From a virus: a DNA stretch of 32,125 nucleotides. The notes beneath the pieces were generated by a model. The model was given only the letters and a program-made list of their open reading frames with translations. It ran no database searches and was not told the DNA's origin. Position numbers and translations under genes: made by a program. Positions 1-32,125 of this stretch are shown piece after piece. The DNA lies in IMG/VR virus record IMGVR_UViG_3300037264_009892, positions 1 to 32,125 of that record; one strand, 5' to 3'. Positions within the stretch are counted from its first letter, which is position 1, and each line of letters opens with the position of its first letter.

Positions 1-288
1 GAGTGTAATCTTCGACCCAGCACTAAGCCCGGCGTAACCACTAGCTGCGTTCTTATTAGCAGTCTTCTCTAGCGCCGCATCGTTGGTTAGATCCGAAGAG
101 GCTAGAACTGCAGTGATCTGGGCGGACGGCACTTTTGACGAGCCATCTAGCGTGGCTACGCCGTTAGCGGCGCCCTTCTCCGAACCAACAACGCTGGTTC
201 CATCTGTCTTGACGGCCGCGTCACCGGCGGCTAGCCGCTTGCGGTAACCGGTTGTCTGGTCAATGCCTACAACTGCAAGGTTAGCCAT
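1..288 (-). CDS. Tail fibre-like protein, N-terminal part (cut by window edge)
   Basis: The gene starts at 288 with ATG, 10 nt after a GGCGAGGA ribosome site, and runs off the left edge, so only the first 96 residues are visible. The protein starts MANLAVVGIDQTTGYRKR and continues with Ala/Gly/Ser-rich sequence. The segment KTANKNAASGYAGLSAGSK resembles the 'GYAGLN..GKVP' spacer often found in phage tail fibre and tail collar proteins. It is the last member seen of a leftward virion-gene run, 14 nt downstream of the 126-residue gene. A structural role is inferred from context and composition; no catalytic motif is visible. Confidence 0.6.
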   Translation of the reverse strand, partial: MANLAVVGIDQTTGYRKRLAAGDAAVKTDGTSVVGSEKGAANGVATLDGSSKVPSAQITAVLASSDLTNDAALEKTANKNAASGYAGLSAGSKITL

Positions 289-302
289 GTCTTATCCTCG
301 CC

Positions 303-683
303 TTACTGCAGGTAGCCGACAACGTCGACGGACAGCGTTTGGGCGGTAGCCGTCGCAGCCATCGTGATATTGATGCTGACTGTGGCCGCAGCCGGTAGGG
401 CCTTGCCCTTAGCGCCGGCCGCGAACGTCCAGTCATCGTTTACAACGAGCACGCCAGTCATAAGTTCCGACGGGAAGATGTCGGCCGCAGCCGGCGATGA
501 CTCGATCTGCGCTGTAGCCGGAACGGTCGCGGCCGTTTGCGCCGTCACTCTCGGAACGACGGCTGTGATGACCGCTGTCCTTCCGGTGGGAACTGTATAG
601 AGCAGCGTTGACGCGACCGCCGTTGCGCTGATGCCAGAAATGGTAGCCAGGCGCTGCACAACGCTTCCAATAAGGATCGCCAT
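303..683 (-). CDS. Hypothetical virion-associated protein, Ala/Thr/Val-rich
   Basis: A 126-residue protein with a good ribosome site (AGGAGCAG) 8 nt before its ATG. Composition is strongly Ala, Thr, Val and Ile with alternating hydrophobic and polar residues, as in a small beta-rich domain. The middle reads PSELMTGVLVVNDDWTFAAG, like small phage proteins that cap or decorate tail or capsid surfaces. No cysteines, signal peptide or catalytic motif. It lies between the fibre-like gene on its left and the repeat protein at 844-1278, so a structural role is the simplest guess, but the family is not recognised. Confidence 0.6.
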   Translation of the reverse strand: MAILIGSVVQRLATISGISATAVASTLLYTVPTGRTAVITAVVPRVTAQTAATVPATAQIESSPAAADIFPSELMTGVLVVNDDWTFAAGAKGKALPAAATVSINITMAATATAQTLSVDVVGYLQ

Positions 684-769
684 CGATCTGCTCCTAGCCT
701 TACTTACGTAGGTTGATCAGATTACGTCTAGAGACTACACTGATTGAGCATCGAAGACCAGCGGTTGTT

Positions 770-841
770 TTAGGCTAGCCCGCCAGTGGCGTCGACTTTT
801 GAGCTGGTCGTATACCATGAGTCCCGTCCACCAATGAGCAC
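770..841 (-). CDS. Possible 23-residue peptide
   Basis: A GTG-started reading frame sits between two virion genes. It begins a few bases after the stop of the 844-1278 gene and has a GGGGAG ribosome site about 10 nt upstream, inside the end of that gene. The product, MLIGGRDSWYTTSSKVDATG plus GLA, has protein-like composition, but at this length chance cannot be excluded. The rest of the 684-769 spacer shows nothing recognisable. Confidence 0.25.
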   Translation of the reverse strand: MLIGGRDSWYTTSSKVDATGGLA

Positions 842-843
842 GA

Positions 844-1278
844 TCAGAACTCCCCTTCGACGATGTAACCGCCGCCTGTCGGCGATGCGAGCGTGCAGGT
901 CACAACCGGCCCCGAAGGTTGTTCACATCTTACGGTATACCCCAGAACGACCAAGAACTCGTCCGAAGCGCCAAGCGCGCTGGCCCGTGGGAAGTCAAGA
1001 GCGCCGTCAGCTTGCGCGGTGAACGGCGGCAAGAAGATGATGAGCGTCGCTTCGGCAGCGACACCGAAAGCCTTGGAGACCGGGAAATCGAGCGGCACCG
1101 ACTCGACGTCCGCCGACAGCGCCTTGGTGCTCGGAAAGTCGGCCAGCACCTCTCCGAGCTGGCTTAGCGCCTTGGTGCTCGGAAAGTCGGCGTGGACTTC
1201 GGCCTGGCCGCTTAGCGCCTTTGTTACAGGGAAGTCGAGGACTGCTTCTCCCTGTGCAGCGAGCGCGTTCGTTGCCAT
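844..1278 (-). CDS. Repeat-containing hypothetical virion protein (16-residue repeats)
   Basis: A 144-residue protein with a GGAGAAG ribosome site upstream of ATG 1278 and a start 3 nt after the stop of the propeller gene. Residues about 15-70 are three to four copies of a 16-17-residue repeat built around DFPxTKAL (DFPVTKAL, DFPSTKAL, DFPSTKAL, DFPVSKAF), with a degenerate copy, DFPRASAL, later on. The underlying DNA has a matching 48-bp period. The C-terminal third contains two cysteines (VRCEQPSGPVVTCTL) and looks like a small beta domain. A tail or capsid surface role is inferred from its neighbours; function unknown. Confidence 0.6.
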   Translation of the reverse strand: MATNALAAQGEAVLDFPVTKALSGQAEVHADFPSTKALSQLGEVLADFPSTKALSADVESVPLDFPVSKAFGVAAEATLIIFLPPFTAQADGALDFPRASALGASDEFLVVLGYTVRCEQPSGPVVTCTLASPTGGGYIVEGEF

Positions 1279-1281
1279 GGA

Positions 1282-2943
1282 TTAGAACTTCTCCATCGCG
1301 AACTTCGCGAGCTGCCCCGTGGCGAAGCCGTCGGTCTGCGCCTGCCAGGTGATGACCCGCGTGGTGAAGTCGTCAATGGCGAGTGCCGAGGTCGTACCCG
1401 AAAGCGTTGCTGCTGTAAGGGGATACTCGTCGTCTGAGACGCCCCGCCAGGCACGAATGCTTCCGGTCGTGGCGGCGGTCACGATCCCGAAGGTGCTCAT
1501 CGTGCCCGTGCCACCCGTGCAGCCCGTGAAGCTCGTAGCGGTGACGCCCGTGTAGGCGACGGTCTGCGTTCCAGTGCTCGTCTGAACGTACAGAGTACCC
1601 GAAGCCGCGAAGCCGGTGGTCGAGTCCACGTTGATAGTGCCCTGTGGAAGTATGGCTCCGTTGGATGCCACCGCGATCTCGGTCTTGTTCCCGTTGTAGA
1701 GCTTATAGGACACGATGATTCCGCCGAGCGTGGGGGCGAAGCCCTTCAACTCGACGTGGTCCTCACCGCTCGTCCAGTAGGTCGTGCCCTGAGCGTGCTT
1801 GACGAAGGGAAGGTTGTCGCGTGCGCTACCGCCCGAGTCCTGCGGTGCCGAAGAAATCGCTGTGGGAGTCGTGCCGATGAACGAGTTGGACGGGTTGATG
1901 TCTCCGTTCCATTGCCACTCGTTCACCGCACTCGCCGCTGAGCCATCGACGGACTGATAGAGCCAGATCGTAGGGGTCGTGCCTGGTACGGCTCGGTTGT
2001 CAATGACTACCGACATGCGCGCAGCTCCGACCATGAGAGTCGCCAGGGCGGTCGGGATGATTGTCGCGGAGATGTCAGTGCGTGTGAGCACGCTATCCCA
2101 CCGAAAGCACTTCCATGCTGCGGCAGAAGTGACAAAGGCGTACATGTTCACGCCGTCCACGAACATGCAGAACTTACCCTCGTTGACAGCGCCCGCTGCC
2201 GAAGCGGCGAGTGACGTGCCAATGGTCGCGCCCCACGTTCCGGCTACAAGCTCGCGGAGCACAGTCGCGTTGGCTCCCGCCGTTCCACGGACGACGCCGA
2301 ACACGCGGCTGTTGTAAACACAGAGGGCCGCACCCGTCGAATTCCCGTTGCCGAGAGTACCGAACAGCGCAAACGTCATGGTCCCGATGGACGGGTCGAA
2401 GACCGACGTGAGTGCGTTATCCGTCACCGCTGTCCCGTCGAGCCAGATGGTCACGAGCTTGCCGTTCCAGAGAACGGAGTCGTCGGAACGAGAGTACACA
2501 GTGGACGGACCGACGAAGGCTGCGGAAGTGACCCAAATGACTCCGTCGGTGGACGTGTGAGAGAAGTAGTTGGCCGAGGCGTTGAGCTTCGTGATGACAA
2601 CTGCCGTCGCCACCCCCGCGACGTGCATGACGAACAGCCCCGACTTGGCTGCGGTGTTCGTCGTAGCGATGTGTGTCGCCGCCGTGAAGGTCTTGACGAG
2701 AGTCCACGAGACGGCGCCGTCCTCCGAGCGGTAGATTTCGTTTCCGACCGTTGCGAGAAAGGTCTGCGCGCCGCCAAACTTGACGACGGCAGGGTAGCCT
2801 CGCGGGTTGTTGAGGCTTGTGGGCTCCGTGTCGGCGGTCCCGAACGTGGCCCCGACGTTTGAAGGGGTCGCATTGATGTAACGGCGCAACTGCGGAGTCG
2901 CTGCCGCTCGACTGTTCAACGCGAGGAAGGGGGCGATAGCCAT
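1282..2943 (-). CDS. Putative beta-propeller (Asp-box) tail-associated protein
   Basis: A 553-residue protein starting at ATG 2943 after a GGGAGA ribosome site. The N-terminal two thirds show repeated beta-strand patterns with two Asp-box-like turns (RSEDGAVSWTLV near residue 70 and STDGVIWV near residue 130), as in sialidase or BNR-type propellers. Glycosidase catalytic residues cannot be assigned by eye. The last ~150 residues are Thr/Gly-rich (for example STGTQTVAYTGVTATSFTGC) and resemble fibre-tip domains. It sits in the virion block just downstream of the collagen-like fibre, so a receptor-binding or glycan-binding tail component is likely. An enzymatic sialidase is possible but not supported. 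Confidence 0.6.
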   Translation of the reverse strand: MAIAPFLALNSRAAATPQLRRYINATPSNVGATFGTADTEPTSLNNPRGYPAVVKFGGAQTFLATVGNEIYRSEDGAVSWTLVKTFTAATHIATTNTAAKSGLFVMHVAGVATAVVITKLNASANYFSHTSTDGVIWVTSAAFVGPSTVYSRSDDSVLWNGKLVTIWLDGTAVTDNALTSVFDPSIGTMTFALFGTLGNGNSTGAALCVYNSRVFGVVRGTAGANATVLRELVAGTWGATIGTSLAASAAGAVNEGKFCMFVDGVNMYAFVTSAAAWKCFRWDSVLTRTDISATIIPTALATLMVGAARMSVVIDNRAVPGTTPTIWLYQSVDGSAASAVNEWQWNGDINPSNSFIGTTPTAISSAPQDSGGSARDNLPFVKHAQGTTYWTSGEDHVELKGFAPTLGGIIVSYKLYNGNKTEIAVASNGAILPQGTINVDSTTGFAASGTLYVQTSTGTQTVAYTGVTATSFTGCTGGTGTMSTFGIVTAATTGSIRAWRGVSDDEYPLTAATLSGTTSALAIDDFTTRVITWQAQTDGFATGQLAKFAMEKF

Positions 2944-2958
2944 TGGAATCTTCTCCCT

Positions 2959-3159
2959 TTATGCCGTCACGACGATGTTGTCTACGCGCAGCGTGTAGCC
3001 GTCCAACCTGAGCAGGCTTCCTACCACGATACCGGAGGGTGAGAACTCGTCGCCCGAGAGGAGCTTGAGCGGGCGCGATTCGTCCGTCGCGCAAAGTCGC
3101 TTGATCTCGTCGCCTCCTGGCGTACCGTCAACGGTCTCGATGAAGGCGTAGGAACTCAT
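2959..3159 (-). CDS. Small hypothetical protein of the tail region
   Basis: A 66-residue protein. I chose the ATG at 3159 because it overlaps the stop of the upstream collagen-like gene as ATGA and follows GGAGAG; a longer frame upstream would overlap that gene deeply. The sequence (MSSYAFIETVDGTPGGDEIK at the start, VDNIVVTA at the end) resembles a small beta barrel with no cysteines or signal peptide. Translational coupling to the fibre gene suggests it is made in stoichiometry with it, perhaps as an assembly or tail-surface factor. Not recognised. Confidence 0.6.
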   Translation of the reverse strand: MSSYAFIETVDGTPGGDEIKRLCATDESRPLKLLSGDEFSPSGIVVGSLLRLDGYTLRVDNIVVTA

Positions 3160-4637
3160 GCGTCCACTCTCCACTCTCCAGAGGCCCCCTCGGCAAACCA
3201 CTGCGTCGAAGTTACCGCGACGAGTCGCATGGTGGACCCGACTATGTTGGACCGCACGAAACCGCCAGGCGTGGAAGCTGTCGTGCCGATGTTGATCGTT
3301 ACTCCGGCCGGAGCAACGATTTTGAGGTACTGCGCCGTCGTCACGCCGAAGCGATAATCCTGGGTCGGAGGGCCGAGGTCAATGGTCGGCAGTGTTAAGG
3401 GAACTTCCCCTGTCGCCCCCGTGTTCGTGTGAAACCCGCCTTCTTCGACCGCTGTGAGAACGGCGGCGATCGTATGCGGGTAGATGATCGAACTCGGGTC
3501 GCCAGCCGGAACCAGCACGTCCCAATTCAAGCTGGGTGGTGGATCTCCGACGTTGGCGGCGATGGCGATGTACGCTGTTCCGAGATGTTCCACCACATCG
3601 TCGATGGAGTAGGAATCGAGTGAATTCCACTGGCTGCGCCAGGTCATGCCTACAGGACCCGGCGCACCAGGTGCACCGGGTGAACCTGGTGCACCAGCGA
3701 CTCCAGCAGTGCCGACGGACGCAACAATGTCCCAATCGACGCTCGGAGGTTGGCTGTTCAGACTATTATTGATCGCCGTGTAACTAGAGCCGCCATGCTG
3801 AACCGCATCCCGGATGAAGTAATTGGTGACGGCGCTCCAAGCACCGCGCCACACCATGCCGACCGGACCAGCAGGACCAACGCTGCCAGCAGGGCCGGCG
3901 ATGCCCTGGACGCCCTGAATACCTTGGGTTCCTTGCGGACCGCTGCCTTCCAACATTGCGCTGAAGACGACTCCAGCCGAAAGAGGCCCGCCGCAATTCT
4001 GGGCAACTTCGACTGTGAAATAATCTCCAACTACAGCATCGAAGTCTCCACTTACTGAAATGACTGTGTCATCACCAGTTATGGCGCTGTGCGACTGGAC
4101 TGACTTATCCTTTACAACGTCAATGCTACTGTATTGGATGATTTCTACGTGACGGTAACCAGAGCCGTTACTCGCAAAGTCAACGTTCGTCTCGACATGA
4201 TAACGTCCCGCACCGCTGGCCACGACACTTTCTCGGTCATTAAATGGCGCTCCGACGTACATGTTCGACGGGTTGTAGATAATCAGCGTGCTAACTGGGA
4301 AGAAGACACGAGATATAAGGACGCTATCCGGAACGGTGATCGGATAGGTAGCGATCGCCGACCGAATCTTGACAGAAAATTGCGCGCCGGCTGGGCCACC
4401 AGGCGGGCCTGGAGGTCCCGGCGGGCCCTGCCCAACCGGCTGTGGCTGGTTCGGCGGCGACACTGGAGTTCCGCCGGATGCCACGATGATCTGCTGACTA
4501 CTAAGTAGCCGCCGGATTGACGAATTGTTGGGGTTTCCGTAGAATGTTGACCCCGACGGATAGGAGACGGATGAGCCAGCGTCATCGACCGTGACTGGCG
4601 TCGACGAGGTAACAAAGTAAAGAATAGGCGCTGCCAT
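3156..4637 (-). CDS. Collagen-like tail or head fibre with carbohydrate-binding-like modules
   Basis: A 493-residue fibre protein. Residues about 1-58 form an N-terminal domain (SSTPVTVDDAGSSVSYPSG... RRLLSSQQIIVASG) that recurs at the start of the 1100-residue fibre at 8355-11657. Then come a short Gly-X-Y stretch (about 71-84), a jelly-roll-like domain with NGSGYRHVEI and GDYFTVEVAQ, a second collagen-like stretch (about 232-260), a module WRGAWSAVTNYFIRDAVQHG typical of CBM5/12-like chitin-binding folds, a third Gly-X-Y stretch, and a second such module (WRSQWNSLDSYSIDDVV). The C terminus is beta-rich. Trimeric virion fibre with sugar-binding modules is well supported; head versus tail location is not resolved. 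Confidence 0.8.
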   Translation of the reverse strand: MAAPILYFVTSSTPVTVDDAGSSVSYPSGSTFYGNPNNSSIRRLLSSQQIIVASGGTPVSPPNQPQPVGQGPPGPPGPPGGPAGAQFSVKIRSAIATYPITVPDSVLISRVFFPVSTLIIYNPSNMYVGAPFNDRESVVASGAGRYHVETNVDFASNGSGYRHVEIIQYSSIDVVKDKSVQSHSAITGDDTVISVSGDFDAVVGDYFTVEVAQNCGGPLSAGVVFSAMLEGSGPQGTQGIQGVQGIAGPAGSVGPAGPVGMVWRGAWSAVTNYFIRDAVQHGGSSYTAINNSLNSQPPSVDWDIVASVGTAGVAGAPGSPGAPGAPGPVGMTWRSQWNSLDSYSIDDVVEHLGTAYIAIAANVGDPPPSLNWDVLVPAGDPSSIIYPHTIAAVLTAVEEGGFHTNTGATGEVPLTLPTIDLGPPTQDYRFGVTTAQYLKIVAPAGVTINIGTTASTPGGFVRSNIVGSTMRLVAVTSTQWFAEGASGEWRVDA

Positions 4638-4706
4638 CGCGAGCCACTCTCCGTAGTGTCGCGATTCTACCCGCGACGCATCACACTGTCATGATGCCAT
4701 AGAAAG

Positions 4707-5069
4707 TTAACCCAAGCGACCGGTAATCTTAACTATGGGCGGGACCTGGGCGCCCAGTCCTAGGGACTTGTTGAAGACATCGCGGTGCTTGAAGCAAAGC
4801 CCTAGGCGTCGTAGACCTCCCAGGATATGGAAATCGACGTCGTCGGAGCCGCAGATCAAGCAGATGCGTTCCAACATTTGAGGAGTTAACGGTCCCTTAT
4901 AGTCAGGAAAAGCGCGGCCGAAGATGGGGCCGCCGCATGTGAGCAGTCGTCCACAGTCGGCTGCATCAGTCTTCCAGGCCGCGTGCAAGTGTTCACAACT
5001 CGCGCATGTGATTGGAAAGCCGGCCTTTATAGCTTCACTACTTATAGCTTGCGCACTAACTGTGCGCAC
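4707..5069 (-). CDS. Small zinc-binding-like hypothetical protein
   Basis: A 120-residue protein read from GTG 5069, which lies just past the stop of the upstream gene; an ATG at 5123 would overlap that gene by 44 nt in a poorly conserved-looking frame. It has two cysteine clusters: CASCEHLH with later CGRLLTCGG, and CLICGSDDVDFH followed by CFKH. This spacing suggests a treble-clef or zinc-ribbon site. The start region can fold into the hairpin GCGCAC-AGTTA-GTGCGC, inside the coding sequence. It sits between fibre genes and neck-region genes; function unknown. Confidence 0.55.
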   Translation of the reverse strand: MRTVSAQAISSEAIKAGFPITCASCEHLHAAWKTDAADCGRLLTCGGPIFGRAFPDYKGPLTPQMLERICLICGSDDVDFHILGGLRRLGLCFKHRDVFNKSLGLGAQVPPIVKITGRLG

Positions 5070-5079
5070 GTCAATCCGC

Positions 5080-5658
5080 TCAGTCGTTGGTCGTCTCCGG
5101 CTTGCGCTTGCTCTTAAACGCATTGATGGCGCTCACGAACTTTGACTTCGCGTCAGGATAACCGGCGCGCTTCTTTGCGTTCTTCGACAACTTCTTGCCG
5201 CTCTTCTGCTCTGTGGCGACGCACTTGGCGAAGGCGCCGCTTAAATCATTGCGGTCGGACGGCTTACCGCCTGTAATCGCGGCCACACAACGCTGAACGA
5301 ACGGGCTCGTCCTATGCTTCTGCTCGACGACACCAAAAGCGGTGTGGGCGTGTGCTGGTGGAACCATCGTAGATTCGCCAGGACTAACGCGAAGCGACGA
5401 ACTGGTCGTCTTCGACGTGCCAGGTCCGTCGACCTCAGGCTCGCCCTCTTCCGGCTCGTCATCGCCGGCTTCAAGCCCCCCAGGACAGTTTGATGCCGGA
5501 ATTGAGCTGTGCGTCTTAAGCGTCGGAGGCATGTTCGGGCCGTGGTTGGTCGCCGGGTAGATGACGCTATTGCGGTTGCCCTTCTCATCGGCCTTGTGGC
5601 CTTGGAGAAACTTCTTGAGCATTTGAGCTTTGATCTTGTTGATCTTCTCTAGGTCCAT
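5080..5658 (-). CDS. Hypothetical protein with acidic linker and RCV..C C-terminal domain
   Basis: A 192-residue protein with ATG 5658 preceded by AGGAG. Residues 1-30 are a charged helix (MDLEKINKIKAQMLKKFLQG). Residues about 60-90 are a Pro/Glu/Asp-rich acidic linker. The C-terminal part, FVQRCVAAITGG...AFAKCVATEQK followed by a Lys-rich tail, resembles a small helical module with two conserved cysteines that recurs in environmental phage proteins and is sometimes appended to structural proteins. It overlaps the upstream 122-residue gene by 10 nt. Role unknown; structural or capsid-associated by context. Confidence 0.55.
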   Translation of the reverse strand: MDLEKINKIKAQMLKKFLQGHKADEKGNRNSVIYPATNHGPNMPPTLKTHSSIPASNCPGGLEAGDDEPEEGEPEVDGPGTSKTTSSSLRVSPGESTMVPPAHAHTAFGVVEQKHRTSPFVQRCVAAITGGKPSDRNDLSGAFAKCVATEQKSGKKLSKNAKKRAGYPDAKSKFVSAINAFKSKRKPETTND

Positions 5659-6017
5659 CGTGTCTCCTGACGAGCGGCCCGCTTGCCGACCAACTTGTTA
5701 CGGATGTCGACGAGGTCTTCGCTGAGTGCCAGCGTGCGAGCCATTTGGTCGATCACCTTATCATCGGTCTCGTCTACACCTTTTACAACAAGCTCGTCAA
5801 AAAGACCTTTAGGTCGGCCAACGCCTTCAGCGACAAGGCCGGCGAACAAAGATGTTTCGACCTTCGTGCTGCTGGCTGTTTTAGTCTTCTCGCGGCCGAT
5901 AGGTGTGAGCTTTGCCTCAGCGAGAACCCTGTCAAACATCGAACCCATCATCGCCTCCAGGTGGTCTTCGGAGTTTGGAGAGGAGATCTTACACCACAAG
6001 TCGTTAGGTTCCCCCAT
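5649..6017 (-). CDS. Hypothetical protein of the neck-gene cluster
   Basis: A 122-residue protein. I chose ATG 6017 (MGEPNDLWCKI) because it overlaps the end of the gp14-like gene by 14 nt and has GGAG about 10 nt upstream; a longer frame to 6095 would run deep into that gene. The protein is charged and mostly helical in pattern (AMMGSMFDRVLAEAKLTPIG, DEIDDKVIDQMARTLALSED-like segment), with no cysteine cluster or signal. The position directly after a neck protein suggests a head-tail joining or tail-assembly role, but nothing in the sequence identifies it. Confidence 0.55.
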   Translation of the reverse strand: MGEPNDLWCKISSPNSEDHLEAMMGSMFDRVLAEAKLTPIGREKTKTASSTKVETSLFAGLVAEGVGRPKGLFDELVVKGVDETDDKVIDQMARTLALSEDLVDIRNKLVGKRAARQETRWT

Positions 6018-6672
6018 CAAGCTTGCGCTCCGGCTGGAACATAGACTTGCGGACGAGATCGAATTGGTAGGCGATGAAGTAGCCAGCCGCTCCAAAGCGG
6101 TGCCGATCCCGATCTACGTGTTGCACGTCGTAGAAGCTATCTAGCAGCGATGGCAACCTGACAAGATCGCCGACTCTCGGAACGACCTTAACGTCTTCCA
6201 GGATGGCTCTGGCGATGTGTAACTTCAACTTAAACGTGAAGATGGACCCGCGCTCATCCGGATCTTCTTCTTGGACCGGCTCCATCGCGAGGGATCGCAC
6301 CATGACAGGAGGTGCGAAGTTCCAGTCCGGAATGACCTCGCGAGAGGTCGAGTCGATGCGATTTCGGATGACGACCGGTTCGCCGTAGAGCGATACGTTA
6401 CCGCCACGGCTTTTTGTAGTCACCTCAGGAACGACTTCAGGACCGTCTGTCAGCGGCCGCGAACCGTCAATTCGCTGTGTTTGATCGACCATCTTGTAGT
6501 AGTAGCAGTCGACGCCGCGTAGGCGCGACATGTCGCGAGCCTTGCGGTCGATGTACTTCTTGTCGTTTGGTCCAAAGAATGTGTCGTCAAAGCCAGACAC
6601 GCCGCTCGTAAATGGCGGATTACCCGCCACACCGGGCGGTTGGTTCGGCTGTTTATATTGCGGGTCAGCCAT
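6004..6672 (-). CDS. Putative neck (head completion) protein, T4 gp14-like
   Basis: A 222-residue protein with AAGGCGG upstream of ATG 6672. The C-terminal half (VPRVGDLVRLPSLLDSFYDV, then HRFGAAGYFIAYQFDLVRKS) matches the pattern I know from T4-like neck protein gp14, where a 'GDLIYxPL..LFEI..VE...FYQLG..Y.YEL.CELF' segment closes the protein. A stretch YGEPVVIRNRIDSTSREVIP precedes it. Two genes upstream lies a gp13-like protein, and in T4 these two form the collar on which the tail docks. Assignment rests on motif recall and gene order, not on an alignment. Confidence 0.5.
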   Translation of the reverse strand: MADPQYKQPNQPPGVAGNPPFTSGVSGFDDTFFGPNDKKYIDRKARDMSRLRGVDCYYYKMVDQTQRIDGSRPLTDGPEVVPEVTTKSRGGNVSLYGEPVVIRNRIDSTSREVIPDWNFAPPVMVRSLAMEPVQEEDPDERGSIFTFKLKLHIARAILEDVKVVPRVGDLVRLPSLLDSFYDVQHVDRDRHRFGAAGYFIAYQFDLVRKSMFQPERKLDGGT

Positions 6673-6681
6673 ACTACCGCC

Positions 6682-7125
6682 TTATGGTCGTAGTGTCGGA
6701 CTCTGATCTGGCATCTTATCCGGAAGCTTGTCCATTAGCGAGTCAAGCCACAACTTAAGCTCTTTCAGCTTCTCGTCTGTGTCCTTTCGCATTTCTGAGC
6801 GTTTTTTGTTCACTCCGAGAGAGGCCTTCGCCTTATTGGTCATCTCGCGGCGGCCATTTACCTCAGCCTCGCGTCTGATGCCCTCACTCGTAAGCGTGAT
6901 CTTCTTGTCCTTGATCATGACTCGGGGCGGATCGGCCTTAACCAACCCCCATATAACGACATTGAAGGCCTTCGTGTAGGCCTCCATCATCGACGTCCGA
7001 CCCTGCTCACGCTTCATAACGTCGTAGATGCCGCGAAGTAGAAGGCGCGGGAAGTTGTCCTCGCGCTTCACGTCGCGGATGATAACCGTCGCGTCTAGTT
7101 CAAACGGCGTGACGTAGCTCGGCAT
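6682..7125 (-). CDS. Hypothetical protein between two neck-like genes
   Basis: A 147-residue protein with GGAG 10 nt upstream of ATG 7125, starting 9 nt after the stop of the gp13-like gene. The N-terminal half is mixed (VIIRDVKREDNFPRLLLRGI), and the C-terminal half is very rich in Lys, Arg and Glu and probably forms a long helix or coiled coil (about residues 95-140, KASLGVNKKRSEMRKDTDEK). No cysteine cluster. By position it could be a head-tail connector or assembly factor. Not recognised. Confidence 0.55.
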   Translation of the reverse strand: MPSYVTPFELDATVIIRDVKREDNFPRLLLRGIYDVMKREQGRTSMMEAYTKAFNVVIWGLVKADPPRVMIKDKKITLTSEGIRREAEVNGRREMTNKAKASLGVNKKRSEMRKDTDEKLKELKLWLDSLMDKLPDKMPDQSPTLRP

Positions 7126-7133
7126 TGGTCAGG

Positions 7134-7853
7134 CTACTCCAGGATGATCGGGCACGCTCGCCTCCAATTGATCAAATCCTTCTCAAGTTGCTCCTTGGCC
7201 TCCTTGGCCTCTTCGAGCAGCCGTTCGCCGTTTAGGCTCTTGTCGCCGCCGACCATCGGAACGTTGTCCCACTTCGATCGGATTTCTCCTAGGAACTCTT
7301 TAGCCTGTGCCAACGCGTAACGGAGGAACAAGTTCTCGTCTTCAGGACCAAGGTCTCGCGTGTCGATGGTCTTCGTCCAGACGTTAACGAGCATGTTGCC
7401 GACGATCGATGGTCGCGGCATGATTAGAAGCTCGTGCGTGTCCTTGTTGTAGTCCCACTCCCGGTCGGCTGAGAATATCTTTTTCGACATGTTTAGGTAC
7501 TGAAGCCGTTGGATTAGATCGGAATAAGGGAGTGGAGACGCGCCGGGAGATCGCCACTGACCGAAGAGGAGTGAATAGGTGTAGCTGAAGTCATCGGTGT
7601 CTACGGCCGGAAAGTGGGCCGTGGGGAGATATACGGTAAGGACTTCAGTGACATCTGGGTCGAGAACGTAGACGTTGGTCGCGGTCGTAAGCGGAACCTG
7701 AAGAACTCGCTTTTGCCCAAGACGGAAACCAAACCATCGCTTGGTGTCGTTGATCACGTCTTGCTGCTGCAGCTCGGTGAGTTCTACGTCGACTATGCCA
7801 GCGCCGAGCCGACGAAGCACGTAAGCTTTGATCTCATCCTCTGTCATCGACAT
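7134..7853 (-). CDS. Putative neck protein, T4 gp13-like head-tail connector
   Basis: A 239-residue protein. The start, DEIKAYVLRRLGAGIVDVEL followed by TELQQQDVINDTKRWF, is the hallmark of the gp13-type neck proteins of T4-like myoviruses ('I...L.RLGAP...VELT..Q....I..A...F'). The end, KSLNGERLLEEAKEAKEQLE, matches their C-terminal 'G..L...G..E.E.L.EDL' helix. The middle carries VLDPDVTEVLTVYLP and a YSYLLF-type beta segment. It is followed 550 nt downstream by a gp14-like gene, the usual partner. It is the best supported head-tail gene of the window and argues for a contractile-tailed phage. Confidence 0.7.
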   Translation of the reverse strand: MSMTEDEIKAYVLRRLGAGIVDVELTELQQQDVINDTKRWFGFRLGQKRVLQVPLTTATNVYVLDPDVTEVLTVYLPTAHFPAVDTDDFSYTYSLLFGQWRSPGASPLPYSDLIQRLQYLNMSKKIFSADREWDYNKDTHELLIMPRPSIVGNMLVNVWTKTIDTRDLGPEDENLFLRYALAQAKEFLGEIRSKWDNVPMVGGDKSLNGERLLEEAKEAKEQLEKDLINWRRACPIILE

Positions 7854-7898
7854 ATGGTTACAGACCTCGCCATGTGATGAGTCTACCCTATGGCGACT

Positions 7899-8159
7899 CT
7901 AGATGCGCGCCAGGATATCAAGTACGGTGGCGCGCTCAAGCTCTTCGCGACGCGCGCGATGACGCGTTATTTGGCCGCGATCGTCTTCAACCTCAATCTG
8001 AACGCCGTAGTCTTTCCAGTCCTCGATGACCGTTCCGTGCAGCCGCTTCGTCTTCCACACGACTAGCGTGCCCTTGTCAAAGGGAGTCTTGTCTTCTTTC
8101 TTCTTTTCTGCCGGCCGGTCGTAGACGACTTCGCCGTAGCCGTGAGGATTGTTGGACAT
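7899..8159 (-). CDS. Small SH3-like protein with C-terminal LDxLA tag
   Basis: An 86-residue protein read from ATG 8159 (MSNNPHGYGEVVYDRP); the frame stays open upstream but into the hairpin-rich leader. After a Lys/Glu-rich linker comes a compact beta pattern, KGTLVVWKTKRLHGTVIEDW then GVQIEVEDDRGQ, as in SH3 or KOW-type barrels. It ends RATVLDILARI, the same C-terminal peptide seen on many small proteins of the right half of the window. It heads the leftward virion run, so the tag is not confined to the accessory block. Function unknown. Confidence 0.6.
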   Translation of the reverse strand: MSNNPHGYGEVVYDRPAEKKKEDKTPFDKGTLVVWKTKRLHGTVIEDWKDYGVQIEVEDDRGQITRHRARREELERATVLDILARI

Positions 8160-8216
8160 AGCTCGCTCCGCTCTACTATAGCGGATCCTCTGGCAGGGTG
8201 CATAGGTCGCGGCCAC

Positions 8217-8341
8217 AATGATGCTTGACCCGCCGAACCGACGGCGGGAGACCGTCAGAGTTCGATTGGGCCGCCCATGGTAGGCGGCCAATTCTTTCTG
8301 TAGCGTCTTGGCCTCTCTGATGCCACCATGGCAGGCATCAT
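8217..8341 (+). promoter_or_regulatory. Hairpin-rich leader upstream of the long fibre gene
   Basis: The 195-nt divergent spacer between the 8159 start (minus) and the 8355 start (plus) holds three consecutive inverted repeats: CCCGCC-GAACCGAC-GGCGGG (about 8230-8249), TTGGGCCGCC-CATGGTA-GGCGGCCAA followed by TTCTTTCT (about 8264-8300), and TGATGCC-ACCATGGCA-GGCATCA (about 8319-8341). The second could be a weak plus-strand terminator or attenuator. The last ends just before the GAGGTGA ribosome site of the fibre gene, so folding could affect its translation. A TATAGT box lies 15 nt before the minus-strand start at 8159. Confidence 0.45.
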
Positions 8342-8354
8342 GTGAGGTGAGCGC

Positions 8355-11300
8355 GTGGCCTTCATCGAGACATACCAAGTAATTTCATCAACACCGATCG
8401 TCGTTGACGACGGTGGAACCGCCATCAGCTACTCACCTGGTCAGACCTTCACCGCAGCAACCAGAAACACCTCAGTCATCCGACTCTTATCGCTTGGACA
8501 AATCGTCCTTCTGAGTGGTCCGATCCCCGCGCCTGAGCCGACGCCGCCAGGCGCTGCGAGTGGTTGGACTGACGATGGTCTGATCGTAAGGCTCACTACG
8601 GCTAGCGATAAGGTAGCCATTGGCGCAGCCACCATGATCGGATCTGAAAAGGTCCGAATTGTTGGTGACGCTCGAATTGAAGGCAAGCTAACCGTCACTG
8701 GGTTAATTGATCCGACCGGCCTCTATCTCGATGAACAGGTCGCTGATCAACCAGCAGTCGCTAATAAGGGTGTCTTCTACACCAAGGACGTTCTTGGCAT
8801 TACTCAGGCTTTCTACCGTGCAAGCAATGGCGCAGTCTCCCAAATCACACCCAGCGGCGGTGGTGAGACGCTCGCTCAGACACTCGTGCTCGGGAACACT
8901 ACTGGAGGCACGAACCTAGCCGTCACGAACGGTGATGCGATCCTGTTCGGGGCGGACGGTCGCCTCCGCCGTAACGCAGCCAGTTCTCTCGAGTTCGACG
9001 ACGGCGCGGGCGGGGCTTTGACGCAGTTCACGATCCGGGCGACCAAGACCACCATCACGGGGGCTCTCGATCCCACGAGCGTCTCCCTTTCGAGCGGGAC
9101 GGCGCTCTACTATGAGTCGGACGACGGGAGCACGGCGGCGGTCGCGCCCGCGAACAAGGGGCGAATCCGTTACCTGGACGGGACGGGGTGGCAGCTCTCA
9201 TCGAGCACGGGCGCTTACTCGACGGTCGCGACGTCGGCCTCAGGGTTCATCCAGAACGGCAACAGCTTCGGTGCGCTCGCGGTTCTCGGTACCAATGATG
9301 CCTTCGACCTAGCGTTTGAGACAAACAACGTTACGCGTTGGAGTATCTCGACGTCGGGTCATCTCATTCCATTCGTAGACAATCTCTACGACATCGGAAT
9401 CACGGCGACGAACCGTGTTCGTAACGGTTACTTCGGCACGTCAGTAGTCATCGGTGCCACCATCGCCATCGACGGCTCTAGCGTACAGCGAACGTCGGCG
9501 GGCACCGTCGCTCTGTTCACAGATGCCTTCTCGACTGCCATTACCATCGGAGGTGGAGCGACTCAGACTTCGGTCACGATTGGCGGCGGTGCTGCGTACA
9601 CAGGCGCGACCGTCGGAAAGGTAGGCGTGACCGACTCGTTCCTCGGTGCTGTTTCAGTCGGTGCAACCGTCACGATCGGGTCTGCCGCCGTCACTGGTTC
9701 GGCCGCGCTCTCAGTGACGGCAACAGCGGCAACGCTCACACTTGCAGCCACTGGTACCAACATCATCCAGCTTACGACCAATGCCGCTGCACGCTGGAAC
9801 GTCACCGGGTCAGGCCACTTCGTAGCGAATACCGATAACGCTCTCGACATCGGAGCGTCGGGCGCGACCAGACCGCGCACTGGATACTTCGGTACGAGTG
9901 TCGTCGTCGGTAGCACGGTCACCATCGGAACGGCAGCGGTCACGGGGTCCGGCGCTCTGGGCTTGACGGCTACCGGCGCGACGCTTGCGCTCGCCGCGAC
10001 GGGGGCGAACGCGATCACGCTCACGACGAACGGCACTGAGGCGTATCGGGTCAAGAGCGACTCCGCCCTCCAGTTTCCGACGAACACGACCTCCGCCGTC
10101 AGTGACGCCGCCACGGGCACTCTCCGCTACAACAACTCGGCGTCGGCCTTTCAGGTCTCTATCTCGGGCGGCGCGTGGACGAGTCTCGCGACGGGTACCG
10201 GCGGCACGAGCCTCGATGGCGCGTACGACTTTGGCGGTGCAGGCGCAGGACGCGCCATCACTGTTGACTCCGGCGCCGTCACGCTCACGAACAACGCGGC
10301 CAACAACAACAACGTGCTGGAGATCACGAAAAACCCGGCGGGCGCGCAGAGCGGCGATGCAATCAACGTGCTCATGGGAGCCACGACAACCGGCTACGGT
10401 CTCTCGGTCGATATCGCGACCGGAGGCTCCGGTGACGGCGCGCTGATCAAGTACACAGACCAGCACACTGGGATCTCGATGTGGCACAATTCGGCGGCAC
10501 CCGGCCTCACAACACTTCTCTCTAGAATCCAAACTTTTGGTGGAACAACGGGCGTGGGAGGGCCTTTTCAAACAGGGCTTCTAGATGTGCAGACCTCGGT
10601 TTCTTCAGACAATGCCGCCGGTTCATTTGTCTTTTGGACGAACTATTCATCTGGTGGCTCGCTCGCCCAACGTTTCTGCATGCAACATGAGGGCACATTC
10701 GGTCTTATTTCTGGAGCCTCAATCGCATGGACGGCTAGCGCAACGGACGCGAGACCCTACCAATCCACGCCGACGATTGCGCTTGCGAAGCATAACGGCG
10801 ACAACCTCAAGGTCTGGAACTACTCCTCCACCAACTACCTCATGCTCGGCCCGAGGGTGCAGGTCGCCGCCTCGACCGGTGGCTACTGGTTCTCACCGAA
10901 CTCCGACGCAACGAACAGCGCGCCGGACGCAACGATCTCCCGAAACGCAGCAAACATCGTTCAGATCGGAACGACGGGGAATAACGCGCTCGGCACTCTC
11001 ATGGCTACGAAGATCGTTGGCCCCGCTGCGAGCGCGCTCACCGTGGACGGGCCTACGACCCTCGATCTCCAGACGGGGGCGGTAACCCGTTGGCAGGTAA
11101 GCGCGGTGGGGCATCTCCTTCCTGCCGCCACCGACAACACAGAGGACATCGGTGCGTCCGCGACGAACAGGATCAGGACGCTCTACGCAGGCACGAGCGT
11201 GGTCGTGGGAAGCACCGTCACGGTCAGCACGGCAGCGGTCACCGGCAGCGGCGCTCTCACGGTCACGGCGACGGGAGCAGCGCTTACGCTCGCTGCAACC

Positions 11301-11657
11301 GGAGCGAACACCGTCGCGATCCACACCAACGGGTCGGCGCGGCTCACGCTCGCTGACACGACCGCGACTCTGGCCGACGCTGTAAACATCGCCGTCGGCA
11401 CGACTACTGGCACCCAAATCGCCACGGCCTCGACGCAAAAGCTCGGGTTCTGGGGCACGACGGCGGTAGTGCGTTCGGCGGTCGCCGCGCTCACGAACAA
11501 CGTCACGGCGGGCGGGACAACCGATACCATCGACAACTTCACAGACCTGACGACCTACGCGAACGACGCGGCGACGATCAGGAACAACATCTATCAACTC
11601 TCGCGGAAGCTCAAAGAGGCCGTGGATGCACTGCGGCTCTATGGCCTGCTTGGATAG
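8355..11657 (+). CDS. Long tail fibre protein with repeated beta modules
   Basis: A 1100-residue protein from GTG 8355 after GAGGTGA. Residues about 1-60 repeat the N-terminal domain of the collagen-like fibre (SSTPIVVDDGGTAISYSPGQ... RLLSLGQIVLLSG), probably the part that docks on the virion. The body is Thr/Ala/Gly-rich, with three copies of a module containing (T/A)RW.(I/V)S..GH then (Y/L/E)DIGA.ATNR.R..Y.GTSVV(I/V)G, near residues 330, 480 and 910. This module is common in environmental phage fibres. The last 40 residues (TYANDAATIRNNIYQLSRKL onward) are a trimer-type coiled coil. DNA around 10.48-10.74 kb is visibly less GC-rich than its flanks, suggesting module exchange. Confidence 0.8.
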   Translation: MAFIETYQVISSTPIVVDDGGTAISYSPGQTFTAATRNTSVIRLLSLGQIVLLSGPIPAPEPTPPGAASGWTDDGLIVRLTTASDKVAIGAATMIGSEKVRIVGDARIEGKLTVTGLIDPTGLYLDEQVADQPAVANKGVFYTKDVLGITQAFYRASNGAVSQITPSGGGETLAQTLVLGNTTGGTNLAVTNGDAILFGADGRLRRNAASSLEFDDGAGGALTQFTIRATKTTITGALDPTSVSLSSGTALYYESDDGSTAAVAPANKGRIRYLDGTGWQLSSSTGAYSTVATSASGFIQNGNSFGALAVLGTNDAFDLAFETNNVTRWSISTSGHLIPFVDNLYDIGITATNRVRNGYFGTSVVIGATIAIDGSSVQRTSAGTVALFTDAFSTAITIGGGATQTSVTIGGGAAYTGATVGKVGVTDSFLGAVSVGATVTIGSAAVTGSAALSVTATAATLTLAATGTNIIQLTTNAAARWNVTGSGHFVANTDNALDIGASGATRPRTGYFGTSVVVGSTVTIGTAAVTGSGALGLTATGATLALAATGANAITLTTNGTEAYRVKSDSALQFPTNTTSAVSDAATGTLRYNNSASAFQVSISGGAWTSLATGTGGTSLDGAYDFGGAGAGRAITVDSGAVTLTNNAANNNNVLEITKNPAGAQSGDAINVLMGATTTGYGLSVDIATGGSGDGALIKYTDQHTGISMWHNSAAPGLTTLLSRIQTFGGTTGVGGPFQTGLLDVQTSVSSDNAAGSFVFWTNYSSGGSLAQRFCMQHEGTFGLISGASIAWTASATDARPYQSTPTIALAKHNGDNLKVWNYSSTNYLMLGPRVQVAASTGGYWFSPNSDATNSAPDATISRNAANIVQIGTTGNNALGTLMATKIVGPAASALTVDGPTTLDLQTGAVTRWQVSAVGHLLPAATDNTEDIGASATNRIRTLYAGTSVVVGSTVTVSTAAVTGSGALTVTATGAALTLAATGANTVAIHTNGSARLTLADTTATLADAVNIAVGTTTGTQIATASTQKLGFWGTTAVVRSAVAALTNNVTAGGTTDTIDNFTDLTTYANDAATIRNNIYQLSRKLKEAVDALRLYGLLG

Positions 11658-11660
11658 GAG
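11653..11660 (+). repeat. Left target-site duplication of miniature element copy A
   Basis: GATAGGAG here is repeated at 11822-11829 on the other side of the inserted element. The left copy supplies the fibre gene's TAG stop codon; the right copy supplies the AGGAG ribosome site of the next gene. Confidence 0.75.
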
Positions 11661-11821
11661 CAGTTTGCCCTATAACTATTCCGCGATTCTGATATAACCA
11701 GCGCGGAAGTCTCGACCTACAACCACAGATGTGTGAGATACAAACAAACAACAATGCCTGCTGGAAGGCTTTGTATTCCAAGGTCTTATAACCTTTCGCC
11801 TTAGACTTTTAGGGAAAAGCC
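11661..11821 (+). mobile_element. Miniature inverted-repeat element, copy A (161 bp)
   Basis: A 161-bp non-coding element with ends CAGTTTGCCCTATAAC and, inverted, GGCTTTTCCCTAAAAG. It is flanked by 8-bp direct repeats GATAGGAG. It is about 85-90 percent identical by eye to copy B at 24514-24674, which has the same length. Inside are several short palindromes (CCGCG...CGCGG; TCTC...GAGA; ACAATGCC...GGCTTTGT; AAGGT...ACCTT), so it could fold as a compact RNA. No transposase is in the element or the window, so it must have been moved in trans. It sits exactly between the fibre stop codon and the next gene's ribosome site, harming neither. Confidence 0.75.
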
Positions 11822-11829
11822 GATAGGAG
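11822..11829 (+). repeat. Right target-site duplication of miniature element copy A
   Basis: Second copy of GATAGGAG. Together with the following TAATGA it forms the ribosome site of the gene starting at 11836, showing that the insertion duplicated this site rather than destroying it. Confidence 0.75.
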
Positions 11830-11835
11830 TAATGA

Positions 11836-12099
11836 ATGTCCACCTTCAATCTCACGAATTCAGCCGACGTAATCGTCAGCCCTGTCGCCTGGCAGACCCA
11901 GGTGAAAGACCAGAGCGAGGTCGATCACCTGACCGCGCTTCTCGCCACGGCCACGGCGAGACTCGGCACGACCAAGACAAGCGTGCGCGATGTGCTCAGC
12001 CAGGCGATCACCCGAGCAAGTGGAACACTGCCCGGTGGCGAACAGATCACGGACGTCGTGACAAACGAAGATGCGTCGGTCACGATCACGTCCGCATGA
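11836..12099 (+). CDS. Small hypothetical protein downstream of the fibre
   Basis: An 87-residue protein from ATG 11836 with TAGGAG six bases upstream; an ATG at 11832 is in another frame. The sequence MSTFNLTNSADVIVSPVAWQ then DQSEVDHLTALLATATARLG looks like a beta N-terminus and a central helix, and it ends TNEDASVTITSA. It was probably directly joined to the fibre gene (12 nt between stop and start) before element A inserted. A fibre assembly or tail-tip accessory role is inferred from this position; the family is not recognised. Confidence 0.6.
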   Translation: MSTFNLTNSADVIVSPVAWQTQVKDQSEVDHLTALLATATARLGTTKTSVRDVLSQAITRASGTLPGGEQITDVVTNEDASVTITSA

Positions 12100-12371
12100 G
12101 CGCCAAAACTTACCTAAGGCGCTGGGGGCCTATTCAAAGTTGCCAACCACAAGGTAGGGTGTGGTAGGCTGGTGACGCCTGGAGAGTCTCACGAAGAGAG
12201 TGGCCTTTCTTCACCCGTAAGGCAAGCGAAATAGTTATAGGGCAAAGCTATGTGTCGAACTCGCATAGCTTAGGCACAACTAACAGAGCTTCGGTTACTT
12301 AGGTAACTTATGTTCTGTTGGGCAAAGCCAGGCTCGTAATCACAAGACAGCATACGCATCGGAGGTAATAC
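12100..12371 (+). promoter_or_regulatory. Structured 270-nt leader containing miniature-element end sequences
   Basis: No reading frame fits this stretch, but it is full of inverted repeats: AGCGCC...GGCGCT (12101-12124), ACCACA-AGGTAGGG-TGTGGT (about 12147-12166), AGCTATGTG-TCGAACT-CGCATAGCT (about 12247-12271), AACAGA...TCTGTT enclosing GTTAC-TTAG-GTAAC (about 12281-12325). It contains AATAGTTATAGGGCAAAGCT, an exact inverted copy of one end of the 161-bp element, at 12231-12251, and a second GGGCAAAGCC near 12327-12336. It ends in GGAGG just before GTG 12372. It is either the remains of one or more miniature elements or a folded leader of the following gene. Confidence 0.5.
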
Positions 12372-12773
12372 GTGGTCGACACCATTAAGCTAACAAACCG
12401 CGAGGTCCTGGCGTCAACCGGCGCCCTAGCGTCCATAGCCTCGCTCAAGCTTCCTGCCAAGGTGGCTTACGCCATAGCGAAGGTGGTCAATAAGCTTTCG
12501 GGCATCGAAACTACGATCGGCGATGTCCAGAAGAAGCTCTGGGACAGGTATGGCGAGAAGGACGCGGCCGGCAAGCTCGCAGTAAATCGAGAGGCCGGTA
12601 CGATCACGATTCAGCCTGGTCAGGTGGATGCCTTCAACAAGGATTACGCCGATCTCATGGCTGAATCCAACGAGATCAGTGGGCTACGTCAGATCACTAT
12701 TGACGAACTTGGAGACGTCAAGATCGAGCCATCGATCTTCGCTCGTCTTGGGTGGCTCATCAAGGACGAGTAA
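12372..12773 (+). CDS. DUF1617-like phage protein
   Basis: A 133-residue protein from GTG 12372 with GGAGG 7 nt upstream. The pattern IKLTNREVLASTGALASIAS, LKLPAKVAYAIAKVVNKLSG, then KKLWDRYGEKDAAGK and VDAFNKDYADLMAES resembles the small DUF1617-type proteins of tailed phages, whose function is unknown and which often lie near tail or lysis genes. It is mostly helical with a beta C-terminus ending PSIFARLGWLIKDE. It follows the structured leader and ends the fibre operon. Assignment is by remembered pattern only. Confidence 0.55.
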   Translation: MVDTIKLTNREVLASTGALASIASLKLPAKVAYAIAKVVNKLSGIETTIGDVQKKLWDRYGEKDAAGKLAVNREAGTITIQPGQVDAFNKDYADLMAESNEISGLRQITIDELGDVKIEPSIFARLGWLIKDE

Positions 12774-12852
12774 GCACGAACCGGCGTCTTTTGTCACGTA
12801 GGATCGCGGTATGGGTAAGACAAGACAGCTTAGGATCGTGGCCATACTCCCA

Positions 12853-12878
12853 GATGGCTTTGCCCTAAAAGTCTAAGG
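12853..12878 (-). repeat. Solo end of the miniature element inside a gene 3' end
   Basis: Read on the plus strand, GGCTTTGCCCTAAAAGTCTA followed by AGGCG is identical to the inverted right end of element copies A and B. Here it supplies the last codons and the TAG stop of the minus-strand gene ending at 12865. No partner end or target duplication is visible, so it is a relic or solo end. Confidence 0.6.
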
Positions 12879-13242
12879 CGACTTTTGCGAGCGCTACGAG
12901 CGGGTTGATGAGCGCGTAGCGTATGCGACCCTTCTTTGGATCGTACTTTCTGCGGTTCGTATCCTTCTCGATGACAAGACGCGCCATCAATCGCTTGAGA
13001 ATGAGCCTGACCTCATCGTATTCGAGGTGGTATTCCCACGGCTTCCACTTGGACCGCGCCCGGCTACCAGTTCCGTAGTAGGTCGGGTTCATGGTAGCGT
13101 TCAAGCTGCCAGTGATCTGGGCAAGCGTCAAAGCCTTGCCATCCTTGCGGATGAGCTCAGGTATCCGTCGAAGCATCCAGAGCCTTCGCGGTCCCGTCTT
13201 CGTGAAGTCGACCTGGTTGGTTTGCTTGGCTTGCTTACTCAT
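12865..13242 (-). CDS. Putative winged-helix DNA-binding protein
   Basis: A 125-residue basic protein from ATG 13242 (MSKQAKQTNQVDFTKTGPRR). Residues about 25-100 have a winged-helix pattern: LWMLRRIPELIRKDGKALTL, AQITGSLNATMNPTYY, YDEVRLILKRLMARLVIEKD, then RRKYDPKKGRIRYAL as the wing. There is no ribosome site; instead a TATAAC box ends exactly 7 nt before ATG, which suggests a leaderless message. The last codons come from a miniature-element end, and the tail PLVALAKVALDF vaguely resembles the LDxLA tag of other small proteins. A transcription regulator is likely. Confidence 0.6.
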   Translation of the reverse strand: MSKQAKQTNQVDFTKTGPRRLWMLRRIPELIRKDGKALTLAQITGSLNATMNPTYYGTGSRARSKWKPWEYHLEYDEVRLILKRLMARLVIEKDTNRRKYDPKKGRIRYALINPLVALAKVALDF

Positions 13243-13249
13243 GCTGGTT

Positions 13250-13258
13250 GTTATACCC
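13250..13258 (-). promoter_or_regulatory. Leaderless-type promoter box GGGTATAAC before 13242
   Basis: On the minus strand GGGTATAAC is followed by 7 nt (AACCAGC) and then ATG, with no ribosome site. That spacing would put the transcription start at or next to the start codon. The same GGTATAAC word precedes starts at 25347 and 30889, and GGTATAAG precedes 25632. No convincing -35 box is visible. Confidence 0.5.
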
Positions 13259-13281
13259 TGGTGGAGAGTGATGCTTAGCCC

Positions 13282-13310
13282 TTGCAAGGGGCGGCATGTT
13301 GCGGAATAAT
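13282..13310 (+). promoter_or_regulatory. Sigma70-like promoter for the 13335 gene
   Basis: TTGCAA (13282-13287) and AATAAT (13305-13310) are separated by exactly 17 bp, close to the TTGACA/TATAAT consensus, and lie 25 bp upstream of the start at 13335. The -35 box is part of the palindrome CCCTTGCAAGGG, a possible operator. The gene has its own strong terminator, so this is a single-gene unit. Confidence 0.6.
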
Positions 13311-13334
13311 GACTTGGTCTGAGGAGGACACCAC

Positions 13335-13688
13335 ATGGCACGCTTCGTAGTCATGGTCGACGGAACGAGAATCGATAGCATCAGCTACCCGAAGGGCACT
13401 GTGGTCAATGTCCCTTCGTCGAACACCGACGTTCGCCTCGCTGGCCCACTCGGCTCGCCGCCGACGACCACGCCGCTCTACACGGTTCCGCGTCTGCGGA
13501 ACACGTCCGCGATCGGTGCTGGCTTCGTGGCACTGGACACGCTTCCCCCTTACCTCCCGGTTCTCGCTGGCGATCAGCTCGGTCGCCAAACCTCGACCGG
13601 CGCGCTTCCTCCGGGCAGCTCTGGTCCGAACACGGCCAACGTGATGCTGGAGCCGGTTCTCCCCACGGAGAACAGCCAGTACGACTAG
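13335..13688 (+). CDS. Hypothetical, probably well expressed small protein
   Basis: A 117-residue protein with a very strong ribosome site (GAGGAGGA), a good promoter and a strong terminator, so it is an independent unit that is likely highly expressed. The first half is beta-like (ARFVVMVDGTRIDSISYPKG, TVVNVPSSNTDVRLAGPLG) with a faint similarity to the N-terminal domain shared by the two fibres. The second half is Pro/Gly/Thr-rich (GALPPGSSGPNTANVMLEPV) and probably extended. A minor virion or decoration protein is a reasonable guess; the family is not recognised. Confidence 0.6.
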   Translation: MARFVVMVDGTRIDSISYPKGTVVNVPSSNTDVRLAGPLGSPPTTTPLYTVPRLRNTSAIGAGFVALDTLPPYLPVLAGDQLGRQTSTGALPPGSSGPNTANVMLEPVLPTENSQYD

Positions 13689-13721
13689 TTGTTCCCTTCA
13701 GCTCGACCAGGAAAACAGTCA

Positions 13722-13758
13722 AATAGGCGGACCCGCCGGGTCCGCCTATTTGTTTTTG
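13722..13758 (+). terminator. Rho-independent terminator
   Basis: A perfect 13-bp stem, AATAGGCGGACCC paired with GGGTCCGCCTATT around a GCC loop, followed by TGTTTTTG. It is placed 34 nt after the stop of the 13335-13688 gene and isolates it from the export operon downstream. Confidence 0.85.
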
Positions 13759-13804
13759 TAGTCAGCTAATTCAAGATTTTACCGCAACATACGCCAAATG
13801 TTTA

Positions 13805-13838
13805 GAAATCGACGATTTCATCCCTTGAGGATTTCATC
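13805..13838 (+). promoter_or_regulatory. Possible operator repeats upstream of the VWA operon
   Basis: GAAATC-GAC-GATTTC is a perfect inverted repeat (13805-13819), and its right half extends to GATTTCATC, which is repeated directly at 13830-13838, starts spaced 16 bp apart. It lies about 90 bp upstream of the 13921 start, in a 160-bp spacer. Regulatory use is inferred. Confidence 0.3.
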
Positions 13839-13920
13839 GCAGGCGCTTAACTAATAGCGATCGCATCACACCCGGTCGATCCACTGGGTGCCGATTGAAT
13901 CTGCGATAGCTAGGTGGCGT

Positions 13921-15111
13921 ATGGCAATCAGGCGTGGTTTGGCCCTTCTAGGGCTCCTTGTTGGACTTCTTTTCGGCGGCCAGACGATGGCTGCGCCACC
14001 CGGTAACGGAGTGGCGGCCGTCATCTCAATGGCGCCGTCGGCTGGCTATGTGGGTGACTTGGTTACGCTGGTGTGCTCTAACATTCGGGCACCGCTCCGG
14101 ATCGATTTCAACGGAATGGCGGCCGACGTCGCGTCAATAAAGACGAATGCGAACGGCGATCTCGATGTGCGAACCATCGTTCCCGCCAGAGCTAAGACCG
14201 GTCCGGTTCACATCTCGTCAATCGCTTCGGTGGTTTCGCTCAACGCCGGGACATTCACGGTGCTGGGTGGAGCGCGTGTATCTATTCCGTTGATGCCGAC
14301 CGACCCAGTCTGTGGAAGTCCGATCGGCGGGCGACCAGCGACAGGGCCTCCTTACGGCGGTCTGCCAGGCGCGCCTAGACCATCAGGGCCGGCAACCTTC
14401 GATCCTGATCTGGATCTACCTATCGAAGCCCCGCAACTGGTCTCCAAAACACCGACAAAAGCCCCTCTTCCTCCCAAGCCAGTTACTCCTCCACCAATAC
14501 CAGAGCTTCCACCCACGATCTACGGCAAGGATCTCAAGTCTGAGACAGGCTCGATCATTTACGTGATCGACATCTCTGGTTCGATGGGCTGGGACATCGG
14601 CCGTTACATAACGGCCGATGGCAAGGTTGCGACGGGGTGCCGACTTGATCGAGCCAAAGCCGAACTTACACGATCGGTCAAGAGTCTGCCCAAGAGCTTC
14701 AAATTCAACATCGAGTCCTACGATTGCTTGCGTTATGTCTGCTTCGTCGACTATTCCAATTCCCACATGCCTCTTCTTCCAGCAGATGAGGACCATAAGA
14801 AGAAAGCGATCGACTGGATCCAGGCGCTTCAGCCACAAGGCGCGACCGGTACCGGTCCTGCCGTCCTGGATGCGCTGGCTACCAGAGAGAACAGACTCAT
14901 CGTGCTCTTGACCGACGGAAGACCCAACTGCGGATCTCGTGATGAAGATGGTAGTTGGAACTGCATGATGGGCCATCTCTCACAGATTGACTGCGGTAAC
15001 GAACAGCGCGCAACCATTGACGTCTTCGGTATTGGCGCGACTGGTGAGTTCAAGCAATTTTGCCAAGATGTATCTAGCCACAACGGCGGATCTTACACCG
15101 ATGTTCGCTAG
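13921..15111 (+). CDS. Exported von Willebrand factor A domain protein
   Basis: A 396-residue protein; I chose ATG 13921 because AGGTGG lies 7 nt upstream, while GTG 13888 has no site. Residues 1-27 are a signal peptide (RRGLALLGLLVGLLFGGQTM then AAPP). Residues about 33-120 resemble an IPT/TIG Ig-like domain (SAGYVGDLVTLVCSN, VRTIVPARAKTGPVHISS). A Pro-rich linker covers about 130-205. The C-terminal VWA domain has IIYVIDISGSMGWD (MIDAS DxSxS), ATGTGPAVLDAL and RLIVLLTDGRPNCG. Several cysteines fit an oxidising compartment. It is translationally coupled to a HExxH lipoprotein. A surface adhesin or scaffold acting in the host envelope is inferred; finding it in a phage is unusual. Confidence 0.8.
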   Translation: MAIRRGLALLGLLVGLLFGGQTMAAPPGNGVAAVISMAPSAGYVGDLVTLVCSNIRAPLRIDFNGMAADVASIKTNANGDLDVRTIVPARAKTGPVHISSIASVVSLNAGTFTVLGGARVSIPLMPTDPVCGSPIGGRPATGPPYGGLPGAPRPSGPATFDPDLDLPIEAPQLVSKTPTKAPLPPKPVTPPPIPELPPTIYGKDLKSETGSIIYVIDISGSMGWDIGRYITADGKVATGCRLDRAKAELTRSVKSLPKSFKFNIESYDCLRYVCFVDYSNSHMPLLPADEDHKKKAIDWIQALQPQGATGTGPAVLDALATRENRLIVLLTDGRPNCGSRDEDGSWNCMMGHLSQIDCGNEQRATIDVFGIGATGEFKQFCQDVSSHNGGSYTDVR

Positions 15112-15601
15112 GGTCGCCTTTGGTCTCACCTATGGTGCCTCGATCGCGTGCGGCTTCATACTGGTGATGCTCCTCACCTTCGTTGGCTGCGGCCCGAACC
15201 AACCTCACGGTTACAAGGTCGGCAACGTCGAGGTCTTTATCACTGATCCGATGCCTCCCGAGACAATCAAACATATCTTCGAGGCTGTCGAGCTTCATAC
15301 GAGAACCTTTGAGTCGGATTTCAACTTTAGACTTCCGCCTACAAAGCTTTTCGTGCAGAGCCGTATTATCGACGCGTGTAACGGTGATTCTGGTTCTTAC
15401 GCTGGTTGCAACGGACTCGGTAACGGCATGATCAATGTATGGTCTGAAGATGATGGCGCGTGTCCGGCGCTCTATCACGAATACAGCCACACACTGTTTG
15501 GTCCGGGCCACCTAATCTGGGTTTGGTCATTTAACGACAAACGAGGTGCTGAGTTAACTGCTCGGCTCAGGGAAAAGTGGGCTGAGGAGAAAACACGATG
15601 A
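15101..15601 (+). CDS. HExxH lipoprotein, putative metallopeptidase
   Basis: A 166-residue protein from ATG 15101, overlapping the VWA gene end by 11 nt. The N-terminal hydrophobic segment (GFILVMLLTFVGC) ends in a lipobox-like cysteine at about residue 30. The mature part holds YHEYSHTLFGPGHL, a HExxH zinc motif with a further His nearby as possible third ligand. It is short for a peptidase, so catalysis is uncertain. The protein at 16138-16749 has the same plan (HEFCH, a W/K-rich end, cysteines before the motif) and is a likely paralogue. It probably acts at the outer face of a membrane. Confidence 0.65.
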   Translation: MFARVAFGLTYGASIACGFILVMLLTFVGCGPNQPHGYKVGNVEVFITDPMPPETIKHIFEAVELHTRTFESDFNFRLPPTKLFVQSRIIDACNGDSGSYAGCNGLGNGMINVWSEDDGACPALYHEYSHTLFGPGHLIWVWSFNDKRGAELTARLREKWAEEKTR

Positions 15602-15963
15602 GACGGCTACTCCTAACCCTGCTCGTAGTCGTAGTCGTAGTCGCAAACTTAAGCGGTTGTAACGGCAACCACGGGATGCAGGCGGCCTACCAGGTCACCA
15701 TTCCGTCTGCTGGGAACGTTCAGCCTTTCGACGTCTTGATCTACAACGGCACGCAGTGGCCACTCTACTTGAATTACCAAGGTCAAGGCTGGGTGATTCC
15801 AATAGGATCGACATTGGGTGTTCCAGTTGGATACCTGCCATCCAGCGTCGCAGTCGATGTCTATACCTATGCGACCCCCTCTTACCACTATCCAACGCAG
15901 ACCAAGACTTTAGGCGTCGACTATGCGTATACCGCCAACTCCGTCTCTTTCAGCTTCTATTAG
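15598..15963 (+). CDS. Small lipoprotein, beta-rich
   Basis: A 121-residue protein whose ATG overlaps the preceding stop as ATGA. It has a Lys/Arg start, a hydrophobic stretch (LLLTLLVVVVVVANLSGC) and a clean lipobox LSGC at residues about 18-21. The mature part is Tyr/Val/Pro-rich (VQPFDVLIYNGTQWPLYLNY, VAVDVYTYATPSYHYP), suggesting an Ig-like or pilin-like beta fold. The coding DNA for the hydrophobic stretch has a short GTAGTC tandem repeat. It likely works with the VWA and HExxH proteins at the cell surface. Confidence 0.65.
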   Translation: MRRLLLTLLVVVVVVANLSGCNGNHGMQAAYQVTIPSAGNVQPFDVLIYNGTQWPLYLNYQGQGWVIPIGSTLGVPVGYLPSSVAVDVYTYATPSYHYPTQTKTLGVDYAYTANSVSFSFY

Positions 15964-15964
15964 C

Positions 15965-16135
15965 ATGCGCAGCCACGTTGCATGTTCTTCGTGCGGCTTT
16001 ACGGTCATTCTTGCTACGGAGGCCACACGCAGCGCTGTTGTGGAGACGGATGGTCAATGTTGTCGGAACCGGTGCCCGCTCTGTCGTAACTACACTTTGA
16101 AACTTGCGGAGCGTAAAGAGCGGCGCTACCGCTAA
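15965..16135 (+). CDS. Tiny zinc-ribbon-like protein
   Basis: A 56-residue protein starting 1 nt after the stop of the lipoprotein gene, at ATG 15965. It has CSSCG near the start and CCRNRCPLC further on, then a basic tail ending ERKERRYR. Two CxxC pairs suggest a single zinc site. It ends 2 nt before the converging gene on the other strand. Being cytoplasmic, it may be a regulator of the operon or just a fourth linked gene. Confidence 0.5.
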   Translation: MRSHVACSSCGFTVILATEATRSAVVETDGQCCRNRCPLCRNYTLKLAERKERRYR

Positions 16136-16137
16136 CG

Positions 16138-16749
16138 CTAACGCCAAAACTTGATGATCTGCTCCGAGAGTTCCTTACCTCGTTGATTCCACTTATCCCA
16201 GCGCCTGTCTCTGTGGTCCGGTGTGCCGTCTAACTGGACGTGGCAGAACTCGTGGTAGAGGGACGGCAGGCTATCAGAGTCACCGGCAACAATTGCGATT
16301 TCGCTTGAGCCGCAGCACACACCAGTAATGTTGACAAATTGTCGCTTCGGCATCTGTGGCACGCCCGGTGGCATAGGTGGAAACCACAGAACACCCGTCT
16401 CCATCTGGAAGACTTCTTTGTCTGTGATGAAGATAAGGCACGGTCCCTGTAGCCGGCCGTAGTCGTGTTCAAATCCAGAATAGATGTAGCCGGTCGCATG
16501 TAGTAGCCGCCTGGCCCTATCGTCGTCGCAATCCGATGGCATTACGATCGTGTGTTCGTGAAGCTTGTACGCCTTGCCGCCAGGTTCCCACTGCTGACGC
16601 GCGAGCGTAGCACGCTCTTCTGAGGCTACTGGCTTAACCGTTGTGGCGATAAGTGTTACAGAATCACCGTGCTTAATAGCCGTAGCACATGCGACCAATG
16701 CGACACTGACTACAGCAACCAAGCCGATGACGCCTTGTCGATTAAGCAT
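16138..16749 (-). CDS. HExxH lipoprotein, paralogue of the 15101-15601 product
   Basis: A 203-residue protein. I chose ATG 16749 because AGGAG is 8 nt upstream. The signal LNRQGVIGLVAVVSVALVAC ends in lipobox LVAC. Later it has CLIFITDKEVF, GVCCGSSEIAIVAG and SLYHEFCHVQLDGTPDHRD, where HEFCH is the HExxH zinc motif and a following HRD could supply further ligands. The order of elements matches the plus-strand HExxH lipoprotein 500 bp away, though identity is low, so the pair probably arose by an old inverted duplication. The ribosome site lies in a hairpin loop. Confidence 0.65.
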   Translation of the reverse strand: MLNRQGVIGLVAVVSVALVACATAIKHGDSVTLIATTVKPVASEERATLARQQWEPGGKAYKLHEHTIVMPSDCDDDRARRLLHATGYIYSGFEHDYGRLQGPCLIFITDKEVFQMETGVLWFPPMPPGVPQMPKRQFVNITGVCCGSSEIAIVAGDSDSLPSLYHEFCHVQLDGTPDHRDRRWDKWNQRGKELSEQIIKFWR

Positions 16750-16770
16750 GCTGCGGCTCCTGGCCGCAGC
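16750..16770 (-). promoter_or_regulatory. Hairpin presenting the ribosome site of the 16749 start
   Basis: On the minus strand GCTGCGGC-CAGGA-GCCGCAGC is a perfect 8-bp hairpin whose 5-nt loop is the Shine-Dalgarno core, and the ATG follows the stem at once. Such a fold would control access to the start. Confidence 0.5.
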
Positions 16771-16882
16771 GCTCACGCGGGGCGTCGGATAGCTGTCCGA
16801 CGATTATCAAACCCTGTGAGCGTTAACTAATGCGGCTAGGGAGTAGTCTGGCCGCGAATTGCATTATCGACAAGGGTCGTTG

Positions 16883-17374
16883 TCAGACCTGTGAAGCGTC
16901 ACTAATCGCGGCCAGAGCATCAAGGACTTCCGGTCGCCACCAGCCGTGCTGCTCAGCGTCGTAGCGTAGGATGCCAGCCGCCGTCAGACGCTTGAGAGAT
17001 AGCGCAAGCTGCAGCCGTTTAACGGTGCCTGTCGTCGGCACTTCTGCAGGCCGTTTCTCGGCAAAGCTCTCAACAGCACCCAGTATTCGCTCGAACGCGG
17101 CGACACGGCGCTTCGGTGCTGGATAGGAGCTACTTGCGGCAAGGTCTCCGATCCTTCCGGTCGAATAGAAGTCAGAGATGACCTTGCCGGTCTTGTATGG
17201 CCTAGGGAGTCCTTCGAACACGCTGGGATCGACGACGCTAGGAGTTACTTGAAGCGGAATGTATGGCGCGTAGATGAGACCCGGGTCCATCGTAGGCTGA
17301 AGCAGCTCATCGATGAGATCCGGAAGTAGGCCGTCCAGCCAGTCCTTCACGTCCTCGTTGAAGTAATTCTTCAT
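16883..17374 (-). CDS. Tagged protein with capsid-C-terminus-like segment and winged-helix-like part
   Basis: A 163-residue protein whose ATG overlaps the previous stop (ATGA). Residues about 28-55 read MDPGLIYAPYIPLQVTPSVV then DPSVF, resembling the 'YAPY.PL......DP..F.P' stretch near the C terminus of T4-like major capsid proteins. The second half (VKRLQLALSLKRLTAAGILR then RYDAEQHGWW) looks like a winged helix. It ends RPEVLDALAAISDASQV, carrying the shared LDxLA tag. No function is assigned; the capsid resemblance is by eye. Confidence 0.55.
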   Translation of the reverse strand: MKNYFNEDVKDWLDGLLPDLIDELLQPTMDPGLIYAPYIPLQVTPSVVDPSVFEGLPRPYKTGKVISDFYSTGRIGDLAASSSYPAPKRRVAAFERILGAVESFAEKRPAEVPTTGTVKRLQLALSLKRLTAAGILRYDAEQHGWWRPEVLDALAAISDASQV

Positions 17375-17565
17375 GCGGGCGGCTGGTCCTTGGGCTTCGT
17401 GTGGAAGGCCTCGCGATAGCAGCGCACCGCGTCTGCGAGCATCTCAGGCGTCAGCCCGATGACGCTGACATCCTCATCAAACTCTTCCGGCGCGGTCTTC
17501 CTTAGCGTTCCGTCCTTAGCCGGATCCGGATCAGGTATAGCGCCGTCAAGCCTCTGCGCGCCCAT
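17371..17565 (-). CDS. Small acidic hypothetical protein
   Basis: A 64-residue protein from ATG 17565, coupled by overlap to the next gene. It is rich in Asp, Glu and Pro, with one predicted helix (LTPEMLADAVRCYREAFHTK). No ribosome site is obvious. The family is not recognised; coupling suggests it works with the 163-residue tagged protein. Confidence 0.5.
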   Translation of the reverse strand: MGAQRLDGAIPDPDPAKDGTLRKTAPEEFDEDVSVIGLTPEMLADAVRCYREAFHTKPKDQPPA

Positions 17566-17618
17566 ATTGCACCATTAGCCACGTTGTAACCAGATCGGCG
17601 GCCAGTGCGCAACCGTGT

Positions 17619-18008
17619 TTAGGTCTTGGCAATCACGTCAAGAAGGCCGATGGGCACGGTGATGAAAGAAATTTCGACCTGCTGACTGGTGTCTCTAAGT
17701 TGGTGGAAGTCGACGTCTATCAAGATGTTGTAGCAGCCTTTGTGTCTGAGACCAATGATCCAGTCACCGGCGACGAACGGCTCAACACACTGCGCCGTGG
17801 ACCGAACAACCTGCCTGGGTCGCATGATATTGAACGCAGGGTCGCGGTCCGCTGCGAACCGCCAAATCACCTGGATCCGGCTGTATTCGTCCTTATCGCC
17901 GTACATCGCGATCGCCTCTACACCCAGCCACAGACCCTCTGGCGCCGCTCGCTGGCTAAAGAGCCGCGAATCGAACAGTGGTATCTCGTCGGTCTGTGCG
18001 AACGGCAT
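17619..18008 (-). CDS. Hypothetical tagged protein
   Basis: A 129-residue protein from ATG 18008. The middle is beta-rich (RIQVIWRFAADRDPAFNIMR, FVAGDWIIGLRHKGCYNILI), like a small barrel with a GDW turn. The end VPIGLLDVIAKT is a variant of the C-terminal LDxLA peptide. A strong terminator lies just upstream, so it starts a new transcript, though no clear promoter is visible. Function unknown. Confidence 0.55.
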   Translation of the reverse strand: MPFAQTDEIPLFDSRLFSQRAAPEGLWLGVEAIAMYGDKDEYSRIQVIWRFAADRDPAFNIMRPRQVVRSTAQCVEPFVAGDWIIGLRHKGCYNILIDVDFHQLRDTSQQVEISFITVPIGLLDVIAKT

Positions 18009-18021
18009 CGGTCACCACAAA

Positions 18022-18059
18022 AGAACAGGCCAGTGTATGGCAGCGCACTGGCCTGTTCT
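18022..18059 (-). terminator. Rho-independent terminator (minus strand)
   Basis: A 14-bp perfect stem, AGAACAGGCCAGTG with CACTGGCCTGTTCT around a 10-nt loop, followed on the minus strand by TTTG. It closes the GHKL ATPase/HTH operon 13 nt after the stop of the 18072-18758 gene. Confidence 0.75.
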
Positions 18060-18071
18060 GAGCTTTAGCCT

Positions 18072-18758
18072 TCAGTCTTTTCGAAGCAGCATTCCTGCAG
18101 AGTGGATGACGTGCTCCCTTGCGCGCTCGCCACAAAGCGCTCCTAGAATGTTGTAGAGATTGAAGATAGTGGCTTCGCCGCTGCGCTTTCGTAGATCGAG
18201 CCGCTCCTGACCTGTGTAGTGGTCGGAGGCGACGCTTTCGGCGAGTGGAAGCATTTCTTTGAGCCGGTTTGCAAGCTCGTTGATGGCTCTGCTCTTCTCG
18301 TCAAGAATCAGGATGTCTTGCCACCTGACCTTGGCCGCCCCGAGCAATGGCCCGAATTCAGCGGCCAGTGCGGCGAAGACTTGCAGATTATCAGGCTTGA
18401 TGTGCCGGTTACCGACCATCATCTGAACAGCGCCGTTAGTGTCCGTGTTCGGACTGGCAAGTTTCGCGGCCACTTGCTCACTGGTCAGGACGTGGAAGGT
18501 TACACACCTAGCCACGGTTAACACATCCGTGTTCGTGGACTTCCAGCCAGTAATCGTAAACCCTACGGCCTCCATGACATGGAAGAGACGCAGAGAACTG
18601 TTTCCGACTGGTAGGTTGGTCTGCTTCACCCACCTACTAATCGCCTGATCATCACAGCCAATCAGCTCCGCCAGACGTCGACGTTGCGGAGTGTCGATGG
18701 CCCGAAGGTAGTCCTGAAGACACTCGTGAAATGTCCCTGTTCTCACCAGGCTACTCAC
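18072..18758 (-). CDS. HTH (XRE-like) DNA-binding protein
   Basis: A 228-residue protein from GTG 18758, overlapping the ATPase gene by 8 nt, with GGGAAG as ribosome site. Residues about 25-65 (QRRRLAELIGCDDQAISRWV, LPVGNSSLRLFHVMEAVGF) look like a lambda-repressor-type helix-turn-helix with its loop. The remaining 160 residues are helical with no recognisable enzyme motif (VFAALAAEFGPLLGAAKVRW). It is the second gene of a two-gene unit with a GHKL ATPase and is followed by a terminator. A regulator that reads a state set by the ATPase is an inference. Confidence 0.6.
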   Translation of the reverse strand: MSSLVRTGTFHECLQDYLRAIDTPQRRRLAELIGCDDQAISRWVKQTNLPVGNSSLRLFHVMEAVGFTITGWKSTNTDVLTVARCVTFHVLTSEQVAAKLASPNTDTNGAVQMMVGNRHIKPDNLQVFAALAAEFGPLLGAAKVRWQDILILDEKSRAINELANRLKEMLPLAESVASDHYTGQERLDLRKRSGEATIFNLYNILGALCGERAREHVIHSAGMLLRKD

Positions 18759-20574
18759 CCTTCCCGTCGGAGGCTTCGTCCTCTTGTTTACGCAGCCTGT
18801 TGTAAAACTGCCCGCGCTTGGTGAGCTTGTCGGCGTGCGTAATCAACGGAATCACATCCTGGATGCCCTGCTTGATCACGTCTTCGCGGTGGATGTAGCC
18901 ACCTGGATCGTCTTCGGCGAAATCGATCCAGGCCTCGTGCATGCGCAGCGCGCCGATGATGAGCCTCTCTTGAAGATCCATGAGGCATTTCTCACGGGCC
19001 GTCTCGTTTTGGTGCGCGCTCTCTACACCCGACCAGAGGTAGTGGTAGATGTTGATAGTGAGGATGCCTTTCTTCGGATCGAGGTCCCACATCCACGTCC
19101 CGTCGATGCGGCCAAAGGCGACGGCGAGGCCGAGGCTGTTATCCCTCACCAACTTTCGCGGATTCCCAGCCTTCGAGACGACGACGGTCGGTGAGTGCGC
19201 GGGTTTCTCCCTTTCAGGAGGCGTGCGCTTACTGCAGCTCTCGTCTTTCTTCTCAGGCCTCTTGTCGGTGAGGCCCGGTGTCCCATCGGTCGATGTGGCT
19301 GTGAGTTGCTCACCGGTCTCACGACCCGCATTGACATCGAAGTGACCAACGCCTGTGGAGCCGACCTTAAAGCGCCTCATCAGCTTTCCTAGATCGCTGT
19401 CCTTCTTGTAGAGGTGGTTGAGCAGCTTGAGCGAGCGCTTGCCAAGACGCTCGTAGCGCTCGTCCTTGGACTCATCCTCGATCTTGGCAATGTAGGGTTG
19501 CCCGATCTCGTTGATCCACTTCTGAATGCGCTCGCAAGCGTCGAGGAGCGCAACACTCTGGACCATGTTAAGCCGCGATGGATCCATCTGGACCTTCTGA
19601 TCGTCGAAGTTGATGATGCCTTCGAAGATGCCAGAGGTGAGCTTAGCCAGGGCGCTCTTCTCGATCGGGTCCTTAATCCCGCCGAAAACCTTGGCCGCCG
19701 TCTTCTCAGTCAGCAGTTGCCCTGAGTTGTTTCCGCACTTAACTCGAATGACGCCCTTGTAGGCTGGAACACGGCCCACAACCTTCGGCTTGGCGAGGTA
19801 AAGGCGGAGTTCGGTGCGGCCAGAAAGCTCACTCTCGTAGATCTTCACAGGAAGCGGCGAACCTGTGTAGTCGAGCGCCTCAATCTGCTTGGTGAGTTCA
19901 GAACCGTCGGCCTCAGTGATCTTGATGATCACCTTGGTCTTGTTGGGCTTCATGTGCTCGTTGTAGCGAGTTAGAATCCCGTCGCAGATCATGTCGAGGT
20001 CGAGGTTTGCACGGATTTTGTCGGTCTCGTACTTCTCGATCCTCAGCCTAGACCGCCACCACGGCTTCTCAGGGAGCCGAATCTCTTGCGTCGGAGCCTC
20101 CAGGTCGTTTTCGGCGGCCTTGAGTGCCGCTGTATCGAACGTCCATTCCAGCATCCCGTTCGAGCCATCGCGCGGCTCCGAAGCGAACAAGAAGCGTACA
20201 CACTTATCGAAGGAGGCGACGACACCAAGGCCGTATCTGCCAAGCTTGCCGAAGCGCTTCATGGAGTCTCCGACGCAGGAGAGGCACTCCTTGAAGTAAT
20301 CGTAGCTAGCTCCATCTCCATCATCGTGGATGTGGATACTGCGGACTTTCGGATCTTTGTTGATGGAGACAGTGATCTTCTTGGAGTTGGCGTCGATCGC
20401 GTTTTGAACCGCCTCGAAGATGGCCTCGTCGAGGTGCTGGTAGGTCTTGGCAAGGTAGCCCAAGACGTTCGCCTTGTGGAAGTCGATCTTGGTAGGCGGG
20501 TACTTAACCAGCTTGGTGGTGACGGGCGTCACCGCCTTCTGGGCGTTATCTCTGTTGCTTGCTGCGTGTGCCAT
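18751..20574 (-). CDS. GHKL ATPase (Hsp90/MORC-like)
   Basis: A 607-residue protein from ATG 20574 (MAHAASNRD), chosen because GAGAGG is upstream; a longer frame reaches 20622. All GHKL (Bergerat) motifs are present within residues about 45-120: N box EAIFEAVQNAIDA, G1 box IHIHDDGDGAS, and G2-like RFGKLGRYGLGVVASF. Middle beta-rich regions (about 200-330) resemble the transducer domain of MORC or Hsp90-like proteins. A low-complexity linker (about 400-450) precedes a C-terminal helical domain (LWSGVESAHQNETAREKCLM). It should bind and hydrolyse ATP as a clamp. The partner gene is the HTH protein downstream. Defence, anti-defence or chaperone roles are all open. Confidence 0.8.
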   Translation of the reverse strand: MAHAASNRDNAQKAVTPVTTKLVKYPPTKIDFHKANVLGYLAKTYQHLDEAIFEAVQNAIDANSKKITVSINKDPKVRSIHIHDDGDGASYDYFKECLSCVGDSMKRFGKLGRYGLGVVASFDKCVRFLFASEPRDGSNGMLEWTFDTAALKAAENDLEAPTQEIRLPEKPWWRSRLRIEKYETDKIRANLDLDMICDGILTRYNEHMKPNKTKVIIKITEADGSELTKQIEALDYTGSPLPVKIYESELSGRTELRLYLAKPKVVGRVPAYKGVIRVKCGNNSGQLLTEKTAAKVFGGIKDPIEKSALAKLTSGIFEGIINFDDQKVQMDPSRLNMVQSVALLDACERIQKWINEIGQPYIAKIEDESKDERYERLGKRSLKLLNHLYKKDSDLGKLMRRFKVGSTGVGHFDVNAGRETGEQLTATSTDGTPGLTDKRPEKKDESCSKRTPPEREKPAHSPTVVVSKAGNPRKLVRDNSLGLAVAFGRIDGTWMWDLDPKKGILTINIYHYLWSGVESAHQNETAREKCLMDLQERLIIGALRMHEAWIDFAEDDPGGYIHREDVIKQGIQDVIPLITHADKLTKRGQFYNRLRKQEDEASDGKGE

Positions 20575-20646
20575 GCTGTCCTCTCCGGTCTGGTGACCGC
20601 GATATTGACCTAGACTCGACATACCCGACTGTTGACGACTCCTGCG

Positions 20647-20760
20647 CTAAGATTCTTGTTTTTTCTTGTCCCAACCAGTGGCCAGACAGGAAGAAGCGTC
20701 ATCAGTTGGCCCAGGAGCACGGGTTGTCGAGTCCGATTGGCTGGTCAACACCAACCTCAT
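20647..20760 (-). CDS. Possible 37-residue protein
   Basis: A small frame in the 145-nt spacer, starting at ATG 20760 (or a GTG 9 nt later) just after AAGGTGAGG and 7 nt after the previous stop. The sequence (MRLVLTSQSDSTTRAPGPTD and onwards) is polar, with no motif. Support is only the ribosome site and position. Confidence 0.3.
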   Translation of the reverse strand: MRLVLTSQSDSTTRAPGPTDDASSCLATGWDKKKQES

Positions 20761-20767
20761 CCTCACC

Positions 20768-21031
20768 TTAAGTCAAATTAGGCGGACCAGCGGCCGCGTT
20801 GTTGCACTCGACACCGCCGCACGAAATCACGAACTTCTTCTTGGCCGCTGGGCGCTTGTCCTGAAGCTCTTCCCACTCCTCAGGCAGAACGGCCCAGTCA
20901 TTCCCCTTCTTTGAGCCCTTGAAGGCGCGACCCTCTCCATCGCGGCCGCAGATATCGCACTTGAACTTCTTCGGAACGCCATCCTGACTATTGAGCGGCT
21001 TCGGTGACATCTTTGACGGAAGGATGAGCAT
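20768..21031 (-). CDS. Small zinc-finger-like protein
   Basis: An 87-residue protein with a strong AGGAGAT ribosome site before ATG 21031. It contains FKCDICGRDGEGRAF and, 35 residues on, ISCGGVECNNA: four cysteines in CxxC and CxxxxC pairs, as in a zinc ribbon. The middle is charged (AVLPEEWEELQDKRPAAKKK). It sits in a minus-strand series of small zinc proteins upstream of the GHKL ATPase. Function unknown. Confidence 0.6.
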   Translation of the reverse strand: MLILPSKMSPKPLNSQDGVPKKFKCDICGRDGEGRAFKGSKKGNDWAVLPEEWEELQDKRPAAKKKFVISCGGVECNNAAAGPPNLT

Positions 21032-21061
21032 AGGATCTCCTTGATTAAGCTTGTAAGTGAA

Positions 21062-21463
21062 TTAGTCCAGGCCGAACTCACGGGCGAGTCGGTCTAAGAT
21101 CGGTTGAAGCTGTCTCTGTCTATGGCCATGATGTTCTAGCTCGAAGCACGGCTCGCAGAGCCATGTGCCCCGGTGGCCGCTGACATCAAGATCATCGTTG
21201 AGTATTGGTGCAGACTTGCATTGGTCGCAGACGATACCCTCGACGAGGCCAGGAATTTGGCCGTCAAACGCGGTCGGCGTTGAACATCGATCGCATGGCA
21301 TACCGACCCACGTAACGAAGTTCGAGTATTTACACTTCGGCGCAAGCTGCGTAGCGCAAGCCATGCAGATGAAGGCGTCGCCTATCAGCGCCTGATTATC
21401 TTTGCTGTCAACGTAAGACGGCCGGACCTCAACGGTCCGGCTACCACAACTGCCGCAGTGCAT
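21062..21463 (-). CDS. Multi-CxxC zinc protein with C-terminal LDxLA tag
   Basis: A 133-residue protein with AGGTG before ATG 21463. It has five or more cysteine pairs: HCGSCGS, FICMACATQ, MPCDRCSTP, IVCDQCKSA and WLCEPCFELEHHGH, enough for two or three zinc sites in a rubredoxin or HNH-like arrangement. No HNH catalytic pattern is convincing. It ends LQPILDRLAREFGLD, carrying the shared C-terminal peptide after a Gln/His-rich linker. Adaptor or nucleic-acid binding is likely. Confidence 0.6.
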   Translation of the reverse strand: MHCGSCGSRTVEVRPSYVDSKDNQALIGDAFICMACATQLAPKCKYSNFVTWVGMPCDRCSTPTAFDGQIPGLVEGIVCDQCKSAPILNDDLDVSGHRGTWLCEPCFELEHHGHRQRQLQPILDRLAREFGLD

Positions 21464-21530
21464 AAGACACCTGTTACAGACTTCTACCTGTCGTTGGCCA
21501 GGTCGGCGAAGTCAATAAGCAGATGTCGGC

Positions 21531-23186
21531 CTAATGCTTACCAGTGAGGTCCCAGCATCCCGCGTCGCGCATCGACCATTCGCCAGTCGAGCGGCGGACG
21601 CCCCAATTTTTCCAGTGCGCATCGCAGACGTAAAGACCTATATCCGCCATCGTGCGCATGTCATTTGCAATTCGCTTGAACTGCGTGTGACTTTCAGAGC
21701 CTAAGGCCGCGAAACTCGGTTCCATGTTAGCAAGGTGCTTATCGAGTCGGCCCCTAGCCTCTTCATGCGTCATACGTCCGGCCTCAATTTCGGCGGCCAG
21801 CGTGTGCGGAGTGTTTGTGCGGCTGCCATCGATACCCTCTCGACCAAGTCGACCAAGAAGTTTCGCGATTCGATACCCATCGGGAAGATCGTCAATATCG
21901 CTGAGGTCCTCACGGTGAATGACATAGATAGGAAGCCTCTCGTCTTTCGCCTTGATGCCGGGCAATACGTCGAGGTAGCGAGGTAGCGACGAGATTTTAT
22001 GAAGTTCTGGGTTGTTCTTGTAGAGCAGCGCCAGCCGCGCCTCGTTGTCGCCCTTGTCGAACTTGTAAACTGTCGGAGTCCCGTCTGGCTCCTTCTCGCC
22101 GCCGTAAACAACGCCGTTAATCTCTGCACCAAACGGTCGACAGTAAGGGTCGTTGATGGATTTCCCGTCTTTTCCGAAGACCCTGCGGCCGGCAGCATCC
22201 ATCTTTTTGGCAAGTTCAGCTACCGCATCGTAGTCCATGCCCTGGTCGTACGCATTGATGTAGTCCCAGTCGAACGACCCCTGTCGGTGACCAGCCTGCT
22301 TCGCAAGGGAGCCAGAGCCATCTACTGGTGCGCCGGCTCCATCGATCTTGGCGATGCCATAACGGGAGGGCGGTCCACCGGGAATGCGACGGCGCGGAGG
22401 TATCGCGAGCTTAAAAATAAACGCGGTCTTATCGTCGACCGGTGCGACTGGCGGCTTGGCCGGTGGTGCCGGTGGTGCCGGTGGTGCCGGTGGCTTCGGT
22501 TTAGGCGCAGCAACCGGTACCGGCCGTGCTGGCGGAGCGATGCCACCTACATTACCTGCACCGGCGCCACCGGCCGGCGGCTTCGGAGATCCAGAGGCTC
22601 CTGGTCGAGGGGCGCTGACATTGGCGCCGCCACCAACGCACGCGTCCTTACCAGCGTCCACTGCTTGTCCTGGCGGGCACTTGCCATTGTTGAAGCTAGG
22701 CTTTGCGTAATAGCCCTTGCCGTTGAAGCGATACTTGAAACTCGGGTCAAGCTTACGCGCCGGCTTACCTGGCGCCACCACTTCGCCGACGTGCAGATTC
22801 AAGGTGGCCGCATCGTTTTGGTGGAACGCGACTGGAACCATTGCCGCGCCGCGCTTGGAGGCGGCATGGTAAATGCCGGCATCTTGGAGAGACACTTCCG
22901 GCCGGCCGCCTTTGAAGGAGACCTTAGGCACCGGAATAACATCGCCGCGATCCATCGCGGCGTGGTGTTTGGCGGCCTCACGCTCAATGTCAGAAGTCGA
23001 ATGCTTAGCCGCGCCTTTGAGAAGGTCCTGGTGGTTCACGTAGTTAACGTGATGGTCCTCGTGGCCGTGGTCGCCATTAGGCGCGTGTTTCCAGGTCACA
23101 TTGCCGTAGCCGCCGTGCTCTTCTGCGCTCTCAAGCAGCTTTGTCAGGTCGCCGTATGGCGAGGTAAACCCGTTCCGGCTGAGCAT
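21531..23186 (-). CDS. Modular protein with kinase-like C-terminal domain
   Basis: A 551-residue protein with GAGGT before ATG 23186. The N-terminal ~130 residues are His-rich (HEDHHVNYVNHQDLL, then DAGIYHAASKRGAAMVPVAF), reminiscent of small domains fused to phage toxins. Residues about 175-255 are a cysteine pair and a Pro/Ala linker (PPAPPAPPAPPAKPP). The C-terminal ~280 residues fit an atypical kinase or phosphotransferase: VYKFDKGDNEARLALL (lysine, then Glu), IYVIHREDLSDIDDLP as hinge, CDAHWKNWGVR as the D....N catalytic loop and MRDAGCWDL in place of DFG. It probably phosphorylates or AMPylates something; it could be a virion-ejected effector. Confidence 0.6.
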   Translation of the reverse strand: MLSRNGFTSPYGDLTKLLESAEEHGGYGNVTWKHAPNGDHGHEDHHVNYVNHQDLLKGAAKHSTSDIEREAAKHHAAMDRGDVIPVPKVSFKGGRPEVSLQDAGIYHAASKRGAAMVPVAFHQNDAATLNLHVGEVVAPGKPARKLDPSFKYRFNGKGYYAKPSFNNGKCPPGQAVDAGKDACVGGGANVSAPRPGASGSPKPPAGGAGAGNVGGIAPPARPVPVAAPKPKPPAPPAPPAPPAKPPVAPVDDKTAFIFKLAIPPRRRIPGGPPSRYGIAKIDGAGAPVDGSGSLAKQAGHRQGSFDWDYINAYDQGMDYDAVAELAKKMDAAGRRVFGKDGKSINDPYCRPFGAEINGVVYGGEKEPDGTPTVYKFDKGDNEARLALLYKNNPELHKISSLPRYLDVLPGIKAKDERLPIYVIHREDLSDIDDLPDGYRIAKLLGRLGREGIDGSRTNTPHTLAAEIEAGRMTHEEARGRLDKHLANMEPSFAALGSESHTQFKRIANDMRTMADIGLYVCDAHWKNWGVRRSTGEWSMRDAGCWDLTGKH

Positions 23187-23187
23187 G

Positions 23188-23325
23188 CTATGACCTCATC
23201 GCATCGCGAGTATACCTACCGATCACATTGAAGGCGACCGGTTTGTCAGTCAAGTCAGGACGACGAAGCAGTATAGCATCAGTGTTGTAAGTCCAACTAC
23301 GGTTGCGGCGAGATTGCGGACGCAT
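23188..23325 (-). CDS. 45-residue hypothetical protein
   Basis: A small frame from ATG 23325 to TAG 23188, whose stop lies 1 nt before the ATG of the kinase-like gene. The product (MRPQSRRNRSWTYNTDAILL, then RRPDLTDKPVAFNVIGRYTR) has believable composition and basic start. No ribosome site is seen. Tight stop-start spacing favours a real, coupled gene. No known family. Confidence 0.45.
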   Translation of the reverse strand: MRPQSRRNRSWTYNTDAILLRRPDLTDKPVAFNVIGRYTRDAMRS

Positions 23326-23365
23326 CCGGAATCATCGGTAGGAACGGTAGTCGGACGTTGAGCAT

Positions 23366-24046
23366 TTAGACCTCAAAGACCTGGATCGGATTAACCGGCT
23401 GATACCGTTCGTTGCACAATGATACGTTCACAAAAGTCGTTTCACCAAGTTTTTCTAAACCATAACTTTGATGTATGTGACCAAAGATGTGGAGCTTGGG
23501 CTTAATCTGTAGCACGCGATCTCGTAGGATTGGGCAACCGACTCGTCGCTCCTGCGGAGCCAGGTCGAGGATGTTGAGCGGCGGTCCGTGTGTGATGAGC
23601 ACGTTCACGTCGTCCGGAATCTTGGCCCAGACCCTCTTGGCCTCCTCGAAGCCGCTCACAGGATCAAGGCGGTTGAAATTGAAGGCCCAGTCCCAGAACC
23701 AGGGTTGCCAGGGTGACCCATAGAACTTCACACCGTCAATCTCACAGGCTGAGTCTTCAAGATAGACAGCCTCGATCGCGTGCTTCGCGGTCTTATGAAC
23801 TTCCGAGCAGTAGTGGAGCCAGTCGTGGTTCCCTGCGACGACAATTATCTTTTTGTAGCTCAACGACTTGAGGAATCGATTGAACGGGCCTTTGACCCAC
23901 TCAAGCTGCCTTCGGGCATCAGCTACCTCGCCGCCACCGCCAGGAAAGTTGGGCGCGTAGTCTCCGGCAATCACCAGCACATCACCATCTGGCATCTGCG
24001 CTTCGTTGAGCATCCCGTGGCAATCAGAAACCGCGACGACTCTCAA
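23366..24046 (-). CDS. Calcineurin-like metallophosphoesterase
   Basis: A 226-residue protein from TTG 24046 (AGGTAG upstream). All family motifs are present: VSDCHG (DxH), VIAGDYAPN (GD), VVAGNHDWL (GNHD), LITHGPP (H) and IFGHIHQSYG (GHxH). Length and spacing fit the small single-domain enzymes that hydrolyse phosphodiesters or phosphomonoesters with two metals. Phages carry related enzymes that act on 2',3'-cyclic phosphates or nucleotides; the substrate cannot be read from sequence. It follows the interrupted zinc-finger gene by 4 nt and may be co-expressed with it. Confidence 0.85.
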   Translation of the reverse strand: MRVVAVSDCHGMLNEAQMPDGDVLVIAGDYAPNFPGGGGEVADARRQLEWVKGPFNRFLKSLSYKKIIVVAGNHDWLHYCSEVHKTAKHAIEAVYLEDSACEIDGVKFYGSPWQPWFWDWAFNFNRLDPVSGFEEAKRVWAKIPDDVNVLITHGPPLNILDLAPQERRVGCPILRDRVLQIKPKLHIFGHIHQSYGLEKLGETTFVNVSLCNERYQPVNPIQVFEV

Positions 24047-24050
24047 TTAA

Positions 24051-24449
24051 CTACCTGCCCCTCTTCCGTGTCGACTCTACTGTGAACCTGGGGTGACATT
24101 TTGGGCAATCTTCAGAATCCCCTTTGTCCACGGTGATGCGTTGCCGACCACCGCATCGGCTGCACGGTTTCTTGGCCTTCTTGGGTTTAGCGGCCTTGAT
24201 GCCAAGACAGCCGCTGTCCTTGTTGCGGATCGGTTGAATGGGCCTCTTCTTGGCTTCCTTGAGGATCCATTCGACCTCACGTCGCTCGCGCTCAATCTCG
24301 AAGCGCTTGTAGTCCTCGAACTTGCAGGTCACCTTGCACGGGACGAGCTTGTCGTAGGTCTTGCTCTTCAAAGAACCAGACCACCAGCAAGCCTCGAACA
24401 CGGCCTCCCACGGCGAGAGCTTGACGACCTTGGCCTTCGCCAACAGCAT
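24051..24449 (-). CDS. C-terminal fragment of the interrupted gene (possible internal start)
   Basis: From an internal ATG at 24449, 132 residues remain open to the TAG at 24051. They contain a charged helix (RFEIERERREVEWILKEAKK) and CSRCGGRQRITVDKGDSEDC with PKCHP, two CxxC pairs of a zinc finger. There is no ribosome site at this ATG, and coding-quality sequence continues upstream of it to the element boundary, so this is probably not the native start. Confidence 0.45.
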   Translation of the reverse strand: MLLAKAKVVKLSPWEAVFEACWWSGSLKSKTYDKLVPCKVTCKFEDYKRFEIERERREVEWILKEAKKRPIQPIRNKDSGCLGIKAAKPKKAKKPCSRCGGRQRITVDKGDSEDCPKCHPRFTVESTRKRGR

Positions 24450-24504
24450 GTGGCCGCGACCATCGTTCCACTCAAGAGTCAGCGACGCCGACCCATCGTC
24501 CTTG

Positions 24505-24513
24505 TAGCTGACG
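24505..24513 (-). repeat. Target-site duplication of element B (left)
   Basis: TAGCTGACG on the plus strand, repeated at 24675-24683 across the element. On the coding strand it gives the V-S-Y codons of the interrupted protein. Confidence 0.75.
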
Positions 24514-24674
24514 AGCTTTGCCCTATAACTATTCCGAGATCCGGGTATAACCAGTGTGGAAGTCTCAACCTACAACCACAGACGCGTGAGATTCTAACAA
24601 CCAACAATGCCTGCTGGAAGGCTTTGTATTCCAGGGTCTTATGACCTTTTGCCTTAGACTTTTAGGGCAAAGCC
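24514..24674 (+). mobile_element. Miniature inverted-repeat element, copy B (161 bp)
   Basis: Same length and orientation label as copy A, with ends AGCTTTGCCCTATAACT and, inverted, GGCTTTGCCCTAAAAGT: terminal inverted repeats of about 14 bp. The interior, including CAATGCCTGCTGGAAGGCTT, is nearly identical to copy A. Differences between copies cluster in the first 90 bp. Flanked by 9-bp direct repeats TAGCTGACG. It encodes nothing and carries a stop codon into the host gene. It is consistent with a non-autonomous DNA transposon moved by a transposase encoded elsewhere. Confidence 0.75.
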
Positions 24675-24683
24675 TAGCTGACG
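24675..24683 (-). repeat. Target-site duplication of element B (right)
   Basis: Second TAGCTGACG. The TAG stop of the truncated N-terminal peptide arises at the junction of this repeat with the element. Confidence 0.75.
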
Positions 24684-24795
24684 TAGGCATCGCGAAGCTC
24701 TTCGTGGGTCTTGTCCTTGCCATGATCCATTGGAACCGGCTGCTCGTAGTCGATCGAAACGAGCGCCCAGGTAAGCGTGCTGATAATCACGTAGA

Positions 24796-25347
24796 TCACT
24801 CTTTCTTGGAGAGTTCTACCCGCGAATCAGGAATCTCAGCCAGGGCGTCAAGCGGCGAGGCCTTCTCAAGCCCGAAGATGTCGACATGATGGTGGCGGCC
24901 CGTCTTGGCGTCCTCGACAACGGCGTAATGCTTCGGGTTCTTGAAGCTATCCTTCTTGACGACTTCCTTGACGGTGCCGATGACGAACCGATCATCGATC
25001 TTGACGGTCGTCCGAACCGTGTCGTCAACGCAGACCGGATCCTCTTCGGAACCGTAGCGCAGCTTGCCGTAGCGAGGATTGTAGAAGTTGATTCCGCCGG
25101 CCGGGTTGGACATCGGCTGAACAGAGACGATGTTGCTCGCGAACGACGGTGCTGTCTTGAGAACCAGCGGAAACGCGAACTTCATAAACGGCCCGACCTC
25201 GACTTCTTTCGTTGTCGAGGTCATGGCGCCGATAATCTTCTGAAGCTGAGAGGACCCGACTGGTGGAGCCCCATTCAAGAAGGGGGCCCACTTGGCGGCG
25301 GCCTTAGCGACAGGATCAGCCAATGGGTCATTCGCCGGGCTGGTCAT
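24796..25347 (-). CDS. Tagged SH3-like protein with capsid-like N-terminal segment
   Basis: A 183-residue protein from ATG 25347, preceded by TATAAC and 7 nt with no ribosome site. Residues about 33-98 (VGPFMKFAFPLVLKTAPSFA then SNIVSVQPMSNPAGGINFY) resemble the N-terminal region of T4-like major capsid proteins, where '...P.LIA..I..VQPM..P.G.IF' is a signature. Residues about 110-160 form an SH3/KOW-like barrel (DRFVIGTVKEVV, HYAVVEDAKTGRHHHVDIFG). The end has SPLDALAEI, the shared tag, plus a charged extension. The fusion is unusual: a captured capsid piece in a small accessory protein. Confidence 0.6.
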   Translation of the reverse strand: MTSPANDPLADPVAKAAAKWAPFLNGAPPVGSSQLQKIIGAMTSTTKEVEVGPFMKFAFPLVLKTAPSFASNIVSVQPMSNPAGGINFYNPRYGKLRYGSEEDPVCVDDTVRTTVKIDDRFVIGTVKEVVKKDSFKNPKHYAVVEDAKTGRHHHVDIFGLEKASPLDALAEIPDSRVELSKKE

Positions 25348-25354
25348 GTCGCAA

Positions 25355-25363
25355 GTTATACCC
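25355..25363 (-). promoter_or_regulatory. Leaderless-type promoter box GGGTATAAC before 25347
   Basis: On the minus strand GGGTATAAC is followed by exactly 7 nt (TTGCGAC) and ATG, and no ribosome site exists. Box and spacing are identical to those at 13250-13258. Confidence 0.5.
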
Positions 25364-25371
25364 GATCCCGA

Positions 25372-25632
25372 TCAGTGGTGACTGTGGCGGTGCTTTAGGA
25401 GGCGGTGGGAGTAGGCCGCGATTTCTTCCAATGCGGCCCTTCCGAACCTGGCCATGTCGACTTTGGCGGCCAATATGTGGATTGTCCCAAGAGCATCTTC
25501 CAGCTCTTTGATTCTCTTGCGGAGCGCAACGGCTTCGCACTCTGCAGAGCAATAGTTACCGCCCTCGCTGCACGCGATGAACGTGTTAGGGATGGTGCCT
25601 GCGCAGACGTGTTGCTTATCAACCACAGCCAT
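25372..25632 (-). CDS. Small Cys-rich protein with coiled coil
   Basis: An 86-residue protein from ATG 25632, with AAGGT right before it and GGTATAAG upstream. The start VCAGTIPNTFIACSEGGNYC followed by SAEC has four cysteines, a likely zinc site. A heptad-like helix follows (EAVALRKRIKELEDALGTIH), then AALEEIAAYSHR, a weak variant of the shared tag, and a His-rich end. Probably a small zinc adaptor; not recognised. Confidence 0.55.
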   Translation of the reverse strand: MAVVDKQHVCAGTIPNTFIACSEGGNYCSAECEAVALRKRIKELEDALGTIHILAAKVDMARFGRAALEEIAAYSHRLLKHRHSHH

Positions 25633-25637
25633 ACCTT

Positions 25638-25645
25638 CTTATACC
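25638..25645 (-). promoter_or_regulatory. GGTATAAG box before 25632
   Basis: Minus-strand GGTATAAG lies 5 nt before ATG 25632 and belongs to the same word family as the GGTATAAC boxes at 13250, 25355 and 30907. It overlaps the stop codon of the upstream frame. Confidence 0.35.
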
Positions 25646-25809
25646 GGTTTTACACCTTCACCAAAGTAAGCAAGGGCGTGTCCAGTCTTGACCAGCTCAT
25701 CACAGAGGTTCACCCAATAAGGTTCCGGTGTGGGTGCTCGTTTCTTGCCCTTAATTTTAGGCGGTATCGGCGGCACTACTTGATAGAAAATGGCCGCGAG
25801 TCCACGACC
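25639..25809 (-). pseudogene. C-terminal part of the nuclease, beyond an in-frame TAA
   Basis: Directly after the TAA at 25810-25812 the same frame continues GRGLAAIFYQVV... PYWVNLCDELVKTGHALAYF then GEGVKPV to TAA 25639. This matches the second half of staphylococcal nuclease ([20 protein letters not shown] in the type enzyme). It carries the Arg equivalent to catalytic Arg87. It could also start on its own at GTG 25776 (45 residues), but no ribosome site is visible. Intact sequence beyond the stop suggests a very recent mutation, readthrough, or a sequence error. Confidence 0.65.
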
Positions 25810-26091
25810 TTACTTGTCGAGAACGTTGTCGTTGTCGGCCTTATAGGTCGCAATTTTGATTTTAGGCGCGTCAGACATACCAGGCTTCAAGCGGTCCACT
25901 ACAAACTGACGCGCGGCGACAGCCCTGGCTTTGATCGCGGGATCGTCTGAGTTCATCTCTGGCGTGTTGATACCGTAGAACCGAAGTTGGATCGGTCCGA
26001 ACTTGACGTTGAAGCCGAGTTCAATGGTAATCCGCGCCGTATCACCATCGTGGACATCATGAACCTCGGAGACGAAATACTCGTAAGGCAT
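25810..26091 (-). CDS. Staphylococcal-nuclease-like protein, truncated by TAA
   Basis: A 93-residue product from ATG 26091, with GGAGG upstream. It has VHDGDTARITIELGFNVKFG (metal-binding DGDT), QLRFYGINTPEM (Arg35 and Glu43 equivalents in the family), and ARAVAARQFVVDRLK. It stops at NVLDK, where the family has DKYGR; the coding sequence resumes after one TAA codon. The two parts together are 150 codons, the normal length for a single-domain enzyme. The truncated form lacks the third catalytic residue (Arg87) and half of the barrel, so it should be inactive. Confidence 0.75.
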   Translation of the reverse strand: MPYEYFVSEVHDVHDGDTARITIELGFNVKFGPIQLRFYGINTPEMNSDDPAIKARAVAARQFVVDRLKPGMSDAPKIKIATYKADNDNVLDK

Positions 26092-26171
26092 AATCAACCT
26101 CCATTGCTTGGAGTGATCATGATGCACATTCGTCGGTTTGGTGTCGAGTCCGAATGGCTGATCTGAAAAGC

Positions 26172-26228
26172 GGAGGCCGGAGGTCACCCATGGGGTATGG
26201 GGGGGGGGGGGGTGACCTGCCGGCCTCC
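26172..26228 (-). terminator. Long hairpin terminator with G14 tract in its loop
   Basis: GGAGGCCGG-A-GGTCACCC pairs with GGGTGACC-TG-CCGGCCTCC, and on the minus strand is followed by GCTTTTC. It lies 11 nt downstream of the 26239-26532 gene. The loop side carries 14 consecutive G at 26199-26212, unlike anything else in the window and prone to length variation. Confidence 0.6.
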
Positions 26229-26238
26229 ACAATATGTC

Positions 26239-26532
26239 TTACCGGCTGCGACGCCTCTTTGGTCGAGAAATCGCGGCCAAAACATCAAGTGGGTTGGCCG
26301 CGATCCAGTGTGGGTGCCAGTCCATATCTTGGGTCGCGTCCTTGAGCAGGCCGCGCTCATATAGACGGTCGACTGACGCCTCTATGAGAAGGCGTCTGTC
26401 ATGGCGGTCACCATCCGTAGCCGTCCAGGCCGTAGAGCGCTCAACATCACAGGTCACGTCGCAGTAACGCATTGGCACTGTGGACTCGCGGAACGCCCTA
26501 AGCACCAGCTCATCTAGTTCGTCGTCAGTCAT
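26239..26532 (-). CDS. Small winged-helix-like tagged protein
   Basis: A 97-residue protein from ATG 26532, overlapping the previous gene by 8 nt. Pattern DELDELVLRAFRESTVPMRY, then LIEASVDRLYERGLLKDA, fits a winged helix. It ends PLDVLAAISRPKRRRSR: the shared tag followed by a basic tail. It is last in a chain of at least five overlapping genes and is closed by a terminator. Nucleic-acid binding is plausible. Confidence 0.55.
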   Translation of the reverse strand: MTDDELDELVLRAFRESTVPMRYCDVTCDVERSTAWTATDGDRHDRRLLIEASVDRLYERGLLKDATQDMDWHPHWIAANPLDVLAAISRPKRRRSR

Positions 26533-26755
26533 AGCTCGTCTCTGTGGCCAGCCTGTCGAGGATGTTCGCGGGGCGCAGTTGGTGGTGTCGAATCGGAACT
26601 CTGCCACCTGTGCTTAGGCGCACCAGATACCAACACTGCTGTTGTGAGCGGTCTGAACTGTCTGATCCGATGATGTCGAGGATGACTCCACGTCGGTACC
26701 ACTTGATGCTATTGGCCTTGCGGATCTCGACCACGTCGCCGACAGCGAACCTCAT
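26525..26755 (-). CDS. Small SH3-like tagged protein
   Basis: A 76-residue protein whose ATG overlaps the preceding stop as ATGA. MRFAVGDVVEIRKANSIKWY, RRGVILDIIGSD and CWYLVRLSTGGRVPIRHHQL have the strand pattern of an SH3 or KOW barrel. It ends RPANILDRLATETSYD with the shared C-terminal peptide. One of several paralogue-like barrels in the same overlapping chain. Confidence 0.6.
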   Translation of the reverse strand: MRFAVGDVVEIRKANSIKWYRRGVILDIIGSDSSDRSQQQCWYLVRLSTGGRVPIRHHQLRPANILDRLATETSYD

Positions 26756-27009
26756 AGCTCAGCAAGCTCGTCGAGCACGGTTAGTTTCCTAAGCTCGATC
26801 TTCCAGACTTCCCCAGAAATCGCATAACCGTCGAAGCGAACGAAGAGGCCGGACCATTTGCCGATCCCCCACGTACCAGAGGGCCGCGCTACTACCACAC
26901 CGCGCCTACCGCTCTTCTCGTGAATGACCTTCTCGCCGATCGTAAATCGCGGCCAGTGAGCATACTCATCGTGGTGGTCGTTAGCGGGATCCCGGTCGGA
27001 GTTAGGCAT
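26752..27009 (-). CDS. Small SH3-like tagged protein
   Basis: An 85-residue protein from ATG 27009, overlapping the previous gene's stop. After a polar His/Asp start comes FTIGEKVIHEKSGRRGVVVA, then WSGLFVRFDGYAISGEVWKI, a typical SH3-like barrel in which the first strands carry 'G..V......G.V'. It ends exactly at LTVLDELAEL, with nothing after the tag. Function unknown. Confidence 0.6.
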   Translation of the reverse strand: MPNSDRDPANDHHDEYAHWPRFTIGEKVIHEKSGRRGVVVARPSGTWGIGKWSGLFVRFDGYAISGEVWKIELRKLTVLDELAEL

Positions 27010-27265
27010 CGCGAGCCAGCTTTTCCAAGATGTCGAACTCAACGTCGTCAAGGGTTAGATCTTGCTCGTCTTCATCATAACCGACACACGGGTTCTCATA
27101 TTCGAGGGTGATGTTGTGGCCAACGTACTTGTGCGTGAGAGAGTCGTACCTCCAGTTGATGTCAGTTATCCGACCCTTCTTGCCTGTCTTCTTCACTCGC
27201 ACGATGTCACCGACCCGCATCCACGGCCCATCGCTGCCGCCGATCTGAACACCTGTGAGCATCAT
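27002..27265 (-). CDS. Small KOW/SH3-like tagged protein
   Basis: An 87-residue protein from ATG 27265 (a second ATG follows at once). WMRVGDIVRVKKTGKKGRIT is a clear KOW-type start, followed by a Tyr-rich barrel (HKYVGHNITLEYENPCVGY) and an acidic helix ending EFDILEKLARDA, the shared tag. Overlaps both neighbours. KOW domains bind RNA or ribosomal and transcription proteins; the partner here is unknown. Confidence 0.6.
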   Translation of the reverse strand: MMLTGVQIGGSDGPWMRVGDIVRVKKTGKKGRITDINWRYDSLTHKYVGHNITLEYENPCVGYDEDEQDLTLDDVEFDILEKLARDA

Positions 27266-27558
27266 TCACCACTCCTGGCGAGCTGCTCCAGCACCGGAAG
27301 GAAGCGAACGTCCTTGCTGTGGTAAGAGACCCGTTCCGTGGTCCTGAAGATCCAGAGAAACGTCGACTTGAACTCAACCAACCAATAGAGGCCGGACGGA
27401 TGATCGTAGGTTCCGCGCCAGACGAGGCTGTAGCTTACGATGTGACCAAGACGCGGTAGACCCGTGTAGCCACCTACGGTCTTGTAGCAGTTGACCCATT
27501 GCTCCTTCTCCTCGAAGTCGCGCGGTGGTCCATGGAGGAACTCCTCCTCTGTTATCAC
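27262..27558 (-). CDS. Small tagged beta-barrel protein
   Basis: A 98-residue protein from GTG 27558, overlapping its neighbour as GTGA. The N-terminal part is acidic and aromatic (MITEEEFLHGPPRDFEEKEQ). GHIVSYSLVWRGTYDHPSGL and YWLVEFKSTFLWIFRTTERV form an SH3-like set of strands. It ends RFLPVLEQLARSGE with the shared C-terminal peptide. Not recognised as a known family. Confidence 0.55.
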   Translation of the reverse strand: MITEEEFLHGPPRDFEEKEQWVNCYKTVGGYTGLPRLGHIVSYSLVWRGTYDHPSGLYWLVEFKSTFLWIFRTTERVSYHSKDVRFLPVLEQLARSGE

Positions 27559-27857
27559 GATGCACTCAGGAACAGGACCGAATCGAGGTCACTCGCGGTC
27601 CACTCGATCAGAAACTGCTTGTTCGACGTGTCGCCGCCCCTGTAATCCATCTTGAGTAGGCCGCGATTTCTGAGGTTGAAGACAAGCTCCCAGACATCAA
27701 AAACTGCATCGCTGTAGATCTTGGTGTGATAGTTCTGTAGGTGTCGCTCGATCGTAGAGAGCATGACGCGTGCGCGGCCTACCCTCTTCTTCTCGTAGAG
27801 GAAGCGAGCGATCTCAGCCTCGACGGCCGCCGTTGCCTTGTATGGATCGCTGTTCAT
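27555..27857 (-). CDS. Winged-helix-like hypothetical protein
   Basis: A 100-residue protein whose ATG overlaps the previous stop. VEAEIARFLYEKKRVGRARV, MLSTIERHLQNYHTK, AVFDVWELVFNLRNRGLLKM and YRGGDTSNKQFLIEW give a helix-helix-helix-wing order of a winged-helix domain. Unlike its neighbours it lacks a clear LDxLA end (SDLDSVLFLSAS). A DNA-binding regulator within the chain is possible. Confidence 0.55.
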   Translation of the reverse strand: MNSDPYKATAAVEAEIARFLYEKKRVGRARVMLSTIERHLQNYHTKIYSDAVFDVWELVFNLRNRGLLKMDYRGGDTSNKQFLIEWTASDLDSVLFLSAS

Positions 27858-28102
27858 TCTTCACACGCCAGCTTGGCAAGCTCCTCAAGAGGGCAGATCG
27901 GCTCGATCATGTAGCAGTCGTAGTCGCGCTCACGAAGCGCTGAGGTCTCGTAGCGCACGGTGACGACGTGAGAATCGTGGCCAAACGCAACAACTCTCGC
28001 ATTTGGCGTCCAGCCGATAACCTTCACCGATCCACCGATCCGTAACCTGTCGCAGCAGCACACCTTACGCGCCCTCCCAAAGTCAAAAGTAAAGATGCCC
28101 AC
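27854..28102 (-). CDS. Small SH3-like tagged protein with Cys cluster
   Basis: An 82-residue protein from GTG 28102 with AGGTGAGG upstream. It starts MGIFTFDFGRARKVCCCDRL, with three adjacent cysteines. GGSVKVIGWTPNARVVAFGH and HVVTVRYETSALRERDYDCY give an SH3-like barrel. It ends IEPICPLEELAKLACEE, the shared tag with two cysteines around it. Function unknown. Confidence 0.55.
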   Translation of the reverse strand: MGIFTFDFGRARKVCCCDRLRIGGSVKVIGWTPNARVVAFGHDSHVVTVRYETSALRERDYDCYMIEPICPLEELAKLACEE

Positions 28103-28138
28103 GGTGCCTCACCTGCCAATCGGTCTAAAACGCTCATC

Positions 28139-28480
28139 TCAATCGGATCGGCGTTCATCGGTTGCCTCTCTCGCGAAGCGGTCGAGGGCTGACTCCAGCT
28201 CAAGGTCCTTGTGCCAGAATGGTCCGTGGCCCAGGACTAGATTGTCGAAGTCGTTGTCCCAATCAATCATTACACGGTCCGTGAGGGTCGCATCCACGAC
28301 GACACCCCAAGCATCGCCACTGCGCTTACAGGGAGTATCCGTGGTAAGAACAACGTGGTCACCGGTCTTGAATCCCTTCTCCTGATTGAGGCTTCTGACC
28401 ACGGACTTTCGGCTTGAGCCATAAAGCACGCCGAAGTTCACGCTCTTGGCCAGCGCCCGCCAATCCGAGCTGGTCGTCAT
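28139..28480 (-). CDS. Tagged SH3-like protein with DNA polymerase motif-B-like start
   Basis: A 113-residue protein whose ATG overlaps the preceding stop. Residues about 7-25, WRALAKSVNFGVLYGSS, match the O-helix (motif B) of family A DNA polymerases ('R..AK..NFG..YG.S'). The rest of a polymerase is absent. An SH3-like barrel follows (FKTGDHVVLTTDTPCKRSGD, AWGVVVDATLTDRVMIDWDN), and the end is LESALDRFAREATDERRSD with the tag. The polymerase-like piece alone cannot catalyse; it is either a captured fragment or chance similarity. Confidence 0.55.
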   Translation of the reverse strand: MTTSSDWRALAKSVNFGVLYGSSRKSVVRSLNQEKGFKTGDHVVLTTDTPCKRSGDAWGVVVDATLTDRVMIDWDNDFDNLVLGHGPFWHKDLELESALDRFAREATDERRSD

Positions 28481-28557
28481 GATCTGCTTGATCGAGAGTT
28501 ACCGATCAGGTTCGGATCAGGCGCGACTGGCTTGCCGTCAGGACCAAAAAGGTTCAT
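28477..28557 (-). CDS. 26-residue peptide gene
   Basis: A short frame from ATG 28557 (AGGTAG 9 nt upstream) whose TGA overlaps the ATG of the next gene. MNLFGPDGKPVAPDPNLIGN followed by SRSSRS has the look of a small phage peptide and fills the only gap between two tightly packed genes. Support is ribosome site, composition and stop-start overlap. Confidence 0.45.
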   Translation of the reverse strand: MNLFGPDGKPVAPDPNLIGNSRSSRS

Positions 28558-28576
28558 GCCACGTTCTACCTAGTAC

Positions 28577-29008
28577 CTAGAAGATCCAGGCCAGTCGTTC
28601 GAGAAGCGAGGTCTCTTTCAGGTGATGTGGGCTGACATTGATCACTGGGCACATGGTGGGATCGAGCCGCTGCACCTTGATCGGCTGATCAGACTGAACG
28701 TCATAGCTGATGATCCGGTCTTGGTAGCCCTTGTTGACAGCCACGATCTGGCCGGTAAACCAGCCCGGTCCAGGCTTAATGGCATCCACCTCGAAGCCGG
28801 GTAGACGGAACGCCACAAAGGCGCCTAACGCGAAGGTCGGCGCCGGTCCGTAAATGCAGTCCGGACAACAACCATCGTCGTAATCCCAATCCGGCTCATC
28901 CTTTTCCATGAACTCTTGGATGATCTTGCGCGCCGGGAGCGTTCGCGGTCGGTTTCTGCAACCGACACGCGTGCTAGGCTTAGCGTCTTCAAGTTGTCGG
29001 CGACGCAC
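28577..29008 (-). CDS. Tagged SH3-like protein with N-terminal Cys motif
   Basis: A 143-residue protein from GTG 29008, 5 nt after a perfect AGGAGG site, which supports this start over the inner ATG. The N-terminal 35 residues are basic (MRRRQLEDAKPSTRVGCRNR), then WDYDDGCCPDCIYGP has a Cys cluster. A barrel-like region follows (ALGAFVAFRLPGFEVDAIKP, WFTGQIVAVNKGYQDRIISY). It ends ETSLLERLAWIF with the shared tag. Function unknown. Confidence 0.55.
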   Translation of the reverse strand: MRRRQLEDAKPSTRVGCRNRPRTLPARKIIQEFMEKDEPDWDYDDGCCPDCIYGPAPTFALGAFVAFRLPGFEVDAIKPGPGWFTGQIVAVNKGYQDRIISYDVQSDQPIKVQRLDPTMCPVINVSPHHLKETSLLERLAWIF

Positions 29009-29028
29009 AGAGCCTCCTGGCCAAAAAG

Positions 29029-29063
29029 AACGATCGACGGTCGAGTGGACCGTCGATCCGTTC
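29029..29063 (-). terminator. Rho-independent terminator (minus strand)
   Basis: ATCGACGGTC-GAGTG-GACCGTCGAT, extended by GAACG/CGTTC with one bulge, and followed on the minus strand by TTCTTTTTGG. It lies 21 nt after the RHH gene and just before the ribosome site of the next gene, so it separates two units. Confidence 0.75.
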
Positions 29064-29083
29064 GATGACTAGTCTAGCCGGTC

Positions 29084-29320
29084 TTATCGGCTGATCGGAA
29101 TAGGCGAGTCCTCGTCGTTGAAACGCGGAATAGACGCGTAGCGTCCAGGTCGGTTCGCGGCTCGCTCGAATCCTAGGTCGAATAGAGCGCGGATCGCGTC
29201 TGTCCGTGTAACAGGAGTCCCCTTCTGGGTCTCCATGTCAACTCGGAAAGCCTCGATTTTCGCGGCCAACTCTGGAGTGCAGCCGACCACAACGTCGACT
29301 CGTGTTTTGCTTCTAGACAT
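29084..29320 (-). CDS. Ribbon-helix-helix transcription regulator
   Basis: A 78-residue protein. I chose ATG 29320 (MSRSKTRVDVVVGCTPELAA); the open frame upstream looks non-coding. TRVDVVVGCT is the DNA-binding strand, TPELAAKIEAFRVDMETQ and VTRTDAIRALFDLGFERA the two helices, a standard CopG/Arc-type arrangement. It binds DNA as a dimer and is likely autoregulated or controls the accessory block. A terminator follows. Two weak ribosome sites (AGGT) lie upstream. Confidence 0.7.
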   Translation of the reverse strand: MSRSKTRVDVVVGCTPELAAKIEAFRVDMETQKGTPVTRTDAIRALFDLGFERAANRPGRYASIPRFNDEDSPIPISR

Positions 29321-29451
29321 CTGACTTGCGTACCTCAGTGGGGTTGTTGATGAAGACGACCAACTAACGTTTGTCTGTCGGTTGAGATTCCAGCAGCGCG
29401 GCCAAGTGTAAACGAAGTGAAGGAAGAAGTCGCCGTTATCCCAATCAGGGA

Positions 29452-29697
29452 CTAGATTTCCGCCAAGTCGTCTAAGACCGATCGCGGCCTCAACCACCAA
29501 GCTGGGATCCGAAAGACGCCAATGATGTTGCCCGCCTTGCCATAGACCTCGACCTGGGCCCACCTCTTCTTACCAGAGCCGGAAGCGATTCCGATGACAT
29601 GGCCTTTGGTGCCCACCGCTACATTGACCTTGATGCTGGAGCCGAACTCTCCACCCTTGATGATGACGACCTGGTCGCCTGCAACGACGTTGATCAT
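29452..29697 (-). CDS. Small SH3-like tagged protein
   Basis: An 81-residue protein read from ATG 29697; GTG 29730 with a GGGGGG run upstream is an alternative. INVVAGDQVVIIKGGEFGSS, then GTKGHVIGIASGSGKKRWAQ and VEVYGKAGNIIGVFRIPAWW form an SH3/KOW-like barrel. It ends RPRSVLDDLAEI, the shared tag, with nothing after it. It is followed by a ~130-nt spacer before the RHH gene in which I see no gene. Confidence 0.6.
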   Translation of the reverse strand: MINVVAGDQVVIIKGGEFGSSIKVNVAVGTKGHVIGIASGSGKKRWAQVEVYGKAGNIIGVFRIPAWWLRPRSVLDDLAEI

Positions 29698-29816
29698 TGG
29701 TCGCCCGCGAGCAGGATCGAGATGCCGCACGCCCCCCAGAGACCAGAAGACATTAGTGACCCTCCTGCACGGACCGTGAGTCTGCTAAAACTGAGCTATA
29801 GATTTGAGGTGGTCTA

Positions 29817-29981
29817 GTGGATTGTCCGAAATGCGGCCTGGCGATGCTCGACCAGGCGACTGAAGACGGTGGTGGAACGAGCGGTTGGTTGTGCGTTGAG
29901 CATGGCTACTTCCCGGTGCTTTGCTCGTGCGGCTACATCGACGGCCAGGCGCACGACGTGATGTGCGCTAAGGCCGCCTAG
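29817..29981 (+). CDS. Plus-strand zinc-ribbon microprotein
   Basis: A 54-residue protein from GTG 29817 with GAGGTGG 6 nt upstream, on the opposite strand from its neighbours. MDCPKCGLAMLDQATEDGGG, GWLCVEHGYFPVLCSCGYID and DVMC contain CxxC, an isolated Cys, and CSCG, enough ligands for one or two zinc sites. Its stop overlaps the end of the converging 29978-30424 gene by 4 nt. The cysteine spacing and ribosome site make it convincing despite its size. Confidence 0.6.
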   Translation: MDCPKCGLAMLDQATEDGGGTSGWLCVEHGYFPVLCSCGYIDGQAHDVMCAKAA

Positions 29982-30424
29982 CTCATTTTGTTGATTAGTA
30001 TGACTATCCACCGCGTAGAACCCCTGCGACTCGCCACTTTCATCGTTCTCACTCGACCGGCGTGTTCAAGCGCGGTTAGATAGGCACCAAGCGCCTTAGC
30101 GTCGAGATCGACCATGGTGCCAAGCCTTGGTAGTGTCTGTGCTCCGGCAACCGCCAAGGTCTCTAAGATCTCACGAGACCTAGAGCCGTCTACGTCGATA
30201 AACCTCCAGCCGCGCCTCCTGGCGGCTTTTAGTCTCTCTGACGCTCTGAGCGCGATAGTCGCCAGGACGGTTCCGGCGTAACCAAATCGTTCGATGTGAT
30301 CGACGCAATAAGACTTGTTCTCAGTGCCTGATTTTTTGCAGCCGTCAACCATGCAGCTGCTCCGCGCAGGCGACTTGCGTCGCCTATCTTCTTCATCCGC
30401 GTGTTCCGACCTCATGTCGCGCAT
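29978..30424 (-). CDS. Zinc- and winged-helix-like hypothetical protein
   Basis: A 148-residue protein from ATG 30424 (GTG 30427 also possible); no clear ribosome site. After a charged start, CMVDGCKKSGTENKSYCVDH is a possible treble-clef zinc site. The C-terminal half (RSREILETLAVAGAQTLPRL, then ALGAYLTALEHAGRVRTMKV with a basic wing SRRGSTRW) fits a winged helix with DNA-binding wing. It likely regulates transcription. REILETLA is internal, so I do not count it as a tag. Confidence 0.6.
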   Translation of the reverse strand: MRDMRSEHADEEDRRRKSPARSSCMVDGCKKSGTENKSYCVDHIERFGYAGTVLATIALRASERLKAARRRGWRFIDVDGSRSREILETLAVAGAQTLPRLGTMVDLDAKALGAYLTALEHAGRVRTMKVASRRGSTRWIVILINKMS

Positions 30425-30469
30425 CACAGATAGTGTTGACAGGTTGGAACCAAAAGCACAAGTGTCGAT

Positions 30470-30889
30470 TCAGCTAGGAATCTCACCTAATTTTTCCAGA
30501 AGATCGAACCACCACCGATACCAAGAAGGGAACAAGCTCTTCGTGAGCAACTCTTCCTTGGTCGTCCAAAAAGGCTGTGTTCCCGCCTCTAAGACCTTTG
30601 GTTCCTGATCGCCGATGTCCGCAATGTAGCCAGTGCAGAACCACTTGACGTGATCTGGATCGTGTTTCATCGGCTTATGCATCATGCCGGCAATTGGTCT
30701 GATCGACAGGGCCCTGCAACCAGTCTCCTCTAGAAGCTCACGACGGGCGCCGTCATCGATGTCCTCTCCTTCTTCTAGTTTGCCGCCTGGACAACTGAAG
30801 CTGCCCCAACGGCGGTTCGTGACAGCTAGGATCTTGTCGCCACGAAAGACGGTGATCTCGACGGATGCCCTGTAGAGTTGAACGGTCAT
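30470..30889 (-). CDS. Nudix hydrolase with C-terminal tag-like end
   Basis: A 139-residue protein from ATG 30889, with GGGAG upstream. The Nudix box is complete: GKLEEGEDIDDGARRELLEE followed by TG, matching GX5EX7REUXEEXGU. SFSCPGG precedes it, and the N-terminal beta strand pattern is typical of MutT-like enzymes acting on nucleoside diphosphate derivatives (8-oxo-dGTP or similar, or capped RNA); the substrate is not decided here. The last helix ends WWFDLLEKLGEIPS, close to the shared LDxLA peptide. A GGTATAAC box lies 17 nt upstream of the start. Confidence 0.8.
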   Translation of the reverse strand: MTVQLYRASVEITVFRGDKILAVTNRRWGSFSCPGGKLEEGEDIDDGARRELLEETGCRALSIRPIAGMMHKPMKHDPDHVKWFCTGYIADIGDQEPKVLEAGTQPFWTTKEELLTKSLFPSWYRWWFDLLEKLGEIPS

Positions 30890-30906
30890 TGCGTGCTCCC
30901 TGAGTC

Positions 30907-30914
30907 GTTATACC
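30907..30914 (-). promoter_or_regulatory. GGTATAAC promoter box upstream of the Nudix gene
   Basis: Minus-strand GGTATAAC ends 17 nt before ATG 30889. Unlike the leaderless cases it is followed by a ribosome site (GGGAG), so here it would be an ordinary -10 box. No -35 is convincing. Confidence 0.4.
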
Positions 30915-30993
30915 GTCATGGTTCATTTAGTCTGACAGCACCCTACTTATTAGTTAGAGCCGCGCCTAGATTACTCGGCGGAAGGTGACTCAA

Positions 30994-31866
30994 ATGTCTT
31001 CCTTCGTTCGCATTAAGCGGCGTTCGATACCCGCCGCCATGTTGCTTGTTCCTCTGACGGCCGCTGCAACTGCTTTTACTGTAGCTTGTTACGAGAAGTT
31101 GGGATACGTCGAACAGAGCGTAATTCTTGTAAGCGTAGCAGCGACAACGACTCAGACATTGCCCGATCTACCAGGTGTGTTAGACAAAGACACGTCTTTC
31201 AGATTCATCAAGTCGATCGTGCAGATCCGGAGAATGGCCGCAAGTGGCTCAGGTGTCATTCTGCGGAGCGTGCTTGGCGCTGACCAGGTCTACCGGACCT
31301 ACATTCTTACGGCGGCGCACGTTGTCAACGATTCCAAGTTCGTCCAGGTTATTGATTTCGACTACATGTTCAGACTTAGTGTGGTGAGCCAGACATCTTA
31401 CGACGCTGAGGTCTTAGCGACATCGAAGGAACTTGATGTCGCTCTTGTCGAGATCAGGACTGAGCGTTCGTTGGGTCGATCTGTCGACCTCGTAACAGAA
31501 CGCGATCCGCGCAGCGTCAATCTCTACGACAACGTCTACGCGGTCGGTGGTCCTAGCCTGGAGCCGCCTAGCATCACAGATGGGCATCTGGCCGCGCTTG
31601 AGCGACTACGCCTCAGGTTCTCCGCTCCCGTAGCCGGCGGTGACTCTGGTGGCGCTGTTTTCCTGAGGGATGGCCGACTCATTGGGATCATCACCGGCTG
31701 CTTAGTGCAGCCAGGGCCGGGTGGTGTATCTGTTGTTTTTGCTCATCTGGCGATTGGAACACCGAGTCCGATTATCGCTACCTGGCTTCAGACTAGCGGC
31801 GCCGGCTTCTTGGTAGGCGATACTCGCAGCTCAGTTGAGTCCTTCGAACGGCGCCGCAAGTCATAG
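30994..31866 (+). CDS. Exported trypsin-like serine protease
   Basis: A 290-residue protein; ATG 30994 has AGGTGA 6 nt upstream (an earlier GTG at 30985 has none). A basic start and hydrophobic segment (AAMLLVPLTAAATAFTVAC) form a signal, possibly a lipobox at VAC. The catalytic triad is readable: His in ILTAAHVVND, Asp in ELDVALVEIR, Ser in VAGGDSGGAVF. The fold region (about 75-265) fits a DegP-type or trypsin chymotrypsin-like domain without a PDZ. It is the second plus-strand exported protein of the window and probably acts in the periplasm or on the surface. Confidence 0.85.
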   Translation: MSSFVRIKRRSIPAAMLLVPLTAAATAFTVACYEKLGYVEQSVILVSVAATTTQTLPDLPGVLDKDTSFRFIKSIVQIRRMAASGSGVILRSVLGADQVYRTYILTAAHVVNDSKFVQVIDFDYMFRLSVVSQTSYDAEVLATSKELDVALVEIRTERSLGRSVDLVTERDPRSVNLYDNVYAVGGPSLEPPSITDGHLAALERLRLRFSAPVAGGDSGGAVFLRDGRLIGIITGCLVQPGPGGVSVVFAHLAIGTPSPIIATWLQTSGAGFLVGDTRSSVESFERRRKS

Positions 31867-31876
31867 CCATCGCGCG

Positions 31877-32125
31877 TCATGCGAAGGACCGACGACAGCA
31901 CAAGTCGTGTTGGCCCCACACCGGACACCCGCACGCATTGTCTTCGGTCTCGGTCATGCGCTCACGCAAGAGTTTAGTCGCAAGCTTCCAGAGCTTCTCT
32001 TCGGCTATTGATGCTGGCCGCGATGGCCAGCCCGGTTTGTAGATGAGCTTGCCGCCCTTTATTTCGAAGCTTAGCCTTTTGTGTAGCGCGGCCGCGACTT
32101 CCGAAGGCTTAGGCTTTTTGCTCAT
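31877..32125 (-). CDS. Small hypothetical protein with C-terminal Cys cluster
   Basis: An 82-residue protein whose ATG coincides with the right edge of the window, so upstream extension cannot be excluded. MSKKPKPSEVAAALHKRLSF and KLWKLATKLLRERMTETEDN are helical and basic. The end NACGCPVWGQHDLCCRRSFA has four cysteines and a His, a likely zinc site. It converges with the protease gene. Not recognised. Confidence 0.55.
   Translation of the reverse strand: MSKKPKPSEVAAALHKRLSFEIKGGKLIYKPGWPSRPASIAEEKLWKLATKLLRERMTETEDNACGCPVWGQHDLCCRRSFA

What the first reader, a model, noticed from the sequence alone, without database searches (positions are those of the whole stretch)
13921..16749. Phage-borne surface module: VWA protein, two HExxH lipoproteins, a third lipoprotein
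Four exported or lipid-anchored proteins sit in 2.8 kb of a phage genome, three in a translationally coupled operon. The two HExxH lipoproteins are paralogues on opposite strands. A VWA/TIG adhesin with metallopeptidase-like lipoproteins suggests remodelling of the infected cell surface: superinfection exclusion, altered predation or adhesion, or interaction with other cells. I do not know a described phage system of this make-up.
Basis: partly seen in the sequence, partly recalled or inferred. Interest (0 to 1): 0.62.

Follow-up and report, generated by a model that had tools for sequence, protein, structure and literature searches.

The report
Phage envelope-protein cluster beside fibre gene
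A fragment of a very divergent large phage carries four neighbouring genes for proteins that look exported to the bacterial envelope, two of them protease-like lipoproteins, which probably change the infected cell's surface, but no relatives were found that would prove a function.

Summary
In 13921-16749 lie a Sec-exported VWA protein, two lipoprotein-type HExxH proteins (paralogous around the active site, opposite strands) and a small lipoprotein. Four of five genes with an export signal among 47 hand-picked genes sit here (permutation 0.0045). The VWA metal site is intact; the TIG claim is unsupported. The contig is a fragment of a large myovirus-like phage; its only relative found (47 kb fragment) lacks the module, and no homologue of any module protein was found, so the co-occurrence test could not be run. 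The HExxH proteins are not metzincins; they fit a minimal zincin pattern at motif level only. Because the unit lies directly downstream of a fibre-family gene, as T5 llp lies by its receptor-binding gene, I favour envelope remodelling for superinfection exclusion (about 0.35). Rivals: lysis aid (Listeria Mtz/Tim-like), secreted cargo, virion parts, counter-defence. A separate oddity may be more interesting: 13 of 47 genes share a C-terminal L[DE]x[LF]A motif, three of them starting with what look like pieces of capsid or polymerase genes.

The parts
13335..13688 (+). Small fibre-family protein directly upstream of the module (117 aa); N-terminal domain related to that of fibre proteins of the window and of the sister phage
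   Evidence: N-terminal 65 aa against sister L004 7512-8111: 0 of 2000 shuffles as good; against 8355-11657: 19 of 2000; against 3156-4637: 108 of 2000; against sister 8124-9512: 175 of 2000
13720..13752 (+). Intrinsic-terminator-like hairpin (15 pairs, T tail) separating the fibre gene from the module
13921..15111 (+). Exported VWA protein, 396 aa: signal peptide, N-terminal domain of unknown type, Pro-rich linker, VWA domain with MIDAS residues (D217-I-S-G-S, TGTG at 309, TDG at 331), 9 Cys
   Evidence: (VWA_3 E 4.2e-5, below its curated cut-off)
15101..15601 (+). HExxH lipoprotein 1, 166 aa, lipobox at Cys30, HEYSH-x6-H, overlaps the VWA gene by 11 bases
15598..15963 (+). Small lipoprotein 3, 121 aa, lipobox LSGC at Cys21, ATGA overlap with HExxH-1, strong ribosome site
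15965..16135 (+). 56-aa zinc-ribbon-like protein (CxxC...CxxC), no export signal, last gene of the plus-strand unit
   Evidence: only a weak DUF6510 match, E 0.012
16138..16749 (-). HExxH lipoprotein 2, 203 aa, lipobox at Cys21, HEFCH-x8-H, convergent with the operon
30985..31866 (+). Trypsin-like serine protease with N-terminal hydrophobic segment and weak lipobox; possible functional partner, 14 kb away
   Evidence: Pfam PF13365 E 7.4e-20; N-terminus

Best explanation
An accessory (moron-like) transcription unit of a large phage that sends a set of proteins to the host envelope after infection. Shown: clustered export signals, intact VWA metal site, retained HExxH plus third His and Trp in two diverged paralogues, coupled genes, position directly downstream of a fibre-family gene behind a terminator-like hairpin. 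Inferred: the three lipoproteins sit on the outer membrane's periplasmic face or on the surface; the VWA protein binds an envelope target through its metal site; the HExxH proteins are small zinc proteases that cut an envelope protein, with lipoprotein 3 as partner, regulator or substrate. Most likely result: the phage's own receptor is inactivated, i.e. superinfection exclusion and protection of progeny from adsorbing to infected cells and debris.
For: 4 of the 5 signal-bearing genes among 47 are here, permutation 0.0045. HExxH, third His and Trp are kept in paralogues that are 24% identical overall. The fibre-family gene is immediately upstream with a terminator-like hairpin between. PMC9586334 (abstract and passages read): T5 Llp is adjacent to and downstream of the receptor-binding gene, and other exclusion lipoproteins were identified by lying directly downstream of gpJ. 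Cysteines: 9 in the VWA protein, 5 and 6 in the HExxH proteins, against 0.09-0.72% Cys in the large fibre, adaptor and neighbouring structural-type proteins; but the phosphoesterase at 23366-24046 has 2.21%, so this is weak.
Against: No homologue, host, expression or activity data. The only related viral record found (G001, 47 kb fragment) lacks the module. Known exclusion lipoproteins are small binders, not proteases. The terminator-like hairpin means that the module is probably not cotranscribed with the fibre gene. The AlphaFold models are too poor to test the folds (mean pLDDT 47.9 and 35.9). The paralogues are similar only around the active site. Receptor binding by the upstream gene product is not shown, and it is the weakest member of its domain family.
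Confidence: 0.35

Rival explanations
1. Lysis aid: the HExxH lipoprotein and the small lipoprotein encoded right after it form a protease-substrate or protease-inhibitor pair that weakens the envelope before lysis, as the phage-derived Listeria Mtz/Tim pair does.
For: The protease-like gene is followed at once by a small lipoprotein gene (ATGA overlap). PMC8235301 (abstract and passages) describes a secreted metzincin followed by a lipoprotein gene without its own promoter; the pair increases sensitivity to phage lysis.
Against: Not metzincins (third His spacing wrong, no Met in the chains after the core). Here the protease is itself a lipoprotein, there are two of them and a VWA protein is added. 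A TIMP-like fold of lipoprotein 3 was not tested. The module is not next to a recognised lysis gene.
Confidence: 0.2
2. Secreted cargo acting outside the infected cell or on host fitness (adhesion, altered predation, aggregation), acquired from a bacterium.
For: Codon match weaker than most reference genes (0.047, 0.044, -0.008, 0.057 against 0.052-0.197 for the 7 genes used as the reference). Distant similarity of the VWA domain to cellular surface VWA families (TIGR03788 E 2.6e-5, CglB family E 0.0092), far below the cut-offs.
Against: No bacterial homologue by the genome contigs pattern scans, which are insensitive. One fibre gene (0.052), the phosphoesterase (0.053) and the trypsin gene (0.005) have equally weak codon scores. 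A lytic phage would gain little from cargo acting after lysis (inference).
Confidence: 0.2
3. The proteins are incorporated in the virion or act in its assembly (tail-associated protease and binding proteins), the N-terminal hydrophobic segments being assembly or membrane signals.
For: The module lies next to a fibre-family gene.
Against: Three separate lipoboxes and a signal peptide are not expected in cytoplasmically assembled tail proteins; none of the four has a PHROGs structural match.
Confidence: 0.1
4. Counter-defence: the exported protease-like proteins degrade envelope-located anti-phage proteins of the host.
For: Three protease-like proteins with export-type N-termini in one 32 kb fragment, counting the trypsin-like gene.
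Against: No PADLOC-DB match for the four module proteins and no known target.
Confidence: 0.1

Closest known systems
T5 Llp and Cor-type superinfection exclusion lipoproteins
   Same: Small phage lipoprotein gene directly downstream of a receptor-binding or fibre-type gene
   Different: No sequence match; here two protease-like lipoproteins and a VWA protein are added, and a terminator-like hairpin separates the unit from the fibre gene
Listeria Mtz/Tim (phage-derived secreted metzincin plus TIMP-like lipoprotein)
   Same: HExxH protein followed at once by a small lipoprotein
   Different: Not metzincin motifs; the protease-like protein is lipid-anchored and duplicated; a VWA protein is present; host unknown
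SprT/YgjP-type minimal zinc proteins
   Same: HExxH, a third His 5-12 residues on, then an aromatic residue; strand before the helix in the low-confidence model
   Different: Exported lipoproteins; no Pfam match; hhalign single-comparison E 0.052 and 0.083
Bacterial secreted VWA proteins (TIGR03788, CglB, PilY1/PilB-like)
   Same: Signal peptide and VWA domain with MIDAS
   Different: Scores far below the family cut-offs; only the VWA domain aligns

Membership tests
VWA domain | MIDAS residues DxSxS, Thr, TDG | tested here: met
   DISGS at 217, TGTG at 309, TDG at 331
VWA domain | Score over the curated Pfam cut-off | tested here: not met
   VWA_3 24.1 bits against 27; VWA_2 21.3 against 27; VWA 19 against 23.8
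TIG/IPT domain | Pfam match in the N-terminal half | tested here: inconclusive
   0 families at E<=10 for residues 1-210; the fold was not testable, model pLDDT 35.9
Metzincin proteases | HExxHxxGxxH/D and Met-turn | tested here: not met
   HEYSHTLFGPGH and HEFCHVQLDGTPDH; no Met after the core in either protein; motif definition from PMC8235301 passages
SprT/YgjP-type minimal zinc proteins | HExxH, third His, aromatic residue | tested here: met
   x6-H and x8-H, each followed by Trp; E. coli YggI (SprT) x12-H and YgjP x5-H for comparison; family signature as such is recalled
SprT/YgjP-type minimal zinc proteins | Profile similarity | tested here: inconclusive
   No Pfam hit of such a family at E<=10; hhalign E 0.052 and 0.083 for single comparisons
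Llp/Cor exclusion lipoproteins | Phage lipoprotein gene next to a receptor-binding gene | tested here: inconclusive
   The upstream gene is of a fibre family, but receptor binding is not shown
Llp/Cor exclusion lipoproteins | Blocks adsorption by binding the receptor | not testable with these tools
   needs an experiment
Mtz/Tim pair | Secreted metzincin next to a TIMP-like lipoprotein | tested here: not met
   the metzincin motif is absent (see above); the TIMP-like fold was not tested

The most novel reading that the evidence does not exclude
A large phage deploys a lipid-anchored proteolytic machine (VWA binding protein, two minimal zincin lipoproteins, a partner lipoprotein and perhaps the trypsin-like protein at 30985-31866) that destroys its own receptor or other envelope proteins after infection: superinfection exclusion by proteolysis instead of by blocking.
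Probability: 0.15. Interest if true: 0.75.

Novelty: new variant of a known kind. Interest (0 to 1): 0.42.

Why it matters
The phage-encoded exclusion lipoproteins that I know of (Llp, Cor) are small binders. A phage unit that combines a metal-dependent binding protein with lipid-anchored protease-like proteins would add proteolysis to the means of superinfection exclusion or lysis control. The lack of any homologue also shows how little of large-phage accessory content is sampled.

Tried and rejected
Homologue searches that gave nothing: IMG/VR pattern scans with the VWA protein, both HExxH proteins singly, their alignment and lipoprotein 3; genome-contig scans with the VWA protein and the HExxH alignment (lipoprotein 3 was not scanned there); tblastn of the phage collection with the VWA and both HExxH proteins; lipoprotein 3 gave only two hits of E about 7 to a fibre of one phage held in two records; tblastn of plasmids with the VWA protein only; PHROGs, NCBIfam and PADLOC gave no family over a cut-off or, for PHROGs and PADLOC, no significant match. 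The pattern scans need near-exact 7-9 residue words, so they find close relatives only.

Relatives of the phage: adaptor 7134-7853 found one IMG/VR record; the ATPase 18751-20622 found none there. The module is absent from that 47 kb fragment; the record is incomplete, so this does not show absence from that phage.

Structure: two AlphaFold jobs of low confidence. Foldseek and VIA-align on the HExxH model gave nothing usable (best E 0.26; best Z 4.2, rmsd 4.0, 80 aligned). No zincin was among the rows listed, which with such a model says nothing.

Rejected: metzincin membership (motif not met); VWA as a lipoprotein (no lipobox); the contig as a non-phage element (fibre and adaptor genes). A possible shared motif GCGTTAACTAATGCGG near both ends of the module: the 16-base form occurs once; the looser TAACTAATNGCG has 11 sites with up to 2 mismatches against 4.5 expected but in mixed orientations; not pursued.

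Papers: 8 searches were answered; the term sets returned 0 papers. I make no claim that such a module is unpublished beyond these searches. For PMC10892097 I saw two passages only (a VWA domain-containing protein and an SPFH/band 7 family lipoprotein in a table for a Vi01-like phage).

Full report
What was checked. The window is a 32,125-base virus record from a very divergent phage. A collagen-like tail fibre and a head-tail adaptor are recognisable; the adaptor matches 30 phage records, at 25-29% identity for the 25 listed, mostly large phages such as PA5oct (287 kb) and RaK2 (346 kb). Megablast of the first 25 kb finds nothing among 50,697 phage records. One IMG/VR record, a 47 kb fragment, carries an adaptor that is 58% identical.

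Anatomy. The fibre-family gene 13335-13688 ends before a strong terminator-like hairpin at 13720-13752. Then follow VWA 13921-15111, HExxH-1 15101-15601, lipoprotein 3 15598-15963 and a 56-aa zinc-ribbon-like gene 15965-16135, all on the plus strand with overlaps of 11 and 4 bases and a 1-base gap. HExxH-2, 16138-16749 on the minus strand, converges on them. Ribosome sites are good for VWA, lipoprotein 3 and HExxH-2, poor for HExxH-1, which fits coupling (read by eye).

More than chance? Codon scores support the annotated frame over all five others for VWA, HExxH-1, lipoprotein 3 and HExxH-2; for the 56-aa gene one other frame scores higher. Of 47 hand-picked genes 5 have a strongly hydrophobic N-terminus, 4 of them here; a cluster this tight occurs in 0.0045 of random placements. 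The count depends on start choice: with mechanical longest ORFs, 5 of 54 pass, 3 of them in the module, since HExxH-1 is hidden by an upstream start and one antisense ORF enters.

The proteins. The VWA domain has its metal site and weak Pfam support (VWA_3 E 4.2e-5, below cut-off). The first 210 residues match nothing, so 'TIG' and 'adhesin' are unsupported. The two HExxH proteins are paralogous in the last 56 residues (E 3e-7); masking the LYHExxH core leaves a similarity reached by 70 of 2000 shuffles, and upstream of the core there is none (383 of 2000). Both keep HExxH, a third His at x6 or x8, and a Trp five residues later. This is not the metzincin motif. E. coli YggI (SprT) and YgjP, translated here, show x12 and x5; hhalign single-comparison E-values are 0.052 and 0.083, which is a lead and no more. 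The AlphaFold models are of low confidence and fold searches were uninformative.

Homologues. None was found for any of the four proteins (list in Tried and rejected).

Function. Position is the best clue. The N-terminal 65 residues of the upstream gene product resemble those of a fibre-like protein of the sister phage (0 of 2000 shuffles) and less strongly those of the large window protein 8355-11657 (19 of 2000), while two other comparisons are weak (108 and 175 of 2000). The two large window proteins and the two sister proteins are clearly related to each other in this domain (0 of 2000 in all six comparisons). In T5 the exclusion lipoprotein gene llp lies adjacent to and downstream of the receptor-binding gene, and other exclusion lipoproteins were spotted downstream of gpJ (PMC9586334, abstract and passages). 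Against this, known exclusion lipoproteins are not proteases, and the hairpin separates the transcription units. The closest protease precedent is the phage-derived Listeria Mtz/Tim pair, which promotes phage lysis (PMC8235301, abstract and passages); gene order agrees, motif and anchoring do not. I therefore give superinfection exclusion by envelope remodelling 0.35, lysis aid 0.2, secreted cargo 0.2, virion part 0.1 and counter-defence 0.1.

Side finding. 13 of the 47 genes hold L[DE]x[LF]A within the last 26 residues. Among all mechanical ORFs of 50 aa or more the motif is C-terminal in 13 of 229, all 13 on the minus strand, with 1.6 expected from its rate elsewhere. With greedy non-overlapping ORFs it is 10 of 54. 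The stretches of the sister phage (L004, L005, L003), PA5oct and RaK2 held here have none at a C-terminus: 0 of 29, 22, 18, 30 and 38 ORFs. Three carriers begin with what look like pieces of core phage genes: capsid gp23 positions 4-80 (E 4.3e-5) and 312-337 (5.9e-4), and DNA polymerase A positions 200-232 (6.4e-5), all below the families' cut-offs; tblastn agrees weakly for the capsid pieces (best capsid E 0.01 and 3).

Noticed in passing
7899-8378, 16883-17374, 21062-21463, 24796-25347, 26239-26607, 26525-26755, 26752-27051, 27002-27265, 27262-27558, 27854-28102, 28139-28480, 28577-29008, 29452-29730 (all -): 13 of 47 genes share a C-terminal L[DE]x[LF]A motif although the proteins look different (SH3-like, winged-helix-like and zinc-ribbon-like by eye); 13 of 229 mechanical ORFs, all on the minus strand, against 1.6 expected. 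None in the sister, PA5oct or RaK2 stretches held. Possible shared docking, targeting or degradation tag.
   Followed up: partly
24796-25347 (-), 16883-17374 (-), 28139-28480 (-): Three small proteins with that C-terminal motif start with what look like pieces of core genes: capsid gp23 N-part, capsid gp23 C-part and a DNA polymerase A segment (positions 200-232) (all weak scores). Chimeric decoys, regulators or gene remnants.
   Followed up: partly
11664-11821 and 24517-24674: A 158-base non-coding element in two copies 90% identical, with complementary ends (CTTTGCCCTA / TAGGGCAAAG in the second copy); no Rfam match there. The one copy folded is only slightly more stable than shuffles (z -1.65). 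One arm seems to recur inverted near 12240 (seen by eye).
   Followed up: partly
30985-31866 (+): Trypsin-like protease with hydrophobic N-terminus and a weak lipobox-like site (TVAC): a further possibly exported protease outside the module.
   Followed up: partly
3156-4637 (-), 8355-11657 (+), 13335-13688 (+), and L004 7512-8111, 8124-9512: A shared N-terminal domain of about 65 residues on fibre-like proteins of this phage and its sister, possibly the virion attachment domain (the 13335 member is the weakest).
   Followed up: yes
21531-23186 (-): The C-terminal half reads like a protein-kinase-type fold (DxHxxN ... DAG, seen by eye); Pfam gives only an unrelated weak CVNH match, E 0.21.
   Followed up: no
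18751-20622 (-) and 23366-24046 (-): A GHKL-type ATPase (PF13589 E 3.8e-15; weak MzaB match E 0.0002) and a metallophosphoesterase matching PADLOC PDC-S10 (E 5.1e-72).
   Followed up: no

Follow-up and report, generated by a model that had tools for sequence, protein, structure and literature searches.

What is the 161-bp insert that splits a small gene of this phage, how did it get there, and could the protein still be made across it? The window, i.e. the whole stretch of DNA that was analysed, is a 32,125-bp IMG/VR virus record with tailed-phage-like gene content, including a tail fibre and a head-tail adaptor. Its closest named relative, judged from a single gene (the 23366-24046 phosphoesterase, 43% identity), is Tunturiibacter phage Tunturi_5, a phage of an acidobacterium, and most of the other window proteins tested were without match. 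The 32-kb record is probably a fragment of a genome. Elsewhere in the window (18751-20622), a 623-aa protein carries a HATPase_c_3 (GHKL ATPase) domain (E 3.8e-15), and its only other match is to a PHROG of unknown function.

The insert, referred to here as element copy B, lies between two short direct repeats:

24514..24674, plus strand: element copy B, 161 bp, non-coding, 46.6% G+C against 57% for the window
24505..24513, no strand: left target duplication of copy B, TAGCTGACG
24675..24683, no strand: right target duplication of copy B, TAGCTGACG

The earlier note had placed TAGCTGACG on both sides of 24514-24674, and this was confirmed. The two 9-bp direct repeats are perfect, directly abut the element and are the only two occurrences of this sequence in the window. 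Identity over 9 bp directly flanking segments of 140-180 bp has a background rate of 3.8e-6. The termini of copy B are perfect 11-bp terminal inverted repeats (GCTTTGCCCTA/TAGGGCAAAGC), which match at 13 of 14 positions when extended. Among all segments of 80-400 bp in the window, copy B was the sole one that combined 9-bp flanking direct repeats with inverted terminal 12-mers matching at 9 or more of the 12 positions. Codon-usage scores of the element were negative in all six frames.

The gene around copy B belongs to a run of genes on the minus strand:

24051..24799, minus strand: interrupted gene, 192 aa once the element and one repeat are removed; GTG at 24799, stop at 24051-24053; ORFan
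24796..25347, minus strand: upstream gene, whose stop (TGA) shares bases with the start (GTG) of the interrupted gene in a 4-bp overlap, GTGA
23366..24046, minus strand: downstream metallophosphoesterase gene, starting 4 bp past the stop of the interrupted gene; 43% identical to its Tunturi_5 counterpart
24051..24449, minus strand: longest ATG-initiated frame left of the broken gene, 132 aa, covering its C-terminal part

With the insert in place, the reading frame runs into a TAG exactly at the junction, and the 170 bp made up by copy B and one repeat are not a multiple of three. Removing these 170 bp in silico yielded a single open frame (...HEELRDAYVS-YKDDGSASLTLEW...). Restoration of the frame, as claimed before, therefore stands, but the 189 residues given for it count from a GTG at 24790; the GTG at 24799, which gives 192 aa, is probably the better start. 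The GTGA overlap upstream and the 4-bp gap downstream match the spacing that a genuine gene of an operon would show. The protein has a C-terminal CxxC...CxxC pattern, which the earlier note had read as a zinc finger. Pfam gave no match to the protein, this region included, so that the pattern is all that is left of that reading.

To score coding potential, we used codon-usage log-odds trained on eleven large frames from the phage. The interrupted gene scored 0.45 bits/codon before the insertion site and 0.15 bits/codon after it, compared with 0.13-0.39 bits/codon for the training genes and negative values in the other two forward frames. The coding-like score on both sides suggests that both sides once coded in the same frame. 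The two halves could instead be separate genes, with the element an ordinary intergenic repeat between them. Such an arrangement would fit the 132-aa ATG-started frame downstream (24449-24051), and no homologues were at hand that would exclude separate halves. However, the 18 codons between the insertion and this internal ATG look just as much like coding sequence as the remainder of the gene (0.46 bits/codon), which argues that the downstream part did not begin there. The joined frame also fits the operon exactly and the duplication falls within the frame, and we therefore regard two separate genes as highly improbable. Homologues of the reconstructed protein were found neither in phages, IMG/VR, Tunturi_5 or a 735-kb phage, nor beside related phosphoesterase genes. 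As no relative with an empty site was found in the collections searched, we infer the insertion from one sequence. The duplications, the inverted ends, the coding statistics on both sides and the operon spacing together give good support to the proposal that the element disrupts a once-continuous gene.

The element is not confined to this gene. A second full-length copy and two isolated ends were found in the window:

11662..11821, plus strand: element copy A, 160 bp, 90% identical to copy B, between two genes
11653..11660, no strand: left target duplication of copy A, GATAGGAG, 8 bp (8/9 if read as 9 bp)
11822..11829, no strand: right target duplication of copy A, GATAGGAG, source of the GGAG that precedes the ATG at 11836
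12227..12249, minus strand: solo left end, 22/23 identical to copy B
12856..12881, minus strand: solo right end, with 24 terminal bases identical to copy B

The duplication at copy A suggests that the stagger may be 8-9 bp. An alignment of copies A and B shows 16 differences over 158 sites plus a 1-base gap, and both ends of copy A are mutated (GCTTT to G-TTT, and GGGCAAAGCC to GGGAAAAGCC). This 10% divergence, together with the damaged ends of A, suggests that A and B do not stem from one recent burst; by these differences, B appears to be the younger insertion of the two. The element had also been described as recent, and this holds for the insertion of B, given its perfect repeat and the intact flanking frame, but not for the A/B pair.

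Between the two solo ends lie 606 bp (12250-12855) with an ORF at 12372-12773 (phrog_1401, unknown function). Along the minus strand, the right end comes first, then the gene and then the left end, an arrangement that might be left by two elements, one on each side of the gene, after loss of their interiors. A minus-strand ORF at 12865-13341 ends inside the solo right end, which provides its last codons and stop. At 12318-12329, near the solo left end, an extra GGGCAAAGCC follows a hairpin (AACAGA...TCTGTT) and is possibly an element end or a chance occurrence.

With two copies in hand, we could weigh the ways in which the gene might survive its insert. One is removal at the RNA level, with an intron-like or otherwise spliced insert and a protein that is still made, as had been suggested earlier. 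The flanking frame is intact and would be restored by the loss of 170 nt, and the inverted ends would pair as a 12-bp stem that brings the junctions together. Known group I or II introns are longer than 161 nt, which makes the element too short to be one of them, and neither an Rfam family match nor a notable fold of the gene strand (z -1.07) was found. Folding of B's opposite strand is somewhat more stable than that of its shuffles (z -2.78), as the inverted ends could give. The changes between A and B fit a shared fold worse than random ones, with 186 of 200 null draws folding at least as well. Introns do not normally make target duplications, and splicing of the intergenic copy A would serve nothing. 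Removal of the insert from the RNA is thus unsupported and, in our view, extremely unlikely.

Ribosomes might also bypass the insert, as they do in T4 gene 60, with take-off at an AGC followed by UAG and a landing site that repeats GUC AGC. The junction does have this layout (GUC AGC UAG ... GUC AGC UAC), which is, however, an automatic by-product of the target duplication. The bypass gap of T4 gene 60 is 50 nt, and a gap of 170 nt is far longer. Copy A is again intergenic, no conserved structure was seen, and a bypass at this junction appears vanishingly improbable. The element might, finally, be excised precisely in part of the population, giving a mixture of broken and intact alleles. The perfect duplication and the intact flanks are in keeping with this, as is the existence of transposases that cut their substrates out. 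Precise excision that also takes one repeat is rare for IS-type elements, though, and we think it very unlikely here.

The element shows features by which MITEs are recognised: it is short and non-coding, has terminal inverted repeats and target duplications, and occurs in more than one copy at unrelated sites. Copy B is thus very probably a MITE, i.e. a short, non-coding, non-autonomous DNA transposon, that was moved in trans into the gene and inactivated it. A transposase acting in trans, encoded either by the host or by phage DNA outside the 32-kb record, would have recognised the GGCTTTGCCCTAWAA ends. Staggered cuts 9 bp apart within the gene (24051-24799) would have opened the target for insertion of the element, after which repair of the gaps would have produced the TAGCTGACG duplication. 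The frame shift and the stop at the junction would then have inactivated the gene, leaving at most an N-terminal peptide of 38-41 residues and perhaps a re-initiated C-terminal fragment. Both the movement in trans and the loss of function are what we infer from the arrangement of the locus.

We also looked for the ends of the element in other genomes. Genomes of Chloroflexota, Acidobacteriota and Thermoplasmatota also contain the ends RGCTTTGCCCTAWAA, as inverted pairs with target duplications of 8-9 bp and without a transposase between them. A scan of 85,000 species genomes with the 18-mer GGCTTTGCCCTAAAAGTC returned 13 loci, compared with a chance expectation of about 7 by our own estimate from collection size; single matches were hence not counted, and a locus was accepted only if it had an inverted partner end as well as a target duplication. 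One match rejected in this way (L012) lies inside a pheT-like gene, and single matches of this kind prove nothing. One Chloroflexota genome (G010) contains a many-copy family of about 112 bp (loci L020, L036, L047, L104 and L108) with distinct 9-bp duplications (CCCCTCCAA, CCCCCTCTC, GGGTACTTA and CGACCAGAT), and its end pattern occurred at 17 sites, versus none for the reversed control pattern. A second Chloroflexota genome has a 1710-bp element with the duplication CCTATTCAG. In Acidobacteriota, elements of 432 bp (CCTCCGTGG) and 371 bp (8-bp GATATTTT) were found, and in Thermoplasmatota elements of 917 bp (AGTTTGATT) and 1124 bp (TCAAAATGT). The paired inverted ends and target duplications in these genomes indicate that the ends belong to real transposon families. 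Matching ends with duplications of 8-9 bp in unrelated genomes, along with the duplications at copies A and B and their inverted ends, give good support to the view of the earlier note that the element is mobile.

None of the related elements in Chloroflexota, Acidobacteriota and Thermoplasmatota contained a recognisable transposase. Passenger genes are present in some of them; the 1124-bp archaeal element, for example, carries a UbiA-family gene. At four loci in Thermoplasmatota MAGs (L011:2455-3371, L038:1501-2818, L113:1973-3096 and L048:815-1515), single genes lie between inverted GGCTTTGCCCTAAAA or GGCTTTGCACAATAA ends. They encode membrane or signal-peptide proteins and two different UbiA-family prenyltransferases. 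Repeated TTTGACCTAAAAGTC motifs are often found inside these elements, and perfect 9-bp target duplications flank those at L011 and L113. The four loci look like passenger-gene elements without a transposase. On two archaeal contigs (L026:1423-1461 and L038:1477-1515), two outward-facing ends flank CCCTTTATC at a distance of about 9 bp from each other, as if two elements abut at one target. The 1710-bp Chloroflexota element with the CCTATTCAG duplication (L022:110-1819, also L115) contains two small adjacent genes that resemble a toxin-antitoxin pair and a gene for a 221-aa protein, and none of the three had a Pfam match.

Searches with the element DNA gave no real match in phages and plasmids, scans of IMG/VR for the element ends gave zero matches, and a genome scan for the end pair at similar length likewise gave zero. 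Literature matches for the end sequence were unrelated ones only. The phage element and the related elements may form an unnamed, widespread guild with GGCTTTGCCCTAAAAGTC ends and 8-9 bp duplications that spans Thermoplasmatota (with single passenger genes, e.g. UbiA-like prenyltransferases), Chloroflexota, Acidobacteriota and phages, is served by one transposase family and uses phages as the vehicle between hosts. We consider this conceivable but doubtful.

Neither the window nor any related locus yielded a transposase gene with such ends. Genes with a DDE_Tnp_1 domain (PF01609) are present in most of the related genomes, and none of them carries these ends. PF13737, PF01610, PF12762 and PF03400 had no match in the related genomes, and PF00872 matched one gene. 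No autonomous element was found among 396 genomes of the phylum of one related genome (G011) or 197 genomes of the class of the Chloroflexota genome with the many-copy family. A clue to the partner comes from the ends and the duplication. In IS903B, the ends are GGCTTTGTTGAATAAATC and the repeat is 9 bp long (PMC10569121), and all IS903-group elements in one survey had 9-bp duplications (PMC3281130). The GGCTTTG ends and 9-bp duplication of the phage element match IS903B as well as ISAba12/MITEAba12 (ends as printed in PMC10569121 and PMC6382973). Past GGCTTTG, the end of the phage element reads CCCTAAAA, versus TTGAATAAA in IS903. Judged by this comparison, the transposase may be of the IS5/IS903 type, for and against which the signs seem to us evenly balanced. 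Since the end bases past the first seven are different and a transposase flanked by such ends was not found, the IS5/IS903 link is a lead and not a membership.

MITEAba12 of Acinetobacter, which is ascribed to ISAba12, is 113 bp long and has GGCTTTGTTGCACAAA ends and 9-bp duplications (PMC6382973). It resembles the phage element in its length class (113 vs 161 bp), its lack of coding sequence, its GGCTTTG ends, its 9-bp duplication and the disruption of a gene, while its end continues as TTGCACAAA instead of CCCTAAAA. Unlike the phage element, it resides in a bacterial chromosome with a known co-resident IS, and its insertion was observed in real time (PMC6382973). The many-copy Chloroflexota MITEs of about 112 bp share inverted GGCTTTGCCCTAAAA ends, 9-bp duplications and the lack of a transposase with the phage element, but are chromosomal and have a different internal sequence. 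The IS903 group (IS5 family) has the same first seven end bases, GGCTTTG, and a 9-bp duplication (PMC10569121, PMC3281130), but its members are autonomous insertion sequences of about 1050 bp with a transposase, and the rest of the end differs. MPME1 and MPME2 of mycobacteriophages are likewise ultra-small, found in phage genomes and disruptive to phage genes (PMC3029335). By its description (PMC3029335), MPME1, of 439 bp and with an unexplained addition of 6 bp at one end, is set apart from the phage element, with its 161 bp and 9-bp duplication.

A limited literature search found no reports of MITEs in phage genomes, and the mycobacteriophage MPME elements were the nearest. The phage element is a new MITE family in a phage, and its mechanism is ordinary. 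Its two copies, their target duplications and the demonstrable knock-out of a gene make it a clean phage case, which adds to the record of phages that acquire mobile DNA from their hosts. Its ends, common to several phyla, point to one partner transposase that can be sought.
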